From Gigantopelta aegis (Eukaryota; Mollusca; Gastropoda; Neomphalida; Peltospiridae), in the NCBI RefSeq assembly GCF_016097555.1, contig NC_054712.1:52859376-52923375 (forward strand): a DNA stretch of 64,000 bases, given 5' to 3'. This document shows positions 1-64,000 of this stretch, in pieces; position 1 is the stretch's first letter; every line of letters begins with the position of its first letter. The notes beneath the pieces were generated by a model. That model ran no database searches. It saw only the letters and a list, made by a program, of their open reading frames with translations, and was not told the DNA's origin. The position numbers and the translations under genes are program-made.

Positions 1-494
1 TAAAAATTCAAGGTTTAAACAAAAACAGTGTAAAGAACTGTGCAAAAATACAAATATAAATATCACAGAAGTTTACGGACACCGAATTTTACTCTAAACT
101 TCAATTTGTGCTGTATTGGCCATTCTCAAAGAGAATGTTACACCCCTGCACCACGGTGAGGTTACAGCACGCGCAGGGGCCAGATTGGGAATGTGCAAAT
201 CAAAGCTGCGATTTTGAACATACCCCCATTATATTTTCATTGGCGCTTATATCGAATCAATGTCCAAGCACGCTATGCTGTGTTTACTGTTTGTTATTTT
301 ACTCTTATTATTTGTCCAAGTAACTACTACATTTGTCAGTCATACGATTATTGATTTTTTGAATTTTTTTTTTCATACAACAGAATGTAACATAATGCCT
401 TTCCGATTCTCTCCAATATGACGTAAACAATTTTGCTTCAAACACGACGACAACGATAACATATTTTAATGACACGCCTAATAAGGAATAAACC

Positions 495-700
495 CTTACC
501 TTATTTATCCTGGGGCCCCCTGACGGCGACACGTACGGAAAAACCGCTACCACTTTGCAACGGATGTGAAGTCTTATTTTCATCAGCGCCAACCATGCCA
601 ACAGCTGCTAACAAGGATGATGAAACACTGAAGCGGTAGTAAACAGTCGCGTGGCCAGACAGCAATACGCGACGTGACATATTGCAATGGGAGTGTGGTG
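495..700 (-). promoter_or_regulatory. CpG-rich patch, possible promoter and first exon of a leftward gene
   Basis: This stretch is richer in CpG than its AT-rich surroundings. On the minus strand it has short open frames running into a strong donor-like GTAAGG just below 500. An ATG-led frame (MVGADENKTSHPLQ and on) closes just before that donor, and a second frame passes through it. I recognise neither. It could be the 5' end of a gene leaving the left edge, or chance. Confidence 0.2.
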
Positions 701-977
701 TCATGCACTATAAATAATTATAAGGCCGCAAGGATTTTTGTTTATATTAATAAACACGAATTGATGCTCATATTACAAGTGCGTTATGATGAAACGTTTT
801 ACAGCCGACTCCAGGGGCGAAGCTTGTGGGGGGTGAGGGGTTGGGTGGGGGAGGGGGTGTAAGTACAATTGCCCTCCGGACAAATAGAGTGCACTTTCAA
901 GTTCGACGTGCTCCTTTTACCTCGGGTTTTGTTTGGTATTGGTTTTTGTTTGTTTCATTTTTTAAACTTTTTTCTTC

Positions 978-1009
<32 letters not shown>

Positions 1010-1140
1010 GTGTGGGTCTGAGACTTGTTTTTTTAATGGGTTTTTTTTTTTGGGGGGGGGGGGGGATTGGGGTTACATTATAATTATGCTTTCCAGGCGT
1101 ATGTTTTGCACTGGCAGACAAACACTGAGATAAGATTAAA

Positions 1141-1553
1141 GTTTGTTTTGTTTAACGACACCAATAGAGCAAACTGATTAATTAATCATAGGCTCTATGA
1201 TGTCAACCATTTGGTAATGCCGACATGTAGTCTTCAAGTCATTGTGGTCTGACTATACCATAAGTAAGAAACTAGGAACAGACACCACTAGAGCACATTG
1301 ATTTATTAATCATTGGCTATTGGATGTCAAACATATGGTTATAGAGATGAAACCCGCTACATTTTCCCATTAGTAGCACGGGATATTTTATATGCACCAT
1401 ACCACAGACAGGATAGCAGACACTACGGCCTTTGATATACCAGTCGTGGTGCACTGGCTAGAGCGAGAAATAGCCCAATAGGCCCACCGACGGGGATCGA
1501 TTCTAGACCGACGTCGCATCAAGCGAGCGTTTTACCATTGGGCTACGTCTCGC
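1141..1553 (-). mobile_element. SINE (head H1, tail B) plus an adjoining tail B fragment
   Basis: 1281-1553 reads on the minus strand as a tRNA-like head (GTAGCCCA-type A box, GATCGAT B box), the shared SINE core and a tail ending in the GTCGTTAAACAAAAC type. 1141-1252 is a second, tail-only fragment in the same orientation. Confidence 0.8.
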
Positions 1554-1704
1554 CCTCAGGAACAGACCGAGAACATTGTTTTCAAACTTTTGATTAGCGA
1601 CATTTGTAGTGAATTGAAAATTGATTAGCAGTTACTGTTTACTGTTTTAAAACTGTGTAGCGATCTCTGAAACTTGCTTAGCGAAACATGATGCAATACT
1701 GAGC

Positions 1705-1870
1705 GTGGGGCCGGCTCTACAGCAGCTCGTTCTGAATGTGCACGTAAAGCCCTATGACCTGACCTGGCCTCGGTGGTGTCCTCATAAAGCCATCAGGCAT
1801 AAAGCTGGTAGGTACTTGGTACGCAGCCTGGTATTGGCTCCCACTCAAAGCGAGTTTCAACGACTCTGTG
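1705..1870 (-). mobile_element. SINE type C fragment
   Basis: Part of the family whose head reads CCTCGGTGGTGTCGTGG. It is joined to a fragment also seen at 22561 and 46085. Diverged. Confidence 0.5.
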
Positions 1871-1873
1871 AGA

Positions 1874-2210
1874 AAGAAGGAAGGAAATGTTTTATTTAAC
1901 GACGCACTCAACACATTTTATTTACGTTTATAAGCCTATGGCGTCGGACTTATGGTTAAGGACCACACAGATATTGAGGGAGGAAACCCACTGTCGCCAC
2001 TTCATGGGCTACTCTTTTCAAATAGCAGCAAGGGGTCTTTTATCTGCACCATCCCACAGACAAGATAGTACATACCACGGCCTTTGTTACACCAGTTGTG
2101 GAGCACTGGCTGGAACGAGAAATAGCCCAATGGGGCCACCGATGGGGATCGATCCTAAACTGACCGTGCATCAATCGAGCGCTTTACCACTGGGCTACGT
2201 CTCGCCCCTT
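1874..2210 (-). mobile_element. SINE (head H1, tail A)
   Basis: Nearly full copy on the minus strand. The head ACGTAGCCCAGTGGTAAAGC is next to 2208, the core contains CATATAAAAGATCCCTTGCT-like sequence, and the tail is GTCGTTAAATAAAACATTTC. Confidence 0.85.
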
Positions 2211-2308
2211 TTGTGAGAAACTCCGCAACATTTTACGATCAGCAGCAAGGGTCCTTTTACACGGAGTTGGATTACAAGACAAGGGAGATAATTAGGTAAT
2301 AAAAAAGT

Positions 2309-2706
2309 TAGTTTGTTTTGTTTAACGACACCACTAGAACACATTGATTATTAATTTTCGGCTATTGGATGTCAAACATTTCGTAATGCTGATAGTCTTA
2401 GAGAGGAAATCCTCTACATTTAAAAAAACAAAAATTGTTGGCAAAGGATTTTTTTTTTATATGCACCATCCTATAAACAGGACAGCATATACCAAGACTT
2501 TGCTACATCAGCCGTGGTGAACTGGCTGTGACACCCGATAGCCGATGTATTTTTCGAGCTGGGGTGTCGTTAAACATTCATTCATTCATTCATTGGTGAA
2601 CTGGCTGGAACGAGAAATAGCCCAATGGGCCCACCGACGGGGATCGATTCTACACCGACCGCGCATCAGGCGAGCGCTTATATTTACCACTGGGCTACGT
2701 CCTGCC
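2309..2706 (-). mobile_element. SINE (head H1, tail B) interrupted by a 67-bp insert
   Basis: A full-length SINE split at 2528-2594 by a short insert ending in repeated CATT. The repeat GGTGAACTGGCT at 2516-2527 and 2595-2606 is the target duplication of that insert. Confidence 0.85.
2528..2594 (+). mobile_element. 67-bp tail-only insertion with (CATT)n end
   Basis: Flanked by the exact 12-bp duplication GGTGAACTGGCT. It contains GGGGTGTCGTTAAACATTCA, also seen near 41030, so it is a severely 5'-truncated copy of a second SINE-like family. Confidence 0.75.
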
Positions 2707-2881
2707 ACAAGAAGGTAATAAATGTCTATTTTCAGATTTTCCTTGTCGTTAAAACTCAACATGAAATGTCAAAACTCGTACATAAACGTGTCCAAATTGT
2801 AACACAATATTGTCAAACTGGGATGTAACACTGTTGATGCTCGTATTATCTAAACACCGTAGACACGTTCTGTCACAAAAT

Positions 2882-2982
<101 letters not shown>

Positions 2983-4244
2983 CAGAGTTGCGGGCTTCTT
3001 TTCTTTTCTCTTTTGGTGGGTGGGTGGGGTTGGACAGGCTGATTTTTGCCCGAATCTCGATAATACGTTTATTTACATTTGCATTAGCCTACGAATACGG
3101 TGCCAAACTAATCAATTTCTAGGCAGTTGCACATGGATTAATTTATGGTGGTGGGGGTTGGACGCTTATAATTATATATTACGATTACGTATACGTATAC
3201 GTATATCGAATACGAATAAATAGAATATGTGGCCTTTGACGTACGCATAATAATCATAATGGAATGATCTTCAAAACGGTGTTTGAAAAATAAACTTTTC
3301 ACTGGACATTGCAAGTTGTGTTCGTTTTTATTTTTAAAATGCATATATACATGTATTTTGACTTTATATCATACTGATTGCATCAATTTTTTTAATAACT
3401 ATTGTCATTGAATTTAAATACCTTATTTTAGCAGTCTATTTGGAAACAATTAAAAGGAAGGGGAATATTTGTTTAACTCTAGGCATGTGTGTGGAAATTT
3501 TAGCCTTGGGGGGGTCTAGACTAGCGGGTGAACTTTACGGGGGGGGGGGGGGGGGAGAGAGAATGTATTTTAAAAAAAAGAAAATTTGCTTGAGCAGGGA
3601 CTGGTTTCGGCCCCAAAACCCCACTCCCTGCAAACGCCCTTTAACTCCCCAGCAAGTAATTATATAGGTAATAGGTGTCAAGTGTATGATTATTTCGAGA
3701 ATTGGTCCTACAAAAAACCTCCAAAAAAGGTCTGTTTTTACGTCAAATTTTCACACCACAATGTCATAAAATGACCCCAGAAAAGCACTTCGTTTAATAT
3801 AATGAAGTTAAGGCCCATTCACACTGAAATCACAAAATGCAGTAACGGAAATCACTCTTTACATCATTTCCAAAAACAAAGGTAATTTGAAAAACCAACA
3901 CATTAGACGACCTAAAACATCTTGCATATAAAAGATGGTGATATTCTAAACAGTCGTGTCTGCAGGAACCCCCTCCAGCCAATTCTTTTTTCTATATATT
4001 TTCCGGAAGAGTACGATTCGACCCTCTCCCATAAACTTTGCTCACCAGTCTAGACTCCCCACCCACATAAATTCCAGCACAGTAGCTCTGCTAAATAATA
4101 AATAGTATTTAAAATGTAATTTTGGTCATTAAAAAGACTACATTAGGTCTGTATATCTCATAATGGCAGCAGACTCCGGAGAGTCCCTTTACTATTGATA
4201 ATATTGATATTTACATGCTTTCGCGGTGCCAACATTTTATTTCC

Positions 4245-4286
<42 letters not shown>

Positions 4287-4289
4287 TTG

Positions 4290-4577
4290 CAAGTGGTACA
4301 GCGATCACCTGATGCACGATTGATTTAGGATTGATTCCAGTCAGTGGGCTATTTCTCGTTCCAGCCAGTGCACCATGATTGGTGTATCAAAGGCTGTGGT
4401 ATGTACTATCCTGTCTGTGGGATGGTGCATATAAAAGAACACTTGCTACTAATAGAAAAATAGACCCATGAAGCCTTTCCATACCTGCGTGGTTCATAAC
4501 CATATATCTGATGCCATTTAACCATAAATAAAATTTAATGTGTTGAGTGTGTCGTTAAATAAAACATATCCTTCCTT
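4290..4577 (+). mobile_element. SINE (diverged head H1, tail A)
   Basis: Core and tail A are clear; the head is diverged (TACAGCGATCACCTGATGCA). It directly follows the AT repeat at 4247. Confidence 0.8.
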
Positions 4578-5099
4578 CTAAAGATGAAACTGTATTTATT
4601 ATGAAATTTTATCTGTTAAAAAGACTGAGTCAAAAACTCCTAAAAAGGCAGTTAACTCAGTATGTGTAGTTTCTTTAAGAAATATTGCTGTCAAGTCAGC
4701 ACCTGCTTAAAATATAAACATAAACATAAATAAATAAAACAAAGACGAGAAATTGAAAATTATTTTTACACATGAATGAACAAAATACAAATTTTTAATA
4801 TTCTGAAAAAAAAGGAAATACAGAATAGAACCAGAGGTTTTACAAACTTTCTAAGAAACATTCTAAAAGTACTATTCAAAACAAACAAAAATTAACTAAT
4901 AAAAGAGAAACATAAAGAGGAACTATTTATGAATTATGGATATAAAACTGGTTGTTTTCAAAATAAAAAAGAAACCAAAAACATGTCAATCAACATATAC
5001 CGGTAGTTTATTTGACTAGAATAAATTACATCCATGTTATTGGCAAATTTGTGCCCAATCCTTTTGTTGTTTATAAAATAATTATAGGATATTAAACAA

Positions 5100-5214
5100 C
5101 CTTCCATTTCATATCATGTTTATGTCCCGAGTGAAATAATTTACAATTGTCACAAGCTTTAGCGAGTGACAATGAAAATTATTTCACAAGGGACATAAAC
5201 ATGATTCGAAATGG
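5100..5214. mobile_element. Palindromic MITE-like element
   Basis: Two arms of about 50 bp pair around a short AAGCTTTAGCGA loop; each carries TTTATGTCCC or its complement and an AATTATTTCAC-type block. A decayed relative lies at 39215-39290. Confidence 0.7.
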
Positions 5215-5575
5215 TAGCAAGTTTAATATCTTTTTTATTACCCATAATTGATCTTAATTTATATCACTCAACTCGTTTGGTTGGCGTTCCTGTACGGTCG
5301 TAGTGCACCAATCGATGACATCATCGTGTGATGTCGAAGTTTGACATCCCACTTGGCATTCTAGTGGGACGTATCACTTTGATATGTACAAAGATATTTT
5401 TAACCATATGGCTAATAAAATATGCTTTCAATCAAATAAATCATGTCCAAGTTATTCAGTCGATGTATTAATTAGGGAGACAACGTCTTCCAATCAGTTG
5501 GAATGTAGATACTGCATAGTTTTACTGCTAATTGAGCCATTGGACCCTAGATGGCAGCCCCCATTCAGGGCCGTA

Positions 5576-5735
5576 GCTAGCATGGGGGCAAGGGGGCAAT
5601 TGCCCCCCCTCCAAGAAAAAAATTTGGAAAGCATTATAGAAACTTAAAGAAAAGGAGTTGTAGACTATTAACTACTCAGTTGTCTCCCACCCCCCCCCCC
5701 CCCCCCCCCAACAAAAAATCCTAGCTACGGCCCTG
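5576..5735. mobile_element. Short TIR element (CAGGGCCGTAGCTAG ends)
   Basis: CAGGGCCGTAGCTAG at 5576-5590 and its exact complement at 5721-5735 bound a 160-bp element with an internal C-run. No ORF, so non-autonomous. The superfamily is not certain. Confidence 0.75.
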
Positions 5736-5747
5736 CCATTTTAACAG

Positions 5748-5945
5748 GTGTTCTGAGTGTACTGTAAAACAATACATGTCCCCTATTGGGGCCCAACTAA
5801 TTTTTGTATCTCCTAAATTCAAGGGCCATAACTCTGTAACTACATGATTAAGCTATACACAAAATTTCAGCTCAGTATCTCAAGGTAGTGTGAAAAAAAC
5901 ATCCAACAACTATATGTGGGACAGACGGACGGATGGACAGACAGA
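5748..5945 (+). repeat. Dispersed repeat ending in GACAGACGGACGG-like sequence
   Basis: Matches 11397-11690 and, inverted, 27495-28078 by shared phrases such as AATACATGTCCCC, TATCTCCTAAATT, GGCCATAACTCTG and TATGTGGGACAGA. The class is unknown. Confidence 0.65.
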
Positions 5946-6425
5946 CCTGGGCACTGAAATAAGTCAACAACAATCATTTAGGTTACCAAGATTTTACCAT
6001 ATGTCAAGAAATTCAAGAACGGTACTTTGTTACACACAAAATTGTGTAACGAAAACACCACAACATAAATTTTGATCAATTGTGTTCTGTTTAAATATAA
6101 ATTACACACACACACAAGTATCAATACAACGAGAACAGTTATATGAATGAATAAAATATCAGCATATTAGGAATAATATTGTGAATTGTGAACTTCAAAA
6201 ATATGTCGTAACCTATAACCTATAGGGCATAAGCTATAGATTACCAGGCTTGTGATGTACATTAACCAGTACATGGATTATAAGGCACTATGCATATGTT
6301 GATGCCGGTCTACCCCTACCCACCACCACTATTCCCAACTCTGAAGTATAAGACTACATGCAGAAATTATAAATAAATAACTATTATGGTACCTATATAT
6401 ACCACACTAAGAATATATATATGAA

Positions 6426-6431
6426 TTTATT
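6426..6431 (-). terminator. Candidate polyadenylation signal of MVD
   Basis: AATAAA on the minus strand about 140 bp past the MVD stop codon. A weaker ATTAAA lies nearer, at 6470-6475. No transcript evidence is available. Confidence 0.35.
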
Positions 6432-6571
6432 TTGTTCTACATTTTGAGGTCAGCTTTGAAGGTGGTTACTTTAATTTTAGTAGCCCAATACTCAACTAAG
6501 AAATGTTTAAAAATTAAAGTTTAAAAATGTGGTATTTTGAAAGAGGTATTTTTGTTGTTGTTGTTTTCTGT

Positions 6572-9500
6572 TACGTTGAAACAGTCTTTGGTTGTCCTGT
6601 AGAGTCCAGCAAACTTTCGGCAGGTGATTTAATAACTTGAGGTCCAGGTCCCACCTAAAATAAAATAAAATTCATCAGTTTGCTGGTTTTATACGCAACA
6701 AAATTAATTAAGGGCCAGTAGACTTTGAATCAATTTTTGCTAGTGTTATAATATACTAGCAAGTTTTGATCACAGGTGGTTTCTAAATATTTTCAGTACA
6801 TTTTCTCCAGTGCACCACGACTGGTACATGAAAGGCTGTGGTATGTGCTATCCTGTCTATGGGATGGTGCATATAAAAGATCTCTTGCTGCTAATCGAAA
6901 AGAGTAGTCCATGAAGTGTTGACAGCAGGTTTCCTCTCTCAATATCTGTGTGGTTCTTAACCATGTGTCTGACGCCATATATCCGTAAATATAATGTGTT
7001 GAGTGTCCTTAAATAAAATATTTCTTTCTTTCAGTACATTTTCAGTATACTCGGTTCAGTGATACATGCAACAATTGTGCATGCACTGGGTCTTTTGTGT
7101 TTTATACAATATACATGAAATCTACTGGCCATTAATTCATTTTGTTGAGTACCGGTATACATGCACATATTCATCTATTTTAATAGAGTGGAAAGACAGA
7201 CAGACAGAGAGATACACAGAATACTACACTTGTTTTTGCTAGATATAATTTTTACAAAAAAGTGAACTTCCCATGGTATTTGACTGAACTAAAACAAAAA
7301 CGAATGTAAAATTTTTATTTATCCTATAACTTACCCATGATATCCATGTCATAAACATGTGATAATTTAGTGTGTTAACCTGGTTAATAAAGGTATTAAA
7401 ATTTAAAAGTGTATGCAAATTTGCAAGGTCTCTAGGTAATAATAGTTATATGTTGCTGTCAATGGGTCATTTGTTTACAAGCCAACAAGAACTGTATACC
7501 TGACCATAACATTTTCATAAGATTTAGATATAATGTGTGACGTCAACCTAATTTGTGTTAATCATTATGATGTCATATTACCAATGGAGGCAACTTTACA
7601 CTAATACTGTGATTTACTAAAATTCAAATTAAAATGTTTATTTTTGAAGTGTTATAGGATAAATAGAATTCGCTACACATGTTTTTTAATATGTAAATAA
7701 TAAACCTCGTCTAGTTAATGGGTATTTGTTTCAGCAGAGCCTCGACAAATACCGATTAACATTGACTCGGTTGATATTTTCCATATTAAAAAATACTCAT
7801 GACGAATCCTCTATTTATTACCCACTTTCAAATAATGTAAAATATAACTCAACGAGACATGCATATAACCAAGACAAGGGATGATGACATCGCTTCCTGA
7901 AATGACGTCATTTAGCAACTAATACACACATGGTGGTATGTATGAAATTTGTATGACATACTCAGACACTGATCAGGTGGGTAATAAAGGCACATAGGTT
8001 GTATTCATATTTCATAACATAGAACAGCATCAGATATTTTGTTTAGTTCAACTTATTTTCGTGCTTATATCCAATTATGGTTCAAGCACATTGTTCTGGG
8101 CACACACCTCAGCTATCTGGGCTGTCTGTCCATGACAGTGGGTTAGTTGATAGTGAGAGAGTAGTGGTCTTACACCTACCCATTGAGTTGTTAAAACTCG
8201 TTCTGGGTGGGAGCCAGTACCGGGCTGCAAACCCTGTACCTACCAGCCTGATGGCTTAACCACGACACCACCGAGGTCGGTAAATCACAAACATACCTTG
8301 GTATGAATACAATACTTGACAGCACCAGGTTGCGTTGGGAGCTGAATAGCATCAACAATGTTCTGAAAGAATAAAAACAGAAAACATTTACAGTCAAAAC
8401 TGCTCAGTTGGACACCTCTGCTAAGCAGCCACCTGTCTTAACAGGCCACTTTAACTTGCTCCCATGTTATCTAACAATAGAGGGTGGGCTGTTCATTATT
8501 CAGGATGTTTTCCACACCAAAGAAAAATTGTAATAAGTGTCTTGTTAGTTTAAAAGATCTTTTTATCCAGCTGGATAAAATCTAATATTACTGTGCCAAG
8601 ATTCTTGTTTTATTACCACCCTAGTCATTGTACTTTAGGTATGGCCAGGGTTTCTAGATTATGGTAGTCTCACTCCCATGGCTAGTGATATTCAGTGTTG
8701 GGCTAGTAAATAACTACTATTGCCATTCCCAATGACTAGTGGGAAAAAATTGTCAAATATTGCAGTTAAGTCTATTTTGTAAATATGAATATCCTGGGCC
8801 AACCCAACCTCCAATGTTAGTGTTTTTTAAGCTCTATCTCCCACTTTAGGTGACATATCTGATTATTACTATTATTTAGTAAAATTGTATTAACTTAAAG
8901 TAAAGTTGGACTAGTGAATTTTTAATTGTAGCTAATACATTTTTTAAATCACTGATCCCATTGCTAGTGGATTTTATACAAATTCTAGAATCCCTGGGCC
9001 CCATTCGACAAAGCAATCTTAGCACTAAGATCACCTTAAATGCATAACTACTTTGTCGGTGAGTATTTACCTGGAGTGCGAAGGGTCGTACATGCATGAA
9101 ACTTTCCCAGCTAGATTCGGAAACCTGTCAGTTTTTTTATTCCTTGTTTTCTGTGTATTTGAGGCTATTCATAGATCACAAATTTCATGCCTTCAGGCAA
9201 AGCACTTTATGTCTTCCTTGATATTCAATGTCAAAATTTGGGGGGGGGGGGGGTTGTTTTTTGTTTTGTTTTTAGTTTAATCGCAGATCAGTCTCATGTC
9301 TGGTCAAAGAATCAACTGTCCTCCGTTAACCCATCATGTTTCTTCTTGCCCCAATCCACAACTCATTCATCAAAAAGCATGGTAACCATATGTTAGGCTT
9401 TAAAGAGTCAAACAAAACAAACTTTAACAAACTTTAAAGAGTCAAAGTTTATAATGTTTGGAGGTATTGTTAAACAAACATTACAAACTACTGTAAAATC

Positions 9501-12500
9501 CTGTATTTTTGGAGGGCTTAAATTTTTGTAATTTTGCTAAACAAAAGCCTACACATTTCATTGGGTAGTTAAATTTGTGGATGGAAAAAGTATTATCATA
9601 AATGTGTATACATGTATTACATTTTCGTTGTTCTTAAATAGTCCAATAGTCCACAAATTACTAGAAAATAAGACAACCATAAACAAAAGTGATTTCACAG
9701 TATACAAATTGTTCTGAGCAATAGCAATGTTTTTTTTGTTCTTTTAAATGTTATATACTAAACAGTGGAGAGAACATCAAACTAACCTGTTGATGAGGAA
9801 TTTTCTCTATTGAAAGCCCTTTGACAGTCAGCTCTGTACCATTCTGTACAGGAGGGTAAAAATGGTTAACAAGGGACATAACTGCAGGAACATCTTCTTC
9901 TAGGAGGTACAAACAGGCATTGGGTCCAGCATCAAATGTGTAGGCAACCTAGCACGTACAAATAAGGAAACATAAAATGATCACAGGATAGAGCATTAAA
10001 TGAATGAGTGTAACCAGGAAAGAAACACACAGACATGTTTTTTGACAATATATAAAAAATAAATATGATACGTGTTCTTTAGGTCTATACTGGAACTGGA
10101 ACTATTTTCTCGTGCCCCTATCCATATATGGTTCAGGCACGCCCACCATGGATCCATGTTCTGGCATCGCCAGTCCACGGTTCCATGGCGGGAGGGGGGA
10201 GGTGGGGGTGTATTTATATGAGGGGGACATAAACGTGGTAAGACCTTAAAGTTATTACTACAAAAGAAAAGGGATATAACTGCATTTAATTTCTTATTAA
10301 TAATTATCTAAAACATTATTTACACTATCTGTAAATTTATAAATTATTTTATTTTTATTTTACTTAATATATAAAATTTTACTATGCACCAATATAAAAT
10401 ATGAAGTCAGGCTATATCATTTAACGTAACATTAGTTGGTGCCATTTTTGACCGGGCAGTTCAAAATATTGTTTTCAACTATTAATAAATAAAAAATTAT
10501 TACATCTTAGTAACCTAACTTTAGCCCTTGAGGAAGGAGGTTGGTATAGGTGGGCGGGGCATCGCGTCCAATCCAGTTCGCGCGAAACCCCATGGTAGGT
10601 CCAAAGGCCGGCCGGATTCCCACGGGGCAGGCGTGCCGGGGGGGGGGGGGGGGGGGGGGAGGCCTCCTACCAGGAAAACTATCGGTCAAAACTGCCAACG
10701 CCCTACCGCACCCAAATAAGCATCCTATCACGGCGTCCCCCCCCCCCCCCCATCCCGTCTAACCCAAAGTTATCCATACAGCCATTCGGACATACTTAGG
10801 ATGTAGATATGAAAGGTAGGGTGGGTAGGTATGATAGGATAAGGGATGATATGTGATGAAAAATCCGCCAATCACGTCCGGATCGTCGCGGTGGAAACGT
10901 ATCTCCGGAGTAATCATTCAGTTGTTGAGTCCGAGGTGTCTCTTTGGATTCCTCCAGCAATCGTACGCTATATACCATTTATCTTACAATTTGTTGTTTT
11001 AAACAATATCCATTAAAAATATTACTTCATTAAATTTGTGATTCATTGTTAAGCACCTTTTTGGAGAACATTTTGTTCAATATTGTGTCACAATCACAAT
11101 TCACTGTGCAACTAATCAGTTAGCATCTGTCTCTAATAAAAAATTAGAAAATATATTCCATGCTTCTAAAATAAATGTTATCTAATGGCCACCCATGTGG
11201 TATTCTCCATATATGTAACATGACTGTTCAGTTGTACATAACATACCTTGGTGTGTCCGACGATCTTGTTGTAGTTGTGTACCAGTCTGACGATGTGGTG
11301 CGACACATCGCGCATGTAGCTGATCGGAGGAAATGTGTCCAGGCATACAGCATGAAGCTGATTGCTCTCCTAAAATATTTCAAAGGAAAGGAATGTAGTT
11401 TTAACAAGCACTCTGAGAGTACTGTTAAAGCAATACATGTCCCCTTACCAGGCCCAACAAACTGTATATCTCCTAAATTTGAAGGCCATAACTCTGTCAA
11501 AAATGGGTAAATTGTCACAAGTCAAACTTAACCGTAGCAGTACATGATAAAGCTGGGGAAAAAAATTCAGCTCAATATCTCAAGGCATTGTGAAAAAACA
11601 TCCGGAAAAATATATGTGGGACAGATGGACAGATGGATAGACGGTCAGACAGACAGACGGACAGATGGACGGAGCTGAAACCTGTAGTCCCCGACAGTTG
11701 GAGTGGTAATGGACTAATAATAAGACGTGAAGGTGTCTACAGTATTTAGTTAGCAGTGCAATGTTTAAAAAGGACACCTTCAGTATTCAAAAGTTTATGG
11801 GTGAAACATAACCCAGTGGTAAAGCATTCGCTTGATGCGCAGTCGGTGTGGGATCGATCCCCGTTGTTGGGCCCATTGGGCTATATCTCGTTCCAGCCAG
11901 TGCACCACGATTGGTGTATCAAAGGCCATGGTATGTGCTATCCTGTCTGTGAGAAAGTGCATATAAAAGATCCCTTGCTGCATTAGGAAAGATGTAGCAG
12001 GTTTCCACTGATGACTACATGTCAGAATTACCAAATGTTTGACATCCGATAGCTGATGAATGATTAATCGATGTTCTCCAGTGGTGTCGTTAAACAAAAC
12101 AAACATTTTTCTTTATTTTTAAAGTTTATATAATTATAGTTGGCGATCTTCCCTAAAACATCAAGCCTACCAAGATAGTAATTGTCACCACTAAAAACAA
12201 ATATATTCTTAGTTTCAACTCAGATTCATAGTTTTAAGTGAGATTCATGAAGTGGAAAATAGAACTAGAACTAATTTAAAAATGTTTATACCTTCATTGT
12301 TAGTTCTGCAAATGTTTCAAAATCTTTTTTAAGAATCGCTTCGGTCATTTGATCTATTCTGGAAGAGACAATTTCGGTTCTCTTCTTGAGTAGTTCGCAG
12401 GTTTGAACACTCGTCTGCATGCCTTCGGAACTTCCCACATACTTCCTTTGATCACTCACCTGAAATTATCATCTTATATATACACAATCGGACAAAATGA

Positions 12501-15500
12501 CTTATTCTTATAATCAATGGGTCAAATTTTCAATTTTGATGGCCTCAACAAGACTAGTGTTGCCATTGGTTTAAAGTGACAGACCCTAGTTTTTAAACAC
12601 TACGACTATTTTCACTATTAAAGCCATTTTTTATCATTTAAATTAGAAGCACTTACATTTTATTATTTAGAATATTAATTTTTGTACACCTGAAGTGGTT
12701 TTGGTCATACACATTTTTGTAACATGCCAAAATGCATTTTTCATAATTCTAAAAATGCACGTTCATCTGAAAAGTAATAGTTATCGAGACAAGGTAAAAT
12801 ATTTTTAGATGGTATTTCTCCATTTAAACATCATAGACCTTAGCTTCTCGCTGTTATAATCTTATCAAAATGTGTTGCAAGTCTGTAGATAACTAAACTT
12901 AGTGTCCATTTTTACTAGGGTCTGTGCCTTTAATAAACAAAATAGAGCACCAATGCTGGCCGGTACACCGATGCTGGTCGGTACACAGATGCTGGCCTGT
13001 ACACCAATGCTGGCCGGTGCGCCGATGCTGGTCGGTGCGCCGATGCTGGCCGGTGCGCCGATGCTGGCCGGTGCACCGACGCTGGCCGGTGCACCGACGC
13101 TGGTCGGTGCACCGACGCTGGTCGGTGCACCAACGCTGGTCGGTGCACCAATGTTGGTCGGTGCACCAATGCTGGTCGGTGCACCAATGCTGGTCGGTGC
13201 ACCAATGCTGGTCGGTGCACCAATGTTAGTCAGTGCACCAATGCTGGTCGGTACACCAATGCTAGTTGGTACACCAATGCAAAATTGGTTGCAAAGCGTG
13301 TTTGGTTACTAAACATTGGGGTACATAACATTTGCAAATTATTGTGCCAAGCCATTTCTTTTGCACTTTGTAAAATTATTTTTCTCAATTAAAGATATAT
13401 ATACAAGATGGGATGTTTTGAAAGGGCAGAGTGGCAAAATAGGCATTTTACTTGCCACCAATAACATCTGATATTGTGCACAATGATAAGTAAAGATCGA
13501 GGGCAACCACAGCAGTTGCCATCAGTGCCATGGTAAAATTGAAATCCTGCACAATCGGAAAAAATAACATATCCTTATAACTGAGAGGCACCAAACTTTA
13601 ACACAACTGTTTTCTATTAAATTGTAGACTAATAGCTGTATGTAAGTTTTGATTGAGAATCTTCCTAGAGATATATCAATATTGAGAAAGTGTAGACAAT
13701 CATATGTCAAACATTCATCATATAATGTTATTTTGTTGTTATACTGATACATGCCCTCCTAACCTTAAAACATGCTTTTTGGATTGTGATTGCTCAGTCA
13801 CTCATAAGTGTATCTGACTCTTTTAAAGTCCAAGGCCAGTATTTGTTTTACAACATGGTGTCAGGAGTTTTATTGTAATGAATGGCTTACCACCAAGATG
13901 AGAATTCTGAGCTCTGGCCAGTGAGATTCTGGAGCAATCTGCTTGGCTATAGAGTCCGATCCATTCTGTTCGGTTCCCATGTCCCAGAGAACAAATCCTC
14001 CGTAGACGCTGCGACAAGCACTGCCAGAACCAAGTCTGAAACAACAATACAATACACAGGATTAGCACATCTGTAAAGGTAATAAAGTTTAAAGTTTGCT
14101 TTGTTTAACGACACCACTGGAACACACTGATTAATGAATAATCGGCTATTGGATGTCAAACATTTGGTAATTCTGACTCATAGTCAACAGAAAGAAAAAA
14201 AGAAAGAAATGTTTTATTTAACGACACACTCAACACATTTTATTTACGGTTATATGGCATCAGACATATGGTTATGGACCACACAGATTTTGAGAGGAAA
14301 CCCGCTGTTGCCACTACATGGGCTACTCTTCCGATTAGCAGCATGGGATCTTCTATTTGTGCAGGATAGCACAAACCATGGCCTTTGTTGAACCAGTTAT
14401 GGATCACTGGTCAGTGCAAGTGGTTTACACCTACCCATTGAGCCTTGCGAAGCACTCACTCAGGGTTTGGAGTCGGTATCTGGATTAAAAATCCCATGCC
14501 TCGACTGAGATCTGAACCCAGTACCTACCAGCCTGTAGACCGATGGCCTTCCACGACGCCACCGAGGCCGGTCATAGTCAACAGAGAAAACCTGCTACAT
14601 TTTTTACTAATGCATTTTCCCCACAGACTGAGAAAAAAACAAATCAGTTGAATGGATCCACCGAGGTGATTCGATCCTGTAATGCAAGCACCTGAAGCAA
14701 GCACTCAGCTGACTGAACTAAATCCCACCCCTCTGTAAAGGTAATAATGCATATGTGTAATGACTCAGTCTTTTCAGTTTCTTCACCCAAATAAATCCAC
14801 AGTTTAAGATTGCACCCCCACTTGTGCATGCATTTCAATACAATTTCTATGTTAGAATATCGAAAGGAATCTATGACTGCTAATTTTAGGAAGTACTATT
14901 TCCTAAACTGGACTATGTATTAAGCTGCTACAGAAATTTGTACAACAGCACAGCATATAGTGATGTCATGCCCTAAATTGTGATAAGTATTATTACAAGG
15001 CCCTGTGCTGATAAAATGTTGAAGTATTGTGATAGTGTTATTACAAGGCCCTGTGCTGATAAAATGTTGAAGTATTGTGATAGTGTTATTACAAGGCCCT
15101 GTGCTGATAAAATGTTGAAGTATTATGATAAGTATTATTACAAGGCCCTGTGCTGATAAAATGTTGAAGTATTGTGATAAGTGTTATTACAAGGCCCTGT
15201 GCTGATAAAATGTTGAAGTATTATGATAAGTGTTATTACAAGGCCCTGTACTGATAAAATGTTGAAGTATTGTGATAGTGTTATTACAAGGCCCTGTGCT
15301 GATAAAATGTTGAAGTATTGTGATAAGTGTTATTACAAGGCCCTGTGCTGATAAAATGTTGAAGTATTGTGATAAGTGTTATTACAAGGCCCTGTGCTGA
15401 TAAAATGTTGAAGTATTGTGATAAGTGTTATTACAAGGCCCTGTGCTGATAAAATGTTGGAAGTATTGTGATAAGTGTTATTACAAGGCCCTGTGCTGAT

Positions 15501-18500
15501 AGAATATTGAGTGCGAGTGCAAATAATTTTTACATGCTCATACACCACTAGAGTTTCGAGCATGTCCGTCCCGGGGCCTGTCTCTGGATAGCCAGAGGCC
15601 CGGGTCAGAAAAAATTTAAGCGGACAATTTTGAAATTTACATCCATAAAATGTTGAAGTATTGTGATAGTGTTATTACAAGGCCCTGTACTGATAAAATG
15701 TTGAAGTATTGTGATAGTGTTATTACAAGGCCCTGTGCTGATAAAATGTTGAAGTATTGTGATAGTGTTATTACAAGGCCCTGTGCTGATAAAATGTTGA
15801 AGTATTATGATGATAGTGTTATTACAAGGCCCTGTGCTGATAAAATGTTGAAGTATTGTGATAAGTGTTATTACAAGGCCCTGTGCTGATAAAATGTTGA
15901 AGTATTGTGATAAGTGTTATTACAAGGCCCTGTGCTGATAAAATGTTGAAGTATTGTGATAAGTGTTATTACAAGGCCCTGTGCTGATAAAATGTTGAAG
16001 TATTGTGATAAGTGTTATTACAAGGCCCTGTGCTGATAAAATGTTGAAGTATTGTGATAAGTGTTATTACAAGGCCCTGTGCTGATAAAATGTTGAAGTA
16101 TTGTGATAAGTGTTATTACAAGACCCTGTGCTGATAAAATGTTGAAGTATTGTGATAAGTGTTATTACAAGGCCCTGTGCTGATAAAATGTTGAAGTATT
16201 GTGATAAGTGTTATTACAAGGCCCTGTGCTGATAGAATATTGAGTGCGAGTGCAAATAATTTTTACATGCTCATACACCACTAGAGTTTCGAGCATGTCC
16301 GTCCCGGGGCCTGTCTCTGGATAGCAAGGCCCTCAGAAAAAAATTAAGCGGACAATTTTGAAATTTACATCCATAAAATGTTGAAGTATTGTGATAGTGT
16401 TATTACAAGTGTGCTGATAAAATGTTGAAGTATTGTGATAGTGTTATTACAAGGCCCTGTGCTGATAAAATGTTGAAGTATTGTGATAGTGTTATTACAA
16501 GGCCCTGTGCTGATAAAATGTTGAAGTATTATGATAAGTATTATTACAAGGCCCTGTGCTGATAAAATGTTGAAGTATTGTGATAAGTGTTATTACAAGG
16601 CCCTGTGCTGATAAAATGTTGAAGTATTATGATAAGTGTTATTACAAGGCCCTGTACTGATAAAATGTTGAAGTATTGTGATAGTGTTATTACAAGGCCC
16701 TGTGCTGATAAAATGTTGAAGTATTGTGATAAGTGTTATTACAAGGCCCTGTGCTGATAAAATGTTGAAGTATTGTGATAAGTGTTATTACAAGGCCCTG
16801 TGCTGATAAAATGTTGAAGTATTGTGATAAGTGTTATTACAAGGCCCTGTGCTGATAAAATGTTGGAAGTATTGTGATAAGTGTTATTACAAGGCCCTGT
16901 GCTGATAGAATATTGAGTGCGAGTGCAAATAATTTTTACATGCTCATACACCACTAGAGTTTCGAGCATGTCCGTCCCGGGGCCTGTCTCTGGATAGCCA
17001 GAGGCCCGGGTCAGAAAAAATTTAAGCGGACAATTTTGAAATTTACATCCATAAAATGTTGAAGTATTGTGATAGTGTTATTACAAGGCCCTGTACTGAT
17101 AAAATGTTGAAGTATTGTGATAGTGTTATTACAAGGCCCTGTGCTGATAAAATGTTGAAGTATTGTGATAGTGTTATTACAAGGCCCTGTGCTGATAAAA
17201 TGTTGAAGTATTATGATAGTGTTATTACAAGGCCCTGTGCTGATAAAATGTTGAAGTATTGTGATAAGTGTTATTACAAGGCCCTGTGCTGATAAAATGT
17301 TGAAGTATTGTGATAAGTGTTATTACAAGGCCCTGTGCTGATAAAATGTTGAAGTATTGTGATAAGTGTTATTACAAGGCCCTGTGCTGATAAAATGTTG
17401 AAGTATTGTGATAAGTGTTATTACAAGGCCCTGTGCTGATAAAATGTTGAAGTATTGTGATAAGTGTTATTACAAGGCCCTGTGCTGATAAATTGTTGAA
17501 GTATTGTGATAAGTGTTATTACAAGGCCCTGTGCTGATAAAATGTTGAAGTATTGTGATAAGTGTTATTACAAGGCCCTGTGCTGATAAAATGTTGAAGT
17601 ATTGTGATAAGTGTTATTACAAGGCCCTGTGCTGATAAAATGTTGGAAGTATTGTGATAAGTGTTATTACAAGGCCCTGTGCTGATAAAATGTTGGAAGT
17701 ATTGTGATAAGTGTTATTACAAGGCCCTGTGCTGATAGAATATTGAGTGCGAGTGCAAATAATTTTTACATGCTCATACACCACTAGAGTTTCGAGCATG
17801 TCCGTCCCGGGGCCTGTCTCTGGATAGCCAGAGGCCCGGGTCAGAAAAAAATTAAGCGGACAATTTTGAAATTTACATCCATAAAATGTTGAAGTATTGT
17901 GATAGTGTTATTACAAGGCCCTGTGCTGATAAAATGTTGAAGTATTGTGATAGTGTTATTACAAGGCCCTGTGCTGATAAAATGTTGAAGTATTGTGATA
18001 AGTGTTATTACAAGGCCCTGTGCTGATAAAATGTTGAAGTATTGTGATAAGTGTTATTACAAGGCCCTGTGCTGATAAAATGTTGAAGTATTGTGATAAG
18101 TGTTATTACAAGGCCCTGTGCTGATAAAATGTTGAAGTATTGTGATAAGTGTTATTACAAGGCCCTGTGCTGATAAAATGTTGAAGTATTGTGATAAGTG
18201 TTATTACAAGGCCCTGTGCTGATAAATTGTTGAAGTATTGTGATAAGTGTTATTACAAGGCCCTGTGCTGATAAAATGTTGAAGTATTGTGATAGTGTTA
18301 TTACAAGGCCCTGTGCTGATAAAATGTTGCAGTATTATAGTAAATGTTATTACAAGGCCCTGCATGTGCTTATAAAATGTTGAAGCATCATGATAATTAA
18401 TTTTTGCCCGTTGTGTCTATTGCAATTTTTTTCCATGCACATTACTTTATTTTTTGGGTAATGTTTATTTTACAAAATTTGCCTCTCACCCACATTAATT

Positions 18501-21500
18501 TATTCTGAAACAGCTGTTAACTGCTATCAATTTTTATTTCCTGTGGCCTGGTAGGTGCATGAAAACTAGACTTTAAAGCTAACTTTATAATAAAATTATG
18601 AACCAGGTGTTGTATGGTTTAAATATATTTTACTGTGTACTTTATATTCCCAATTCAGGGCTTGAAATAGCAGACTATGAAAAGCAGAAAAGTCCTTTCC
18701 TTAGACCTGGTAGGTCAAATAAAAATTCACCTGCTAAAACCACAAAAAAATTGCAATTCATTTTTCAAGAGAGATGTATATAGAGGATATTTCATGTTTT
18801 TTGTCAAATATGATTTATATCTCATCGAGTAAAGTTTGCAATCATATCTCACGAGTCACACTTGTGCGACAAGTGTGATATGATTGAAAACTTCACGAGA
18901 TGAGATATAAATCATATTTGACAAAAAACATGAAATTTTCTATTTATTATATGACTTTTGGCAATTTACCTTTATTTTTAAAATGTCAGTATCAAAATAG
19001 TTCCAGCTTTCTTACAGTGAAGATAACACTTTCTACAGTGACGATAACACATTTTAGAGTGAAATGGTGAAATTTTCACTCTAAAATGTGTTATCGTCAC
19101 CGAGTGACTGATAACACTTTTATTTCACTGATATTGTAAGATATTTCACTAAATGTTATATAATAAGTATAATTATCTCATCTACTATTTAGCTCATGAT
19201 ACTGTAATATTATAATTCCATAGTGCTCTATATACGATACTCCTAATTTGTCACACCCTATCCCAAACCCTTCCCTCACCCTGTGCTCTTACTTCCTACA
19301 CGACATTTTTTTCTTTCTTAGCAGGACTTATTTCTACTGACCTGCTATTGTGCATAAAGCTATATAAACTCAAAGACTATACCAGCAATATTATTTATTT
19401 AATTAATTGCCATCTAAACAGTAAGAAACAAAAAACATTATTACGAGATCCCATAGTCATCTTACCTGGCTATATCGGATATTTCACCTGTGATTCCGTA
19501 CAGCTGTGCCAGAGTATGTACTGCAACAACAAAACAGAAAAAAGAACAATGATCTCATGATTATTATATTTGACAGAAATTGCTCTGTTTAATGGAAATG
19601 CTATATCACATTTTGCGTAACATGTGTCAGGTGTCCAACCACAGGAATTTGACGCTTGATTATTAAGCTAGTCACAGAATGATAAGTCATAATATGACAG
19701 CTGTCTGATATTAAACAGCAGTGCTAAATAAAGACCACTAGAAAAAAAAAGAATATTGTTTCAGTGCATAAAATTTGGCACAAACAATTTTGTTGTTCAT
19801 CTGTCGTTTATGCAAAACCAATATCAACATAGACAGGGATTGTTTGTGCAAACACTGTAATCGCTCATCAGAAATTATTGTTATTATTATTATTAAAACC
19901 AAACAAACATGTTGGCTAATATCATCAATGTTTTCAAAAATTGTGTGCAATGGGAAATCCTGACATAGATGTATGTCAAATGTGCTTGATGGTAATATTC
20001 TATCCAGCTTTTTCTATGTGTCCAGCCATTTCCTTCATGACCACCGTCTACTTTCATTATAAAATGCTATCTGCGTTAGCACACCACTAACATATTTATA
20101 ATTTACGGAAGTTTTCTCAAATTCTCAAACTCTTGACGTCATGATATTCGGTGTTTGAAGCATGTCACAGAACTTTTATGAGTAGTTTCTTAGAATATTA
20201 TATTATATATTGATGCAATTTAATGACACTGATAAAAACAAAATATGTTTAAAAAATTATAAACGGGTGTCATTAAAATCTCTCTCACCGCTATTCCAAG
20301 CCAATAGGAATACGTTGGCTGATTACGGATTCTCCGCGGAGTTTGACATTTCTATATCTTTTTTCGGATTGAATCAGGCCTATTAAACAGAAAACGTGAT
20401 GGCATTCTAGCGACTGTTCCTAGTGTCGCACAAAATGGCCATTAATATTAACTTTGTGACTGTAAAAGCATGCCAATACATAGCCTCATCTGGCTCACGC
20501 GAAGGTACCTGTGCAGCTACTGTTAGACTGATTTAGTTTAAAACCCATTTTGCCTGTTACAAGAGAATGTACCATGTATTACAAACATGCACCGCAGTGC
20601 ACAAGATCTCTGCCACCGTTGCGGGAAAATTGTGTTTTCGTTACTATGAATAGCATTTTAAAGAATTTCTAATTTCCAACGAATCGAAACTGAGATTTTA
20701 AAATCTTTGACAAATATCATCTACAGATCAATATTATACTAGTTTAAGCCTAAATTGAAATTGGTTAAATATTTTTTAAAAACTCAAAATATCTTCCCCA
20801 AAAGAGGTCAAAAATGATTTGGACACCGGTTGATTTTCATGGGTTGGTCAGGTTAGGACAAACAAACTTAATTTTTATTTTCACCTGGCAGCTTTCAAGT
20901 TAGTCCAAGCACACAAAAAGTATATTTTCGTATTTATGATAGAAAATTTGAAAAGCTAAAAAAATCACTCATCTTGACTTAGATTCTTCCTTGATTAGCA
21001 TTTCCCATTAACCTTTTTATTTGTATCTGAACTACTGCAGAAAACGACATATTGGTTGTCTGAAAAATTCCAACTTTATGCTGTGCTGTTTAACAACACC
21101 CCAGCACATTTTAAACAATGGCTATTTGTTTTTTAACATGCAACTATTTCAACAAATGGTAGGAGACAATATTTCTACATTTTAAGTAACCCAATTTTTG
21201 TAACAATAAGTTATATTATTACCTGTAGCTAAACTAAGCAGGACACAATATTTCACATAAACTATTGTTCTATTCCTGTTATGCAACTTTAAACATCACA
21301 TGAACCACAATACAGTTATGTGGTGAACTGTTTTGTTTTAAAATTAAAAGATGTAAACTGTTCTAAACAGATTTCTAGACACTTGATGCATGGCATATCT
21401 GTAATTGAAAGATCAGGGTATTAGGGATTATATCAGTTATTTCTTTTACTTTCATCCGGATATGAACACAAATTTTTATCCGCAAACATAAGTTTGCAGA

Positions 21501-24500
21501 TGATTTATTTTTTTTTCATACCCAGATGAAAGTTTAAAAAATAACAGACAATCCTTATAATTAAATTTAAAACAAACTTACTAATAATAACACTAAAAGT
21601 TCATAATTTATTTTGAATCATTTTTGGTTCATAAACAATAATGCTCAATATGACAAAGTATTAATATAAAGTGACATTATCAGATATGATGTTCCCTAAT
21701 GACATAATTTTTATGTTCATAAAAAAATTAGCAAACTTGCATTGCCACGGTTGGAGAAATGGGAGGACGTTATATTGTAATGAATGTTACGGAAATTTTA
21801 TTATTTTAAGGTACATTTGAAACATCAATATAGCACACAGAATTGTTGTACAAGTATGTTAGGATTAGGTAACTCACTGGTTATACAAAAATAATTCACA
21901 TAAGCAAATATATAGTTGTTTTGGTAAAAATGACGTGAACGGGAAAATACTGTAAAAACATTTCTACTGAGACCATGCATTCATTGACAGAACTACGCAC
22001 CAAAACATGCATATCCTGCAGCTGATGATGCCAAACCTGCTGCAGTAGGGAAATTGTTCTCGGAGCAGACGTGAAGGTGCCAGTGGATGCTGTCGTCTGC
22101 CATCTCTTGAGACTTCCGCTTTTGGGCTCGTCTTTTAACTAGGGTAAAAATTAATCACAGAAATTAATCAGAAAGAAGAAATCTGTAAATGACTAGATGT
22201 CTATTGAGAATAAAAAAAACCCAAAAAAACCCACCATTTGCTTTCAAATAATCAAATATAATATTAGTTTCAAGCTGAACCTCATTCATGAATGGATGGA
22301 TGGAAATTTGGACTGAATGACAGATGGCCATTGTTTAAAGATTTATTGCAAAATCAACCCACCCACCCCCCACCCACCTCAGTTTGGTAGCTACTAAATT
22401 ACACTTTGCTGTTTTGTTTAAAAAATATTTATTTAAAAGGGTGGGTTAAAAATTTGTTTAGAAATTTAAAATGGTACTACAAATGACTTGTATTTAACAA
22501 TATTTTTTAAAGGTTTGTGTGACAGATAAGATATCACAAACACTTGATTCTGTAATCCAGTCAGGTCAGGTCAGTGTGTTTAACGTGTACATTCAGAACA
22601 AGTTGTTGTAGCGCATGCCTATTCTGGTCACAGGTGCCTCCTCCGTCCAGGATAAGAAAGGGGTGGGGTGGGTTGGAGGACGGACCGCCTGAACTGGCAA
22701 GTGCAAGGGAGCACCAGCAGTCTGACCGGGGCCGGTAACAGGCGGAGGGTGGTATGGTGCTATGGAATTTAGAAAGTCCCATAGGATTAAGCCAAAGAAA
22801 ATGGGTGTGCATTTTTGTGAAGGAAATTAGGCGCAATTTTGAACGGTCCGCCAAAAATTAAAGATAGGGAGCTACGTATAGTTTTGGAAGATTAGTATGC
22901 CGAAAGTAGCTCATTATGTGGACCTAGATGGCATTTTGTAATGGCATCCCACAAAATAAATATTACTGGCCAAACATCTAAAGGGAGATAATTACTCAAC
23001 TATGTACTGCTGTACCTCTGGTTGCTGAATAACAAACACATGCAAAAGAGGACTACAACATTAATATACTCTTTAAAATTATTTTTCTGGTGTATAAAGA
23101 TGTTACCACAACCAAATCTACTCAAAACATAAACATGGAATGTAACATGTTGATCAACATGTAGCACATACTTACTTTCTTTCAACACATTCTGGATTCT
23201 AGAACTTGTCATGGGTTGTTCTCTGTACAAAGTAACAAAACAAAAACCACATAAAACCTTGTTATGGCTATCCTAAATTACATGTGGGTGGTCAATGTTA
23301 ACCTTCTTGAATTAAAATGATTCATATTTAGTAATGAATAATATGGCAGGCAATGAATTTGAAAAATAATTTCAGAATTTCAAAGAATTCATAACATTTA
23401 TGTCAAAAAGATATTTTAAGATTCCATCTAATAATCTTAAGCTTCCAACTCAAAAGCATGGAATCTAGCTAACGTTGCTGCCTCATATGCATATTTAATA
23501 TATGATAACCAGGATTTCTGCCAGAGGGTAAAACGTGTATGGTGCCATATCTAAAATATTTGCAGATATTATTTTCTGAAGTTAACCTTTTGACAAAATT
23601 AATGACTCTTATCATTACTGTATGATTTTCTTAACCCTAACCCCAAACCTAACCCATTTTCTTTCTGGGGGATAGCGGGTGCATGCATCACACACATTGT
23701 AAATATTCAGTTCCATAGTGCCATACCCAAAAATTTCTTTCTTTCAGAAATCCTGATAACCAGGTATATAGTTACTCACTCCCCATTCAGCCACATCTTA
23801 TCTTCAGTGAAGTCCTTACTGATAGCTGCTGTAGTTTTAGCCCTCAGCTGTAACAAGAAATATCACAGTACAACATTTAATTAATAGCATTATTTTCCTG
23901 CCAAGTGGAAACAATAGGAAGAAAGTAATCGATCATCTACTGGCAACTTGTTAAAAAAGGTGAGCATGGGTATGATACAATGTGATATTTGAGTCTAACT
24001 GTAAAGTTTTATAAGCACGGGTGCAGAACTGGCTGTTTTAATATTTATAAAATTCAGAAATGTTCTAAAAGCAATTTTATTTACTTATTCAAAGTATATG
24101 ACACCCCTAAAAAGAACTACATAAAAAAATTAATTTAAATGAGGTAGTGGACTCTTGCCATTTTGAAAAAGACTAGTCATAACTATTTACATGTAGCTCA
24201 GTTGATAGAGCTTTGGTTATAGGATCAAATCCAATCAACAGATCCATTGGCTTCTCTGTGGCAAAGTGATTGTATAAGATCCCTTGCTGCTAGAGGGAAA
24301 TGTTAGTGAGTTTCCTGTGAAGAGTTTGATTATGTGTCACAATTACCAAATATTTGACATCCAGTAACTAATGATTAATTAATCAAAGTGCTCTAGTAGT
24401 GTAGTTCTGGTTACAAGTCAACTGTTTTACCTCATTTTGGCCAAGTGTTGCACTGATTGAGGAGTTAATTGGAAGAATCAGCTTTTCATCCCGTTTGCCC

Positions 24501-25339
24501 CCTAAAAATAAACATGTATGTAAGAACTTCAACATGTATGTGAAACATCATAGATCTTAAAAACAACAAAGATAACAACAACAAAAATTCATAAATTAAA
24601 AGTACTTTCATTAAAATATTTTATATGAGCATTGACAATGGATGTGCTTATTGGGTAAATATGTGAGCAAGATACCCAAATTTGTCCATTTAATGCACTC
24701 TGGTACATTTGTTCTTTGATCAACATCATACATGTATGTGTATATCCAACTTGCATGGATTTTTTTTTTTAAATATCTCTTGTTTAATGAATCTGTTAAT
24801 TTTGTTTTGAATAATCTTTTAATCTGTCCTTTCTTTCTTTTTTCTTTTTAAATGTTTTCTAATCAATATAATAATGTTTCATATTAGTTATTTTATTTTT
24901 GATATATTACTTATTTGTACATACTGTCAAACATGTCTATTAATGTTATTTCAGTAATCTGTCAAAACATGGTCTTTATAAGTAAGTGGTCTTTACATAG
25001 AGGTAAATGATGGAATTATATATTTTGTAAGCCACATTACGATGGTTCAAGTATAATTTACAAATTTACAGTCATTGATACAGCTTAATGGCTGATGTCC
25101 AACATACTCTCACACCTGTTACAAGCATGCGGTAATTAATTCAATTCCAACATGTTTCAAACCTTCCTAAATTATACTCGACACAGATGGTCTTGATTAG
25201 TGTTAGATGGTTACCATTTAAAAACAACGAAAGACACATCATAAAGTTACTAAAACAAATTCAATAAAATTACCAGAAACTTACAGTATTTTATGACAGC
25301 AATATTCACGGGCGCTGTACATGTCACAGACTTCATCAT
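6572..25339 (-). CDS. MVD: Diphosphomevalonate decarboxylase (12 exons)
   Basis: The product decarboxylates mevalonate 5-diphosphate to isopentenyl diphosphate using ATP, the last step of the mevalonate pathway; it is a GHMP-kinase-fold enzyme. Exons read right to left: 25339-25285, 24501-24431, 23847-23780, 23222-23176, 22138-22001, 19520-19466, 14035-13891, 12459-12292, 11369-11247, 9948-9787, 8362-8297, 6655-6572. All introns are GT-AG and all phases close, giving 393 residues (human about 400). Visible motifs are [20 protein letters not shown] near residue 7, the nucleotide loop [10 protein letters not shown] near 111-120, GSGSACRS near 147-154 with the conserved Arg153, and YTFDAGPNA with the catalytic-type Asp296. 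Two ATGs in tandem (25339, 25336) open the frame; I took the first. Intron 6 (14036-19465) is swollen by a satellite array. The start is head to head with METTL17. Identity is close to certain; the exact start is less so. Confidence 0.96.
6806..7029 (+). mobile_element. 5'-truncated SINE (core and tail A)
   Basis: Lacks the tRNA-like head. The 14-bp duplication TTCAGTACATTTTC flanks it at 6792-6805 and 7030-7043. Lies in the last MVD intron. Confidence 0.88.
8046..8283 (-). mobile_element. SINE type C, in MVD intron
   Basis: On the minus strand: head CTCGGTGGTGTCGTGGTTAA, a middle with GACAGACAGCCCAG-like sequence, and an end of the type AATTGGATATAAGCACG. Also at 37261 and 45796. Confidence 0.75.
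8646..8997 (+). mobile_element. TIR repeat family M2, copy 1
   Basis: About 350 bp starting CAGGGTTTCTAGATTATGG and ending TTCTAGAATCCCTGG, which pair imperfectly. Other copies are at 31017 and 39794. Non-coding. Confidence 0.7.
10545..10960. other. GC- and CpG-rich patch inside an MVD intron
   Basis: Contains GGCCGGCCGG, GCGCGAAACC and GTCCGGATCGTCGCGGTGG amid AT-rich intron, plus G and C homopolymers at about 10638-10659 and 10738-10750. No convincing ORF. It could be a recent insertion of a CpG-rich element. Confidence 0.4.
11397..11690 (+). repeat. Dispersed repeat, second copy, with GACA/GACG simple-repeat end
   Basis: Same family as 5748-5945. The tail grades into GACAGACAGACGGACAG. 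Begins just past MVD exon 9 (11247-11369). Confidence 0.65.
11798..12108 (+). mobile_element. SINE (head H1, tail B)
   Basis: Full copy: TAACCCAGTGGTAAAGCATT head, GGGATCGATCCCC B box, shared core, then AATTACCAAATGTTTGACAT and the GTCGTTAAACAAAAC end. Confidence 0.87.
12571..12933. mobile_element. piggyBac-like MITE with TTAA target duplication
   Basis: Both ends show TTAA followed by AG(T/G)(G/C)ACAGACCCTAGT in inverted orientation; the 363 bp between have no ORF. The TTAA duplication points to the piggyBac superfamily by known preference. Confidence 0.72.
12948..13284. repeat. 18-bp minisatellite, about 18 copies, in MVD intron
   Basis: Unit GATGCTGGTCGGTGCACC with small changes. The unit length is a multiple of three and it has no stops in several frames on both strands, giving long spurious ORFs such as (APMLVG)n. 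It follows the piggyBac-like MITE directly and lies between MVD exons 7 and 8. Confidence 0.93.
14085..14737 (-). mobile_element. SINE (head H4, tail B), split by another SINE
   Basis: Outer element. Its head on the minus strand reads TTTAGCTCAGTCAGCTGAGT, a different tRNA-like head from H1; tail B is at 14085-14177. A younger SINE occupies 14191-14571. Confidence 0.8.
14191..14571 (-). mobile_element. SINE (head H2, tail A), nested
   Basis: Flanked by TCATAGTCAACAG at 14178-14190 and 14572-14584. The head carries GGCCTCGGTGGCGTCGTGG-type sequence. It is full length and inserted into the H4 SINE. Confidence 0.88.
14990..18400. repeat. 48-49-bp satellite with higher-order structure in MVD intron
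   Basis: Basic unit built around ACAAGGCCCTGTGCTGAT, AAAATGTTGAAGTATTGTG and ATAAGTGTTATT. Four single-copy-like spacers of 141-144 bp interrupt it at 15501-15644, 16233-16373, 16907-17050 and 17737-17880. The stretch around 15020-16430 recurs 1406 bp downstream almost exactly, so there is a higher-order repeat of 1406 bp. Unit variants (GTGATAGT against GTGATAAGT) are ordered in the same way in both copies. It occupies most of the MVD intron between exons 14035-13891 and 19520-19466. Confidence 0.95.
18789..18940. mobile_element. Long palindrome, MITE-like
   Basis: Arms of about 70 bp pair almost fully around ACTTGTGCGACAAGT; each arm carries CATGTTTTTTGTCAAATATG or its complement. Transcribed, it would form a long hairpin. 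Confidence 0.75.
19036..19100. repeat. Short palindrome
   Basis: GTGACGATAACACATTTTAG and its complement flank a loop of about 15 bp. Distinct from the palindrome at 18789. Confidence 0.7.
21430..21818 (+). repeat. Dispersed repeat M10, copy 1
   Basis: Shares phrases with 25855-26220, such as CTAATAATAACACTAAA, TTATATTGTAATGAATGT and ACGGAAATTT. Ends of the type ACTTTCATC/GATGAAAGT suggest a palindromic terminus. No ORF. Confidence 0.6.
22561..22640. repeat. Repeat fragment shared with 1710 and 46085
   Basis: Contains CATTCAGAACAAGTTGTTGT, which recurs at 46085-46160 and, inverted, at 1715-1770. Probably part of a type C SINE relative. Confidence 0.45.
23511..23753 (+). mobile_element. hAT-like MITE, copy 1, with TGATAACC duplication
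   Basis: An 8-bp duplication TGATAACC lies at 23503-23510 and 23754-23761. Ends are AGGATTTCTGCCAG and CTTTCAGAAATCC. 8-bp duplications are typical of hAT elements. The interior carries CCCTAACC-type telomere-like sequence. No ORF. Confidence 0.75.
24190..24414 (+). mobile_element. SINE with a fifth head type, tail B
   Basis: Head TGTAGCTCAGTTGATAGAGC with a diverged B box, short core with GATCCCTTGCTGCTAGA, then tail B. Ends within 20 bp of the MVD exon at 24431-24501. Confidence 0.7.
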
Positions 25340-25455
25340 TCTTCTTGTTTACAGCTCTAGTAATTACAGCACTTAACGTTGAGGTGGAACGCTCGCTTTG
25401 TCACACCACTGATCATCCGATAGCGAAAATAGGAGAGTTGTTCCCCTTCGACAAA
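25340..25455. promoter_or_regulatory. Short bidirectional promoter between MVD and METTL17
   Basis: Only 116 bp separate the two divergent start codons, so both transcripts must start in or very near this interval or overlap each other. No TATA box is obvious on either side. The location is inferred from gene arrangement; I see no proven factor site. Confidence 0.6.
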
Positions 25456-28400
25456 ATGGCAGCCTCCACAAAACATGTGATATTTAATAATGTTTGCAGT
25501 CTTTGTCGATTTTCTCATGTTTTTTTTAGAAAAATTAGCAAAACAGCAACAAAGGTATCATTTCATAATAATGTTATTGACAGGACTTCATTAAACTAGG
25601 CACTGTAACCACGTACACTTTTTAAGTTATTGAAATATACCGTGCAGTTTTCTATATTCGATAATCACTTATTTCCGAATGATTACTTAACAAAAACATT
25701 GGCAAATTTAGGAAGGCTGAATTTGGTTATTATATACAATTTGTTCACAATAAAGCTATGAATAGGTATCAAATTCAATTAACAGTGAATCTTCAAATGC
25801 AAATTTTTTTAATTTAAGGATTTTTTTTTACACAAACTGTTTGAATTGGCGAAGACCTTCTCACATAAATTTATGGATGATTTTTTTTGTTTTTCATACT
25901 TAGAGGAACATAAAAGAAATAACAGACAATACTTATAATTGAATTCGAATCATACTTTCTAATAATAACACTAAAGTTCATACTTTATTTTGAATTATTT
26001 TTGGTTGGTAAACAATAACACTCAATAAGACAACTTGCCCATATAAAATGACGTCATATGCAGAGTCGTACAGTGTGCACATTGTTTTTTCTGTTCATAC
26101 ATGCATGAACCAAAAAATAATTGTGGTCAATTCTTAAATGAACAAACTCCCATTGCTACAGCTGGATCAATGGGAATATGTTATATTGTAATGAATGTAA
26201 CGGAAATTTAATTATTTTAGATTGGAGTTGAGAATTTATTTATAAATATTAAAATTTAACTGCAGACTCAGTATCCAGCGTCTATAGTTCTGAAGGAAAC
26301 CACTGTTGATCCTGTTGCCATGGAGACAATGGAAAAGGAGAAGGTGACAATGAGAGTCCATCCGGGGGTAATGAGATTGAAAACTGTTAGACTTCCCGAG
26401 AGGCTTGAGAGGGCTGTGCAGAACATAGTGGAAAGTAAGTAAAAAAAAAACCTTTACAGTCCTTTGTATCTATAGTGCACGGTCACGCTTGCGCAACCAA
26501 GCTCAACCAGTGATTTAGTCAGGTGTTCTGTGGGTCCAAACATAGGCCCCTTCCCAAAAGAAGTGCATTGAAAATTCCCAATTTCTATACTAAAAATTTC
26601 CAATATATATTTAATTGTGTCTGTTCTAATAAATTAATTTAACATTGGTGTAGCATTCAGTGGCCTGAAAACAAATATGCCAAGTATGATTTACTCTTGA
26701 ACTTCTAATGTTCCCAATCCCATCAAAGATGGAACCCTTGTAAATTATTCTAGATAAATCCCAGTCATCTTAATGTTACCTCAGAAGCGTGTTTTGATCA
26801 TCCACCTGAAATATGGTAACAGCGTTCCGCTGGTTGCAAAGCCCACATTGGAATGAACTTTGCTTTAGCCAGTTTTCACATATATGTAGTACATGTGTAT
26901 CCTATGAAAGTTATTAAAATTAAGACTAAATGGTGTAGCCACTTTGTATATAAATTAGCCATTGGCTAATTTGGCAGAGGACGGGGTGAGCCCTGTGGTT
27001 GCATGAAAAGAAGCTAATTTAACCCCAGCCGGCCTCAGTGTTTTACCCATTCATTGATTATTCAATGTTTGTATTCAGAACTCCTTTTTGTCAATATGTG
27101 CAAGCTTTACAAAAAAAAAAAATCTTTGGAAATAGAGCCTGTTTAACTTTTAAAAAAAAGAAGTATATTACATTATATTGCCTACAGTATGCACAGGTCT
27201 GTATATCCAATGTGTTTCAGGGTCCCATTCCACGAAGCGATCTTAGTGCTAAGATCACCTTAAGTGCATAACTACTTTATGCACTTACGGTAATCTTTGC
27301 GCTAAAATTACTTCTCGGAATGGGGCCCGGTGGTCATTCTCATGTTTTGTAGTAGGTGATTTAGTTTAAAGTAGATTTCAATTCTCGCAGTCACCTGGCC
27401 AGGATATTGTTTGAACATGGCATTTTATATTCAGTTACCAGAGGTGTAGCGATACAGGTGGATTGAATGATCATTGTAAATTATTACTGATTGGTTATTA
27501 GTCCCCTACCAGTCCAAACAGAGGGGACTGTAGGTTTCATCTCTGTTCATCTGTCCCACATGTTTTCCAGATGTTTTTTGCAGAAAGCTTTGAAATATTG
27601 AACTGAAATTTTGTGTATAGTTTCATCATGTACTGTTACAAATCAAGTATGACTCTCATAACAATTTAACCCATTTTTGAGTTATGGCCCTTGAATTTAG
27701 GAGATGTGAAAATTTGTTTTCCACTCTCTTTTTTTCAGAAGATCTTTGGATTTTGAGCTGAAATTTTGTGTATAGGTTTATCACGTACTGTTACAGATCA
27801 AGTTTAACTTTCATGGCAATTTACTCATTTGTAACAGAGTTATGGCCCTTGAACTTAGGAGATGTGAAAAAACAATTCCAGATTTTTGCAATACCTGGAG
27901 ATATTTAGATGAAATGTGGTATATAGCTTTATCATTTGTATATACATGTAGCTTTACAAATCAAGTTGAAGTTTTGTAGTGATTTACCCACTTTTCAGAG
28001 TTATGGGCCTTGAATTTAGGAAATAAAACAATTGTTGGGCCTGGTAGGGGACATGTATTGCTTTAGCAGTACTCTCAAAATGCTTGTTCATTATTAGGAT
28101 TTTTTTTTTTATTAAAAGAAAACCACATACCCATGTTTTTTCTATACTCTGTTAGAAGTATTACCAGAACCCAAACTACTGTAACTTTCCAGAGTACCCT
28201 ATCCATGACATGCAGAAACGAGTGAAAGCATTTCAGAACTATCTTCATGGTCGACATCCACCTATAGAACAAGATGAACTGAGATTACGAGCTAAAGAAA
28301 TAGAAGAGAAACTGTCTACAGATGGTGAGGACTTTAGATTTTAACAATATTTGTGGCATTGTTTAACGTTTGAATTCCATTTAAATATTCTATCAGTTTG

Positions 28401-29128
28401 TCTGCCAGAAATAATTTTTTGGTGCTATAAAATTGAATATTTACAATGTGTGTTCTGAATGCAACTGTAGTCGATAGTGGGTATGGGGGGCCTCCCCCAG
28501 AAAGAAAATGGGTTAGGTTTAGGGTTAGGGTTAAGAAAATCATAAGAGTCATTAATTTTGTCAAAAGATAAACTTTAAAAAATAAAATCTGCAAAAACAT
28601 TTGGTTATTGTGCCATACCCATTTTACCCTTTGGCAGAAACCCTGTCTATATTGTAATTGTTAGATTTTCATCCACTACGAGGATTATTATTTATAGTAT
28701 AATACAGAGAACATTTTGTTCAGTATTGCATCATGACTCGCTACATATGTTTCAGAGATCGCTACACAGTTTTAAAACACTAAATAGTAGTTGCTAATCA
28801 ATTTTCAATTGACTAGAAATGTTGCTTATAAAACATTTGAAAAAAAAAAAAAATTCTATAATATATCTATTGCTAGTTTTATACTTACAGAACATGTATA
28901 ATTACACCATTTATTTCGAAATTAATAATAATATTACACCACCTTCCTTCATAAAAAAAAAAGCTGAACTTTTTTCTTTTATTGTTAAATTAAAAACAAA
29001 ATTATGATTGTTATAAAGTCAGTCTTGTAGGGAATTCATGACCTGGATTTGAATAGGTTTATTACACTATTGGTAAATATCTCTCTAAAGGGTAAATATC
29101 TCTCTAAAACAGAGGATGATGAATCCAT

Positions 29129-29218
<90 letters not shown>

Positions 29219-32200
29219 ACATTAAACAGAACTTTTGTTATATGCATGTTAACAGGTCCTTTCTCTGCTTTCTATTTTTTTTTAGCAGTGTTAGATTTGT
29301 CTTCATTACCAAAGGATGAAGTAGACAAAGTAGAACACTCTAGGAAAGCCAAACTTTTTCAGAAACTGCGTGCAACAATCTACAAATGGAAACCACTAAG
29401 GTATAATAATACATGGTTATTTTATTCTTCCTCTTGCTTTTTAGTTCTTTATGCAACACTGCACCATCATTGCAATCATTTTGTACTGTACTACGAGATC
29501 GCAAGGTTGCAAGAGTTTAAGATGACCTTAAGTGTATTAAGACTAAGATCGCTTCGTGGAACGAGGCCCTAAACTGATTATTTTACAAAAAGATTCTTTT
29601 ATCAAAGTAATTTTTTACAAATTAAACGTTTGTCAACTAATTCATTACTAAAATAGTGGATTTGGGCTATAGGAAACAAATCTTTTTTCACAGGTGATGT
29701 AAACTGTATTTAATTTGTTTTTCCAGTTTTGATGCCCCCGGATCGTTATTGTACATGGTGTCTAGACTTTGCCAGGACTACAGTGTCATCTTGAAGTGTT
29801 TCTCTGAGGTACTGTTACTCTTGTTGAACGCTCACTTTGTCAGTAGTTAAAGAAGTGAAAATTGTTTCTATTTGTCTTATCTTAAAAAATGTATATTGGG
29901 CTATAGAAAGTTACATAAATCACTGAATTTTGAAAATAATATGGTTTTGACATTTATTTTTAATAGTTTAATATTTTGTTAAAAGTTTTTAGAAAGTTAT
30001 ATTTGTTTTTAAGTTGTGCAGGTACAAATGATTATTTATTTGATTGACCGGCCTCGGTGGCATCGTGGTTAGGCCATTGGTCTACAGGCTGGTAGGTACT
30101 GGATTTGGATCCCAGTCGAGGCATGGGATTTTTAATCCAGATACCAACTCCAAACCCTGAGTGAGTGCTCCGCAAGGCTCAATGGATAGGTGTAAACCAC
30201 TTGCACCGACCAGTGATCCATAACTGGTTCAACAAAGGCCATGGTTTGTGCTATCCTGCCTGTGGGAAGCGCAAATAAAAGATCCCTTGCTGCTAATCGG
30301 AAAGAATAGCCCATGTAGTGGCGATAGCGGGTTTCCTCTCAAAATCTGTGTCCTTAAACATATGTCTGACGCCATATAACCGTAAATAAAATGTGTTGAG
30401 TGCGTCGTTAAATAAAACATTTATTTTTTTATTTTATTTATTTATTTAAAAAATCTAGTAAACTTGGTATAAAGTGTGTTAGAAAATATAATCACACGAT
30501 ATATAAGCATGTCTTTGTTATGTTACATACTTCTCTTCTGCAGATTTCTAAACGAGATCCCAGGTTTCATCCTAAGGCATTGTTTGACTTGGGATCTGGT
30601 GTCGGATCTGTTATCTGGTAAGCCAAAACCTTTTATATCCAAAAGTTTGTTTTGTTTAACGACACCACTAGAGCACATTGATTTATTAAACATCTGCTAT
30701 TGGATGTCAAACATTTGGTAATTTTGACATATAGTCTTAGAGAGGAGGAAACCCGCTACTTTTGTCCATTAGTAGCAAGGGATATTTTATATGCAGCATC
30801 TCACAGACAGGATAGCATATACCACAGCCTTTGATATACCAGTCATAGTGCACTGGCTGGAATGAGAAATAGCCCAATGGGGCCCACCGACGGGGATCGA
30901 TCCTAGACCGACCGCACATCGAGAGAGTGCTTTACCACTGTCCCGCTCCTTTTTATATCCAAAGACCAGGATTTAGTTTATAGGTAGCCAGTCATTTTGA
31001 TGGGTGTGCGTGACGGCAGGGCTTCTGGATTATGGTAGCCCCACTCCCATGGCTAGTGATATTCAATGTTGGGCCAGTAAATAACTACAATTGCCATGCC
31101 CGACGGCTAGTGAATTTTTTTGGTCAAATGTTGCAGTTAAGTCTGTTTTGTAAATATAAATATCCTGCCCACACCCAACCCCTCAATGTTAGTGTTTTAA
31201 GCTCTATCTCCCTCTTTAGATAACATATTTGATTATTACTAGTATGTAGTAATATTATATTAACTTTAAGTAAAGTAAGGCTAGTGAATTTTTAATCGTG
31301 GCTAGTAAATTATTCAAATCACTGATCCCATGGTTAGTAGATTTTATGAAAATTCAAGAAGCCCTGGTAATGGTCATGGGATAATTCGACCTCAAAGGAC
31401 ACACCACATTTCAGCCAGTACCACTGTAATATTCAGACTGAGAAAGTGAATATAAAGGAGATGTTGTTATTATTGTTAAATTATATTTTAAAAAGTAGCT
31501 GTATTGTGATGGAGGGTTTCCTCTCGTATTTTATTTACACCCAGTGTTGTATTTGCCATATGATAAATACTTAACAGCCACTGGGTAGGGGTGCAGGATG
31601 TAGGTTGATGATCAATCTCCCATGTTGAACATAGTTTCTTCCTTTCACACCACGGGTGAGACGTAGCCCAGTGGTAAGGCACTCGCTTGATGCGCAGTCT
31701 GGTATCGATCCCCATCGGTGGACCCATTTGGCTATTTCTCGTTCCAGCCAGTGCACCACGACTGGTATATCAAAGGTGGTGGTATGTATTACCCTGTCTG
31801 CGGCATGGTGCATATAAAAGATCCCTTGCTGCTAATCGAAAAAGAGTAGCCCATGAAGTGGTGACAGTGGGATTTGTTTCAATATTTGTGTGTGGTTCTT
31901 AACCATATGTCTGACACCATATAACCGTAAAATAAACTGTGTTTAGTGTGTCGTTAAATAAAACATTTCTTTCTATCTTTCCTTCCACACCAGTGCCTCA
32001 AGGGTTATTGTGTGTGCTTTCCTGTATATTTGATATAAAAGATACCTTGCTGTCATAAGAGTAGCCAGTGTTACATCATCAGATTTTCTATGATACTGTA
32101 GATCAAGTGTTAAACAGCCATATGTCGGACACTAAATAATCATTTTCTCTGATACTGTAGATCAAGTGTTAAACAGCCATATGTCGGACACTAAATAATC

Positions 32201-35200
32201 ATTTTCTCTGATACTGTAGATCAAGTGTTAAACAGCCATATGTCGGAAACTAAATAATCATTTTCTCTGATACTGTAGATCAAGTGTTAAACAGCCATAT
32301 GTCGGACACTAAATAATCATTTTCTATGATACTGTAGATCAAGTGTTAAACAGCCATATGTCGGACACTAAATAATCATTTTCTCTGATACTGTAGATCA
32401 AGTGTTAAACAGCCATATGTCGGACACTAAATAATCATTTTCTCTGATACTGTAGATCAAGTGTTAAACAGCCATATGTCGGACACTAAATAATCATTTT
32501 CTCTGATACTGTAGATCAAGTGTTAAACAGCCATATGTCGGACACTAAATAATCATTTTCTATGATACTGTAGATCAAGTGTTAAACAGCCATATGTCGG
32601 ACACTAAATAATCATTTTCTCTGATACTGTAGATCAAGTGTTAAACAGCCATATGTCGGACACTAAATAATCATTTTCTCTGATACTGTAGATCAAGTGT
32701 TAAACAGCCATATGTCGGACACTAAATAATCATTTTCTATGATACTGTAGATCAAGTGTTAAACAGCCATATGTCGGACACTAAATAATCATTTTCTATG
32801 ATACTGTAGATCAAGTGTTAAACAGCCATATGTCGGACACTAAATAATCATTATTCTGCAACCACTGTTTCTAATGGCCGATTATGATGACTGATTAAAG
32901 CAAAGTCAGAAACATATATTAGCAGATTATGACTTTTGACGTCACTCATGTGACATTACATGCATAGCTATATTACAAAATCGCTCATTTGACCTCTAGG
33001 TCATCATACATTGTAGCTGAAATAACAGTAATAATAGCTTTTCCCCTTAATTTTTATGGTCTGCATGATAAAGATAATAACTAGTTAATGACATAGGATA
33101 TTGACTTTATCCTGTTCAGGCTGAATGGGAAATTCCACTCGGCAAGTCTCACAGAATTTCCCATTCTTACCGTCACAGGATACAGCTGATATCCTACATC
33201 ATTAATTAGTTATTCTCTATATAATATCAGTGTTTTTGCCAGAAAGAAATTTTTGGATATGGCGCTATGGAATTGAATATTTACAATGTGTTTGCTGAAT
33301 GCAACTGCAGTCAACAGGGGATATGGGGGCCTTTTCCAGATAGAAAATAGGTTAGGTTTAGGGTAAGGATTAAGAAAATCATACAGTAAATTTGGGTATG
33401 GCGCCATACCTGTTTTACACTGGCAGAAACCCTGAATATTATTAGGCTCAAAATAATAGTATGTTAGACACTAAATAGCCATAGCTTAAACAATGTGGAG
33501 GTGGTTTTAAACATTCCTTTCTTTTTTTTACTAATAGTCACTAAAAATGGTGTTTCCTAGGGTGTTATTCAACAAGTGTTACTTTTCTCTCCATAATGTG
33601 CAACGTAATTTTAATCTGTTGAGTGTAAAATGAAGTTCAAATGGTTCTGGTAATTTGTTTTTAGGGCTGCCAATGAAGTGTGGAGATCCAAAATTGTGGA
33701 GTATTTCTGTGTGGACAAATCTGTGGATGTTAGTACATTGGCAAGACTGCTTCTGCAAGGTCAGTTTTTTTTTACATGAAAGTTGTGCAATGTGATATTT
33801 ATGTGTTAAAACAGTAATTACATTTTAGCTCTTCAAACTTTTAAAGTCTAGACTCAAGGCTTTCATAAAGTCTTACCCTTACAAATATGTACTGCTCTGC
33901 AAAAGTTAAGCGCCACATAATTTTGCCAAGGTGTAAAACAGTATTTGCATAATATGTAAACACAATCAAACATATGTGGGATATTTTTGTATCATGTGTA
34001 TAAAAGAGTGATCCGCCAGAATGCAGAATCTCAAATATTTGATGCTTCTTCTTCTTCTGCATTCAAACTACGTAGTTGATCATGCTTTAGATTTGGAGTC
34101 TTCTTGTGTTGAAAAATACCGCTGTCTGAATTAAATCATCTCTGGTGAGATCAGCTAGTGCTTTAACCTTTCTTCATTGATCAAAGGGCAAGAGTACAGG
34201 ATGTGCTTTGGAGACTGTCGTGATGTTTGACATGAACAGTTGTCAGTGTCTGCCTGCTTCAGGCGGTACATAAAGACCCGGTGATGGTAGTGACCAGTCG
34301 GTAATGTGAATACTGTTGTCTGCTGGTGGAACTGAGAAACTTTCTTTTGATGATTTTTTGTTGTTGTCTCTCTGAAGGAGAATTGAAGAATTGATGCAAA
34401 CACTTGGAGAGAAATGGTAGAGAATTCCCCTGTTACAAATCAAGTGATTCAGTAGGAGTGTGATGAGGTGTCTCATTTAATATTACAATGCAAATATGGA
34501 GTTTCTTTTGGAAAGTAGCTTCATTCAAAATGTTTGTATCTCTATTGTGATCACTATTCATTTTACAGATGGTGAGGAACAGAGAGAGATGCATGTTCGT
34601 GGTGTTTACTTCAGACAGTTTCTTCCCACTACTCAAGAGGTGATGGTTCAAACACTATGATTCAGGGTTTTTTCACAGTTAGCTATTTAGTAATTTCAGT
34701 ATTTTTGTATACTTATATGGCAGTGGTACTTGTAATGTATTTAGTCTCTGTGTTTGTAATGAAAAATTCAACTATCAATTTTATATCATTCAGAACATCC
34801 TTTTATTTTGAAAAACTATTTTTGAAATTTATGATCTCATAAACTGACGATCAAAAGAAAGTATACCAATTATTTTTTCAAAGTATTAAAAACAACACAA
34901 AACACAAGTTGATGCAAATGTTATATTTTGAAAGTTTAATAATTTGGCGATAAATAAACACGAGTAGACTCGATAAAACCCATAAAATGATAATATCACA
35001 GTTCACAACAGCACTAGGGGTGAAATGTGCAATTTCATAAAGGACCATTCATAACGAAGGTGAATAAATTTGACCACAAAGAACATGTTTCAATAGTGTG
35101 TATGTCCACCATGTGCAAGTATGCAAGCATGGACCCGACGTCGGACAGATTTCCGTCAATGACAATAAGGTCTGTCCACTGCTGGCCACAGATACCGCAC

Positions 35201-38200
35201 AAAACCATCACAGATCCACCACCAAATGGTTCAGTCTCCTGAACACAGCACGGAGCTGTTCTCTTTCCTGCACGTCGATATATCCGAGTCCTGCCATCAG
35301 CTCTGAATAACTGAAACCTGCTCTCATCAGAAAAGAGTACACGTTGCCAATCCGATGTTGCCAACGTGGAAACTGACGTGCCCAACGTAAATGTCGAAGT
35401 CAATGTTGCCTCATCAATGTCATCCCTCTGAATGGTCGATAGGCCCTGATACCATGCTGTCGTAGTCGACGATGTACAGTGTGACGACTGATGACATGTC
35501 CAAGGCCAATCGCTGCAGATGACGTCATAGTGAGGAATCTGTTACATAAGTGTAAGATGCGGAGATGGCGGTCCTCGTTGGCTGTTGTGACGCGGGGTCT
35601 TCCACTTCATGGTTTGTCTGCAGTCCTGCCAGTCACCCTGTAATGCTGTATCAACCTGGTGATCGTCAATTTTGTGCAATACAGGATTCCTGCCACATGG
35701 GCATAACTCGCACCCAACTGCACCATACCAATAGCTCTCTCTTTCTTCAGCAGTTAGCCTTGCCATGTTCTCTGGTGTTTTACTGTTGACTGAGACATGT
35801 TCTAAGCAATGGCACCCTTTTTTACACCCTTATGTGCAAGAGTATCATGTTTCTTGCGCAGTATAAATTTGATGAATAAACTAATTTTGCACATGCGGCA
35901 TCTCCCAAACGCAGCAATGTGCAACTATTTGTCTTTGATTGCATTATAACGAACTTATCTAACCTTCCATGAATGTGTATTGTGTTTATTTATAATAAAA
36001 ATAATTGGTATACTTTCTTTTGATCGTCAGTTTAGTTGTAAATATAACATTTTGTAATAATACTTCTTAGTTGTTTACAAAAACAGAAATGTAAATTATT
36101 TCAAATCCCGTTTAATTCTATAATATACTTGTCATGATGGCAAAAGTAGTTGCTGAAAAATATGTAGTAGTGTTGGTATAAAGTGCTCCTACTGGCAGTA
36201 GCTACTGGGAATTTCCCTATTAGCTCATTTGGTAGAGCACTGGACTCTCGTACTGAGAGTCTGTGGTTCGAATCCCCTAAGTGGAGGTTGATTTTTATCT
36301 GTTACATTTGGAGCTGACGTAAGGACTGGGTATGTTCTTAACACAAGGGTACAATTATAACCCAGTCAGAACCCGTAACAGTTCAACTGCCCGTGGCCCA
36401 TTGCTCTGGGACGTAGCTTCACTTGAGGGGGCAGTATGTAGTAGTGTTGGTATAAAGTGCTCCTACTGGCAGTAGCTAGTGGGAATTTCCCTATTAGCTC
36501 AGTTGGTAGAGCACTGGACTGTCGTACTGAGAGTCTGTGGGTCGAATCCCCTAAGTGGAGGTTGATTTTTATCTGTTACAAATAAAAATTGTTTTACATA
36601 ATGCTTGTATATGCTATAAATATTGTTTTGACTTTTAAATTACCAGTTATTGAAGGGGCGGGATGTAGCCCAGTAGTAACGCATTCGCTTGATGCACAGT
36701 CGGTCTAGGTTTGATCCCCATCGGGCTATTTCTCATTCCAGCCAGTGCTTCACAACTGGTGTAACAAAGGCTGTGGTATGTGCTATCCTGTCTGTGGGAT
36801 GATGCATATAAAAGATCCCTTGCTGCTAATAGAAAAGAGTAGCCCATAAAGTGGCGAAAGTGGGTTTCCTTTCTCAATATCTGTGTGGTCCTTAACCATA
36901 TGTCCGACACCATAGAACCGTAAATAAAATGTGTTGAGTGCATTATTAAATAAAACATTTCCTTTCTTTCAGTTATTGAAATTAACATTATTGATACGTT
37001 TGGGTTTTTTTTTTTGGGGGGTGGGGGGTATCTTTTGTGCTACTGCTCCCCAGAGGAAAGTTAATACCCTATTACTTTTGTCATGTATTAAAATTAATAT
37101 TGAAATTTCTGTTGTGATAATAATAGGAGATGTAATTTTTTCAGAACACATTTGATATTGTTGTCAGTTGCTATACATTGCTGGAGCAGTTAAATAGGCA
37201 AGAAAGACTTGACATGGTGCTCTCCCTTTGGAAAATGACTGATAATTACTTGGTATGTCACTAACCACTAACAACTAACTCATTGTCCTGGACAGACAGC
37301 CCAGATAGCTGGTGTGTGACCAGGACAGTATGCTTGAACCTTAATTGGATATAAGCACGAACATAAGGTGAAATGAAATTAAATACTTGGTATAGAAATT
37401 CAGATTGTTATCACATAAGTTAAATTGTCATTTGCTAAATACAATTTAATAAAGTGTAATTTAGAAAATATAGTTTATAATAAATTTGCTTAGCTGAGAT
37501 AATAATTTATGTGGCAATCAAAGTTTCCAAAATGCTTATACCTTTGTTAGTGTAATTTGTAAGCTATTGTTACAATAGTTTCATTAATATTTCTTCTTCA
37601 AAGTATCCAACCAACATTTTGTTTTAAAGTGTCTCATTACTGTAGTGAATTATGTGTCTAATTTTGCTAATAGATGAGTTTCATTTAGTGTCTTGTGTGT
37701 TATTCAAATATATGTCTGAGACTTTGTGTAAAATTTAAAACTAAATTATTTCAGGTGCTTGTTGAAAATGGGTCTGTTCCTGGGTTCCGACTCATAAATG
37801 AAGCCAGACATCATATCCTGCAGGTATTTATATACAGATATTTCTTTATTTTGTGATTTTTATATTTAGTATACCGGTAGCAGTTTTAACATATGAAAAG
37901 TTTTGTAATGGTAATATATATATTTTTAATAATAATAATATTGTTATATTGAATAAAATATTGTCTTTAATATTTTTGGGAGAATAATAATATTGTTATG
38001 TTGAATAAAATATAGTCTTAACTTTGAGAGATTTTAATTGTTTTGTTTTTCTATATCTGCAGTCTGCCAGTGACCATGGTGATGAGAGGTTACAAGGTCA
38101 TGTGTTTGCCCCTGTAAGTAATTTTATTCTGTATGTCATAGATTCCTTCTGCAAGTCGGTTGTTGCTCATTTTTAAATAACTTAGTGAACATTGTCTGAA

Positions 38201-41200
38201 GCAAGGCTAGAGGAAACTACTATTGTCCTCACGATTTCCTTGCTTTCCATTTAGCCACTATTAAAAGTTTTGTAAAAAAAATAATTTTAAAATCTGATTT
38301 TTTAAAAGATTGAAACCTATATTTTTAGTTTCCGAAAACTTATAATCAGACAAACATGAAGATTTTTCATTTCCAGTAAAGCAAAAATTAATTTATTATT
38401 ATAATTTTTGTTTTGTTTTGGGATGGTGTTGTTTTTCGGATTGTGTTGTTTTGTTTACAATTTGTTTTAGCTGTCCAGTAAGACAATTGTTTTTCACTCC
38501 ATTCAAAATATTTCAGTTGTAAATATTTGCATATTAACATACTGTATGAGGCAGGATAATAAAACTTGATTATTTTTTTAATTGCATGTAGGTTTCCATT
38601 TATTAAATGTTTTTTAAAAATTGGGATGTATGGTTTTTGTCTTGTCAAAAGATGAGATAAAGGGACATATATTTTCTGATGACAGCCATGGTCTCAACGT
38701 TTCACTTAGCTCTAATGATAACTAGACGTCCTAGACCAATCAAACTTTCTTTATAGATACAATTGTATCTGCTAAAACAAATAATTTAAATGTTTTTAAT
38801 TTTACTTATTAAAATACATTGTACTTTACTTTTGGCTCAGTTTTAACTTTTCACAGTTTTGTCCATTTCTCACAAATGTTAAGTCCAAGATGGGTAAGAC
38901 TTGATTGTATGGACTTCTTGTCATTATTTCAACTGCACAAATTAAAAAAATATATAAATTTTAGTGTCCTCATGATGGACCTTGTCCAAAGCTGACCCAG
39001 AAAGGAATTCCATGTTTTTCACAAGTCTTCTACAGACCTCTGAAAATGTTATCAGTAAGTATTTTGATTAGAACAAGAGAAAAAATATATATTATTTTCC
39101 TGTAACTTGATCGACATTAAACTTAATTTTGACTTTGTTTTTCTTTTTTTTAAGAAAAAAAAATAGCTGGGGTAATAAATAGAATAATAAACTTGGTACC
39201 AGTTTATCATCAAATTTATGTCCCACATGAAATAATTTTCATTGGTCACTCGCTAAAGCTCATGGCAACTGAAAATCATTTTATTTGGGATAGTTTTGAT
39301 AACAACTAATTTTGACTTCTGTTAGTAAACATTGTTTTAGTAAAGGAAAACAATCTTTAAACATACCAATTTACCAATCCGCTGCAAAAATGATGGTTCT
39401 TTTACAGTTAATTGCAGACAATTATTTTTGAACAAATAGGTCATTTAATTTTAATACACTTTTCAGAAAATGTTAGAAATTAATGTTACCTCTATGTATT
39501 AGCTATAGGGTGAAATTGTTAAGAAATACATTTTTGGATTGCTTGATCTTTTTGTTTTAAGTGTTTTTAGTTGTAAATAAAAATGTATGTAAACTTTCAA
39601 GTTAAAAAAATCATGTCTTGATAAACATCCAGTAGAAAAATAACATTATTACGTTTTCTTTGGCATCTGTTGAATCTTTTTCAGAAAAGTGATGTAAAAG
39701 TTTCTGAAAGATACAGTTACGTCATCCTTAAGAAGGGAAAGAGAACGGAAAGTAAGTAAAAGGAAACAGATCCATGCACAAGTGGTTGATAGTTCAGGGC
39801 TTCTAGATTATGGAAGCCCCACTCCCATGGCTAGTGATATTCAATGTTGGGCTAGTAAATAACTACTATTATCATGAACGACGGCTAGTGAAAACAAAAA
39901 TTGTCAAATGTTGCAGTTTAGTCAGTGTTAGTGTTTTTAAGCTATATATCTCCCTCTTTAGGTGACATATCTGATTATTACTATTATTTAGTTAAATTGT
40001 ATTAACTTAAAGTAAAGTAGGACTAGTGAATTTTAATTGTGGCTAGTACATTTTTAAAATTAATGATCCCATGGCTAGTAGATTTTAGAAAAATTCGAGA
40101 AACCCTGTAGTTAAATTTTTCAATCGTTTTTTCTAACAAGGTAAATAAATAATGTCACCTTAAATATTCATGAAAAGAGAAAACAATCCACATTTTCTTC
40201 AAATTTGTGTTTTACTGGCCACAGTGTGTTTTAGTTGAACTACATCATAACTTAAGCTTGTTTGGTGTTTCACATCATGATGGTTATTTCATTTTATGTT
40301 AAATAACGCATCGCATGTAAACTAAATTTCTGATTGTAAACCTACCAGTCTATGTCAGCACATCCAAGGTATTTTTCTCTAATTCCTTTTCATTTATATC
40401 TCATGTTTTTCAGTGTCCGGATGGCCACGAGTTGTCCAGGAAGTGACAAAGGCTTCCAAACACATCCACTGTCACGTATGTTGTCCCAGCGGTCAGCTCC
40501 ATCACGAGATTCTCACCAAGAAGAGAAATGGAAAGTATGTCCCTTTTTAACTGTTATCCTTCAAAATGGGAAGTAAAAATATGGAAACCCCCCCCCCCCC
40601 CCCCCCCCATAATATCCAAAGTTAATACACTTAATTTTTCATGAATTGTCCAGTTCTGATTACTATTCTCGGAAGTACAAAAAATTCTGTTGCTGTCTGC
40701 TTGTCCGCATCTAGAACTGGTTGGAGCGATGTGGGGATCAAGAGGTCTGTTATAACTTATATGCATTTCTAAGGCGCTATTGTTGAAACAGCCATTGCAG
40801 GAGCAGACGTTGTTGACATAGTGAGAACTATCCCATTGGGAAGACAGACCGGGGAAGAACTGCCACTATCAACATCTTCCCTCCAATGTACGACCCTGGT
40901 TCCTGTCTTCACAGGGGAGTTAAACTTTGGTGTGCTGTACTTCCGAGGTGGAGTATCATGTCGCCTTTCATCCTGGTGCGTAGTTTGATACCCAAAAGCC
41001 AGTGTGTATTTTTGTGCTGGTGTGTCGTTAACCATTCATTCATTCATTTGATCCCGGTGCAGATGTGTAACTTCCTGAGGAGATCGGCTCCTGTAAGACA
41101 CACCCCATGGGGAAACAGTTGTTTCTGGTACTGTGTTGGTATCGTGTGTGTAAAATCATGGAACTGAAATTTTGTTTCCCATGATTATTATATCGAGTAC

Positions 41201-44200
41201 GACTATTCAACGAAAATAATATAATAATATAGAATTATTTTTTAAAAACAGTTTCTGATGGTTTTCCATGATCACAAAGCATGGAAGTGAAAAAGTGTTT
41301 CCCATGAAATTTGAAATCCTATAGCCTGTGCCACAGGGGTGTCTTCTCTCTTAAGTAAGGTTTGGTATTTTGGCAGGTGATATTTGTTAAAATATTTAGT
41401 TTGTAAGCACTGCTACTGTAGAACCAATGTCATCATTACGGTAATTTTACAAGAATACTTTGTGTTCTATTTGAAATCCTATAGCCTGTGCCACAGGGGT
41501 GTCTTCTCTCTTAAGTAAGGTTTGGTATTTTGGCAGGTGATATTTGTTAAAATATTTAGTTTGTAAGCACTGCTACTGTAGAACCAATGTCATCATTACG
41601 GTAATTTTACAAGAATACTTTGTGTTCTATTTGAAATCCTATAGCCTGTGCCACAGGGGTGTCTTCTCTCTTAAGTAAGGTTTGCTATTTTGGCAGGTGA
41701 TATTTGTTAAAATATTTAGTTTGTAAGCACTGCTACTGTAGAACCAATGTCATCATTACGGTAATTTTACAAGAATACTTTGTGTTCTATTTGAAATCCT
41801 ATAGCCTGTGCCACAGGGGTGTCTTCTCTCTTAAGTAAGGTTTGCTATTTTGGCAGGTGATATTTGTTAAAATATTTAGTTTGTAAGCACTGCTACTGTA
41901 GAACCAATGTCATCATTACGGTAATTTTACAAGAATACTTTGTGTTCTATTTGAAATCCTATAGCCTGTGCCACAGGGGTGTCTTCTCTCTTAAGTAAGG
42001 TTTGCTATTTTGGCAGGTGATATTTGTTAAAATATTTAGTTTGTAAGCACTGCTACTGTAGAACCAATGTCATCATTACGGTAATTTTACAAGAATACTT
42101 TGTGTTCTATTTGAAATCCTATAGCCTGTGCCACAGGGGTGTCTTCTCTCTTAAGTAAGGTTTGCTATTTTGGCAGGTGATATTTGTTAAAATATTTAGT
42201 TTGTAAGCACTGCTACTGTAGAACCAATGTCATCATTACGGTAATTTTACAAGAATACTTTGTGTTCTATTTGAAATCCTATAGCCTGTGCCACAGGGGT
42301 GTCTTCTCTCTTAAGTAAGGTTTGCTATTTTGGCAGGTGATATTTGTTAAAATATTTAGTTTGTAAGCACTGCTACTGTAGAACCAATGTCATCATTACG
42401 GTAATTTTACAAGAATACTTTGTGTTCTATTTGAAATCCTATAGCCTGTGCCACAGGGGTGTCTTCTCTCTTAAGTAAGGTTTGCTATTTTGGCAGGTGA
42501 TATTTGTTAAAATATTTAGTTTGTAAGCACTGCTACTGTAGAACCAATGTCATCATTACGGTAATTTTACAAGAATACTTTGTGTTCTATTTGAAATCCT
42601 ATAGCCTGTGCCACAGGGGTGTCTTCTCTCTTAAGTAAGGTTTGCTATTTTGGCAGGTGATATTTGTTAAAATATTTAGTTTGTAAGCACTGCTACTGTA
42701 GAACCAATGTCATCATTACGGTAATTTTACAAGAATACTTTGTGTTCTATTTGAAATCCTATAGCCTGTGCCACAGGGGTGTCTTCTCTCTTAAGTAAGG
42801 TTTGCTATTTTGGCAGGTGATATTTGTTAAAATATTTAGTTTGTAAGCACTGCTACTGTAGAACCAATGTCATCATTACGGTAATTTTACAAGAATACTT
42901 TGTGTTCTATTTGAAATCCTATAGCCTGTGCCACAGGGGTGTCTTCTCTCTTAAGTAAGGTTTGCTATTTTGGCAGGTGATATTTGTTAAAATATTTAGT
43001 TTGTAAGCACTGCTACTGTAGAACCAATGTCATCATTACGGTAATTTTACAAGAATACTTTGTGTTCTATTTGAAATCCTATAGCCTGTGCCACAGGGGT
43101 GTCTTCTCTCTTAAGTAAGGTTTGCTATTTTGGCAGGTGATATTTGTTAAAATATTTAGTTTGTAAGCACTGCTACTGTAGAACCAATGTCATCATTACG
43201 GTAATTTTACAAGAATACTTTGTGTTCTATTTGAAATCCTATAGCCTGTGCCACAGGGGTGTCTTCTCTCTTAAGTAAGGTTTGCTATTTTGGCAGGTGA
43301 TATTTGTTAAAATATTTAGTTTGTAAGCACTGCTACTGTAGAACCAATGTCATCATTACGGTAATTTTACAAGAATACTTTGTGTTCTATGTCCTTTTTA
43401 CCCAGTTGTTATTGTTGCTCTGTAGTCTGTGAGGACATCATTGTCCTCTGCAATTAAGATCTTTCTCGGTCCATCCATGTCGGTGAATGGCTACTCTTCC
43501 AGTGTCTCCTCTTTTCACAATAAAAACACTTTACTATATACTAGCTGGGGAGATTTCTTCTCATTATTGATACAAAGAAAGTTTGTTTTGTTTAACGACA
43601 CCACTACAGCAATTGATTAATTAATCATCATCTTTTGGTAATTATGACTCATAACCATCAGAGGAAACCCATTACATTTTTCCTAATGCAGCAAGGGATC
43701 TTTTATATGCATTTTCCCACAGACGGAAAAGCACGGCCTTTGTTCAGTTGTGGTGCACTGGTTGGAACGAGAAAAAAATTAATCAGCTGAATGGACCCAC
43801 GGAGGTGGTTCAATCCTGCGACACAAGCACCTCAAGCGAGCACTCAACCGACTGAGCTAAATCCCACCCCTTATTGAGACAAAGTAACCATAATGTAGAT
43901 AACAAATAGCCAGAGATAAAAATATGCCGTATCGTTTTTGTTTTCCGTTGCACCACTGATGCTGTTTAAGAAAGCTGTATTATATACTAGACAAAAACAT
44001 TTAGCAGTTTGGTGCTACTGCATTGTAGTTTTAAATACAAGCTATATTCAATAACCTGGAGCCTAACAGGTGTTTCTGCCAGACGGTAAAACGGGTATGG
44101 CACCAAATGTTTGGCAAATTATATTTTTTCAAGTTAACCTTTTGACAAAATTAACTATTCTTATCATTACTATATACTTTTCATAACCCTACCCTAAACG

Positions 44201-44704
44201 TAACCTATTTTCTTTCTTGGGGAGGCCCCTCATACCCCCTGTCGACTGTGGTTGCATTCAGTTATATAGCGCCATACCCAAAAAAATAATTCTGGCAGAA
44301 ACACTGCCTAATTCACTAAACTCTCGCAACTCGCTAAAAGACTTGCAAAGAGGATGCTTTGTTGTCTAACAGAGCCTAAGAGACCTTTGTGAATTAGGCC
44401 CCTGACCTGAAAGTTATGAGTTTTCATTGATTCAAGCACATTTACCAAATTGCTTAAACTGTTTTGTCTAAGTGTAGCTTGTTATACTTGCAGAGATCTG
44501 TACCAGTGTGTGCGGTATACCAGCTGGGGAGACCTGCTGCCTGTTAGACTATCTGGTGTTGTGCCGGAACAATCAGAACAATCAGAGCAGTCGGAACAAT
44601 CCAGTGAGAACTCAGATTCTCAATCTGAAGTTAAACACACAACAGACACTGAATCGGACTGTGCAGAGACCGATAATCCAGAGGAGAAACCATTACCCAC
44701 TTAA
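25456..44704 (+). CDS. METTL17: Methyltransferase-like protein 17, mitochondrial (Rsm22 family, about 15 exons)
   Basis: Mitochondrial small-ribosomal-subunit assembly factor with a SAM-methyltransferase fold. Exons: 25456-25554, 26266-26434, 28156-28324, 29286-29400, 29727-29808, 30544-30617, 33665-33759, 34569-34639, 37145-37252, 37755-37823, 38063-38113, 38965-39054, 39685-39751, 40414-40534, 44494-44704. Exon 1 is Arg/Lys-rich without acidic residues, as in a mitochondrial presequence, and its ATG sits in the context ACAAAATGG. FDLGSGVGSVIW is the SAM-binding loop. CPHDGPC followed by GIPC, plus HCHVCC downstream, match the family's iron-sulphur cysteines. DLYQCVRYTSWGDLLPV is the conserved C-terminus, followed here by an EQS-repeat acidic tail. 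The product is about 529 residues, longer than human (about 456). The exon 2 to exon 3 join does not close in phase as listed, so a small exon or a base error is possible there. All other joins close. Confidence 0.94.
25855..26220 (+). repeat. Dispersed repeat M10, copy 2
   Basis: Second copy of the repeat at 21430. Ends 45 bp before METTL17 exon 2. Confidence 0.6.
27221..27330. mobile_element. Palindromic MITE-like element
   Basis: GGGTCCCATTCCACGAAG at the left pairs with CTTCTCGGAATGGGGCCC-like sequence at the right; arms are about 50 bp. Partial relatives lie at 8994-9060 and 29510-29572. Confidence 0.72.
27495..28078 (-). repeat. Dispersed repeat, inverted third copy (METTL17 intron 2)
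   Basis: Related to 5748 and 11397. It contains several diverged internal repeats of a block including GTTATGGCCCTTGAATTTAG, so it may be tandemly built. Confidence 0.6.
28392..28647 (-). mobile_element. hAT-like MITE, copy 2, with telomere-like core
   Basis: Inverted relative of 23511-23753. Interior GGTTTAGGGTTAGGGTTAAG at about 28516. Ends carry CTGCCAGAAA and GGCAGAAACCCTG. Confidence 0.72.
29131..29217. repeat. (GT)n microsatellite
   Basis: About 87 bp of GT in METTL17 intron 3, 69 bp upstream of exon 4. It explains the (VC)n reading frames there. Confidence 0.97.
30049..30421 (+). mobile_element. SINE (head H2, tail A)
   Basis: Full copy with head GGCCTCGGTGGCATCGTGG, core GCAAATAAAAGATCCCTTGC and the tail ending GTCGTTAAATAAAACATT. 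Followed by a T-rich simple repeat. Confidence 0.87.
30645..30949 (-). mobile_element. SINE (head H1, tail B) right after METTL17 exon 6
   Basis: Target duplication TTTTATATCCAAA at about 30631-30643 and 30951-30963. It sits about 30 bp past the donor of exon 6. Confidence 0.87.
31017..31367 (+). mobile_element. TIR repeat family M2, copy 2
   Basis: Same layout as 8646-8997, starting CAGGGCTTCTGGATTATGG and ending AAGAAGCCCTGG. Confidence 0.7.
31654..31980 (+). mobile_element. SINE (head H1, tail A)
   Basis: Near-duplication CCTTTCACACCAC (31641-31653) and CCTTCCACACCA (31981-31992). Head GACGTAGCCCAGTGGTAAGG. Confidence 0.87.
32092..32858. repeat. 59-bp satellite, 13 copies (METTL17 intron 6)
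   Basis: Unit contains GATACTGTAGATCAAGTG, TTAAACAGCCATATGTCGG and ACACTAAATAATCATTTTCT. Copies are almost identical. One site alternates between TCTATG (copies 1, 5, 9, 12, 13) and TCTCTG (the rest), an ordered pattern with a four-unit period. Confidence 0.96.
33068..33215. mobile_element. Palindromic MITE-like element
   Basis: Left arm with ATAACTAGTTAATGACATAGG and GGGAAATTC pairs with the right arm GAATTTCCC through CATTAATTAGTTAT. No ORF. Confidence 0.68.
33226..33434 (-). mobile_element. hAT-like MITE, copy 3
   Basis: Inverted copy with TTGCCAGAAAGAAATTTTTG near the left end and CTGGCAGAAACCCTG at the right. Shortened interior still has GGTTAGGTTTAGGG. Confidence 0.7.
34080..34425 (-). 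mobile_element. LINE 3' fragment (non-LTR retrotransposon C-terminus)
   Basis: The minus-strand frame reads LPTGHYHHRVFMYRLKQADT, then a C-x-C, H-x4-C pattern (CSCQTS, HILYSCP), which resembles the C-terminal zinc-binding end of several non-LTR retrotransposon proteins. The rest of the element is not present. Lies in METTL17 intron 7. Confidence 0.55.
34842..36032 (-). mobile_element. Tc1-like DNA transposon, degenerate
   Basis: TA flanks both ends (34840-34841, 36033-36034). The terminal inverted repeat begins AACTGACGATCAAAAGAAAG and is about 35 bp long. Minus-strand frames give Tc1 transposase pieces: SDWQRVLFSDESRFQLF (catalytic D region) and GGSVMVLCGICGQQWTDLIV at 35035-35403, and an N-terminal piece (MARLTAEERESYWYG) at 35542-35766. 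The frame is interrupted between and inside these pieces, so it cannot make a full transposase of about 340 residues. Inside METTL17 intron 8. Confidence 0.9.
36163..36580 (+). mobile_element. TRIM-like miniature LTR element with tRNA-like terminal repeats
   Basis: Two direct repeats of 144 bp (36163-36306 and 36437-36580), each starting TG and ending CA, differ at 4 positions (about 97% identical). They bound a 130-bp interior without coding capacity. A 4-bp AATA lies on both sides. A purine-rich stretch (TTGAGGGGGCAG) precedes the right repeat. Each repeat contains a tRNA-like Pol III promoter: A box TAGCTCAGTTGGTAGAGC and a B box of GGTTCGAATCC type. It looks whole for a miniature, non-autonomous LTR element and fairly young. 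Alternative: two tandem copies of a tRNA-derived repeat. Confidence 0.65.
36655..36969 (+). mobile_element. SINE (head H1, tail A)
   Basis: Target duplication CAGTTATTGAA at 36644-36654 and 36970-36980. Full length, in METTL17 intron 8 shortly before exon 9. Confidence 0.9.
37261..37383 (+). mobile_element. SINE type C, 3' part
   Basis: ACCACTAACAACTAACTCA, GACAGACAGCCCAGATAGCT and AATTGGATATAAGCACGAAC match the 3' half of the copy at 45796. Begins 8 bp past METTL17 exon 9. Confidence 0.7.
39794..40107 (+). mobile_element. TIR repeat family M2, copy 3
   Basis: Same family as 8646 and 31017, with a shorter middle. Ends CAGGGCTTCTAGATTATGG and CGAGAAACCCTG. Confidence 0.7.
40760..41050 (+). 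repeat. Repeat fragment ending in (CATT)n
   Basis: Ends GTGCTGGTGTGTCGTTAACC followed by CATTCATTCATT, the same 3' end as the short insert at 2528-2594. An antisense ORF here does not resemble a known protein. A 21-base C run lies just upstream at 40588-40608. Confidence 0.45.
41311..43390. repeat. 160-bp satellite, 13 copies (last METTL17 intron)
   Basis: Exactly 13 units of 160 bp, nearly identical; each begins near TTGAAATCCTATAGCCTGTG and ends TACTTTGTGTTCTA. The first two units read GGTTTGGTATT and the others GGTTTGCTATT. No ORF spans it. The homogeneity implies recent expansion or active homogenisation. Confidence 0.97.
43579..43874 (-). mobile_element. SINE (head H4, tail B)
   Basis: On the minus strand the head reads TTTAGCTCAGTCGGTTGAGT, as in the outer element at 14085. 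The tail ends GTCGTTAAACAAAACAAAC. Confidence 0.82.
44067..44308 (+). mobile_element. hAT-like MITE, copy 4
   Basis: Starts GTGTTTCTGCCAG, ends CTGGCAGAAACAC, interior CATAACCCTACCCTAAACG. Adjoins a separate palindromic repeat, 44308-44401 (GCCTAATTCAC at one end, GTGAATTAGGCCCC at the other). Confidence 0.72.
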
Positions 44705-44835
44705 AGATTGCTGGCTAATTAATGTGGATGTAATGGTTTTGGATTCTGGAAATCAACAGTGATAGTGATATTGCAGAGCAAATAATGTGCTATATGTGGT
44801 GTGTTAACCATTTGTTGTGTGATTGATGTTAGGAT

Positions 44836-44841
44836 ATTAAA
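44836..44841 (+). terminator. Candidate polyadenylation signal of METTL17
   Basis: ATTAAA about 130 bp after the METTL17 stop codon, the closest signal-like hexamer I see. Low certainty. Confidence 0.25.
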
Positions 44842-45795
44842 ACAAATTGAAATTGTCTAACTCGACAAAGTCAAAAGGCAAGATGTACAGAACAGTGGCA
44901 GATCCAGATAATTAATTTAGGGGGTCCTTAATGACGTGGTCAAAGGTCGCAAACGTTCCTAAAGGGATTCCTCAGATTCTCCAACATTAAAAATGAAAAA
45001 ATAAATTTAAAATATAACTGTCACGAAAATTAGGGTGAGGGGCTGGAGAATAATACATCAGTACCCGTTGGGGACAATTTATCAACAACAAGTGGTTGCC
45101 AAATGTATATAATGAGTGAAAGAAAGTTAGATACGGTTTTAAACTATCAATTCTAAGAGGAATCGTCTTTCCAATGGGCACAAATATATTATTGTATTTC
45201 CTATACATCTTCAAAAGGTAATTTTTTAATATAGCTTAACAAAACACTGTTCAAAAAGACTGAAGATAAGGTTGAAAGTGTGACATTGTAACAGCCAGAC
45301 GGAAGACTCCGGAGTGAATTGGTCTATGGAAGTTCATCTCTTACCCAAGAGTGTAACAAATAGGTTTTACGTTTCCAATGGCGACCAACATTTAATTTTG
45401 GTGTTTAAGTCCATTTTGTCATAAACTATAAGTGCTAGATCAATATATCTATGTATATTTTTAAGGAACTAGATTCATTATGAACAGAATATCACAAATG
45501 ATTTCTCTATTCATTGAATCAGTTTAAGGGAGGTGAGACATGTAATTTCACAAAATTCTTGTTTATAACAAAATTTGACTACTGCAATTAGCCATAAAAC
45601 AATGGAAGAAAAGAGGAGCTTGTTGAAACTGTTCTTTACTATTGTACTTGTGCATTTATTTTAATTTTAGTTGCACTTCACAAACAGTAGTACAAATGTA
45701 TCTAGTACACTGATAATAGTGCAAATAACAGTTGTGCATAAAAATGGTTTAGAGAAATGATTGTCCTATATATAACTTACTGCTTCTGCAGTGTC

Positions 45796-46069
45796 ACAAC
45801 TGGCCTTGATGGTGTTGTGGTTAAGCCATTGGGCTTATGTCAGGTAGGTATTGAGTTCACATCCAGGTACCAGGTACCAGCTCCCACCCAGAACGAGTTG
45901 AACAACTCTGTGTGTAAGGCCACTACACTGGTGTCTCTCTCTCTCACACTAACCACTAACAACTATCTCACTGTCCTGGACAGACAGCCCAGATAGCTGA
46001 GGTTTGTGTCCAGGACAGCGTGCTTGAACCTTAATTGGATAGAAGCACAAAAATAAGTACATATAAATG
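45796..46069 (+). mobile_element. SINE type C, full length
   Basis: Head CCTTGATGGTGTTGTGGTTA with a diverged B box, middle CAGCTCCCACCCAGAACGAG, and end TTAATTGGATAGAAGCAC. Followed by the fragment shared with 22561. Confidence 0.75.
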
Positions 46070-47627
46070 AGTGCAGTATTACTGTCAGGTCAAGTCATAG
46101 GGTTTTACGTGCACATTCAGAACAAGCTGTTGTAGCGCACGCCTGTCCAGGACAGGAACGTATTACTGTTCGATTTTGCATTTTAAACCCATGGAAATAT
46201 AAACAGAACTTATTGGGTATCGTCATGCATGATACTCATGGTTACATTTTGACTAATTGTTACATTATATGTTTGTTTATTATTGCAGAATAAAGATGTT
46301 TTTAAAACAATACTTATGATGCATTATTTATTATTTATAATGTATAGAGGTAGCGTTTCTGGAATACAGCTTCTGATACATGGTGGTGAAAGAAAAAAGT
46401 TCCATTATTTGACAGATATGAACTTGAAATGTTGCATTATTCATATCACGTGTCATGAGGCTCATAGCTAGGACAGTCTGAGGGGTGTCAACTCTTGAAA
46501 ATTTATCACCCTGGAATCTGTTTTGTGTCCTTTAATTCAGTATCCCCCTCACCCCCTAAAATTTTACAGGCCTAAGCAATCCTTGTATTTACATTTAGTA
46601 AGTTTTTAAGGAGAGAACAAATATTAAGCATATTGATCTGGTTGCAGATATTGTTTACTTTTATGCAGAAAAACGACAGCAATATACTATCAGTCATATA
46701 TTTTGGGATGGGGATGGAGAGACATGTTATGTATTGGAAAATGTCTTTGTGAATGACTCGGAATCCGTTCCTGTCACTACTGTGTGAGGTAGTGTTAGGT
46801 TTGAGAACGTTGTCACCTCTTCGAAACATTTAGGAACATGTACCCTGCACCAAAACAGTTTCAAATTTGTGACGAATGAATGATTAAAAAAATTTCCACA
46901 GTATTTCCCTTTCAATATAGGACTGCAGATATTTATAAAAGGCCTTTAAACTGGAAAGCTTTCAAGTGACATGTTTGTTTCACCCAAACTATTATAGTTA
47001 TTATAATAATGAAACCAAAATAATTTTAGGTATATGTATTAAATGTTATTTAAGTCAATCAAGGATCATGTTTACTACATTGCAGAATAATAATATAATA
47101 ACCAGTAACAGTAATATATTAGTAAATAAAAGCATCTTATACGAAAGTTCCCTGGCCAAGTGCCTAATGTTCCCGCGATAAAAATCGGTACTTTTTTATT
47201 TTGGGTGGAAAACGCAAACAAAAAGGTGTACTAAAAATGTCCAGGTAAATGCGATAATTACTTCATAATCATAGTTATCATCGTTTATTTGATACTCTAA
47301 CTACACAAGCATAAACATATGTTTACATTGTAAGTTCTACAATAAATATCCATGACATACATCTAAAATTTAAATGTTATTTTGACAAGCAAGGCGTTTA
47401 CATGCATATATGTTTTATTATCGAGTAGCACCTAAATTCGTTTTACTCAGTTTATCTTAATTTTCATATTAATATATTTAATATTATCAAGTTGTTTGTA
47501 CGGACATCTGGAAATGTTAATACTATTTATACATTTCAGATTGTTGACGACCTAGTCATTTGAAATACATGTGCCTGGTTGTGTTCTGTCTTAATGAAAG
47601 ACCAGTCACCAGGTATCACAATCCCAG

Positions 47628-50600
47628 ATGGATTCACAGGTAAGTGTACTGTACTACAGATAACAGAATTTGAATTATTAATTTACTGCTAGTTACTATT
47701 AGCCATGGAGAATAGATCCAACATCAAAGTGGGGTGGGACTTGACCTACAGTTAAAGTGGTTGGTCTAGAATTTATTCCCAACATTCCAGCCTGTGTACA
47801 ATGACTGGTTTATCAAAGGCTGTGGTGTGTGCTATCCTGGCTGTAGGATGGTGATAAAAGATCCCTTGGTACTATTCTTGCTCTAGCCAGTGCACCACGA
47901 CTGGTATATCAAAGGTTGTGGTATTTGCTATCCTGTCTGTGGGATGGTGCATATAAAAGATCCCTTGCTACTAAATTAATGGGAAAATGTATCAGGTTTC
48001 CTCTAAAACTATATGTCAAAATTACCAAACGTTTGACATCCAATAGCTGATGATGTAATGTGCTCTAGTGGTATCCTTAAACAAAATTAACTTATGCCTA
48101 TCCTGGCTAAGACTGATTAGTGGATATCATCAACTGTCTTGAGCCGAAATATGCCTTAACATCATTTATTCGGTACTTCATACTACTAAGCAGTTGAAAA
48201 GCTTCAAGATATGTGCAGACAACAGTGTGCATGACAGGAAGAAAATAAAAGTTGATAATAATCTATTCTAAATATTAAAATATTTAAAATATACTCAGAA
48301 TGTTATTTTGCTTTTTTAATTCATTTCTGAAGTATATTTTTTACCTTCAGATTCAAGACTCGCCATCTTCTGGCAGGAAGCAATTACCCAGCATTCCGTC
48401 TGATCCTCGAATGAACCATTCGCAGCTCAAGTCGCCTGCTAATCTTGGTGCTAATGGATACGGCACATACTTCCAGGAGTATTCCTTGATGGCAGAATAG
48501 TGAGTCAGTGTTGTTAACATCAACTGGGGGAGCGATACGTAGCCCAGTGGTTAAGCACTCACTTGATGCGTGGTCTGTTTAGGATCGATCCCCGTCAGTA
48601 GGCCCATTAGGCTATTTCTCGCTCCAGCCAGTGCACCACGACTGGTACATCAAAGGCTGTGGTATGTGCTATCCTGTCTATGGGATGTTTAATATAAAAG
48701 ATCCTTGCTGCTAATCGATAAGAGTAGCCCATGAAGTGGCGACCGCAGGTTTCGTCCCTCAGTATCTGTGTGGTCCTTAACGACATGTCTGATGCCACAT
48801 AACTGTAAATAAAATGTATTTGAGTGTGTTCTTAAAAAACCTATTTCCTTCCTTAACATCAACTGGAAATAGCACATTCCATCAACTGATGTTATATCTG
48901 CTTTGGTTACTTTTTACAACATAATGTTCTGATGTGTCATTATAAATTAATTACTTACAGGTAGGTTTTTTTAATTAGCCTATTACATGGCTTTAACTTA
49001 AGATTTTGTTACCTATAGAACTTTGAGAGGTTTTTAATTCAGTAACTTCTGTAACAAAATTAACAACCAGGCAAAAAACTGCCATAAGTCAGGCATGTCA
49101 TGTCATGACAGTTACAGCAACTGCTGTTTGTCCACCCTATAACTGTAAATAAGAAAACTGATCCTATTATTATAACTATTAAGTACCACCTACTACATCA
49201 CTCGGCACATAGAGCTACTGATTAACATTCCTTTCTTTCTTGCATCTGATAGCTTGGAGGGGTGGGACGTAGTCCAGTGGTAAAGTGCTTGCTCGATGCA
49301 CAGTCTGTTTGAGATTGATCCCCATCGGTGGGCCCATTGGGCTATTTCTCGTTCCAGCCAGTGCACCACTACTGGTATATCAACAGCCGTGGTATGTACT
49401 ACCCTGTCTGTGGGATGGTGCATATAAAAGATCCCTTGCTGCTAATCGAAAAGAATAGCCCATGAAGTGGCAACAGCGGGTTTCCTTTATCAGTATCTAT
49501 GTGGTCCTTAATCATATGTCTGACGCCATATAACCGTACATAAAATGTGTTGAGGTGTGACATTAAATAAAACATATCCTTCTGATAGCTTGGAATTCTA
49601 GGATTCCTCCATTTTGGCTTAAGAAGCACTAATTTACCATTTTTGGATTTGAGCAGTATTTTGTTCCTCTGGTCATTATAAATTAATTACTTACAGGTAG
49701 TGTTAGAATTAGCGTAATTCAGGGCTCAAACTTAAGACTTTGTTAGCTATAGAACTATTTTGTTCCCCTGAAGTATGTAATTTATTAAAATATGTTTGTT
49801 TTAAATATTTTTTTCAGCAACCAGCTTCATCGTCAGAAGATGCCGGGTGTTTATGTCATTCCATCTGCTCACTGCTCTCACAGTCAGTTACCATGGTTTT
49901 TGTTTTTGTTTTTTAGTTATATGCAAAAGTAAACACCTAAAATTTAAAGTCAAAATTATTTAAAACTAAGGTAGCCAGAGTACTCTGCTATTTGAGAGCT
50001 CGACAAATATTTGGACAGTTATAATCATTCTCAGCTGTCAGAGACAAATCTATTATGAAAGTGCAAGGTTTGTGCCTAATACAACAACAATCCTATGTTT
50101 GATATTAAATGCATTGACCTTGATCATTTTAAATATTCCACATTTTAATCACTAATACACACAACTGGGAAAAACCCAAGAGCACCTTCTTTTAACAATG
50201 TTTCAGTTAAATAAGTAGTCCGGCTATGGGGTTTTCCACTGAGCCATATGGCATATGGGGCCACTACACTAAGTAAGTGCTTTGGTATCATGTACGAGCC
50301 TCAATTCAATTGCCTCTATGCTTTAATTGGCTATATGTGACAATCAACTGTCGGTTGTAACAACTGTTGAAACATGTCTTTCATACCTAAGTAAGTGCAA
50401 GGCCCTTGGCACCCTTTCATTTAACAACAGTTGATTAATAATTGTTATTGACAACAAAGCTGGCACTTGCAGTTGTGGTAAACCGGTTATTGGCATAAAT
50501 TTGACACGCACCGGGGCTATGCAATTAAGCAGATTTGACTGTACAAGTGTGTGTGTGCGTTTGCAGTGAAAACGTAATGTTAGTTTAAAATGACGTAATA

Positions 50601-53600
50601 ATATAATAAACTATTTAACTAAATATATTTCAAGTTGCATTAACGGAACAAAATGGGGTTATAGTATTTTTCTCTGTTAAATAATCCAAAGGAAAAATGT
50701 ACACTATTAGGTCTATTGATATGCTACGTTGGAGCAAAAACGACAACCCACGATACCCAAGTGATAATTTTATTTTCTTTGGCACTACGTAATTGGTCAG
50801 TTCTGTGGTTTTAGCTGGAAAAGTCTACTTAATCAATAGTTTTACTGAACTATTTACAGTAATAAACCATGTCCATTACAATTTTAGGGGCGACAGGTAA
50901 TATTCCACAATACTGGTATGTATTTTTGTGTCTAGACAGCGTCAATTAATTGGCTCGTCTGGTTACCAATCAAATACACACCTGCCAATCAGGAATCACA
51001 GGTAGGAGCAACTAACAGCATAGACATATTAACTAAGAAAACTCCGTGTATCATTTCAGTACGTAGGTTAATGCATGGGCAAAACTTATTGTGATTTGCT
51101 GTTATTTATTAATATGTCTATTGGCTGGAAAACAGGAATACTGTAGATTTTTTAGGAATCCGATTAGGTTTTAGTAAGCAGTATTGTTGTTAGAGGTTGT
51201 TACGGCTAAGCGTGTTGATGTTGTTTCAGTTTGGAATGGCGTGTTGTTCATCAGACAAGGATTATACCAAGAAGGAGTCTTCCGCTTTACTCTGACCATT
51301 CCAGACAACTACCCAGACAGCGAATGTCCTGTGAGTCGCCACCTCAAAATATATTAGTATTCTTACTCAGTAAATATTGTGATCGTTTTCAATGATTCAA
51401 CATTTAAAAAGGTTTATAAGGCTCACTCTGCCTACAGCCAAATTGGCCAGTTTCTATTTTTTATACTAAGTGAATACAATGTTTAATATTTGGTTAATAC
51501 ATTATTTTTTTTAATTACACAGCTTTTAATAATTTCCCAAGTAATATTCTATGTACATTGAGTACCCTATATTTCACCCTGATATTTCTATACGTTTTAC
51601 AGAGTTTAGTATTTGAGTACCGTATATTTCACCCTGGTATTTGTATGTTTTACAGAGTTTAGTATTTGAGTATCCTATATTTCACCCTGGTATTTGTATA
51701 TTTTACAGAGTTTAGTATTTGAGTACCCTATATTTCACCCCAGTATTTGTATGTTTTACAGAGTTTAGTATTCGAGTACCGTATATTTCACCCTGGTATT
51801 TGTATGTTTTACAGAGTTTAGTATTTGAGTACCCTATATTTCACCCCGGTATTTGTATGTTTTACAGAGTTTAGTATTTGAGTACCCTATATTTCACCCC
51901 GGTATTTGTATGTTTTACAGAGTTTAGTATTTGAGTATCCTATATTTCACCCCGGTATTTGTATGTTTTACAGAGTTTAGTATTTGAGTATCCTATATTT
52001 CACCCTGGTATTTGTATGTTTTACAGAGTTTAGTATTTGAGTACCCTATATTTCACCCCGGTATTTGTATGTTTTACAGAGTTTAGTATTTGAGTACCGT
52101 ATATTTCACCCCGGTATTTGTATGTTTTACAGAGTTTAGTATTTGAGTATCCTATATTTCACCCCGGTATTTGTATGTTTTACAGAGTTTAGTATTTGAG
52201 TACCCTATATTTCACCCTGGTATTTGTATGTTTTACAGAGTTTAGTATTCGAGTACCGTATATTTCACCCTGGTATTTGTATGTTTTACAGAGTTTAGTA
52301 TTTGAGTACCCTATATTTCACCCTGTGGTTCACCCTAAAACGGGGGAAGTGGATGTGAAGAGAGCCTTTCCCAGGTGGAGGTAAGTAAATAATTCTGTTT
52401 TTAAAGACAAAGATTTAAAGGTAGGGTCAACTCACACAAGAGCCTTATGTGTTGGAAAGATGCATACCCGGACCACCAATACATACTGACACTTTAGCAA
52501 ATGAAAAACGCGTAATTTTAGAGTTAATAAAAAAACATGGTTATTCTTGCTAACTGGGGGCAGCCATTTTGTTTCGTTTTTGTGACGTCCAGTGGGATAG
52601 CTTGGGGCGAAGTTACATCAGCTCCTGACCATCTCCTGTATGTACAGTGTAAACAAAAGCAGTAATTTTCGACAAGGTGCTTCTCTATGATCAACCTGAC
52701 TTGTAAAACAGCATAAATGACGTAATAATATAATAAACTATTTAACTAAATATATTTCAAGTTGCATTAACGGAACAAAATGGGGTTATAGTATTTTTCT
52801 CTGTTAAATAATCCAAAGGAAAAATGTACACTATTAGGCCTATTGATATGCTACGTTGGAGCAAAAACGACAACCCACGATACCCAAGTAATAATTTCCT
52901 TTTCTTTGGGACTACGTAATTGGTCAGTTCTGTGGTTTTAGATGGAAAAGTCTACTTAATCAATAGTTTTACAGAACTATTTACAGTAATAAACCATGTC
53001 CATTACAATTTTAGGGGCGACAGGTAATATTCCACAATACCGGTATGTATTTTTGTGTCTAGACAGCATCAATTAATTGGCTCGTCTGGTTACCAATCAA
53101 ATACACACCTGCCAATCAGTAATCACAGGTAGGAGCTGCTAACAGCATAGACCAATTAACTAAGAAAACTCCATGTATCATTTCAGTACATAGGTTAATG
53201 CATGGGCAAAACATTGTTAATTTTTTCAACTTGTTGTGTAGCCACTTTGACAATGGTATTTTATTTTGTATTGAAAAATAATATATATAGTGCTGGATAT
53301 ACTTATTGCTGGCTTACTGGGATGTGTATTATTACAGAACATTGCAATGTATGACTATTTATCAGTAGTAGGAAACTACCGTTTCTGGGACACTTTCCCC
53401 CATTGGATTAACATAGGATAAACCGAGCCTCTCCCACCGAGCCCCAACCGTCCATCGATTCGAGCGGGACTTGTGTGGGCTAGCGAAATTTTGGGTTGGT
53501 TTTCATTTATTTCTAATTACAATCTCTGGTCTCTCTAGAGACTACTACACATATATAAAATGGACACACATAGGGTTACATCGATAGGCCTGAAGGGCAA

Positions 53601-56600
53601 AAACTATCTTCAATGTACAATGATTGTTCTATTCAATAGCTTGAACGTCTCAGAGGCTCGTATCCAGGAATTGAACTTCTTGGGCCAGTGCAACCACTTG
53701 ACATAGTGCTGTTTGTTGACCCCTCGACCTCTCGTGTTTAGGATTTTTTCCACTTTCCACAGGTCGTCATCTTTGACGTCTACTTTCTGTAGCTCCGACT
53801 GGTAGAAAGTGCCATGGATTTCTTCGCCATTATAGTCCTTCACTCGATACAGAGGTAGTCCACCATGTAATAGGGTTTGGCTGATGGTCAAGATTTCTCC
53901 TGTCCACTTCTCGTCATATTCCCGAGTGAATACATTTCTCAGATGTGAGAGTCTCACTTTATCTCCAACCTTGAATTGGAAACGTTTCTTCTTTGTTTTA
54001 ACATCTTTCTCTGGCCAATACATTTTCCACCAAATGTTGGTTTCCTTGCCTGGGCTCACTTTGGCTGGAGCCATACCAATGGTTCTGTGATAGGTGGAAT
54101 TATAGCTGTTGGCAAATGTCTGCAGATGATCGACGTACTCGTAGTCCTGTTTGTATGTGAAGTATCTGTACAATCGGGTCTTGATGGTTTTTAAGACTCT
54201 TTCTGCCACTGCAGCCTTGGTTTCGTTGTTGGTGAGCAGATGCCGAATGTTTCGTTGTTTAAGAAGTCTTTGAATGTCTTTTGCTCTAAACTCCATACCC
54301 CTATCTGTGCGAATTCGAGTGGGTTGTCTACCTTCTTGGAATACATCTTCTAAGGCTTTTGCCACTGTCAGTCCTTTTTTGTCTTTCAAGGGCCTCAACC
54401 ACAGATATTTGGAGAAAACATCGATTACCACCAACACAAAGGTGTAACCACGATTATAGTGTGCAAACTTTACCATGTCCATGAGATCGGCCGACCACTG
54501 ATCATCAATTCCTGTGACCACGATTCTGTTCCTGGAAAACGTTCTTCTGACTGGACGATGTAAACTGTATGACTCCTGTTTTTGTAACCACTTTCTGATA
54601 TTGTTCTTGCTAATGACGTATTTCCCGGCTTTTCTGACGTATCTATACAGTTTGTCTGGACCAGAAAAACTGGCCGGGTTGGATGGATCATAATAAATGT
54701 CTTTCAAGTAATCTTCCCACATGATCCTCACACTTCAGTAGTTTCAGCATCAATAACAGTTATTGGCAAAGGAGACGCCTATATACAGTCTGTAAACCAC
54801 TTGCACCGACCAGTGATCCATAACTGGTTCAACAAAGGCCATGGTTTGTGCTATCCTGCCTGTGGAATGCGCAAATAAAAGATCCCTTGCTGCCTGTCGT
54901 AAAAAGAGTAGCCTATGTGGCGACAGCGGGTTTCCTCTAAAAAAAATCTGTGTGGTCCTTAACCATATGTCTGACGCCATATAACCGTAAATAAAATGTG
55001 TTGAGTGCGTCGTTAAATAAAACACTTCTTTCTTTCTTTCTTTATATACAGTCTAGTCTTCGGTGTCTGATTCCTCTTCCTCAATTTCAGATTCATCACT
55101 GTCTGATTCCTCATCTGGTATGTCAATGTGAGAACTAACTTTTTCAGTCACCCTCTTCAGGAGTGGTTTGATTTTGTCTTTGAGTGTCGTGTACTCGGCA
55201 GTGCTTTCCATCTTGTGGATTCTGTCTAGAATCGGTTTCATCAAAGAAGGTCGAGAGAAGCAACGAGTGAACAGCAATGCATTTGCCAATGTATTGAAAT
55301 ATGTCTGCTCCCATGACTTGGCTATCTTTCGATCCACCCATTCTTCAGACTTTCCCTTATCCAAGTAGTTTTGTCGGTCTTCACGCATATCCTCTTTATA
55401 ACAATTGTAGACTAGCTGCCACAGATAATCCAGTCCAGCCATTTCCCACTCATCATGGGTGTCATCATGCCTTTCTTCCACCTCGTATCTAGCTCTCTTT
55501 GCAGGAGGTTCCCCTCTATTTTCGGGACACCATGTTTTCACGTGTCTCTGCAAATCGTGCACGTCTTGGAACACTAATCCACAATCGTCACAAGAATACA
55601 TTTCTGGGAGCTCTTCTTCACACGTCTGCTCACTTTGAAGGTCTGAATAAGAATGAAACATCTCTTGACTGTTCTCCCCTTTTATAGACTTTGTCAGCTC
55701 TTCTCCAGGGGTGTCGTCCTTTTGATCCAGAGCATTAGGTCGTAATCTTTCTGTAGAGGGTGTCAACGGCTTCAGATCGATAAAGAGATAACCGTATGGC
55801 TCTTTCACGGCATCTTCATATGGATGCATGAACGTTTGGGTATTTCCTGGGTACATCTGGCATGCCAAGGTCATCACTTGTTGCTTGTCGATGGGGTTGT
55901 TGAAAAATGCCAGGTAATGACAATTTCTTCTTTGTGTTGGATCCTTGCTGTTATAGAGGTTCTGGATGATGGCAATCACGGAGAGGTTTTGGTGGTGACT
56001 TCCTTCGGTGAACAGGTCGGTGATGCGTGGGTCTTTTCCAGCTGTAGACATCAAGTCATCCAACACGATGAGATTTCTGACTCTGGGGTCTAAATAATGA
56101 TCTTTTTCAAGATCCCCAGGTATGCCTCGAACGAATTCCACTCGAGCAACCAATTTAATCGTATCATAGAGAGGCTGCCATCGTTTGTAGAGCCAGATGA
56201 TGCGTTGGGGAGGTGGGTGAATTCTTCCATCTCTCAGCAGTTTGAACACCAAAAAGGTCTTACCACACGAGGTGGGTCCCGACACGACGCAAGGTAGTTG
56301 GTGACAGCGACGGCAGCTGCGGCTGTGGCGGCGGCGGTGGTGGTGGCAGGTCATTAGTATGTTTATGCTGAAAGTGTCTCAACATGACGTCTCTCCTGCA
56401 AAAGTTCTTCCCTCATTCTGGACAAGTGTTCTGATACATCTTGACACCTCGACGGTCAGACTCGAAATGAGGTTGACGTGAACGTCGCCCCTTTATATAG
56501 ATGACGGTGGTGGCATTTTTAGTCTACACTATCCGGTGGTCCTAATGTTTTATGCTGAGATGTGATAGTGGCCATAGGCAAGACTGCTTATGCCATCAGA

Positions 56601-59600
56601 CAATAGATACCTTTTGTCATCAAAGGGAGATAGCCCTAACTTATTCAGTTTGATGTTGTACAGTTGGTGGCTATAGCTCCTGATCTGAGTCATGTTTGAC
56701 ATGTGTATGCGTCTTTCAAAGAGACACTGTTTGTAATGTTCATGCTTTGTGTGGCTTTTGATGACACTCTTCTTGATCCCTTTGGCCGTTTTCTTTTCCA
56801 CCAGCTCACCTTTCTCCTCAAAAATGAGGGAATACATTTTGGATTTCAAACCCACAAACTCCTGGATAGGGATTCCATGAGTCTCATCCTTCATTTTACC
56901 CAATACTTTCTTGTTCACGGTACTATACAGAACATGGTCAGTGGGATACTCTGAAGTGTCAAACAGATTGGAGTCCTGTAACATGTCTTGGTAGATGTCA
57001 TCTGTCTGGATGTAGTAACACAACGAATCGGTGTCTGTGAACAGGAGTTGAGCTTTGGATGCATACTTGGACTTGATGTAGTTATAGTGAAAATCATACA
57101 TTAAGATTTTCGAAATGTCCAGAATGGCGAAACCCACATAGATCGGTCTGTTCAAAATCAGCCGTTGCTTCTGCATGTGGATGGCCACCAGATCTTTGTT
57201 GAAAATGCGAAAGGCACGAAAAGTGGGTTTGGCAATGAACTTGCGAGCGCGTTTTGAATTGTTAACCAATTTCACGTCCACGTGCTTCCTCAGGTTCTCC
57301 ATCGTCTTGCCAAAGACAGAGTTGTTCATCAGTTTGAAGAACTCTTTTTCAAAATCGTTTTGGGCACATTTGCGTCTGTATGTATTGAAATCGATGTAGG
57401 CCTTCAACCATGGGCTTTGTTCAAAGGCCAACACTCGATGGATCTTGGTCAGTTTCATGCCCAGTGAGATATACAATTTCAAATTTCGGTAGTGCACTAC
57501 ATATCTCTCCTTCTGTCTCAAGTTTGGGATCAGTTTCTCTGTTGAAATGCCACTCATATCTAGCTCTTTCAGAAGCTGGGAAGCATAGGGAGATAGCATG
57601 TCTTCAGTCACCGTCATTTTCTCTGGAGCAAGAGGATACTCGTTATGGAGGTCGTGTAGTTCTTGGGGATAGTCCAGGTCGACTTCTAAGATGTAGCCAA
57701 CAGATGCATCATCGGGTACCTCGGTCACATCTATATGGGGATCATCTAACCACTGGAACCCAGACACTGGAAGGGCTTGTGACATGGCCCACCCATAAAG
57801 GTTGTTGGCATCTAGATAAGCAATATAGGTATTGGGAAGATCAGGGTCGTGGTTTGGGACCTGGTTGTTGTTAGCTTTGGCATGACGATGGGATATCATG
57901 GAGATTCCACCCCTAAGTCCCTTTTCGATGAAGAGGTGCATGTCGATGTCTGTAAGAAGTTCGAGTTTCACACCAGTCATCTTTAGGGCTGCCTGCCATG
58001 CCAGACCTGGAGACGTGTAGAAATGAGCTGGGTCGAGTCCATAATAGTTCAAACAGATACACCGGAAATTTTCAAAAACGTCTGCTAGAGCCAAAACATC
58101 TGTTGAAACGTACAGATCGTGGTACTGACCGAGGTCTCGGATGCGAAATTCCTCCCATACTCCTTGGGCATGAGCATAGTCCTCGTCACTTATGTCTTCA
58201 TCAGTTAAGGAGCTTCGAAAGGCTTCTTTGGGTGGGAGCTGGATCTCTAAGAACCGAGCTTCAGAATCAAAGTATTCGTATGGGTAGACCTGCTTTCTCA
58301 ACAAAAGGGGCAGTTGATCTGCGCCGAAATGTTGAGTCATGTGGACAAACTTAGAAGGTCCTTCCTTGGCCAGATTGCTTACGAGTTTCTCCAAGGAAAA
58401 GTTCATAAACTGAAAGGAATCGATAAAATCCATGCACCCTAGACTGAAGGAGATGTACTTTTCCATATTGTTGGGAATGCAACTGATGGGTTTACTCTGA
58501 ATTTTTCCTATGGCCTGCATGATGAGATGACTGTCATAGCCTCTCAAGTTATGGAAAACAACGGGAATGCGCCCAGTAAATTTGTAGTTGAGGTTACATT
58601 CACTGTGGGTTGCACCCCTAAACTCTCCAGTAATGTGACAGTGGTCCCTGACTGGATTAGGACCGAGTGGCGCCTTACATATGTGACACTGCGTGGCCGT
58701 CTTGAATGATTGCCAATCTCGTCCCGTCATCACCATTAGCTCACACTGTTTAAATTTCTCTTCTATGTCCTCTTGTTCTTTGACCATGCACTCGACAAAT
58801 TTGTCGGTGGCATCTAATCCTCTATAGGTGACAAGTGGTTTGCAATGTTCAGGTGACAAGCCAACCACTTTATAGGCAAACCCAGAAGGGACGTGTTTAG
58901 TCATTTTCTCAGTGGAGGATGACTCTGGGCTTTTTTCACATCTTGAAATAGGCACTTGGAGGCATTCGAAATCAGCATAGACGATGTAGGGAACTTTGAG
59001 TTGTTTTCTTACATTCTTGTAATATAGCCATTTGTCTTCGTCTTTGGGCATGTCAACCTTCTGCGGACCATGTGTTTGACAATAAACAAGATGATCATCC
59101 AAAATTCCCTGTAGACAGTAAGGACAATAATGATGGCGATGACCATAGCTTTTCTGATCAAATAGTAGCCGGTTCAAGTCCTTGATCCAGCAAAAATGTG
59201 ACTTTTTACTGTTGGCGATCATCAGCAGGTCCACGTGCCTTTCAAAACGTTGTTTGGTCACGTGGAGTGGGTAAATGACTCCCTTTTCGTAACCGAAAAC
59301 GTTGATAGAAATATTGTTCTGCCTTTCAAACCGGGGAATATCGACCAGTTTAACGGGGAAAGAAATGCCAGTGGTGTCAAGTTGATTGACGTATTGAGCA
59401 TACTTAGCCACCCGCTCTGCATGTTGTTTGACGGGGTATAATGCCGCCAGGACCGACCACATGAAACACTTCTGGTCCCGATTCTGAACATTGACGATGG
59501 CATGCTTAGCTCTCAATTTGATGGGGAGGGGTGTGTAACTCGAGCCTCGAAGGGGTCGGTACCGAGCCATGTGAATGGTGAGGTCTACCACCTTATCCAC

Positions 59601-62600
59601 CGTCCAGTTGCTACCCTGCCTTTGAAATTCGATGAAAGAAGTATAGATCTTTTTAATCGATTCCTTCATCCCTTCATCTGGGTCTTCAAATTTAAGAGAC
59701 GTTTGACACTTGCCTCTGAAATGGGGTTCCACCGTTTCCACCACCTCACCTTTCCGCCTGCTCATCTTTACTTTGATGGTCAGGTACCACTTTAGCTCAC
59801 CTCGATCTTTGATGGCTTGCTTCAGCACCTTCTTGACCTCGTCGTACTTTCCCTTCAGGAATGTCATGGGGTCGTATTTCTGTATACCTTCTCCTGGGAT
59901 GGTATGAACCTGCATAGTGCCTCCTAGGGCTTGAAGGTCACACGGTGGCTCGACAGGTTCTTGTTGAGTGGGTGTTGGTTCGGTGGTAGATGTCCCTCGT
60001 GGAGTACTTTCATTAGCACCCCCCTGTTGTAAATGTGTCTTCAAATGACGATGCAGGTTATCTCTTCTCGTGAATGTCATTTTGCATTGACTGCAAGTTA
60101 GCTTCGGACTTCCATGGACCGTCTTCTTGTGACGGTTTAAACTTTGTTTGTGTGCAAAGGTTTGACCACAGTCACTACAACCGTATTCGAGCCTCTGCCT
60201 TTTGGCTGTTCTTCCATATTCCATACTTGTCTGGGCCTCCATACTGCAATAAAATAATTTCACTGACAGAATGTTTCGTCTCGATTTATAATTTTAGCTA
60301 CTATCCTATATATACCCTTCATTTGGAATAGTTTAAAAATAGGGTGGAAACCCGTTGTAAATAGTCTGGTGGTGTTAAATCTACATTTGTAATACTATCT
60401 GACACCCCTTATTTATTACAAAAGTAAACTCGCTCATTTACACGATAGCCATACCGCCATCATTTGTAATATGACCACCGAGCGGTGAAGGCGTGTTTTA
60501 AATTGTCTCCCGCACTTAGGATGGCCCTGGGACTTTTGCAGTATTTGTCATCTGCTAAATTAATATGTAAATACCACAGTAAAATCGTATTGACACTAAT
60601 ACTATAAATAAAATAATTTAATAAATAAAAAATGGTTATATATCACCCGTTACAGACATCCCAAACCGTTATACCTCGCACATTCAAACGTGTTCAATTC
60701 CACCATGCTTATAGCATAAAATAATTACAATCTATAAATCATTTAAACGATACTACAGTCTGGCATATTCTACACTTATGAATACTTCGTCGATAAGGGA
60801 GAAACTATAATCAGTTAAATGTGAATTCGTCCGCATCACAACCTGGTTCTAATTCTCGCTCCGACGACCTAGTTAATCGCTGTCGACTTCCGTGAAGCAC
60901 ACAGGAAACAACACCGAAACACGGCTATAAATCGCTGTTTATTTTTACACGGTCATTCCTCCACCATTTGGATTACACTTTGTAAACTCGATGGGTAATG
61001 GGAATAAATAAATAAACAGGCTAAATAAATAAATAAACAAATATAAATTACTCGTTTATTCTAAAGTGTATACTCACATTTCAGATGGCTTTTGTTTTTC
61101 TCGAGTAAAATTCAACGTGACCTTTTGCTTCTGCATTCGGCGATTGAATGACTTGTTTGGGGGAAATCCAGCCTTTATATACCCATCGGCTGCTAAAACT
61201 CAACAAGTTGAAACACGTCTAAAAATCCGCGAAGTAACGAGACAAGTCCAAACATGTTTTGTTGATACACAGTTTTAGGCATGGGGATTTCCAGTGACGT
61301 CACCACCATAAACGTTCAGATTGGCTGTTACTCGGTCTGTGGTACGAAGACAGGTCCAAACCTGTTGTATGTCTTGTTGCATCTAATTCAGTGTTGTCAA
61401 ATAGGGCATCGATACATTCTAAACTGTTTTAACACGTGAGTGGGGCCCTATCGCATAGTAGAAAATAACCTCGAAGTCCACTGAAGGGAGAGTTTCCTCA
61501 TGTTGAGCTTATGGAAACCCGAGCTATTTTTAGTGCCTGTCGTGGGCTCCAACAAGCGTACAGACATGTCTCTATCACTCATCTATTTTTAGCGCCTCTC
61601 GCAGGCTTCAACATACCAACTCGTCTCTGTCACAGTCTGCGTTTTGCACACATTAGCCATCCCATTAGTCGTTTAGAACATGTGGTTTGGGGTTGAGTGG
61701 GGTGCAATGGAGCATATGGGTGGGTACATCACGAAGGGTGGCCATCACAAGGAGGGTTACCTCATTCTATTTTTAGCTCGATTGGGAAACCCCATCTATT
61801 TTTAGCGCCTCTCGCCAGAGAGGCTCGCGGGGGGGGGCTCGGTGGGAGAGGCTCGGTTTATCCTATGTTAATCCAATGGGGGAAAGTGTCCCAGAAACGA
61901 TAGTTTCCTACTACTTTTATCATCCCGCAAAAACCAGGTAGATTGTGTTTCTCTAGTTCTAAGGCTGATTCTTGACGTTACGCGTTAAGTATTACGTAAC
62001 CACCAGCTCGCCAGAGGGCATACTCACTGAGATGGTACAAAATGGCTGCGCCCGTTATATATAATAGCCGTCACATTTAACCGTTTTATTAATTAACTAT
62101 ACGATTATACGTGTTGATATTAAGCAATAATGTGCATTATATATCGTTGAATATGCATACCAGGCCAAATGCCTTAATTGTCCTCTCCTTTAATATATTG
62201 AAAACTTTTAATGGTAAATTAAAATGATTGACAAAAAAGGTTTTGACAGTTTGGACATCACAGACCTGTATGGTTTAATAATAAAATGAATGATGAAGCC
62301 ACAGTACTTTTATTGCAAATTTTAAAAACATCTGACTAATTTAATTTTAATTTGGTGAAATAATTTCATATAATGATTGATATGTTATTAGAAAATAATT
62401 GTGGGTTTCTGCGAGGCTTGATTTTTTTTAGTATCAGATTACTGAACATTGCCGCATTTGTTGACAGTTAAGCTATCTTTGTATCAACCGAATCCAGGGT
62501 ACATTGAACCCACATTTCACACTATATGTAGTATCTGCTGAGTAATATCTCCCTTGTAAATAATTTTGTCCGTACACCACCTCATTGAGTCTTAAGACCC

Positions 62601-63240
62601 GCTTTCCATTAGTGCATTTCTATGTGTAAGTTTATCAATACATAGAGAATACTAAACGAGTTCCCATGTGAGACTATTTATATTACAAGGGTACATCGTA
62701 TTAGAGCTTTTTTTTCTCACCTTTGTTTTTTTTCATATCTTATTTAGGAAAATTAATATGCATTTTATTTACTTTTTGAGGGGCAGGACGTAGCCCAGTG
62801 GTAAAGCGCTTGTTTGATACGTGGTCGATTTGGGATCAATCCCCGTCGGTGGGCCCATTGGGCTATTTCTCGCTCCAGCCAGTGCACCACGACTGGTACA
62901 TCAAAGGCCGTGGTATGTGCTATCCTGTCTGAGATGGTGCATATAAAAGATCCCTTGCTGCTAATCGAAAAGAGTAGCCCATGAAGTGGCGACAGTGGGT
63001 TTTCTTCTTCATTATCCTTAACCATATGTCCGACACCATATAACCGTCAATAAAATGTGTTGAGTGCGTCGTTAAATAAAACATTTCCTTCCATCCTTTA
63101 TTTACTTTTCTGACTTTTCCGACTCTTTTTCTTTTTTTTAGAAGGAACAACAACCATTTGTGGCAGGTGTTACTGTATGCAAGAAGGATATTTTACAAGA
63201 TAGAAATAAAAGACCCATTGAACGAAGAAGCTGCAGATCT
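47628..63240 (+). CDS. AKTIP: AKT-interacting protein / fused toes homologue (partial, runs off the right edge)
   Basis: UEV-type protein (ubiquitin-conjugating fold without the catalytic cysteine), a subunit of the FTS-Hook-FHIP complex that links cargo to dynein. Coding exons: 47628-47639, 48351-48499, 49818-49882, 51230-51330, 52292-52380, 63142-63240. All joins are GT-AG and in phase. The translation begins [27 protein letters not shown] is conserved with human. It continues with [71 protein letters not shown] and [20 protein letters not shown], which align along the UEV domain. The last exons lie beyond the window. The start was chosen because an in-frame TGA lies just upstream. Intron 4 ends in a tandem array of splice acceptors, and intron 5 (52381-63141) houses a Polinton and a SINE. 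Confidence 0.93.
47728..48091 (+). mobile_element. SINE fragments (tail B) in AKTIP intron 1
   Basis: Two copies of the core sit back to back (47790-47870 and 47885-47975); the second continues into a tail B. The head is degenerate. Confidence 0.7.
48527..48852 (+). mobile_element. SINE (head H1, tail A) right after AKTIP exon 2
   Basis: Target duplication TTAACATCAACTGG ends at 48526 and recurs at 48853-48866. It sits 27 bp past the exon 2 donor. Confidence 0.9.
49259..49581 (+). mobile_element. SINE (head H1, tail A) in AKTIP intron 2
   Basis: Target duplication CTGATAGCTTGGA at 49246-49258 and 49582-49594. Confidence 0.9.
50588..51085 (+). repeat. 498-bp direct repeat, copy A (AKTIP intron 3)
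   Basis: Same length as 52715-53212 and about 96-97% identical by eye. Starts AAATGACGTAATAATATAAT, ends GCATGGGCAAAAC. No ORF and no clear terminal repeat. Confidence 0.9.
51556..52291 (+). repeat. 53-bp tandem array of splice acceptor plus exon start
   Basis: Each unit has the first 34 nt of AKTIP exon 5 (AGTTTAGTATTTGAGTACCC and on) followed by the last 19 nt of intron 4 (GTATTTGTATGTTTTACAG). Acceptor AGs end at 51602 and every 53 bp to 52291, 14 sites in all; the last is the true exon 5 acceptor. Units differ by one or two bases. Using any upstream acceptor would shift the frame and meet a TAG (ACAGAGTTTAG) within about 60 nt. Confidence 0.95.
52381..52714 (+). other. Start of AKTIP intron 5
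   Basis: Nothing recognisable as a gene. The stretch around 52420-52640 has the look of a dispersed repeat but only one copy is in the window. Confidence 0.4.
52715..53212 (+). repeat. 498-bp direct repeat, copy B (AKTIP intron 5)
   Basis: Second copy, 2127 bp downstream of copy A in the same orientation, so the pair flanks AKTIP exons 4 and 5. The Polinton begins 151 bp further on. Confidence 0.9.
53364..53445 (+). repeat. Polinton left terminal inverted repeat
   Basis: 82 bp matching the complement of 61834-61915 with about one difference. Preceded by the target duplication TTTATC. Confidence 0.95.
53610..54731 (-). CDS. Polinton integrase (retroviral type, with chromodomain-like end)
   Basis: 373 codons next to the left terminal repeat, the usual place for a Polinton integrase. 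The middle of the protein has the DDE-type core (around [14 protein letters not shown] and [11 protein letters not shown]). The C-terminus ([11 protein letters not shown] to KKFNSWI) resembles a chromodomain, which in related integrases is thought to guide target choice. Its role is to insert the element's ends into host DNA. Confidence 0.93.
   Translation of the reverse strand: MRIMWEDYLKDIYYDPSNPASFSGPDKLYRYVRKAGKYVISKNNIRKWLQKQESYSLHRPVRRTFSRNRIVVTGIDDQWSADLMDMVKFAHYNRGYTFVLVVIDVFSKYLWLRPLKDKKGLTVAKALEDVFQEGRQPTRIRTDRGMEFRAKDIQRLLKQRNIRHLLTNNETKAAVAERVLKTIKTRLYRYFTYKQDYEYVDHLQTFANSYNSTYHRTIGMAPAKVSPGKETNIWWKMYWPEKDVKTKKKRFQFKVGDKVRLSHLRNVFTREYDEKWTGEILTISQTLLHGGLPLYRVKDYNGEEIHGTFYQSELQKVDVKDDDLWKVEKILNTRGRGVNKQHYVKWLHWPKKFNSWIRASETFKLLNRTIIVH
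54792..55042 (+). mobile_element. SINE (5'-truncated, tail A) inserted in the Polinton
   Basis: Target duplication TATATACAGTCT at 54780-54791 and 55043-55054. Core and tail A match the H2-type copy at 30049. The insertion postdates the Polinton and lies between its integrase and ATPase genes. Confidence 0.92.
55053..56354 (-). CDS. Polinton A32-like packaging ATPase fused to a C2H2 zinc finger
   Basis: 433 codons. The first half is a P-loop ATPase of the A32/FtsK-like packaging type: Walker A GPTSCGKT near residue 26 and Walker B LIVLDD near 94. The second half has a C2H2-like finger ([19 protein letters not shown]), a basic patch ([12 protein letters not shown]), an uncharacterised helical region and an acidic Ser/Asp/Glu-rich tail. 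In Polintons this ATPase is expected to pump DNA into particles; without a capsid gene here its role is open. Confidence 0.85.
   Translation of the reverse strand: MTCHHHRRRHSRSCRRCHQLPCVVSGPTSCGKTFLVFKLLRDGRIHPPPQRIIWLYKRWQPLYDTIKLVARVEFVRGIPGDLEKDHYLDPRVRNLIVLDDLMSTAGKDPRITDLFTEGSHHQNLSVIAIIQNLYNSKDPTQRRNCHYLAFFNNPIDKQQVMTLACQMYPGNTQTFMHPYEDAVKEPYGYLFIDLKPLTPSTERLRPNALDQKDDTPGEELTKSIKGENSQEMFHSYSDLQSEQTCEEELPEMYSCDDCGLVFQDVHDLQRHVKTWCPENRGEPPAKRARYEVEERHDDTHDEWEMAGLDYLWQLVYNCYKEDMREDRQNYLDKGKSEEWVDRKIAKSWEQTYFNTLANALLFTRCFSRPSLMKPILDRIHKMESTAEYTTLKDKIKPLLKRVTEKVSSHIDIPDEESDSDESEIEEEESDTED
56550..60263 (-). CDS. Polinton protein-primed DNA polymerase B with N-terminal zinc fingers
   Basis: 1237 codons. 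Two C2H2 fingers lie near residues 26-80 (CSDCGQTF...H, CSQCKMTF...H), followed by a Thr/Pro-rich linker. Exonuclease motifs are YADFECLQ and HNLRGYDSH. Between them is a cysteine/histidine block like recombination endonuclease VII ([24 protein letters not shown]). Polymerase motifs are [23 protein letters not shown] and FTDTDSLCY. It is expected to replicate the element from a terminal protein primer. The start could also be the ATG 21 bp downstream. Confidence 0.94.
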   Translation of the reverse strand: MKLFYCSMEAQTSMEYGRTAKRQRLEYGCSDCGQTFAHKQSLNRHKKTVHGSPKLTCSQCKMTFTRRDNLHRHLKTHLQQGGANESTPRGTSTTEPTPTQQEPVEPPCDLQALGGTMQVHTIPGEGIQKYDPMTFLKGKYDEVKKVLKQAIKDRGELKWYLTIKVKMSRRKGEVVETVEPHFRGKCQTSLKFEDPDEGMKESIKKIYTSFIEFQRQGSNWTVDKVVDLTIHMARYRPLRGSSYTPLPIKLRAKHAIVNVQNRDQKCFMWSVLAALYPVKQHAERVAKYAQYVNQLDTTGISFPVKLVDIPRFERQNNISINVFGYEKGVIYPLHVTKQRFERHVDLLMIANSKKSHFCWIKDLNRLLFDQKSYGHRHHYCPYCLQGILDDHLVYCQTHGPQKVDMPKDEDKWLYYKNVRKQLKVPYIVYADFECLQVPISRCEKSPESSSTEKMTKHVPSGFAYKVVGLSPEHCKPLVTYRGLDATDKFVECMVKEQEDIEEKFKQCELMVMTGRDWQSFKTATQCHICKAPLGPNPVRDHCHITGEFRGATHSECNLNYKFTGRIPVVFHNLRGYDSHLIMQAIGKIQSKPISCIPNNMEKYISFSLGCMDFIDSFQFMNFSLEKLVSNLAKEGPSKFVHMTQHFGADQLPLLLRKQVYPYEYFDSEARFLEIQLPPKEAFRSSLTDEDISDEDYAHAQGVWEEFRIRDLGQYHDLYVSTDVLALADVFENFRCICLNYYGLDPAHFYTSPGLAWQAALKMTGVKLELLTDIDMHLFIEKGLRGGISMISHRHAKANNNQVPNHDPDLPNTYIAYLDANNLYGWAMSQALPVSGFQWLDDPHIDVTEVPDDASVGYILEVDLDYPQELHDLHNEYPLAPEKMTVTEDMLSPYASQLLKELDMSGISTEKLIPNLRQKERYVVHYRNLKLYISLGMKLTKIHRVLAFEQSPWLKAYIDFNTYRRKCAQNDFEKEFFKLMNNSVFGKTMENLRKHVDVKLVNNSKRARKFIAKPTFRAFRIFNKDLVAIHMQKQRLILNRPIYVGFAILDISKILMYDFHYNYIKSKYASKAQLLFTDTDSLCYYIQTDDIYQDMLQDSNLFDTSEYPTDHVLYSTVNKKVLGKMKDETHGIPIQEFVGLKSKMYSLIFEEKGELVEKKTAKGIKKSVIKSHTKHEHYKQCLFERRIHMSNMTQIRSYSHQLYNIKLNKLGLSPFDDKRYLLSDGISSLAYGHYHISA
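60264..61833. other. Polinton non-coding right part with subterminal repeats
   Basis: 1.6 kb without a convincing gene. Near the terminal repeat, the motif CTATTTTTAGCGCCTCTCGC or close variants occurs at about 61520, 61582, 61767 and 61796, in one orientation. Only short chance ORFs are seen, such as 61066-61278. Confidence 0.6.
61834..61915 (-). repeat. Polinton right terminal inverted repeat
   Basis: Mirror of the left repeat, followed by TTTATC at 61916-61921. Confidence 0.95.
61922..62776. other. Right part of AKTIP intron 5 before a SINE
   Basis: AT-rich intron with no recognised element. Confidence 0.5.
62777..63096 (+). mobile_element. SINE (head H1, tail A) just before AKTIP exon 6
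   Basis: Target duplication TTTATTTACTTTT at 62764-62776 and 63097-63109. Its 3' end lies 45 bp upstream of the exon 6 acceptor, inside the likely branch-point neighbourhood. Confidence 0.9.
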
Positions 63241-63319
63241 GTGAGTTTTTCTCTTTGTTTGGGGGCAAGATTTAGATTGGTCGGTAGATGCTAAAAAACA
63301 AGCTTAAAATGTGTTAATT

Positions 63320-63910
63320 AAAGTTCATTTTGTTTAATGACACCACTGAAGCACATTGATTTATTAATCACAATTTGATTGGACGTAGCCCAGTGGTAAA
63401 GCATTCACTTGATGCACGGTTGATCTAGGATCGATCCCCATCGGTGGGCCCATTGAGCTATTTCTCATTCCAGTCAGTGTACCGCGACTGGTATATCAAA
63501 GGCCATGGTATGTGTTATCCTGTCTGTGGAATGGTGCATATAAAAGATCCCTTGCTGCTAATCGAAAAGAGTAGCCCATGGAGTGGTGACAGCATTTGTT
63601 TTTCTCTCTCAATGTCTGTGTGGTCCTTAACCAAATTTCCGATTCCATATAACTGTCAATAAAATGTGGACTCATTCTCTGACTGGGTTTGTTTTCAGAC
63701 TTAGCCAATGCCTCACGACTGGTATATCAAAGGTTGTGGTATGTGCTATCCTGTTTGTGGGATGATCATATGAAAGATCTCTTGCTACTAATTGGAAAAT
63801 GTAGCGGGTTTCCTCTCTAAGATTATGTCAGATTTACCAATGTTTGAAATCCAATAGCCGATGATTAATAAATAAGTTTCCTCTAGTGGTGTCATTAAAC
63901 AAAGCAAACT
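63320..63910. mobile_element. Three SINE pieces in AKTIP intron 6
   Basis: 63320-63372 is a tail B fragment on the minus strand, 63377-63666 is an H1 SINE with a clipped tail A on the plus strand, and 63703-63910 is a plus-strand core with tail B. Possibly a nested cluster. Confidence 0.75.
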
Positions 63911-64000
63911 GTTCACTTTCTGTTTGTGTGGGTCACTATTTAGCTTATAAAATGTGCTAATGTGTCATTCAAACATTGTTGAACTCTTCTTTCTGAACAT

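Follow-up and report, generated by a model that had tools for sequence, protein, structure and literature searches.

In the deep-sea hydrothermal-vent snail Gigantopelta aegis the boundary between intron 4 and exon 5 of AKTIP is straddled by a tandem array (51558..52325, + strand). Its 53-bp unit joins the last 19 nt of the intron to the first 34 nt of the exon, and the array as a whole carries 14 near-identical AGs (ends at 51602+53k, k=0..13). We are fairly confident that this is a neutral minisatellite of the type called mirages in amphioxus, that it is mostly treated as intron, and that splicing probably goes to the last AG in most transcripts. A small cost through mRNA decay is possible. 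The array most likely arose by accident. Positions are those of the window, by which we mean the whole stretch of 64,000 nucleotides that was analysed.

The gene and the repeat

An earlier note on this DNA named the gene AKTIP and numbered the exon behind the array as exon 5; both hold. When exons 2-6 are joined they encode 167 residues, identical at 167/167 positions to the G. aegis AKT-interacting protein-like isoform X3. X3 is a predicted NCBI model and the sole isoform compared, and it carries the junction made by the last AG. Pfam recognizes a UBC-like domain in the protein (UQ_con, E 2.1e-23), and for a 65-residue piece the best solved-structure match is AKT-interacting protein 8qat_D. 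Since the probable coding start of the X3 model (MDSQ) is at 47628, followed by GTAAGT, the number 5 is right for this model.

We aligned AKTIP from 27 of the 120 listed relatives. The exon part of the unit is gap-free in all 27 rows and is ancestral coding sequence. In the same alignment AKTIP of Haliotis asinina has two extra residues (DC) at most three residues from the exon-4/5 junction, as if the donor had slid by 6 nt; the position of this intron may be common to gastropods.

Table 1. Coordinates of AKTIP exons, of the array and of the repeat next to it
Feature	Position	Strand	Basis or remark
Probable coding start of exon 1 (ATG 47628, MDSQ of X3 model, then GTAAGT)	47628..47639	+	
AKTIP exon 2	48351..48499	+	
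AKTIP exon 3	49818..49882	+	
AKTIP exon 4, donor GTGAGT at 51331	51230..51330	+	
Old dispersed repeat copy, adjoining the array and cut off there; holds acceptor-like site ending 51522	51420..51558	+	
Partial first copy, 24 nt, exon-derived	51558..51581	+	Abrupt start where dispersed repeat breaks off
Copy 1, most divergent unit; AG 51602; spacer 21 nt, starting AT	51582..51636	+	Sequence reading; ungapped count from 51584
Copies 2 to 13, 19-nt intron part and 34-nt exon part; AGs 51655+53k	51637..52272	+	
Copy 14 spacer, real 3' end of intron 4	52273..52291	+	Frame analysis, protein model
AKTIP exon 5, 89 nt; donor GTAAGT at 52381	52292..52380	+	
AKTIP exon 6, 3' of a 10.8-kb intron	63142..63240	+	

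TRF describes the array as 14.5 copies of period 53 with 95% matches and a score of 1371. Read in the register of the gene, the regular unit consists of an intron-end part of 19 nt, GTATTTGTATGTTTTACAG, and an exon-start part of 34 nt, AGTTTAGTATTTGAGTACCCTATATTTCACCC(T/C)G, the latter with five variable sites among the copies. The 53-bp repeat with 14 acceptors and the anatomy of its unit are therefore as the earlier note had them. It also held that every spacer is 19 nt long and starts with GT, which is true of 13 of the 14 but not of the first (21 nt, starting with AT). Copies 2-14 have a mean identity of 96.3% and a minimum of 90.6%, and their 19-nt acceptor stretch is identical in 12 of 13, copy 3 having one change. 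In an ungapped comparison copy 1 shows 7 differences from the others; by reading, its spacer has two substitutions and two extra bases, and its exon part has two variants that are common to other copies. Copy 14 continues into the rest of exon 5 and the donor behind it. That 13 regular copies with a mean identity of 96% should have arisen by chance need not be seriously considered.

Repeat counts can come out wrong in long-read assemblies, and the copy number might be an artefact of this kind, with the animal having fewer units or a single one. The assembly that we searched (1.149 billion bases, 5,216 contigs) gave 41 listed matches for 51450-52450 (the best 40 of 340 candidates were scored). 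The one full-length match among them, and the only one to cover the array, is the window itself, with no second allele. Against an artefact stands the way in which the host assembly was made: the accessible part of its description (PMC7895826) reports PacBio subreads >4 kb, corrected with Canu (minReadLength 8000) and polished with Illumina data. Such PacBio reads are far longer than the 768 bp of the array, and simple stutter would not make the 8 distinct variants found among the copies. We consider an artefact very improbable. The structure of the array is real in this PacBio-based assembly, as far as that description goes; the exact unit count may be off.

Consequences of splicing to each copy

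If the exon-4 donor (51330) is joined singly to each of the 14 AGs, the frame is kept for 52291 only. With the other 13 acceptors the reading ends one unit further on, where a TAG follows SLVFEY(P/R)IFHP(G/S)IC(M/I)FYRV. The early stops were located for three copies, 1, 6 and 13, and lie 718, 453 and 82 nt upstream of the exon-5 donor. The usual rule of nonsense-mediated decay sets the distance at 50-55 nt, and by this rule the early-stop mRNAs from these three copies would therefore be decay targets.

The statements that an intact protein comes from the last AG only, and that each upstream choice runs into a stop, are thus correct for single acceptors (13/13 for the latter), but they fail for a few multi-step paths. 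When the 13 spacer GTs are also allowed as donors, there are 317,811 paths, or 8,192 if introns must have at least 60 nt. Beyond the normal path, 15 of the former and 13 of the latter stay open, so that rare two-step paths do keep the frame. They add 87 or 174 nt, that is, 29 or 58 residues, and every one of them enters the final exon at copy 13, in which TTC replaces the stop-making TTT.

It could be suggested from these open paths that the array contains mini-exons: a 34-nt unit together with entry at copy 13 would add 29 in-frame residues to the UBC-like fold, giving an incipient new exon or intron as proposed for the mirages of amphioxus. However, the insert would land in a conserved stretch of the fold, and the mini-donors of the spacers score between -0.4 and -4.0 versus 7.6 for the exon-5 donor. 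These scores use generic weights for human sites, not measured ones, and the contrast is modest, given that the other real donors of the gene score from -1.1 to 3.0. Introns are usually larger than 19 nt. The reading of the array as mini-exons separated by mini-introns, which the earlier note offered, is consequently weak, even though one real donor also scores low, and we hold mini-exons to be extremely improbable. A mini-exon isoform of 311 aa would fall outside our search of G. aegis proteins, which had a length limit of ~292 aa.

Another potential role is suggested by the early stops themselves. The extra acceptors could divert transcripts to decay, with AKTIP output dropping as the copy number rises and the copy number varying between snails. 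If correct, the array would be a natural length-tunable attenuator: 13 competing acceptors would send a fixed share of AKTIP pre-mRNA to decay, and this share would depend on the unit number, which would differ among snails or even among the cells of a single animal. The early stop that follows one unit on from 13 of the 14 acceptors, at a distance which (in copies 1, 6 and 13) the decay rule would catch, agrees with this suggestion. However, we found no sign of selection for the array in this analysis. In addition, a protein-collection search with the early-stop product returned 23 candidates, none of them close enough to be G. aegis: the best-scoring one had 58% identity over 89% of the query, and the top identity was 82% over 27%. 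The length range of that search excluded the full protein, and the candidates were judged from the match table and not from their tails. Decay-prone mRNAs would hardly appear in a protein collection, and absence there is no RNA measurement. Overall we think the attenuator unlikely, and some reports from other animals, discussed below, bear on it as well.

Choice of the acceptor

What could direct splicing to the last of so many similar sites? In the three copies scanned, a branch-point-like motif of the YTNAY type, TTCAC, precedes the AG by 24 nt (copies 2 and 14) or 26 nt (copy 1), and TTTCACC is present in all 14 exon parts. Since there is this motif and no further AG between it and the acceptor, every regular unit looks like a self-contained and complete 3' splice site. 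So short a motif is not diagnostic, and by itself it proves little because the control scan was mixed: exons 2, 3 and 6 have YTNAY ahead of their acceptors, exon 4 has none, and there are three before an extra T-rich AG site that ends at 51522, upstream of the array and within the dispersed repeat. The position used to score this extra site was off by one base.

Acceptor strength is unable to single out the last AG, because the regular units have the same 19-nt acceptor (one base off in copy 3). Their positions differ: copy 14 gives an 89-nt exon beside the exon-5 donor, while copy 1 gives one of 778 nt. Exon definition and splice-site proximity are established principles, and by both of them the last AG is favoured. 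The earlier note had left the choice between reliable use of the last AG and a dial acting through decay. We favour the former in view of the junction in the X3 model, of the 23 early-stop candidates without any from G. aegis, and of amphioxus splicing as presented in the accessible text of PMC3087553.

Two other ideas were considered and did not help. The units read ACAG/AGTT and so do not fit the ratchet points of recursive splicing, for which the motif is AG/GT. Folding of four units as RNA (51849-52060, 212 nt) gave nothing unusual (z = -0.59).

We can now suggest how a neutral minisatellite might have come to lie here and be tolerated. A short stretch across the intron-exon boundary would have been duplicated in tandem; later the usual processes of repeat turnover, such as slippage and unequal exchange, would have enlarged the array and made its copies alike. 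The last copy on the 3' side is still continuous with the rest of exon 5, which would leave the coding sequence intact and turn the other 13 copies into the end of intron 4. Most transcripts would be spliced to the last AG, as this one lies closest to the exon-5 donor and yields the normal 89-nt exon; its branch point, we infer, would come from copy 13, within the part derived from the exon. If splicing slipped to an upstream copy, the result would be frame-shifted mRNA with an early stop, which should be destroyed.

Turnover and left edge of the array

There are 8 distinct units among the 14. Identical units are scattered along the array (2=8, 4=13, 5=6=9, 7=11, 12=14), a pattern that unequal exchange or duplication of blocks would be expected to leave, and the difference between units shows no significant gradient with their separation (permutation 0.10). 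The upstream copies have lost coding constraint and are not maintained as protein-coding sequence, since the exon parts of copies 1, 4, 10 and 13 (4/14) have Arg at residue 116, where 25 of the 27 aligned AKTIP rows, including that of G. aegis, have Pro. Among copies 2-14 changed positions amount to 1/247 in the intron part versus 16/442 in the exon part (Fisher 0.009, with cells that are non-independent), and variable sites to 1/19 versus 5/34 (Fisher 0.40). The less-changed intron part could hint at some constraint.

The dispersed repeat that adjoins the array is 77% identical to the majority consensus of 28 relatives over 135 columns; 42 matches to it are listed genome-wide, the window itself included (the best 40 of 84 candidates were scored). 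Most of the 28 distinct aligned copies of this element run on past the point that corresponds to 51558 (GAAAATTGGCTAAACC...), while the window switches there to the array. Because of this, the left edge of the array as it now stands has the look of a junction made by rearrangement, and the half unit would thereby be explained.

A degenerate extra copy further upstream was considered but found no support. Local alignment of the unit with 51440-51557 gave 28, a score that was reached by 146 of 1,000 dinucleotide shuffles; within 51331-51557 it was 107 of 1,000, in six other comparisons 122 to 669 of 1,000, and in a plain-shuffle test 34 of 500. A transposon as the source of the 19-nt part of the intron was likewise unsupported, as shuffling the element consensus gave scores as good in 1,130 of 2,000 cases (with the spacer of copy 1, in 988 of 2,000).

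Minisatellites are common in the window, since five arrays of 334-3,420 bp found by TRF sum to 7,379 of its 64,000 bases (about 11.5%). A sample of 34 further loci from this genome (105,814 bases), biased in that the loci were picked by repeat matches and some overlap, has 3.0% of its bases in arrays with a period of at least 10 and at least 3 copies. If arrays originate at random, we estimate the expected number of boundary-spanning arrays per window as 10 x 339 / 64,000 = 0.05, from the ten edges of exons 2-6 and five units summing to 339 bp. Across a whole genome, cases of this sort should turn up even if they serve no function.

Other repeats of the locus deserve brief mention. Two further minisatellites, at 41309-43390 (period 160) and 32083-32857 (period 59), are probably young because they have 99% and 98% matches; others lie at 14977-18396 (period 49/147) and 12947-13280 (period 18 bp). 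Elsewhere in the genome a second array of period 53 (L020:1937-2572) has 12 copies, 98% matches and TTTCAG in most units. No gene was recognised by eye in its surroundings, and we take the shared period to be a coincidence. Exon 4, the array and exon 5 are flanked by direct repeats of ~498 bp, 96.8% identical (50588-51085 and 52715-53212), and recombination between them would delete exons 4 and 5. Intron 5 of AKTIP contains three long open frames on the - strand (53610-60293), one with an integrase (rve) and a weak chromodomain, one of 441 aa without a Pfam match, and one of 1,247 aa with sub-threshold C2H2 and endonuclease VII matches; this layout resembles that of a Polinton/Maverick-type element. 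Dispersed repeats similar to each other by eye are found in AKTIP introns at about 48536-48840, 49264-49580 and 63379-63680 (ends approximate), and they resemble a tRNA-like SINE of molluscs.

Similar arrays in other animals

Boundary-spanning minisatellites are already described, in amphioxus. Globin genes of amphioxus, according to the part of the report by Ebner and colleagues available to us (PMC3087553), contain minisatellite-like duplications of intron-exon boundaries, one of which is made of the 3' end of an intron and the 5' part of the next exon. The name 'mirages', taken up there, comes from earlier work on Adh3, whose mirage has units of 10-72 bp (PMC3087553, PMC3902484, both in the portions available) and for which somatic instability is cited in the former. 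In BflGb6 the mirage unit is 150-160 bp long, with 6 units in one haplotype and 3 in another, and RT-PCR on the globin mirages was consistent with regular splicing (PMC3087553). Lancelet TnC and PGBD5 are given as further mirage genes in the available text of PMC3902484. By analogy, variation of the unit number between individual snails is likely.

What these cases (Adh3; BflGb6, BflGb9; TnC; PGBD5) share with AKTIP, as far as the accessible texts describe them, is a minisatellite-like duplication across a boundary, with many units that bear splice signals. They differ in belonging to a cephalochordate and not a mollusc, in the number and length of the units (6 or 3, each of 150-160 bp, in BflGb6 versus 14 of 53 bp), and in that the AKTIP array has been read from genome sequence. 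Two features were tested outright, and on both the AKTIP array fits the description of mirages: its unit holds an intron end together with an exon start, and its edge copy is the authentic boundary, as 52291 is the sole single acceptor to keep the frame and X3 carries its junction. Regular splicing would be consistent with the predicted last-AG protein model and with the lack of a recognisable G. aegis protein among the 23 early-stop candidates. As for concerted evolution that excludes the edges, copy 1 is divergent, yet the last copy equals copy 12, and the distance gradient is the one given above (0.10). The amphioxus mirages are reported, in what could be consulted of PMC3087553, without interference with regular splicing, which speaks against an attenuator in AKTIP.

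Human ABCA7 can be cited on both sides. The accessible part of PMC5954066 describes a VNTR in intron 18 with a 25-bp unit, the first two bases of which are the donor of exon 18. Its length correlates with skipping of exon 19 and lower expression, as an attenuator would have it. Retention of a single unit causes a frameshift, but such retention is independent of VNTR length: isoforms with one retained unit and with cryptic acceptors are constant across VNTR sizes, and it is the exon skipping that changes. Both arrays repeat the sequence of a splice site in each unit, and the ABCA7 array starts with that site. The VNTR, however, is on the donor side, with intronic units and a measured effect of length, whereas the AKTIP array is on the acceptor side and has been read as sequence. 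In AKTIP the real donor of exon 4 (51331) is outside the array and the spacer GTs score low. All in all, the regulatory reading is less likely than that of a neutral by-product.

Human minisatellites at exon-intron boundaries in segmental duplications are a further parallel (PMC2812944, in the part accessible). They are variable, belong to recent human paralogs and may form novel introns, whereas no new intron is seen in AKTIP. Our literature searches, with limited coverage of subscription papers, found no boundary-spanning minisatellite of a mollusc among the papers listed.

Competing 3' splice sites are also known as NAGNAG or tandem acceptors. There the spacing is 3 nt, in contrast to 53 nt in AKTIP, which has 14 sites, each regular one with its own branch-point-like motif.

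Implications

With mirages known from amphioxus, what remains of interest in the AKTIP array is the number and sameness of its sites, and the phylum. Fourteen near-identical 3' splice sites in a row, within a gene that is conserved, offer a clean natural experiment on the choice of the true acceptor, and could separate two rules, the first AG after the branch point and the AG nearest to the downstream donor. Should the attenuator be true after all, this single gene would be a test bed for the choice of the spliceosome among identical 3' splice sites. The AKTIP case places mirages outside chordates. This suggests that genomes rich in minisatellites generally give rise to boundary-spanning ones as a by-product, and that these may be a way in which new introns form.
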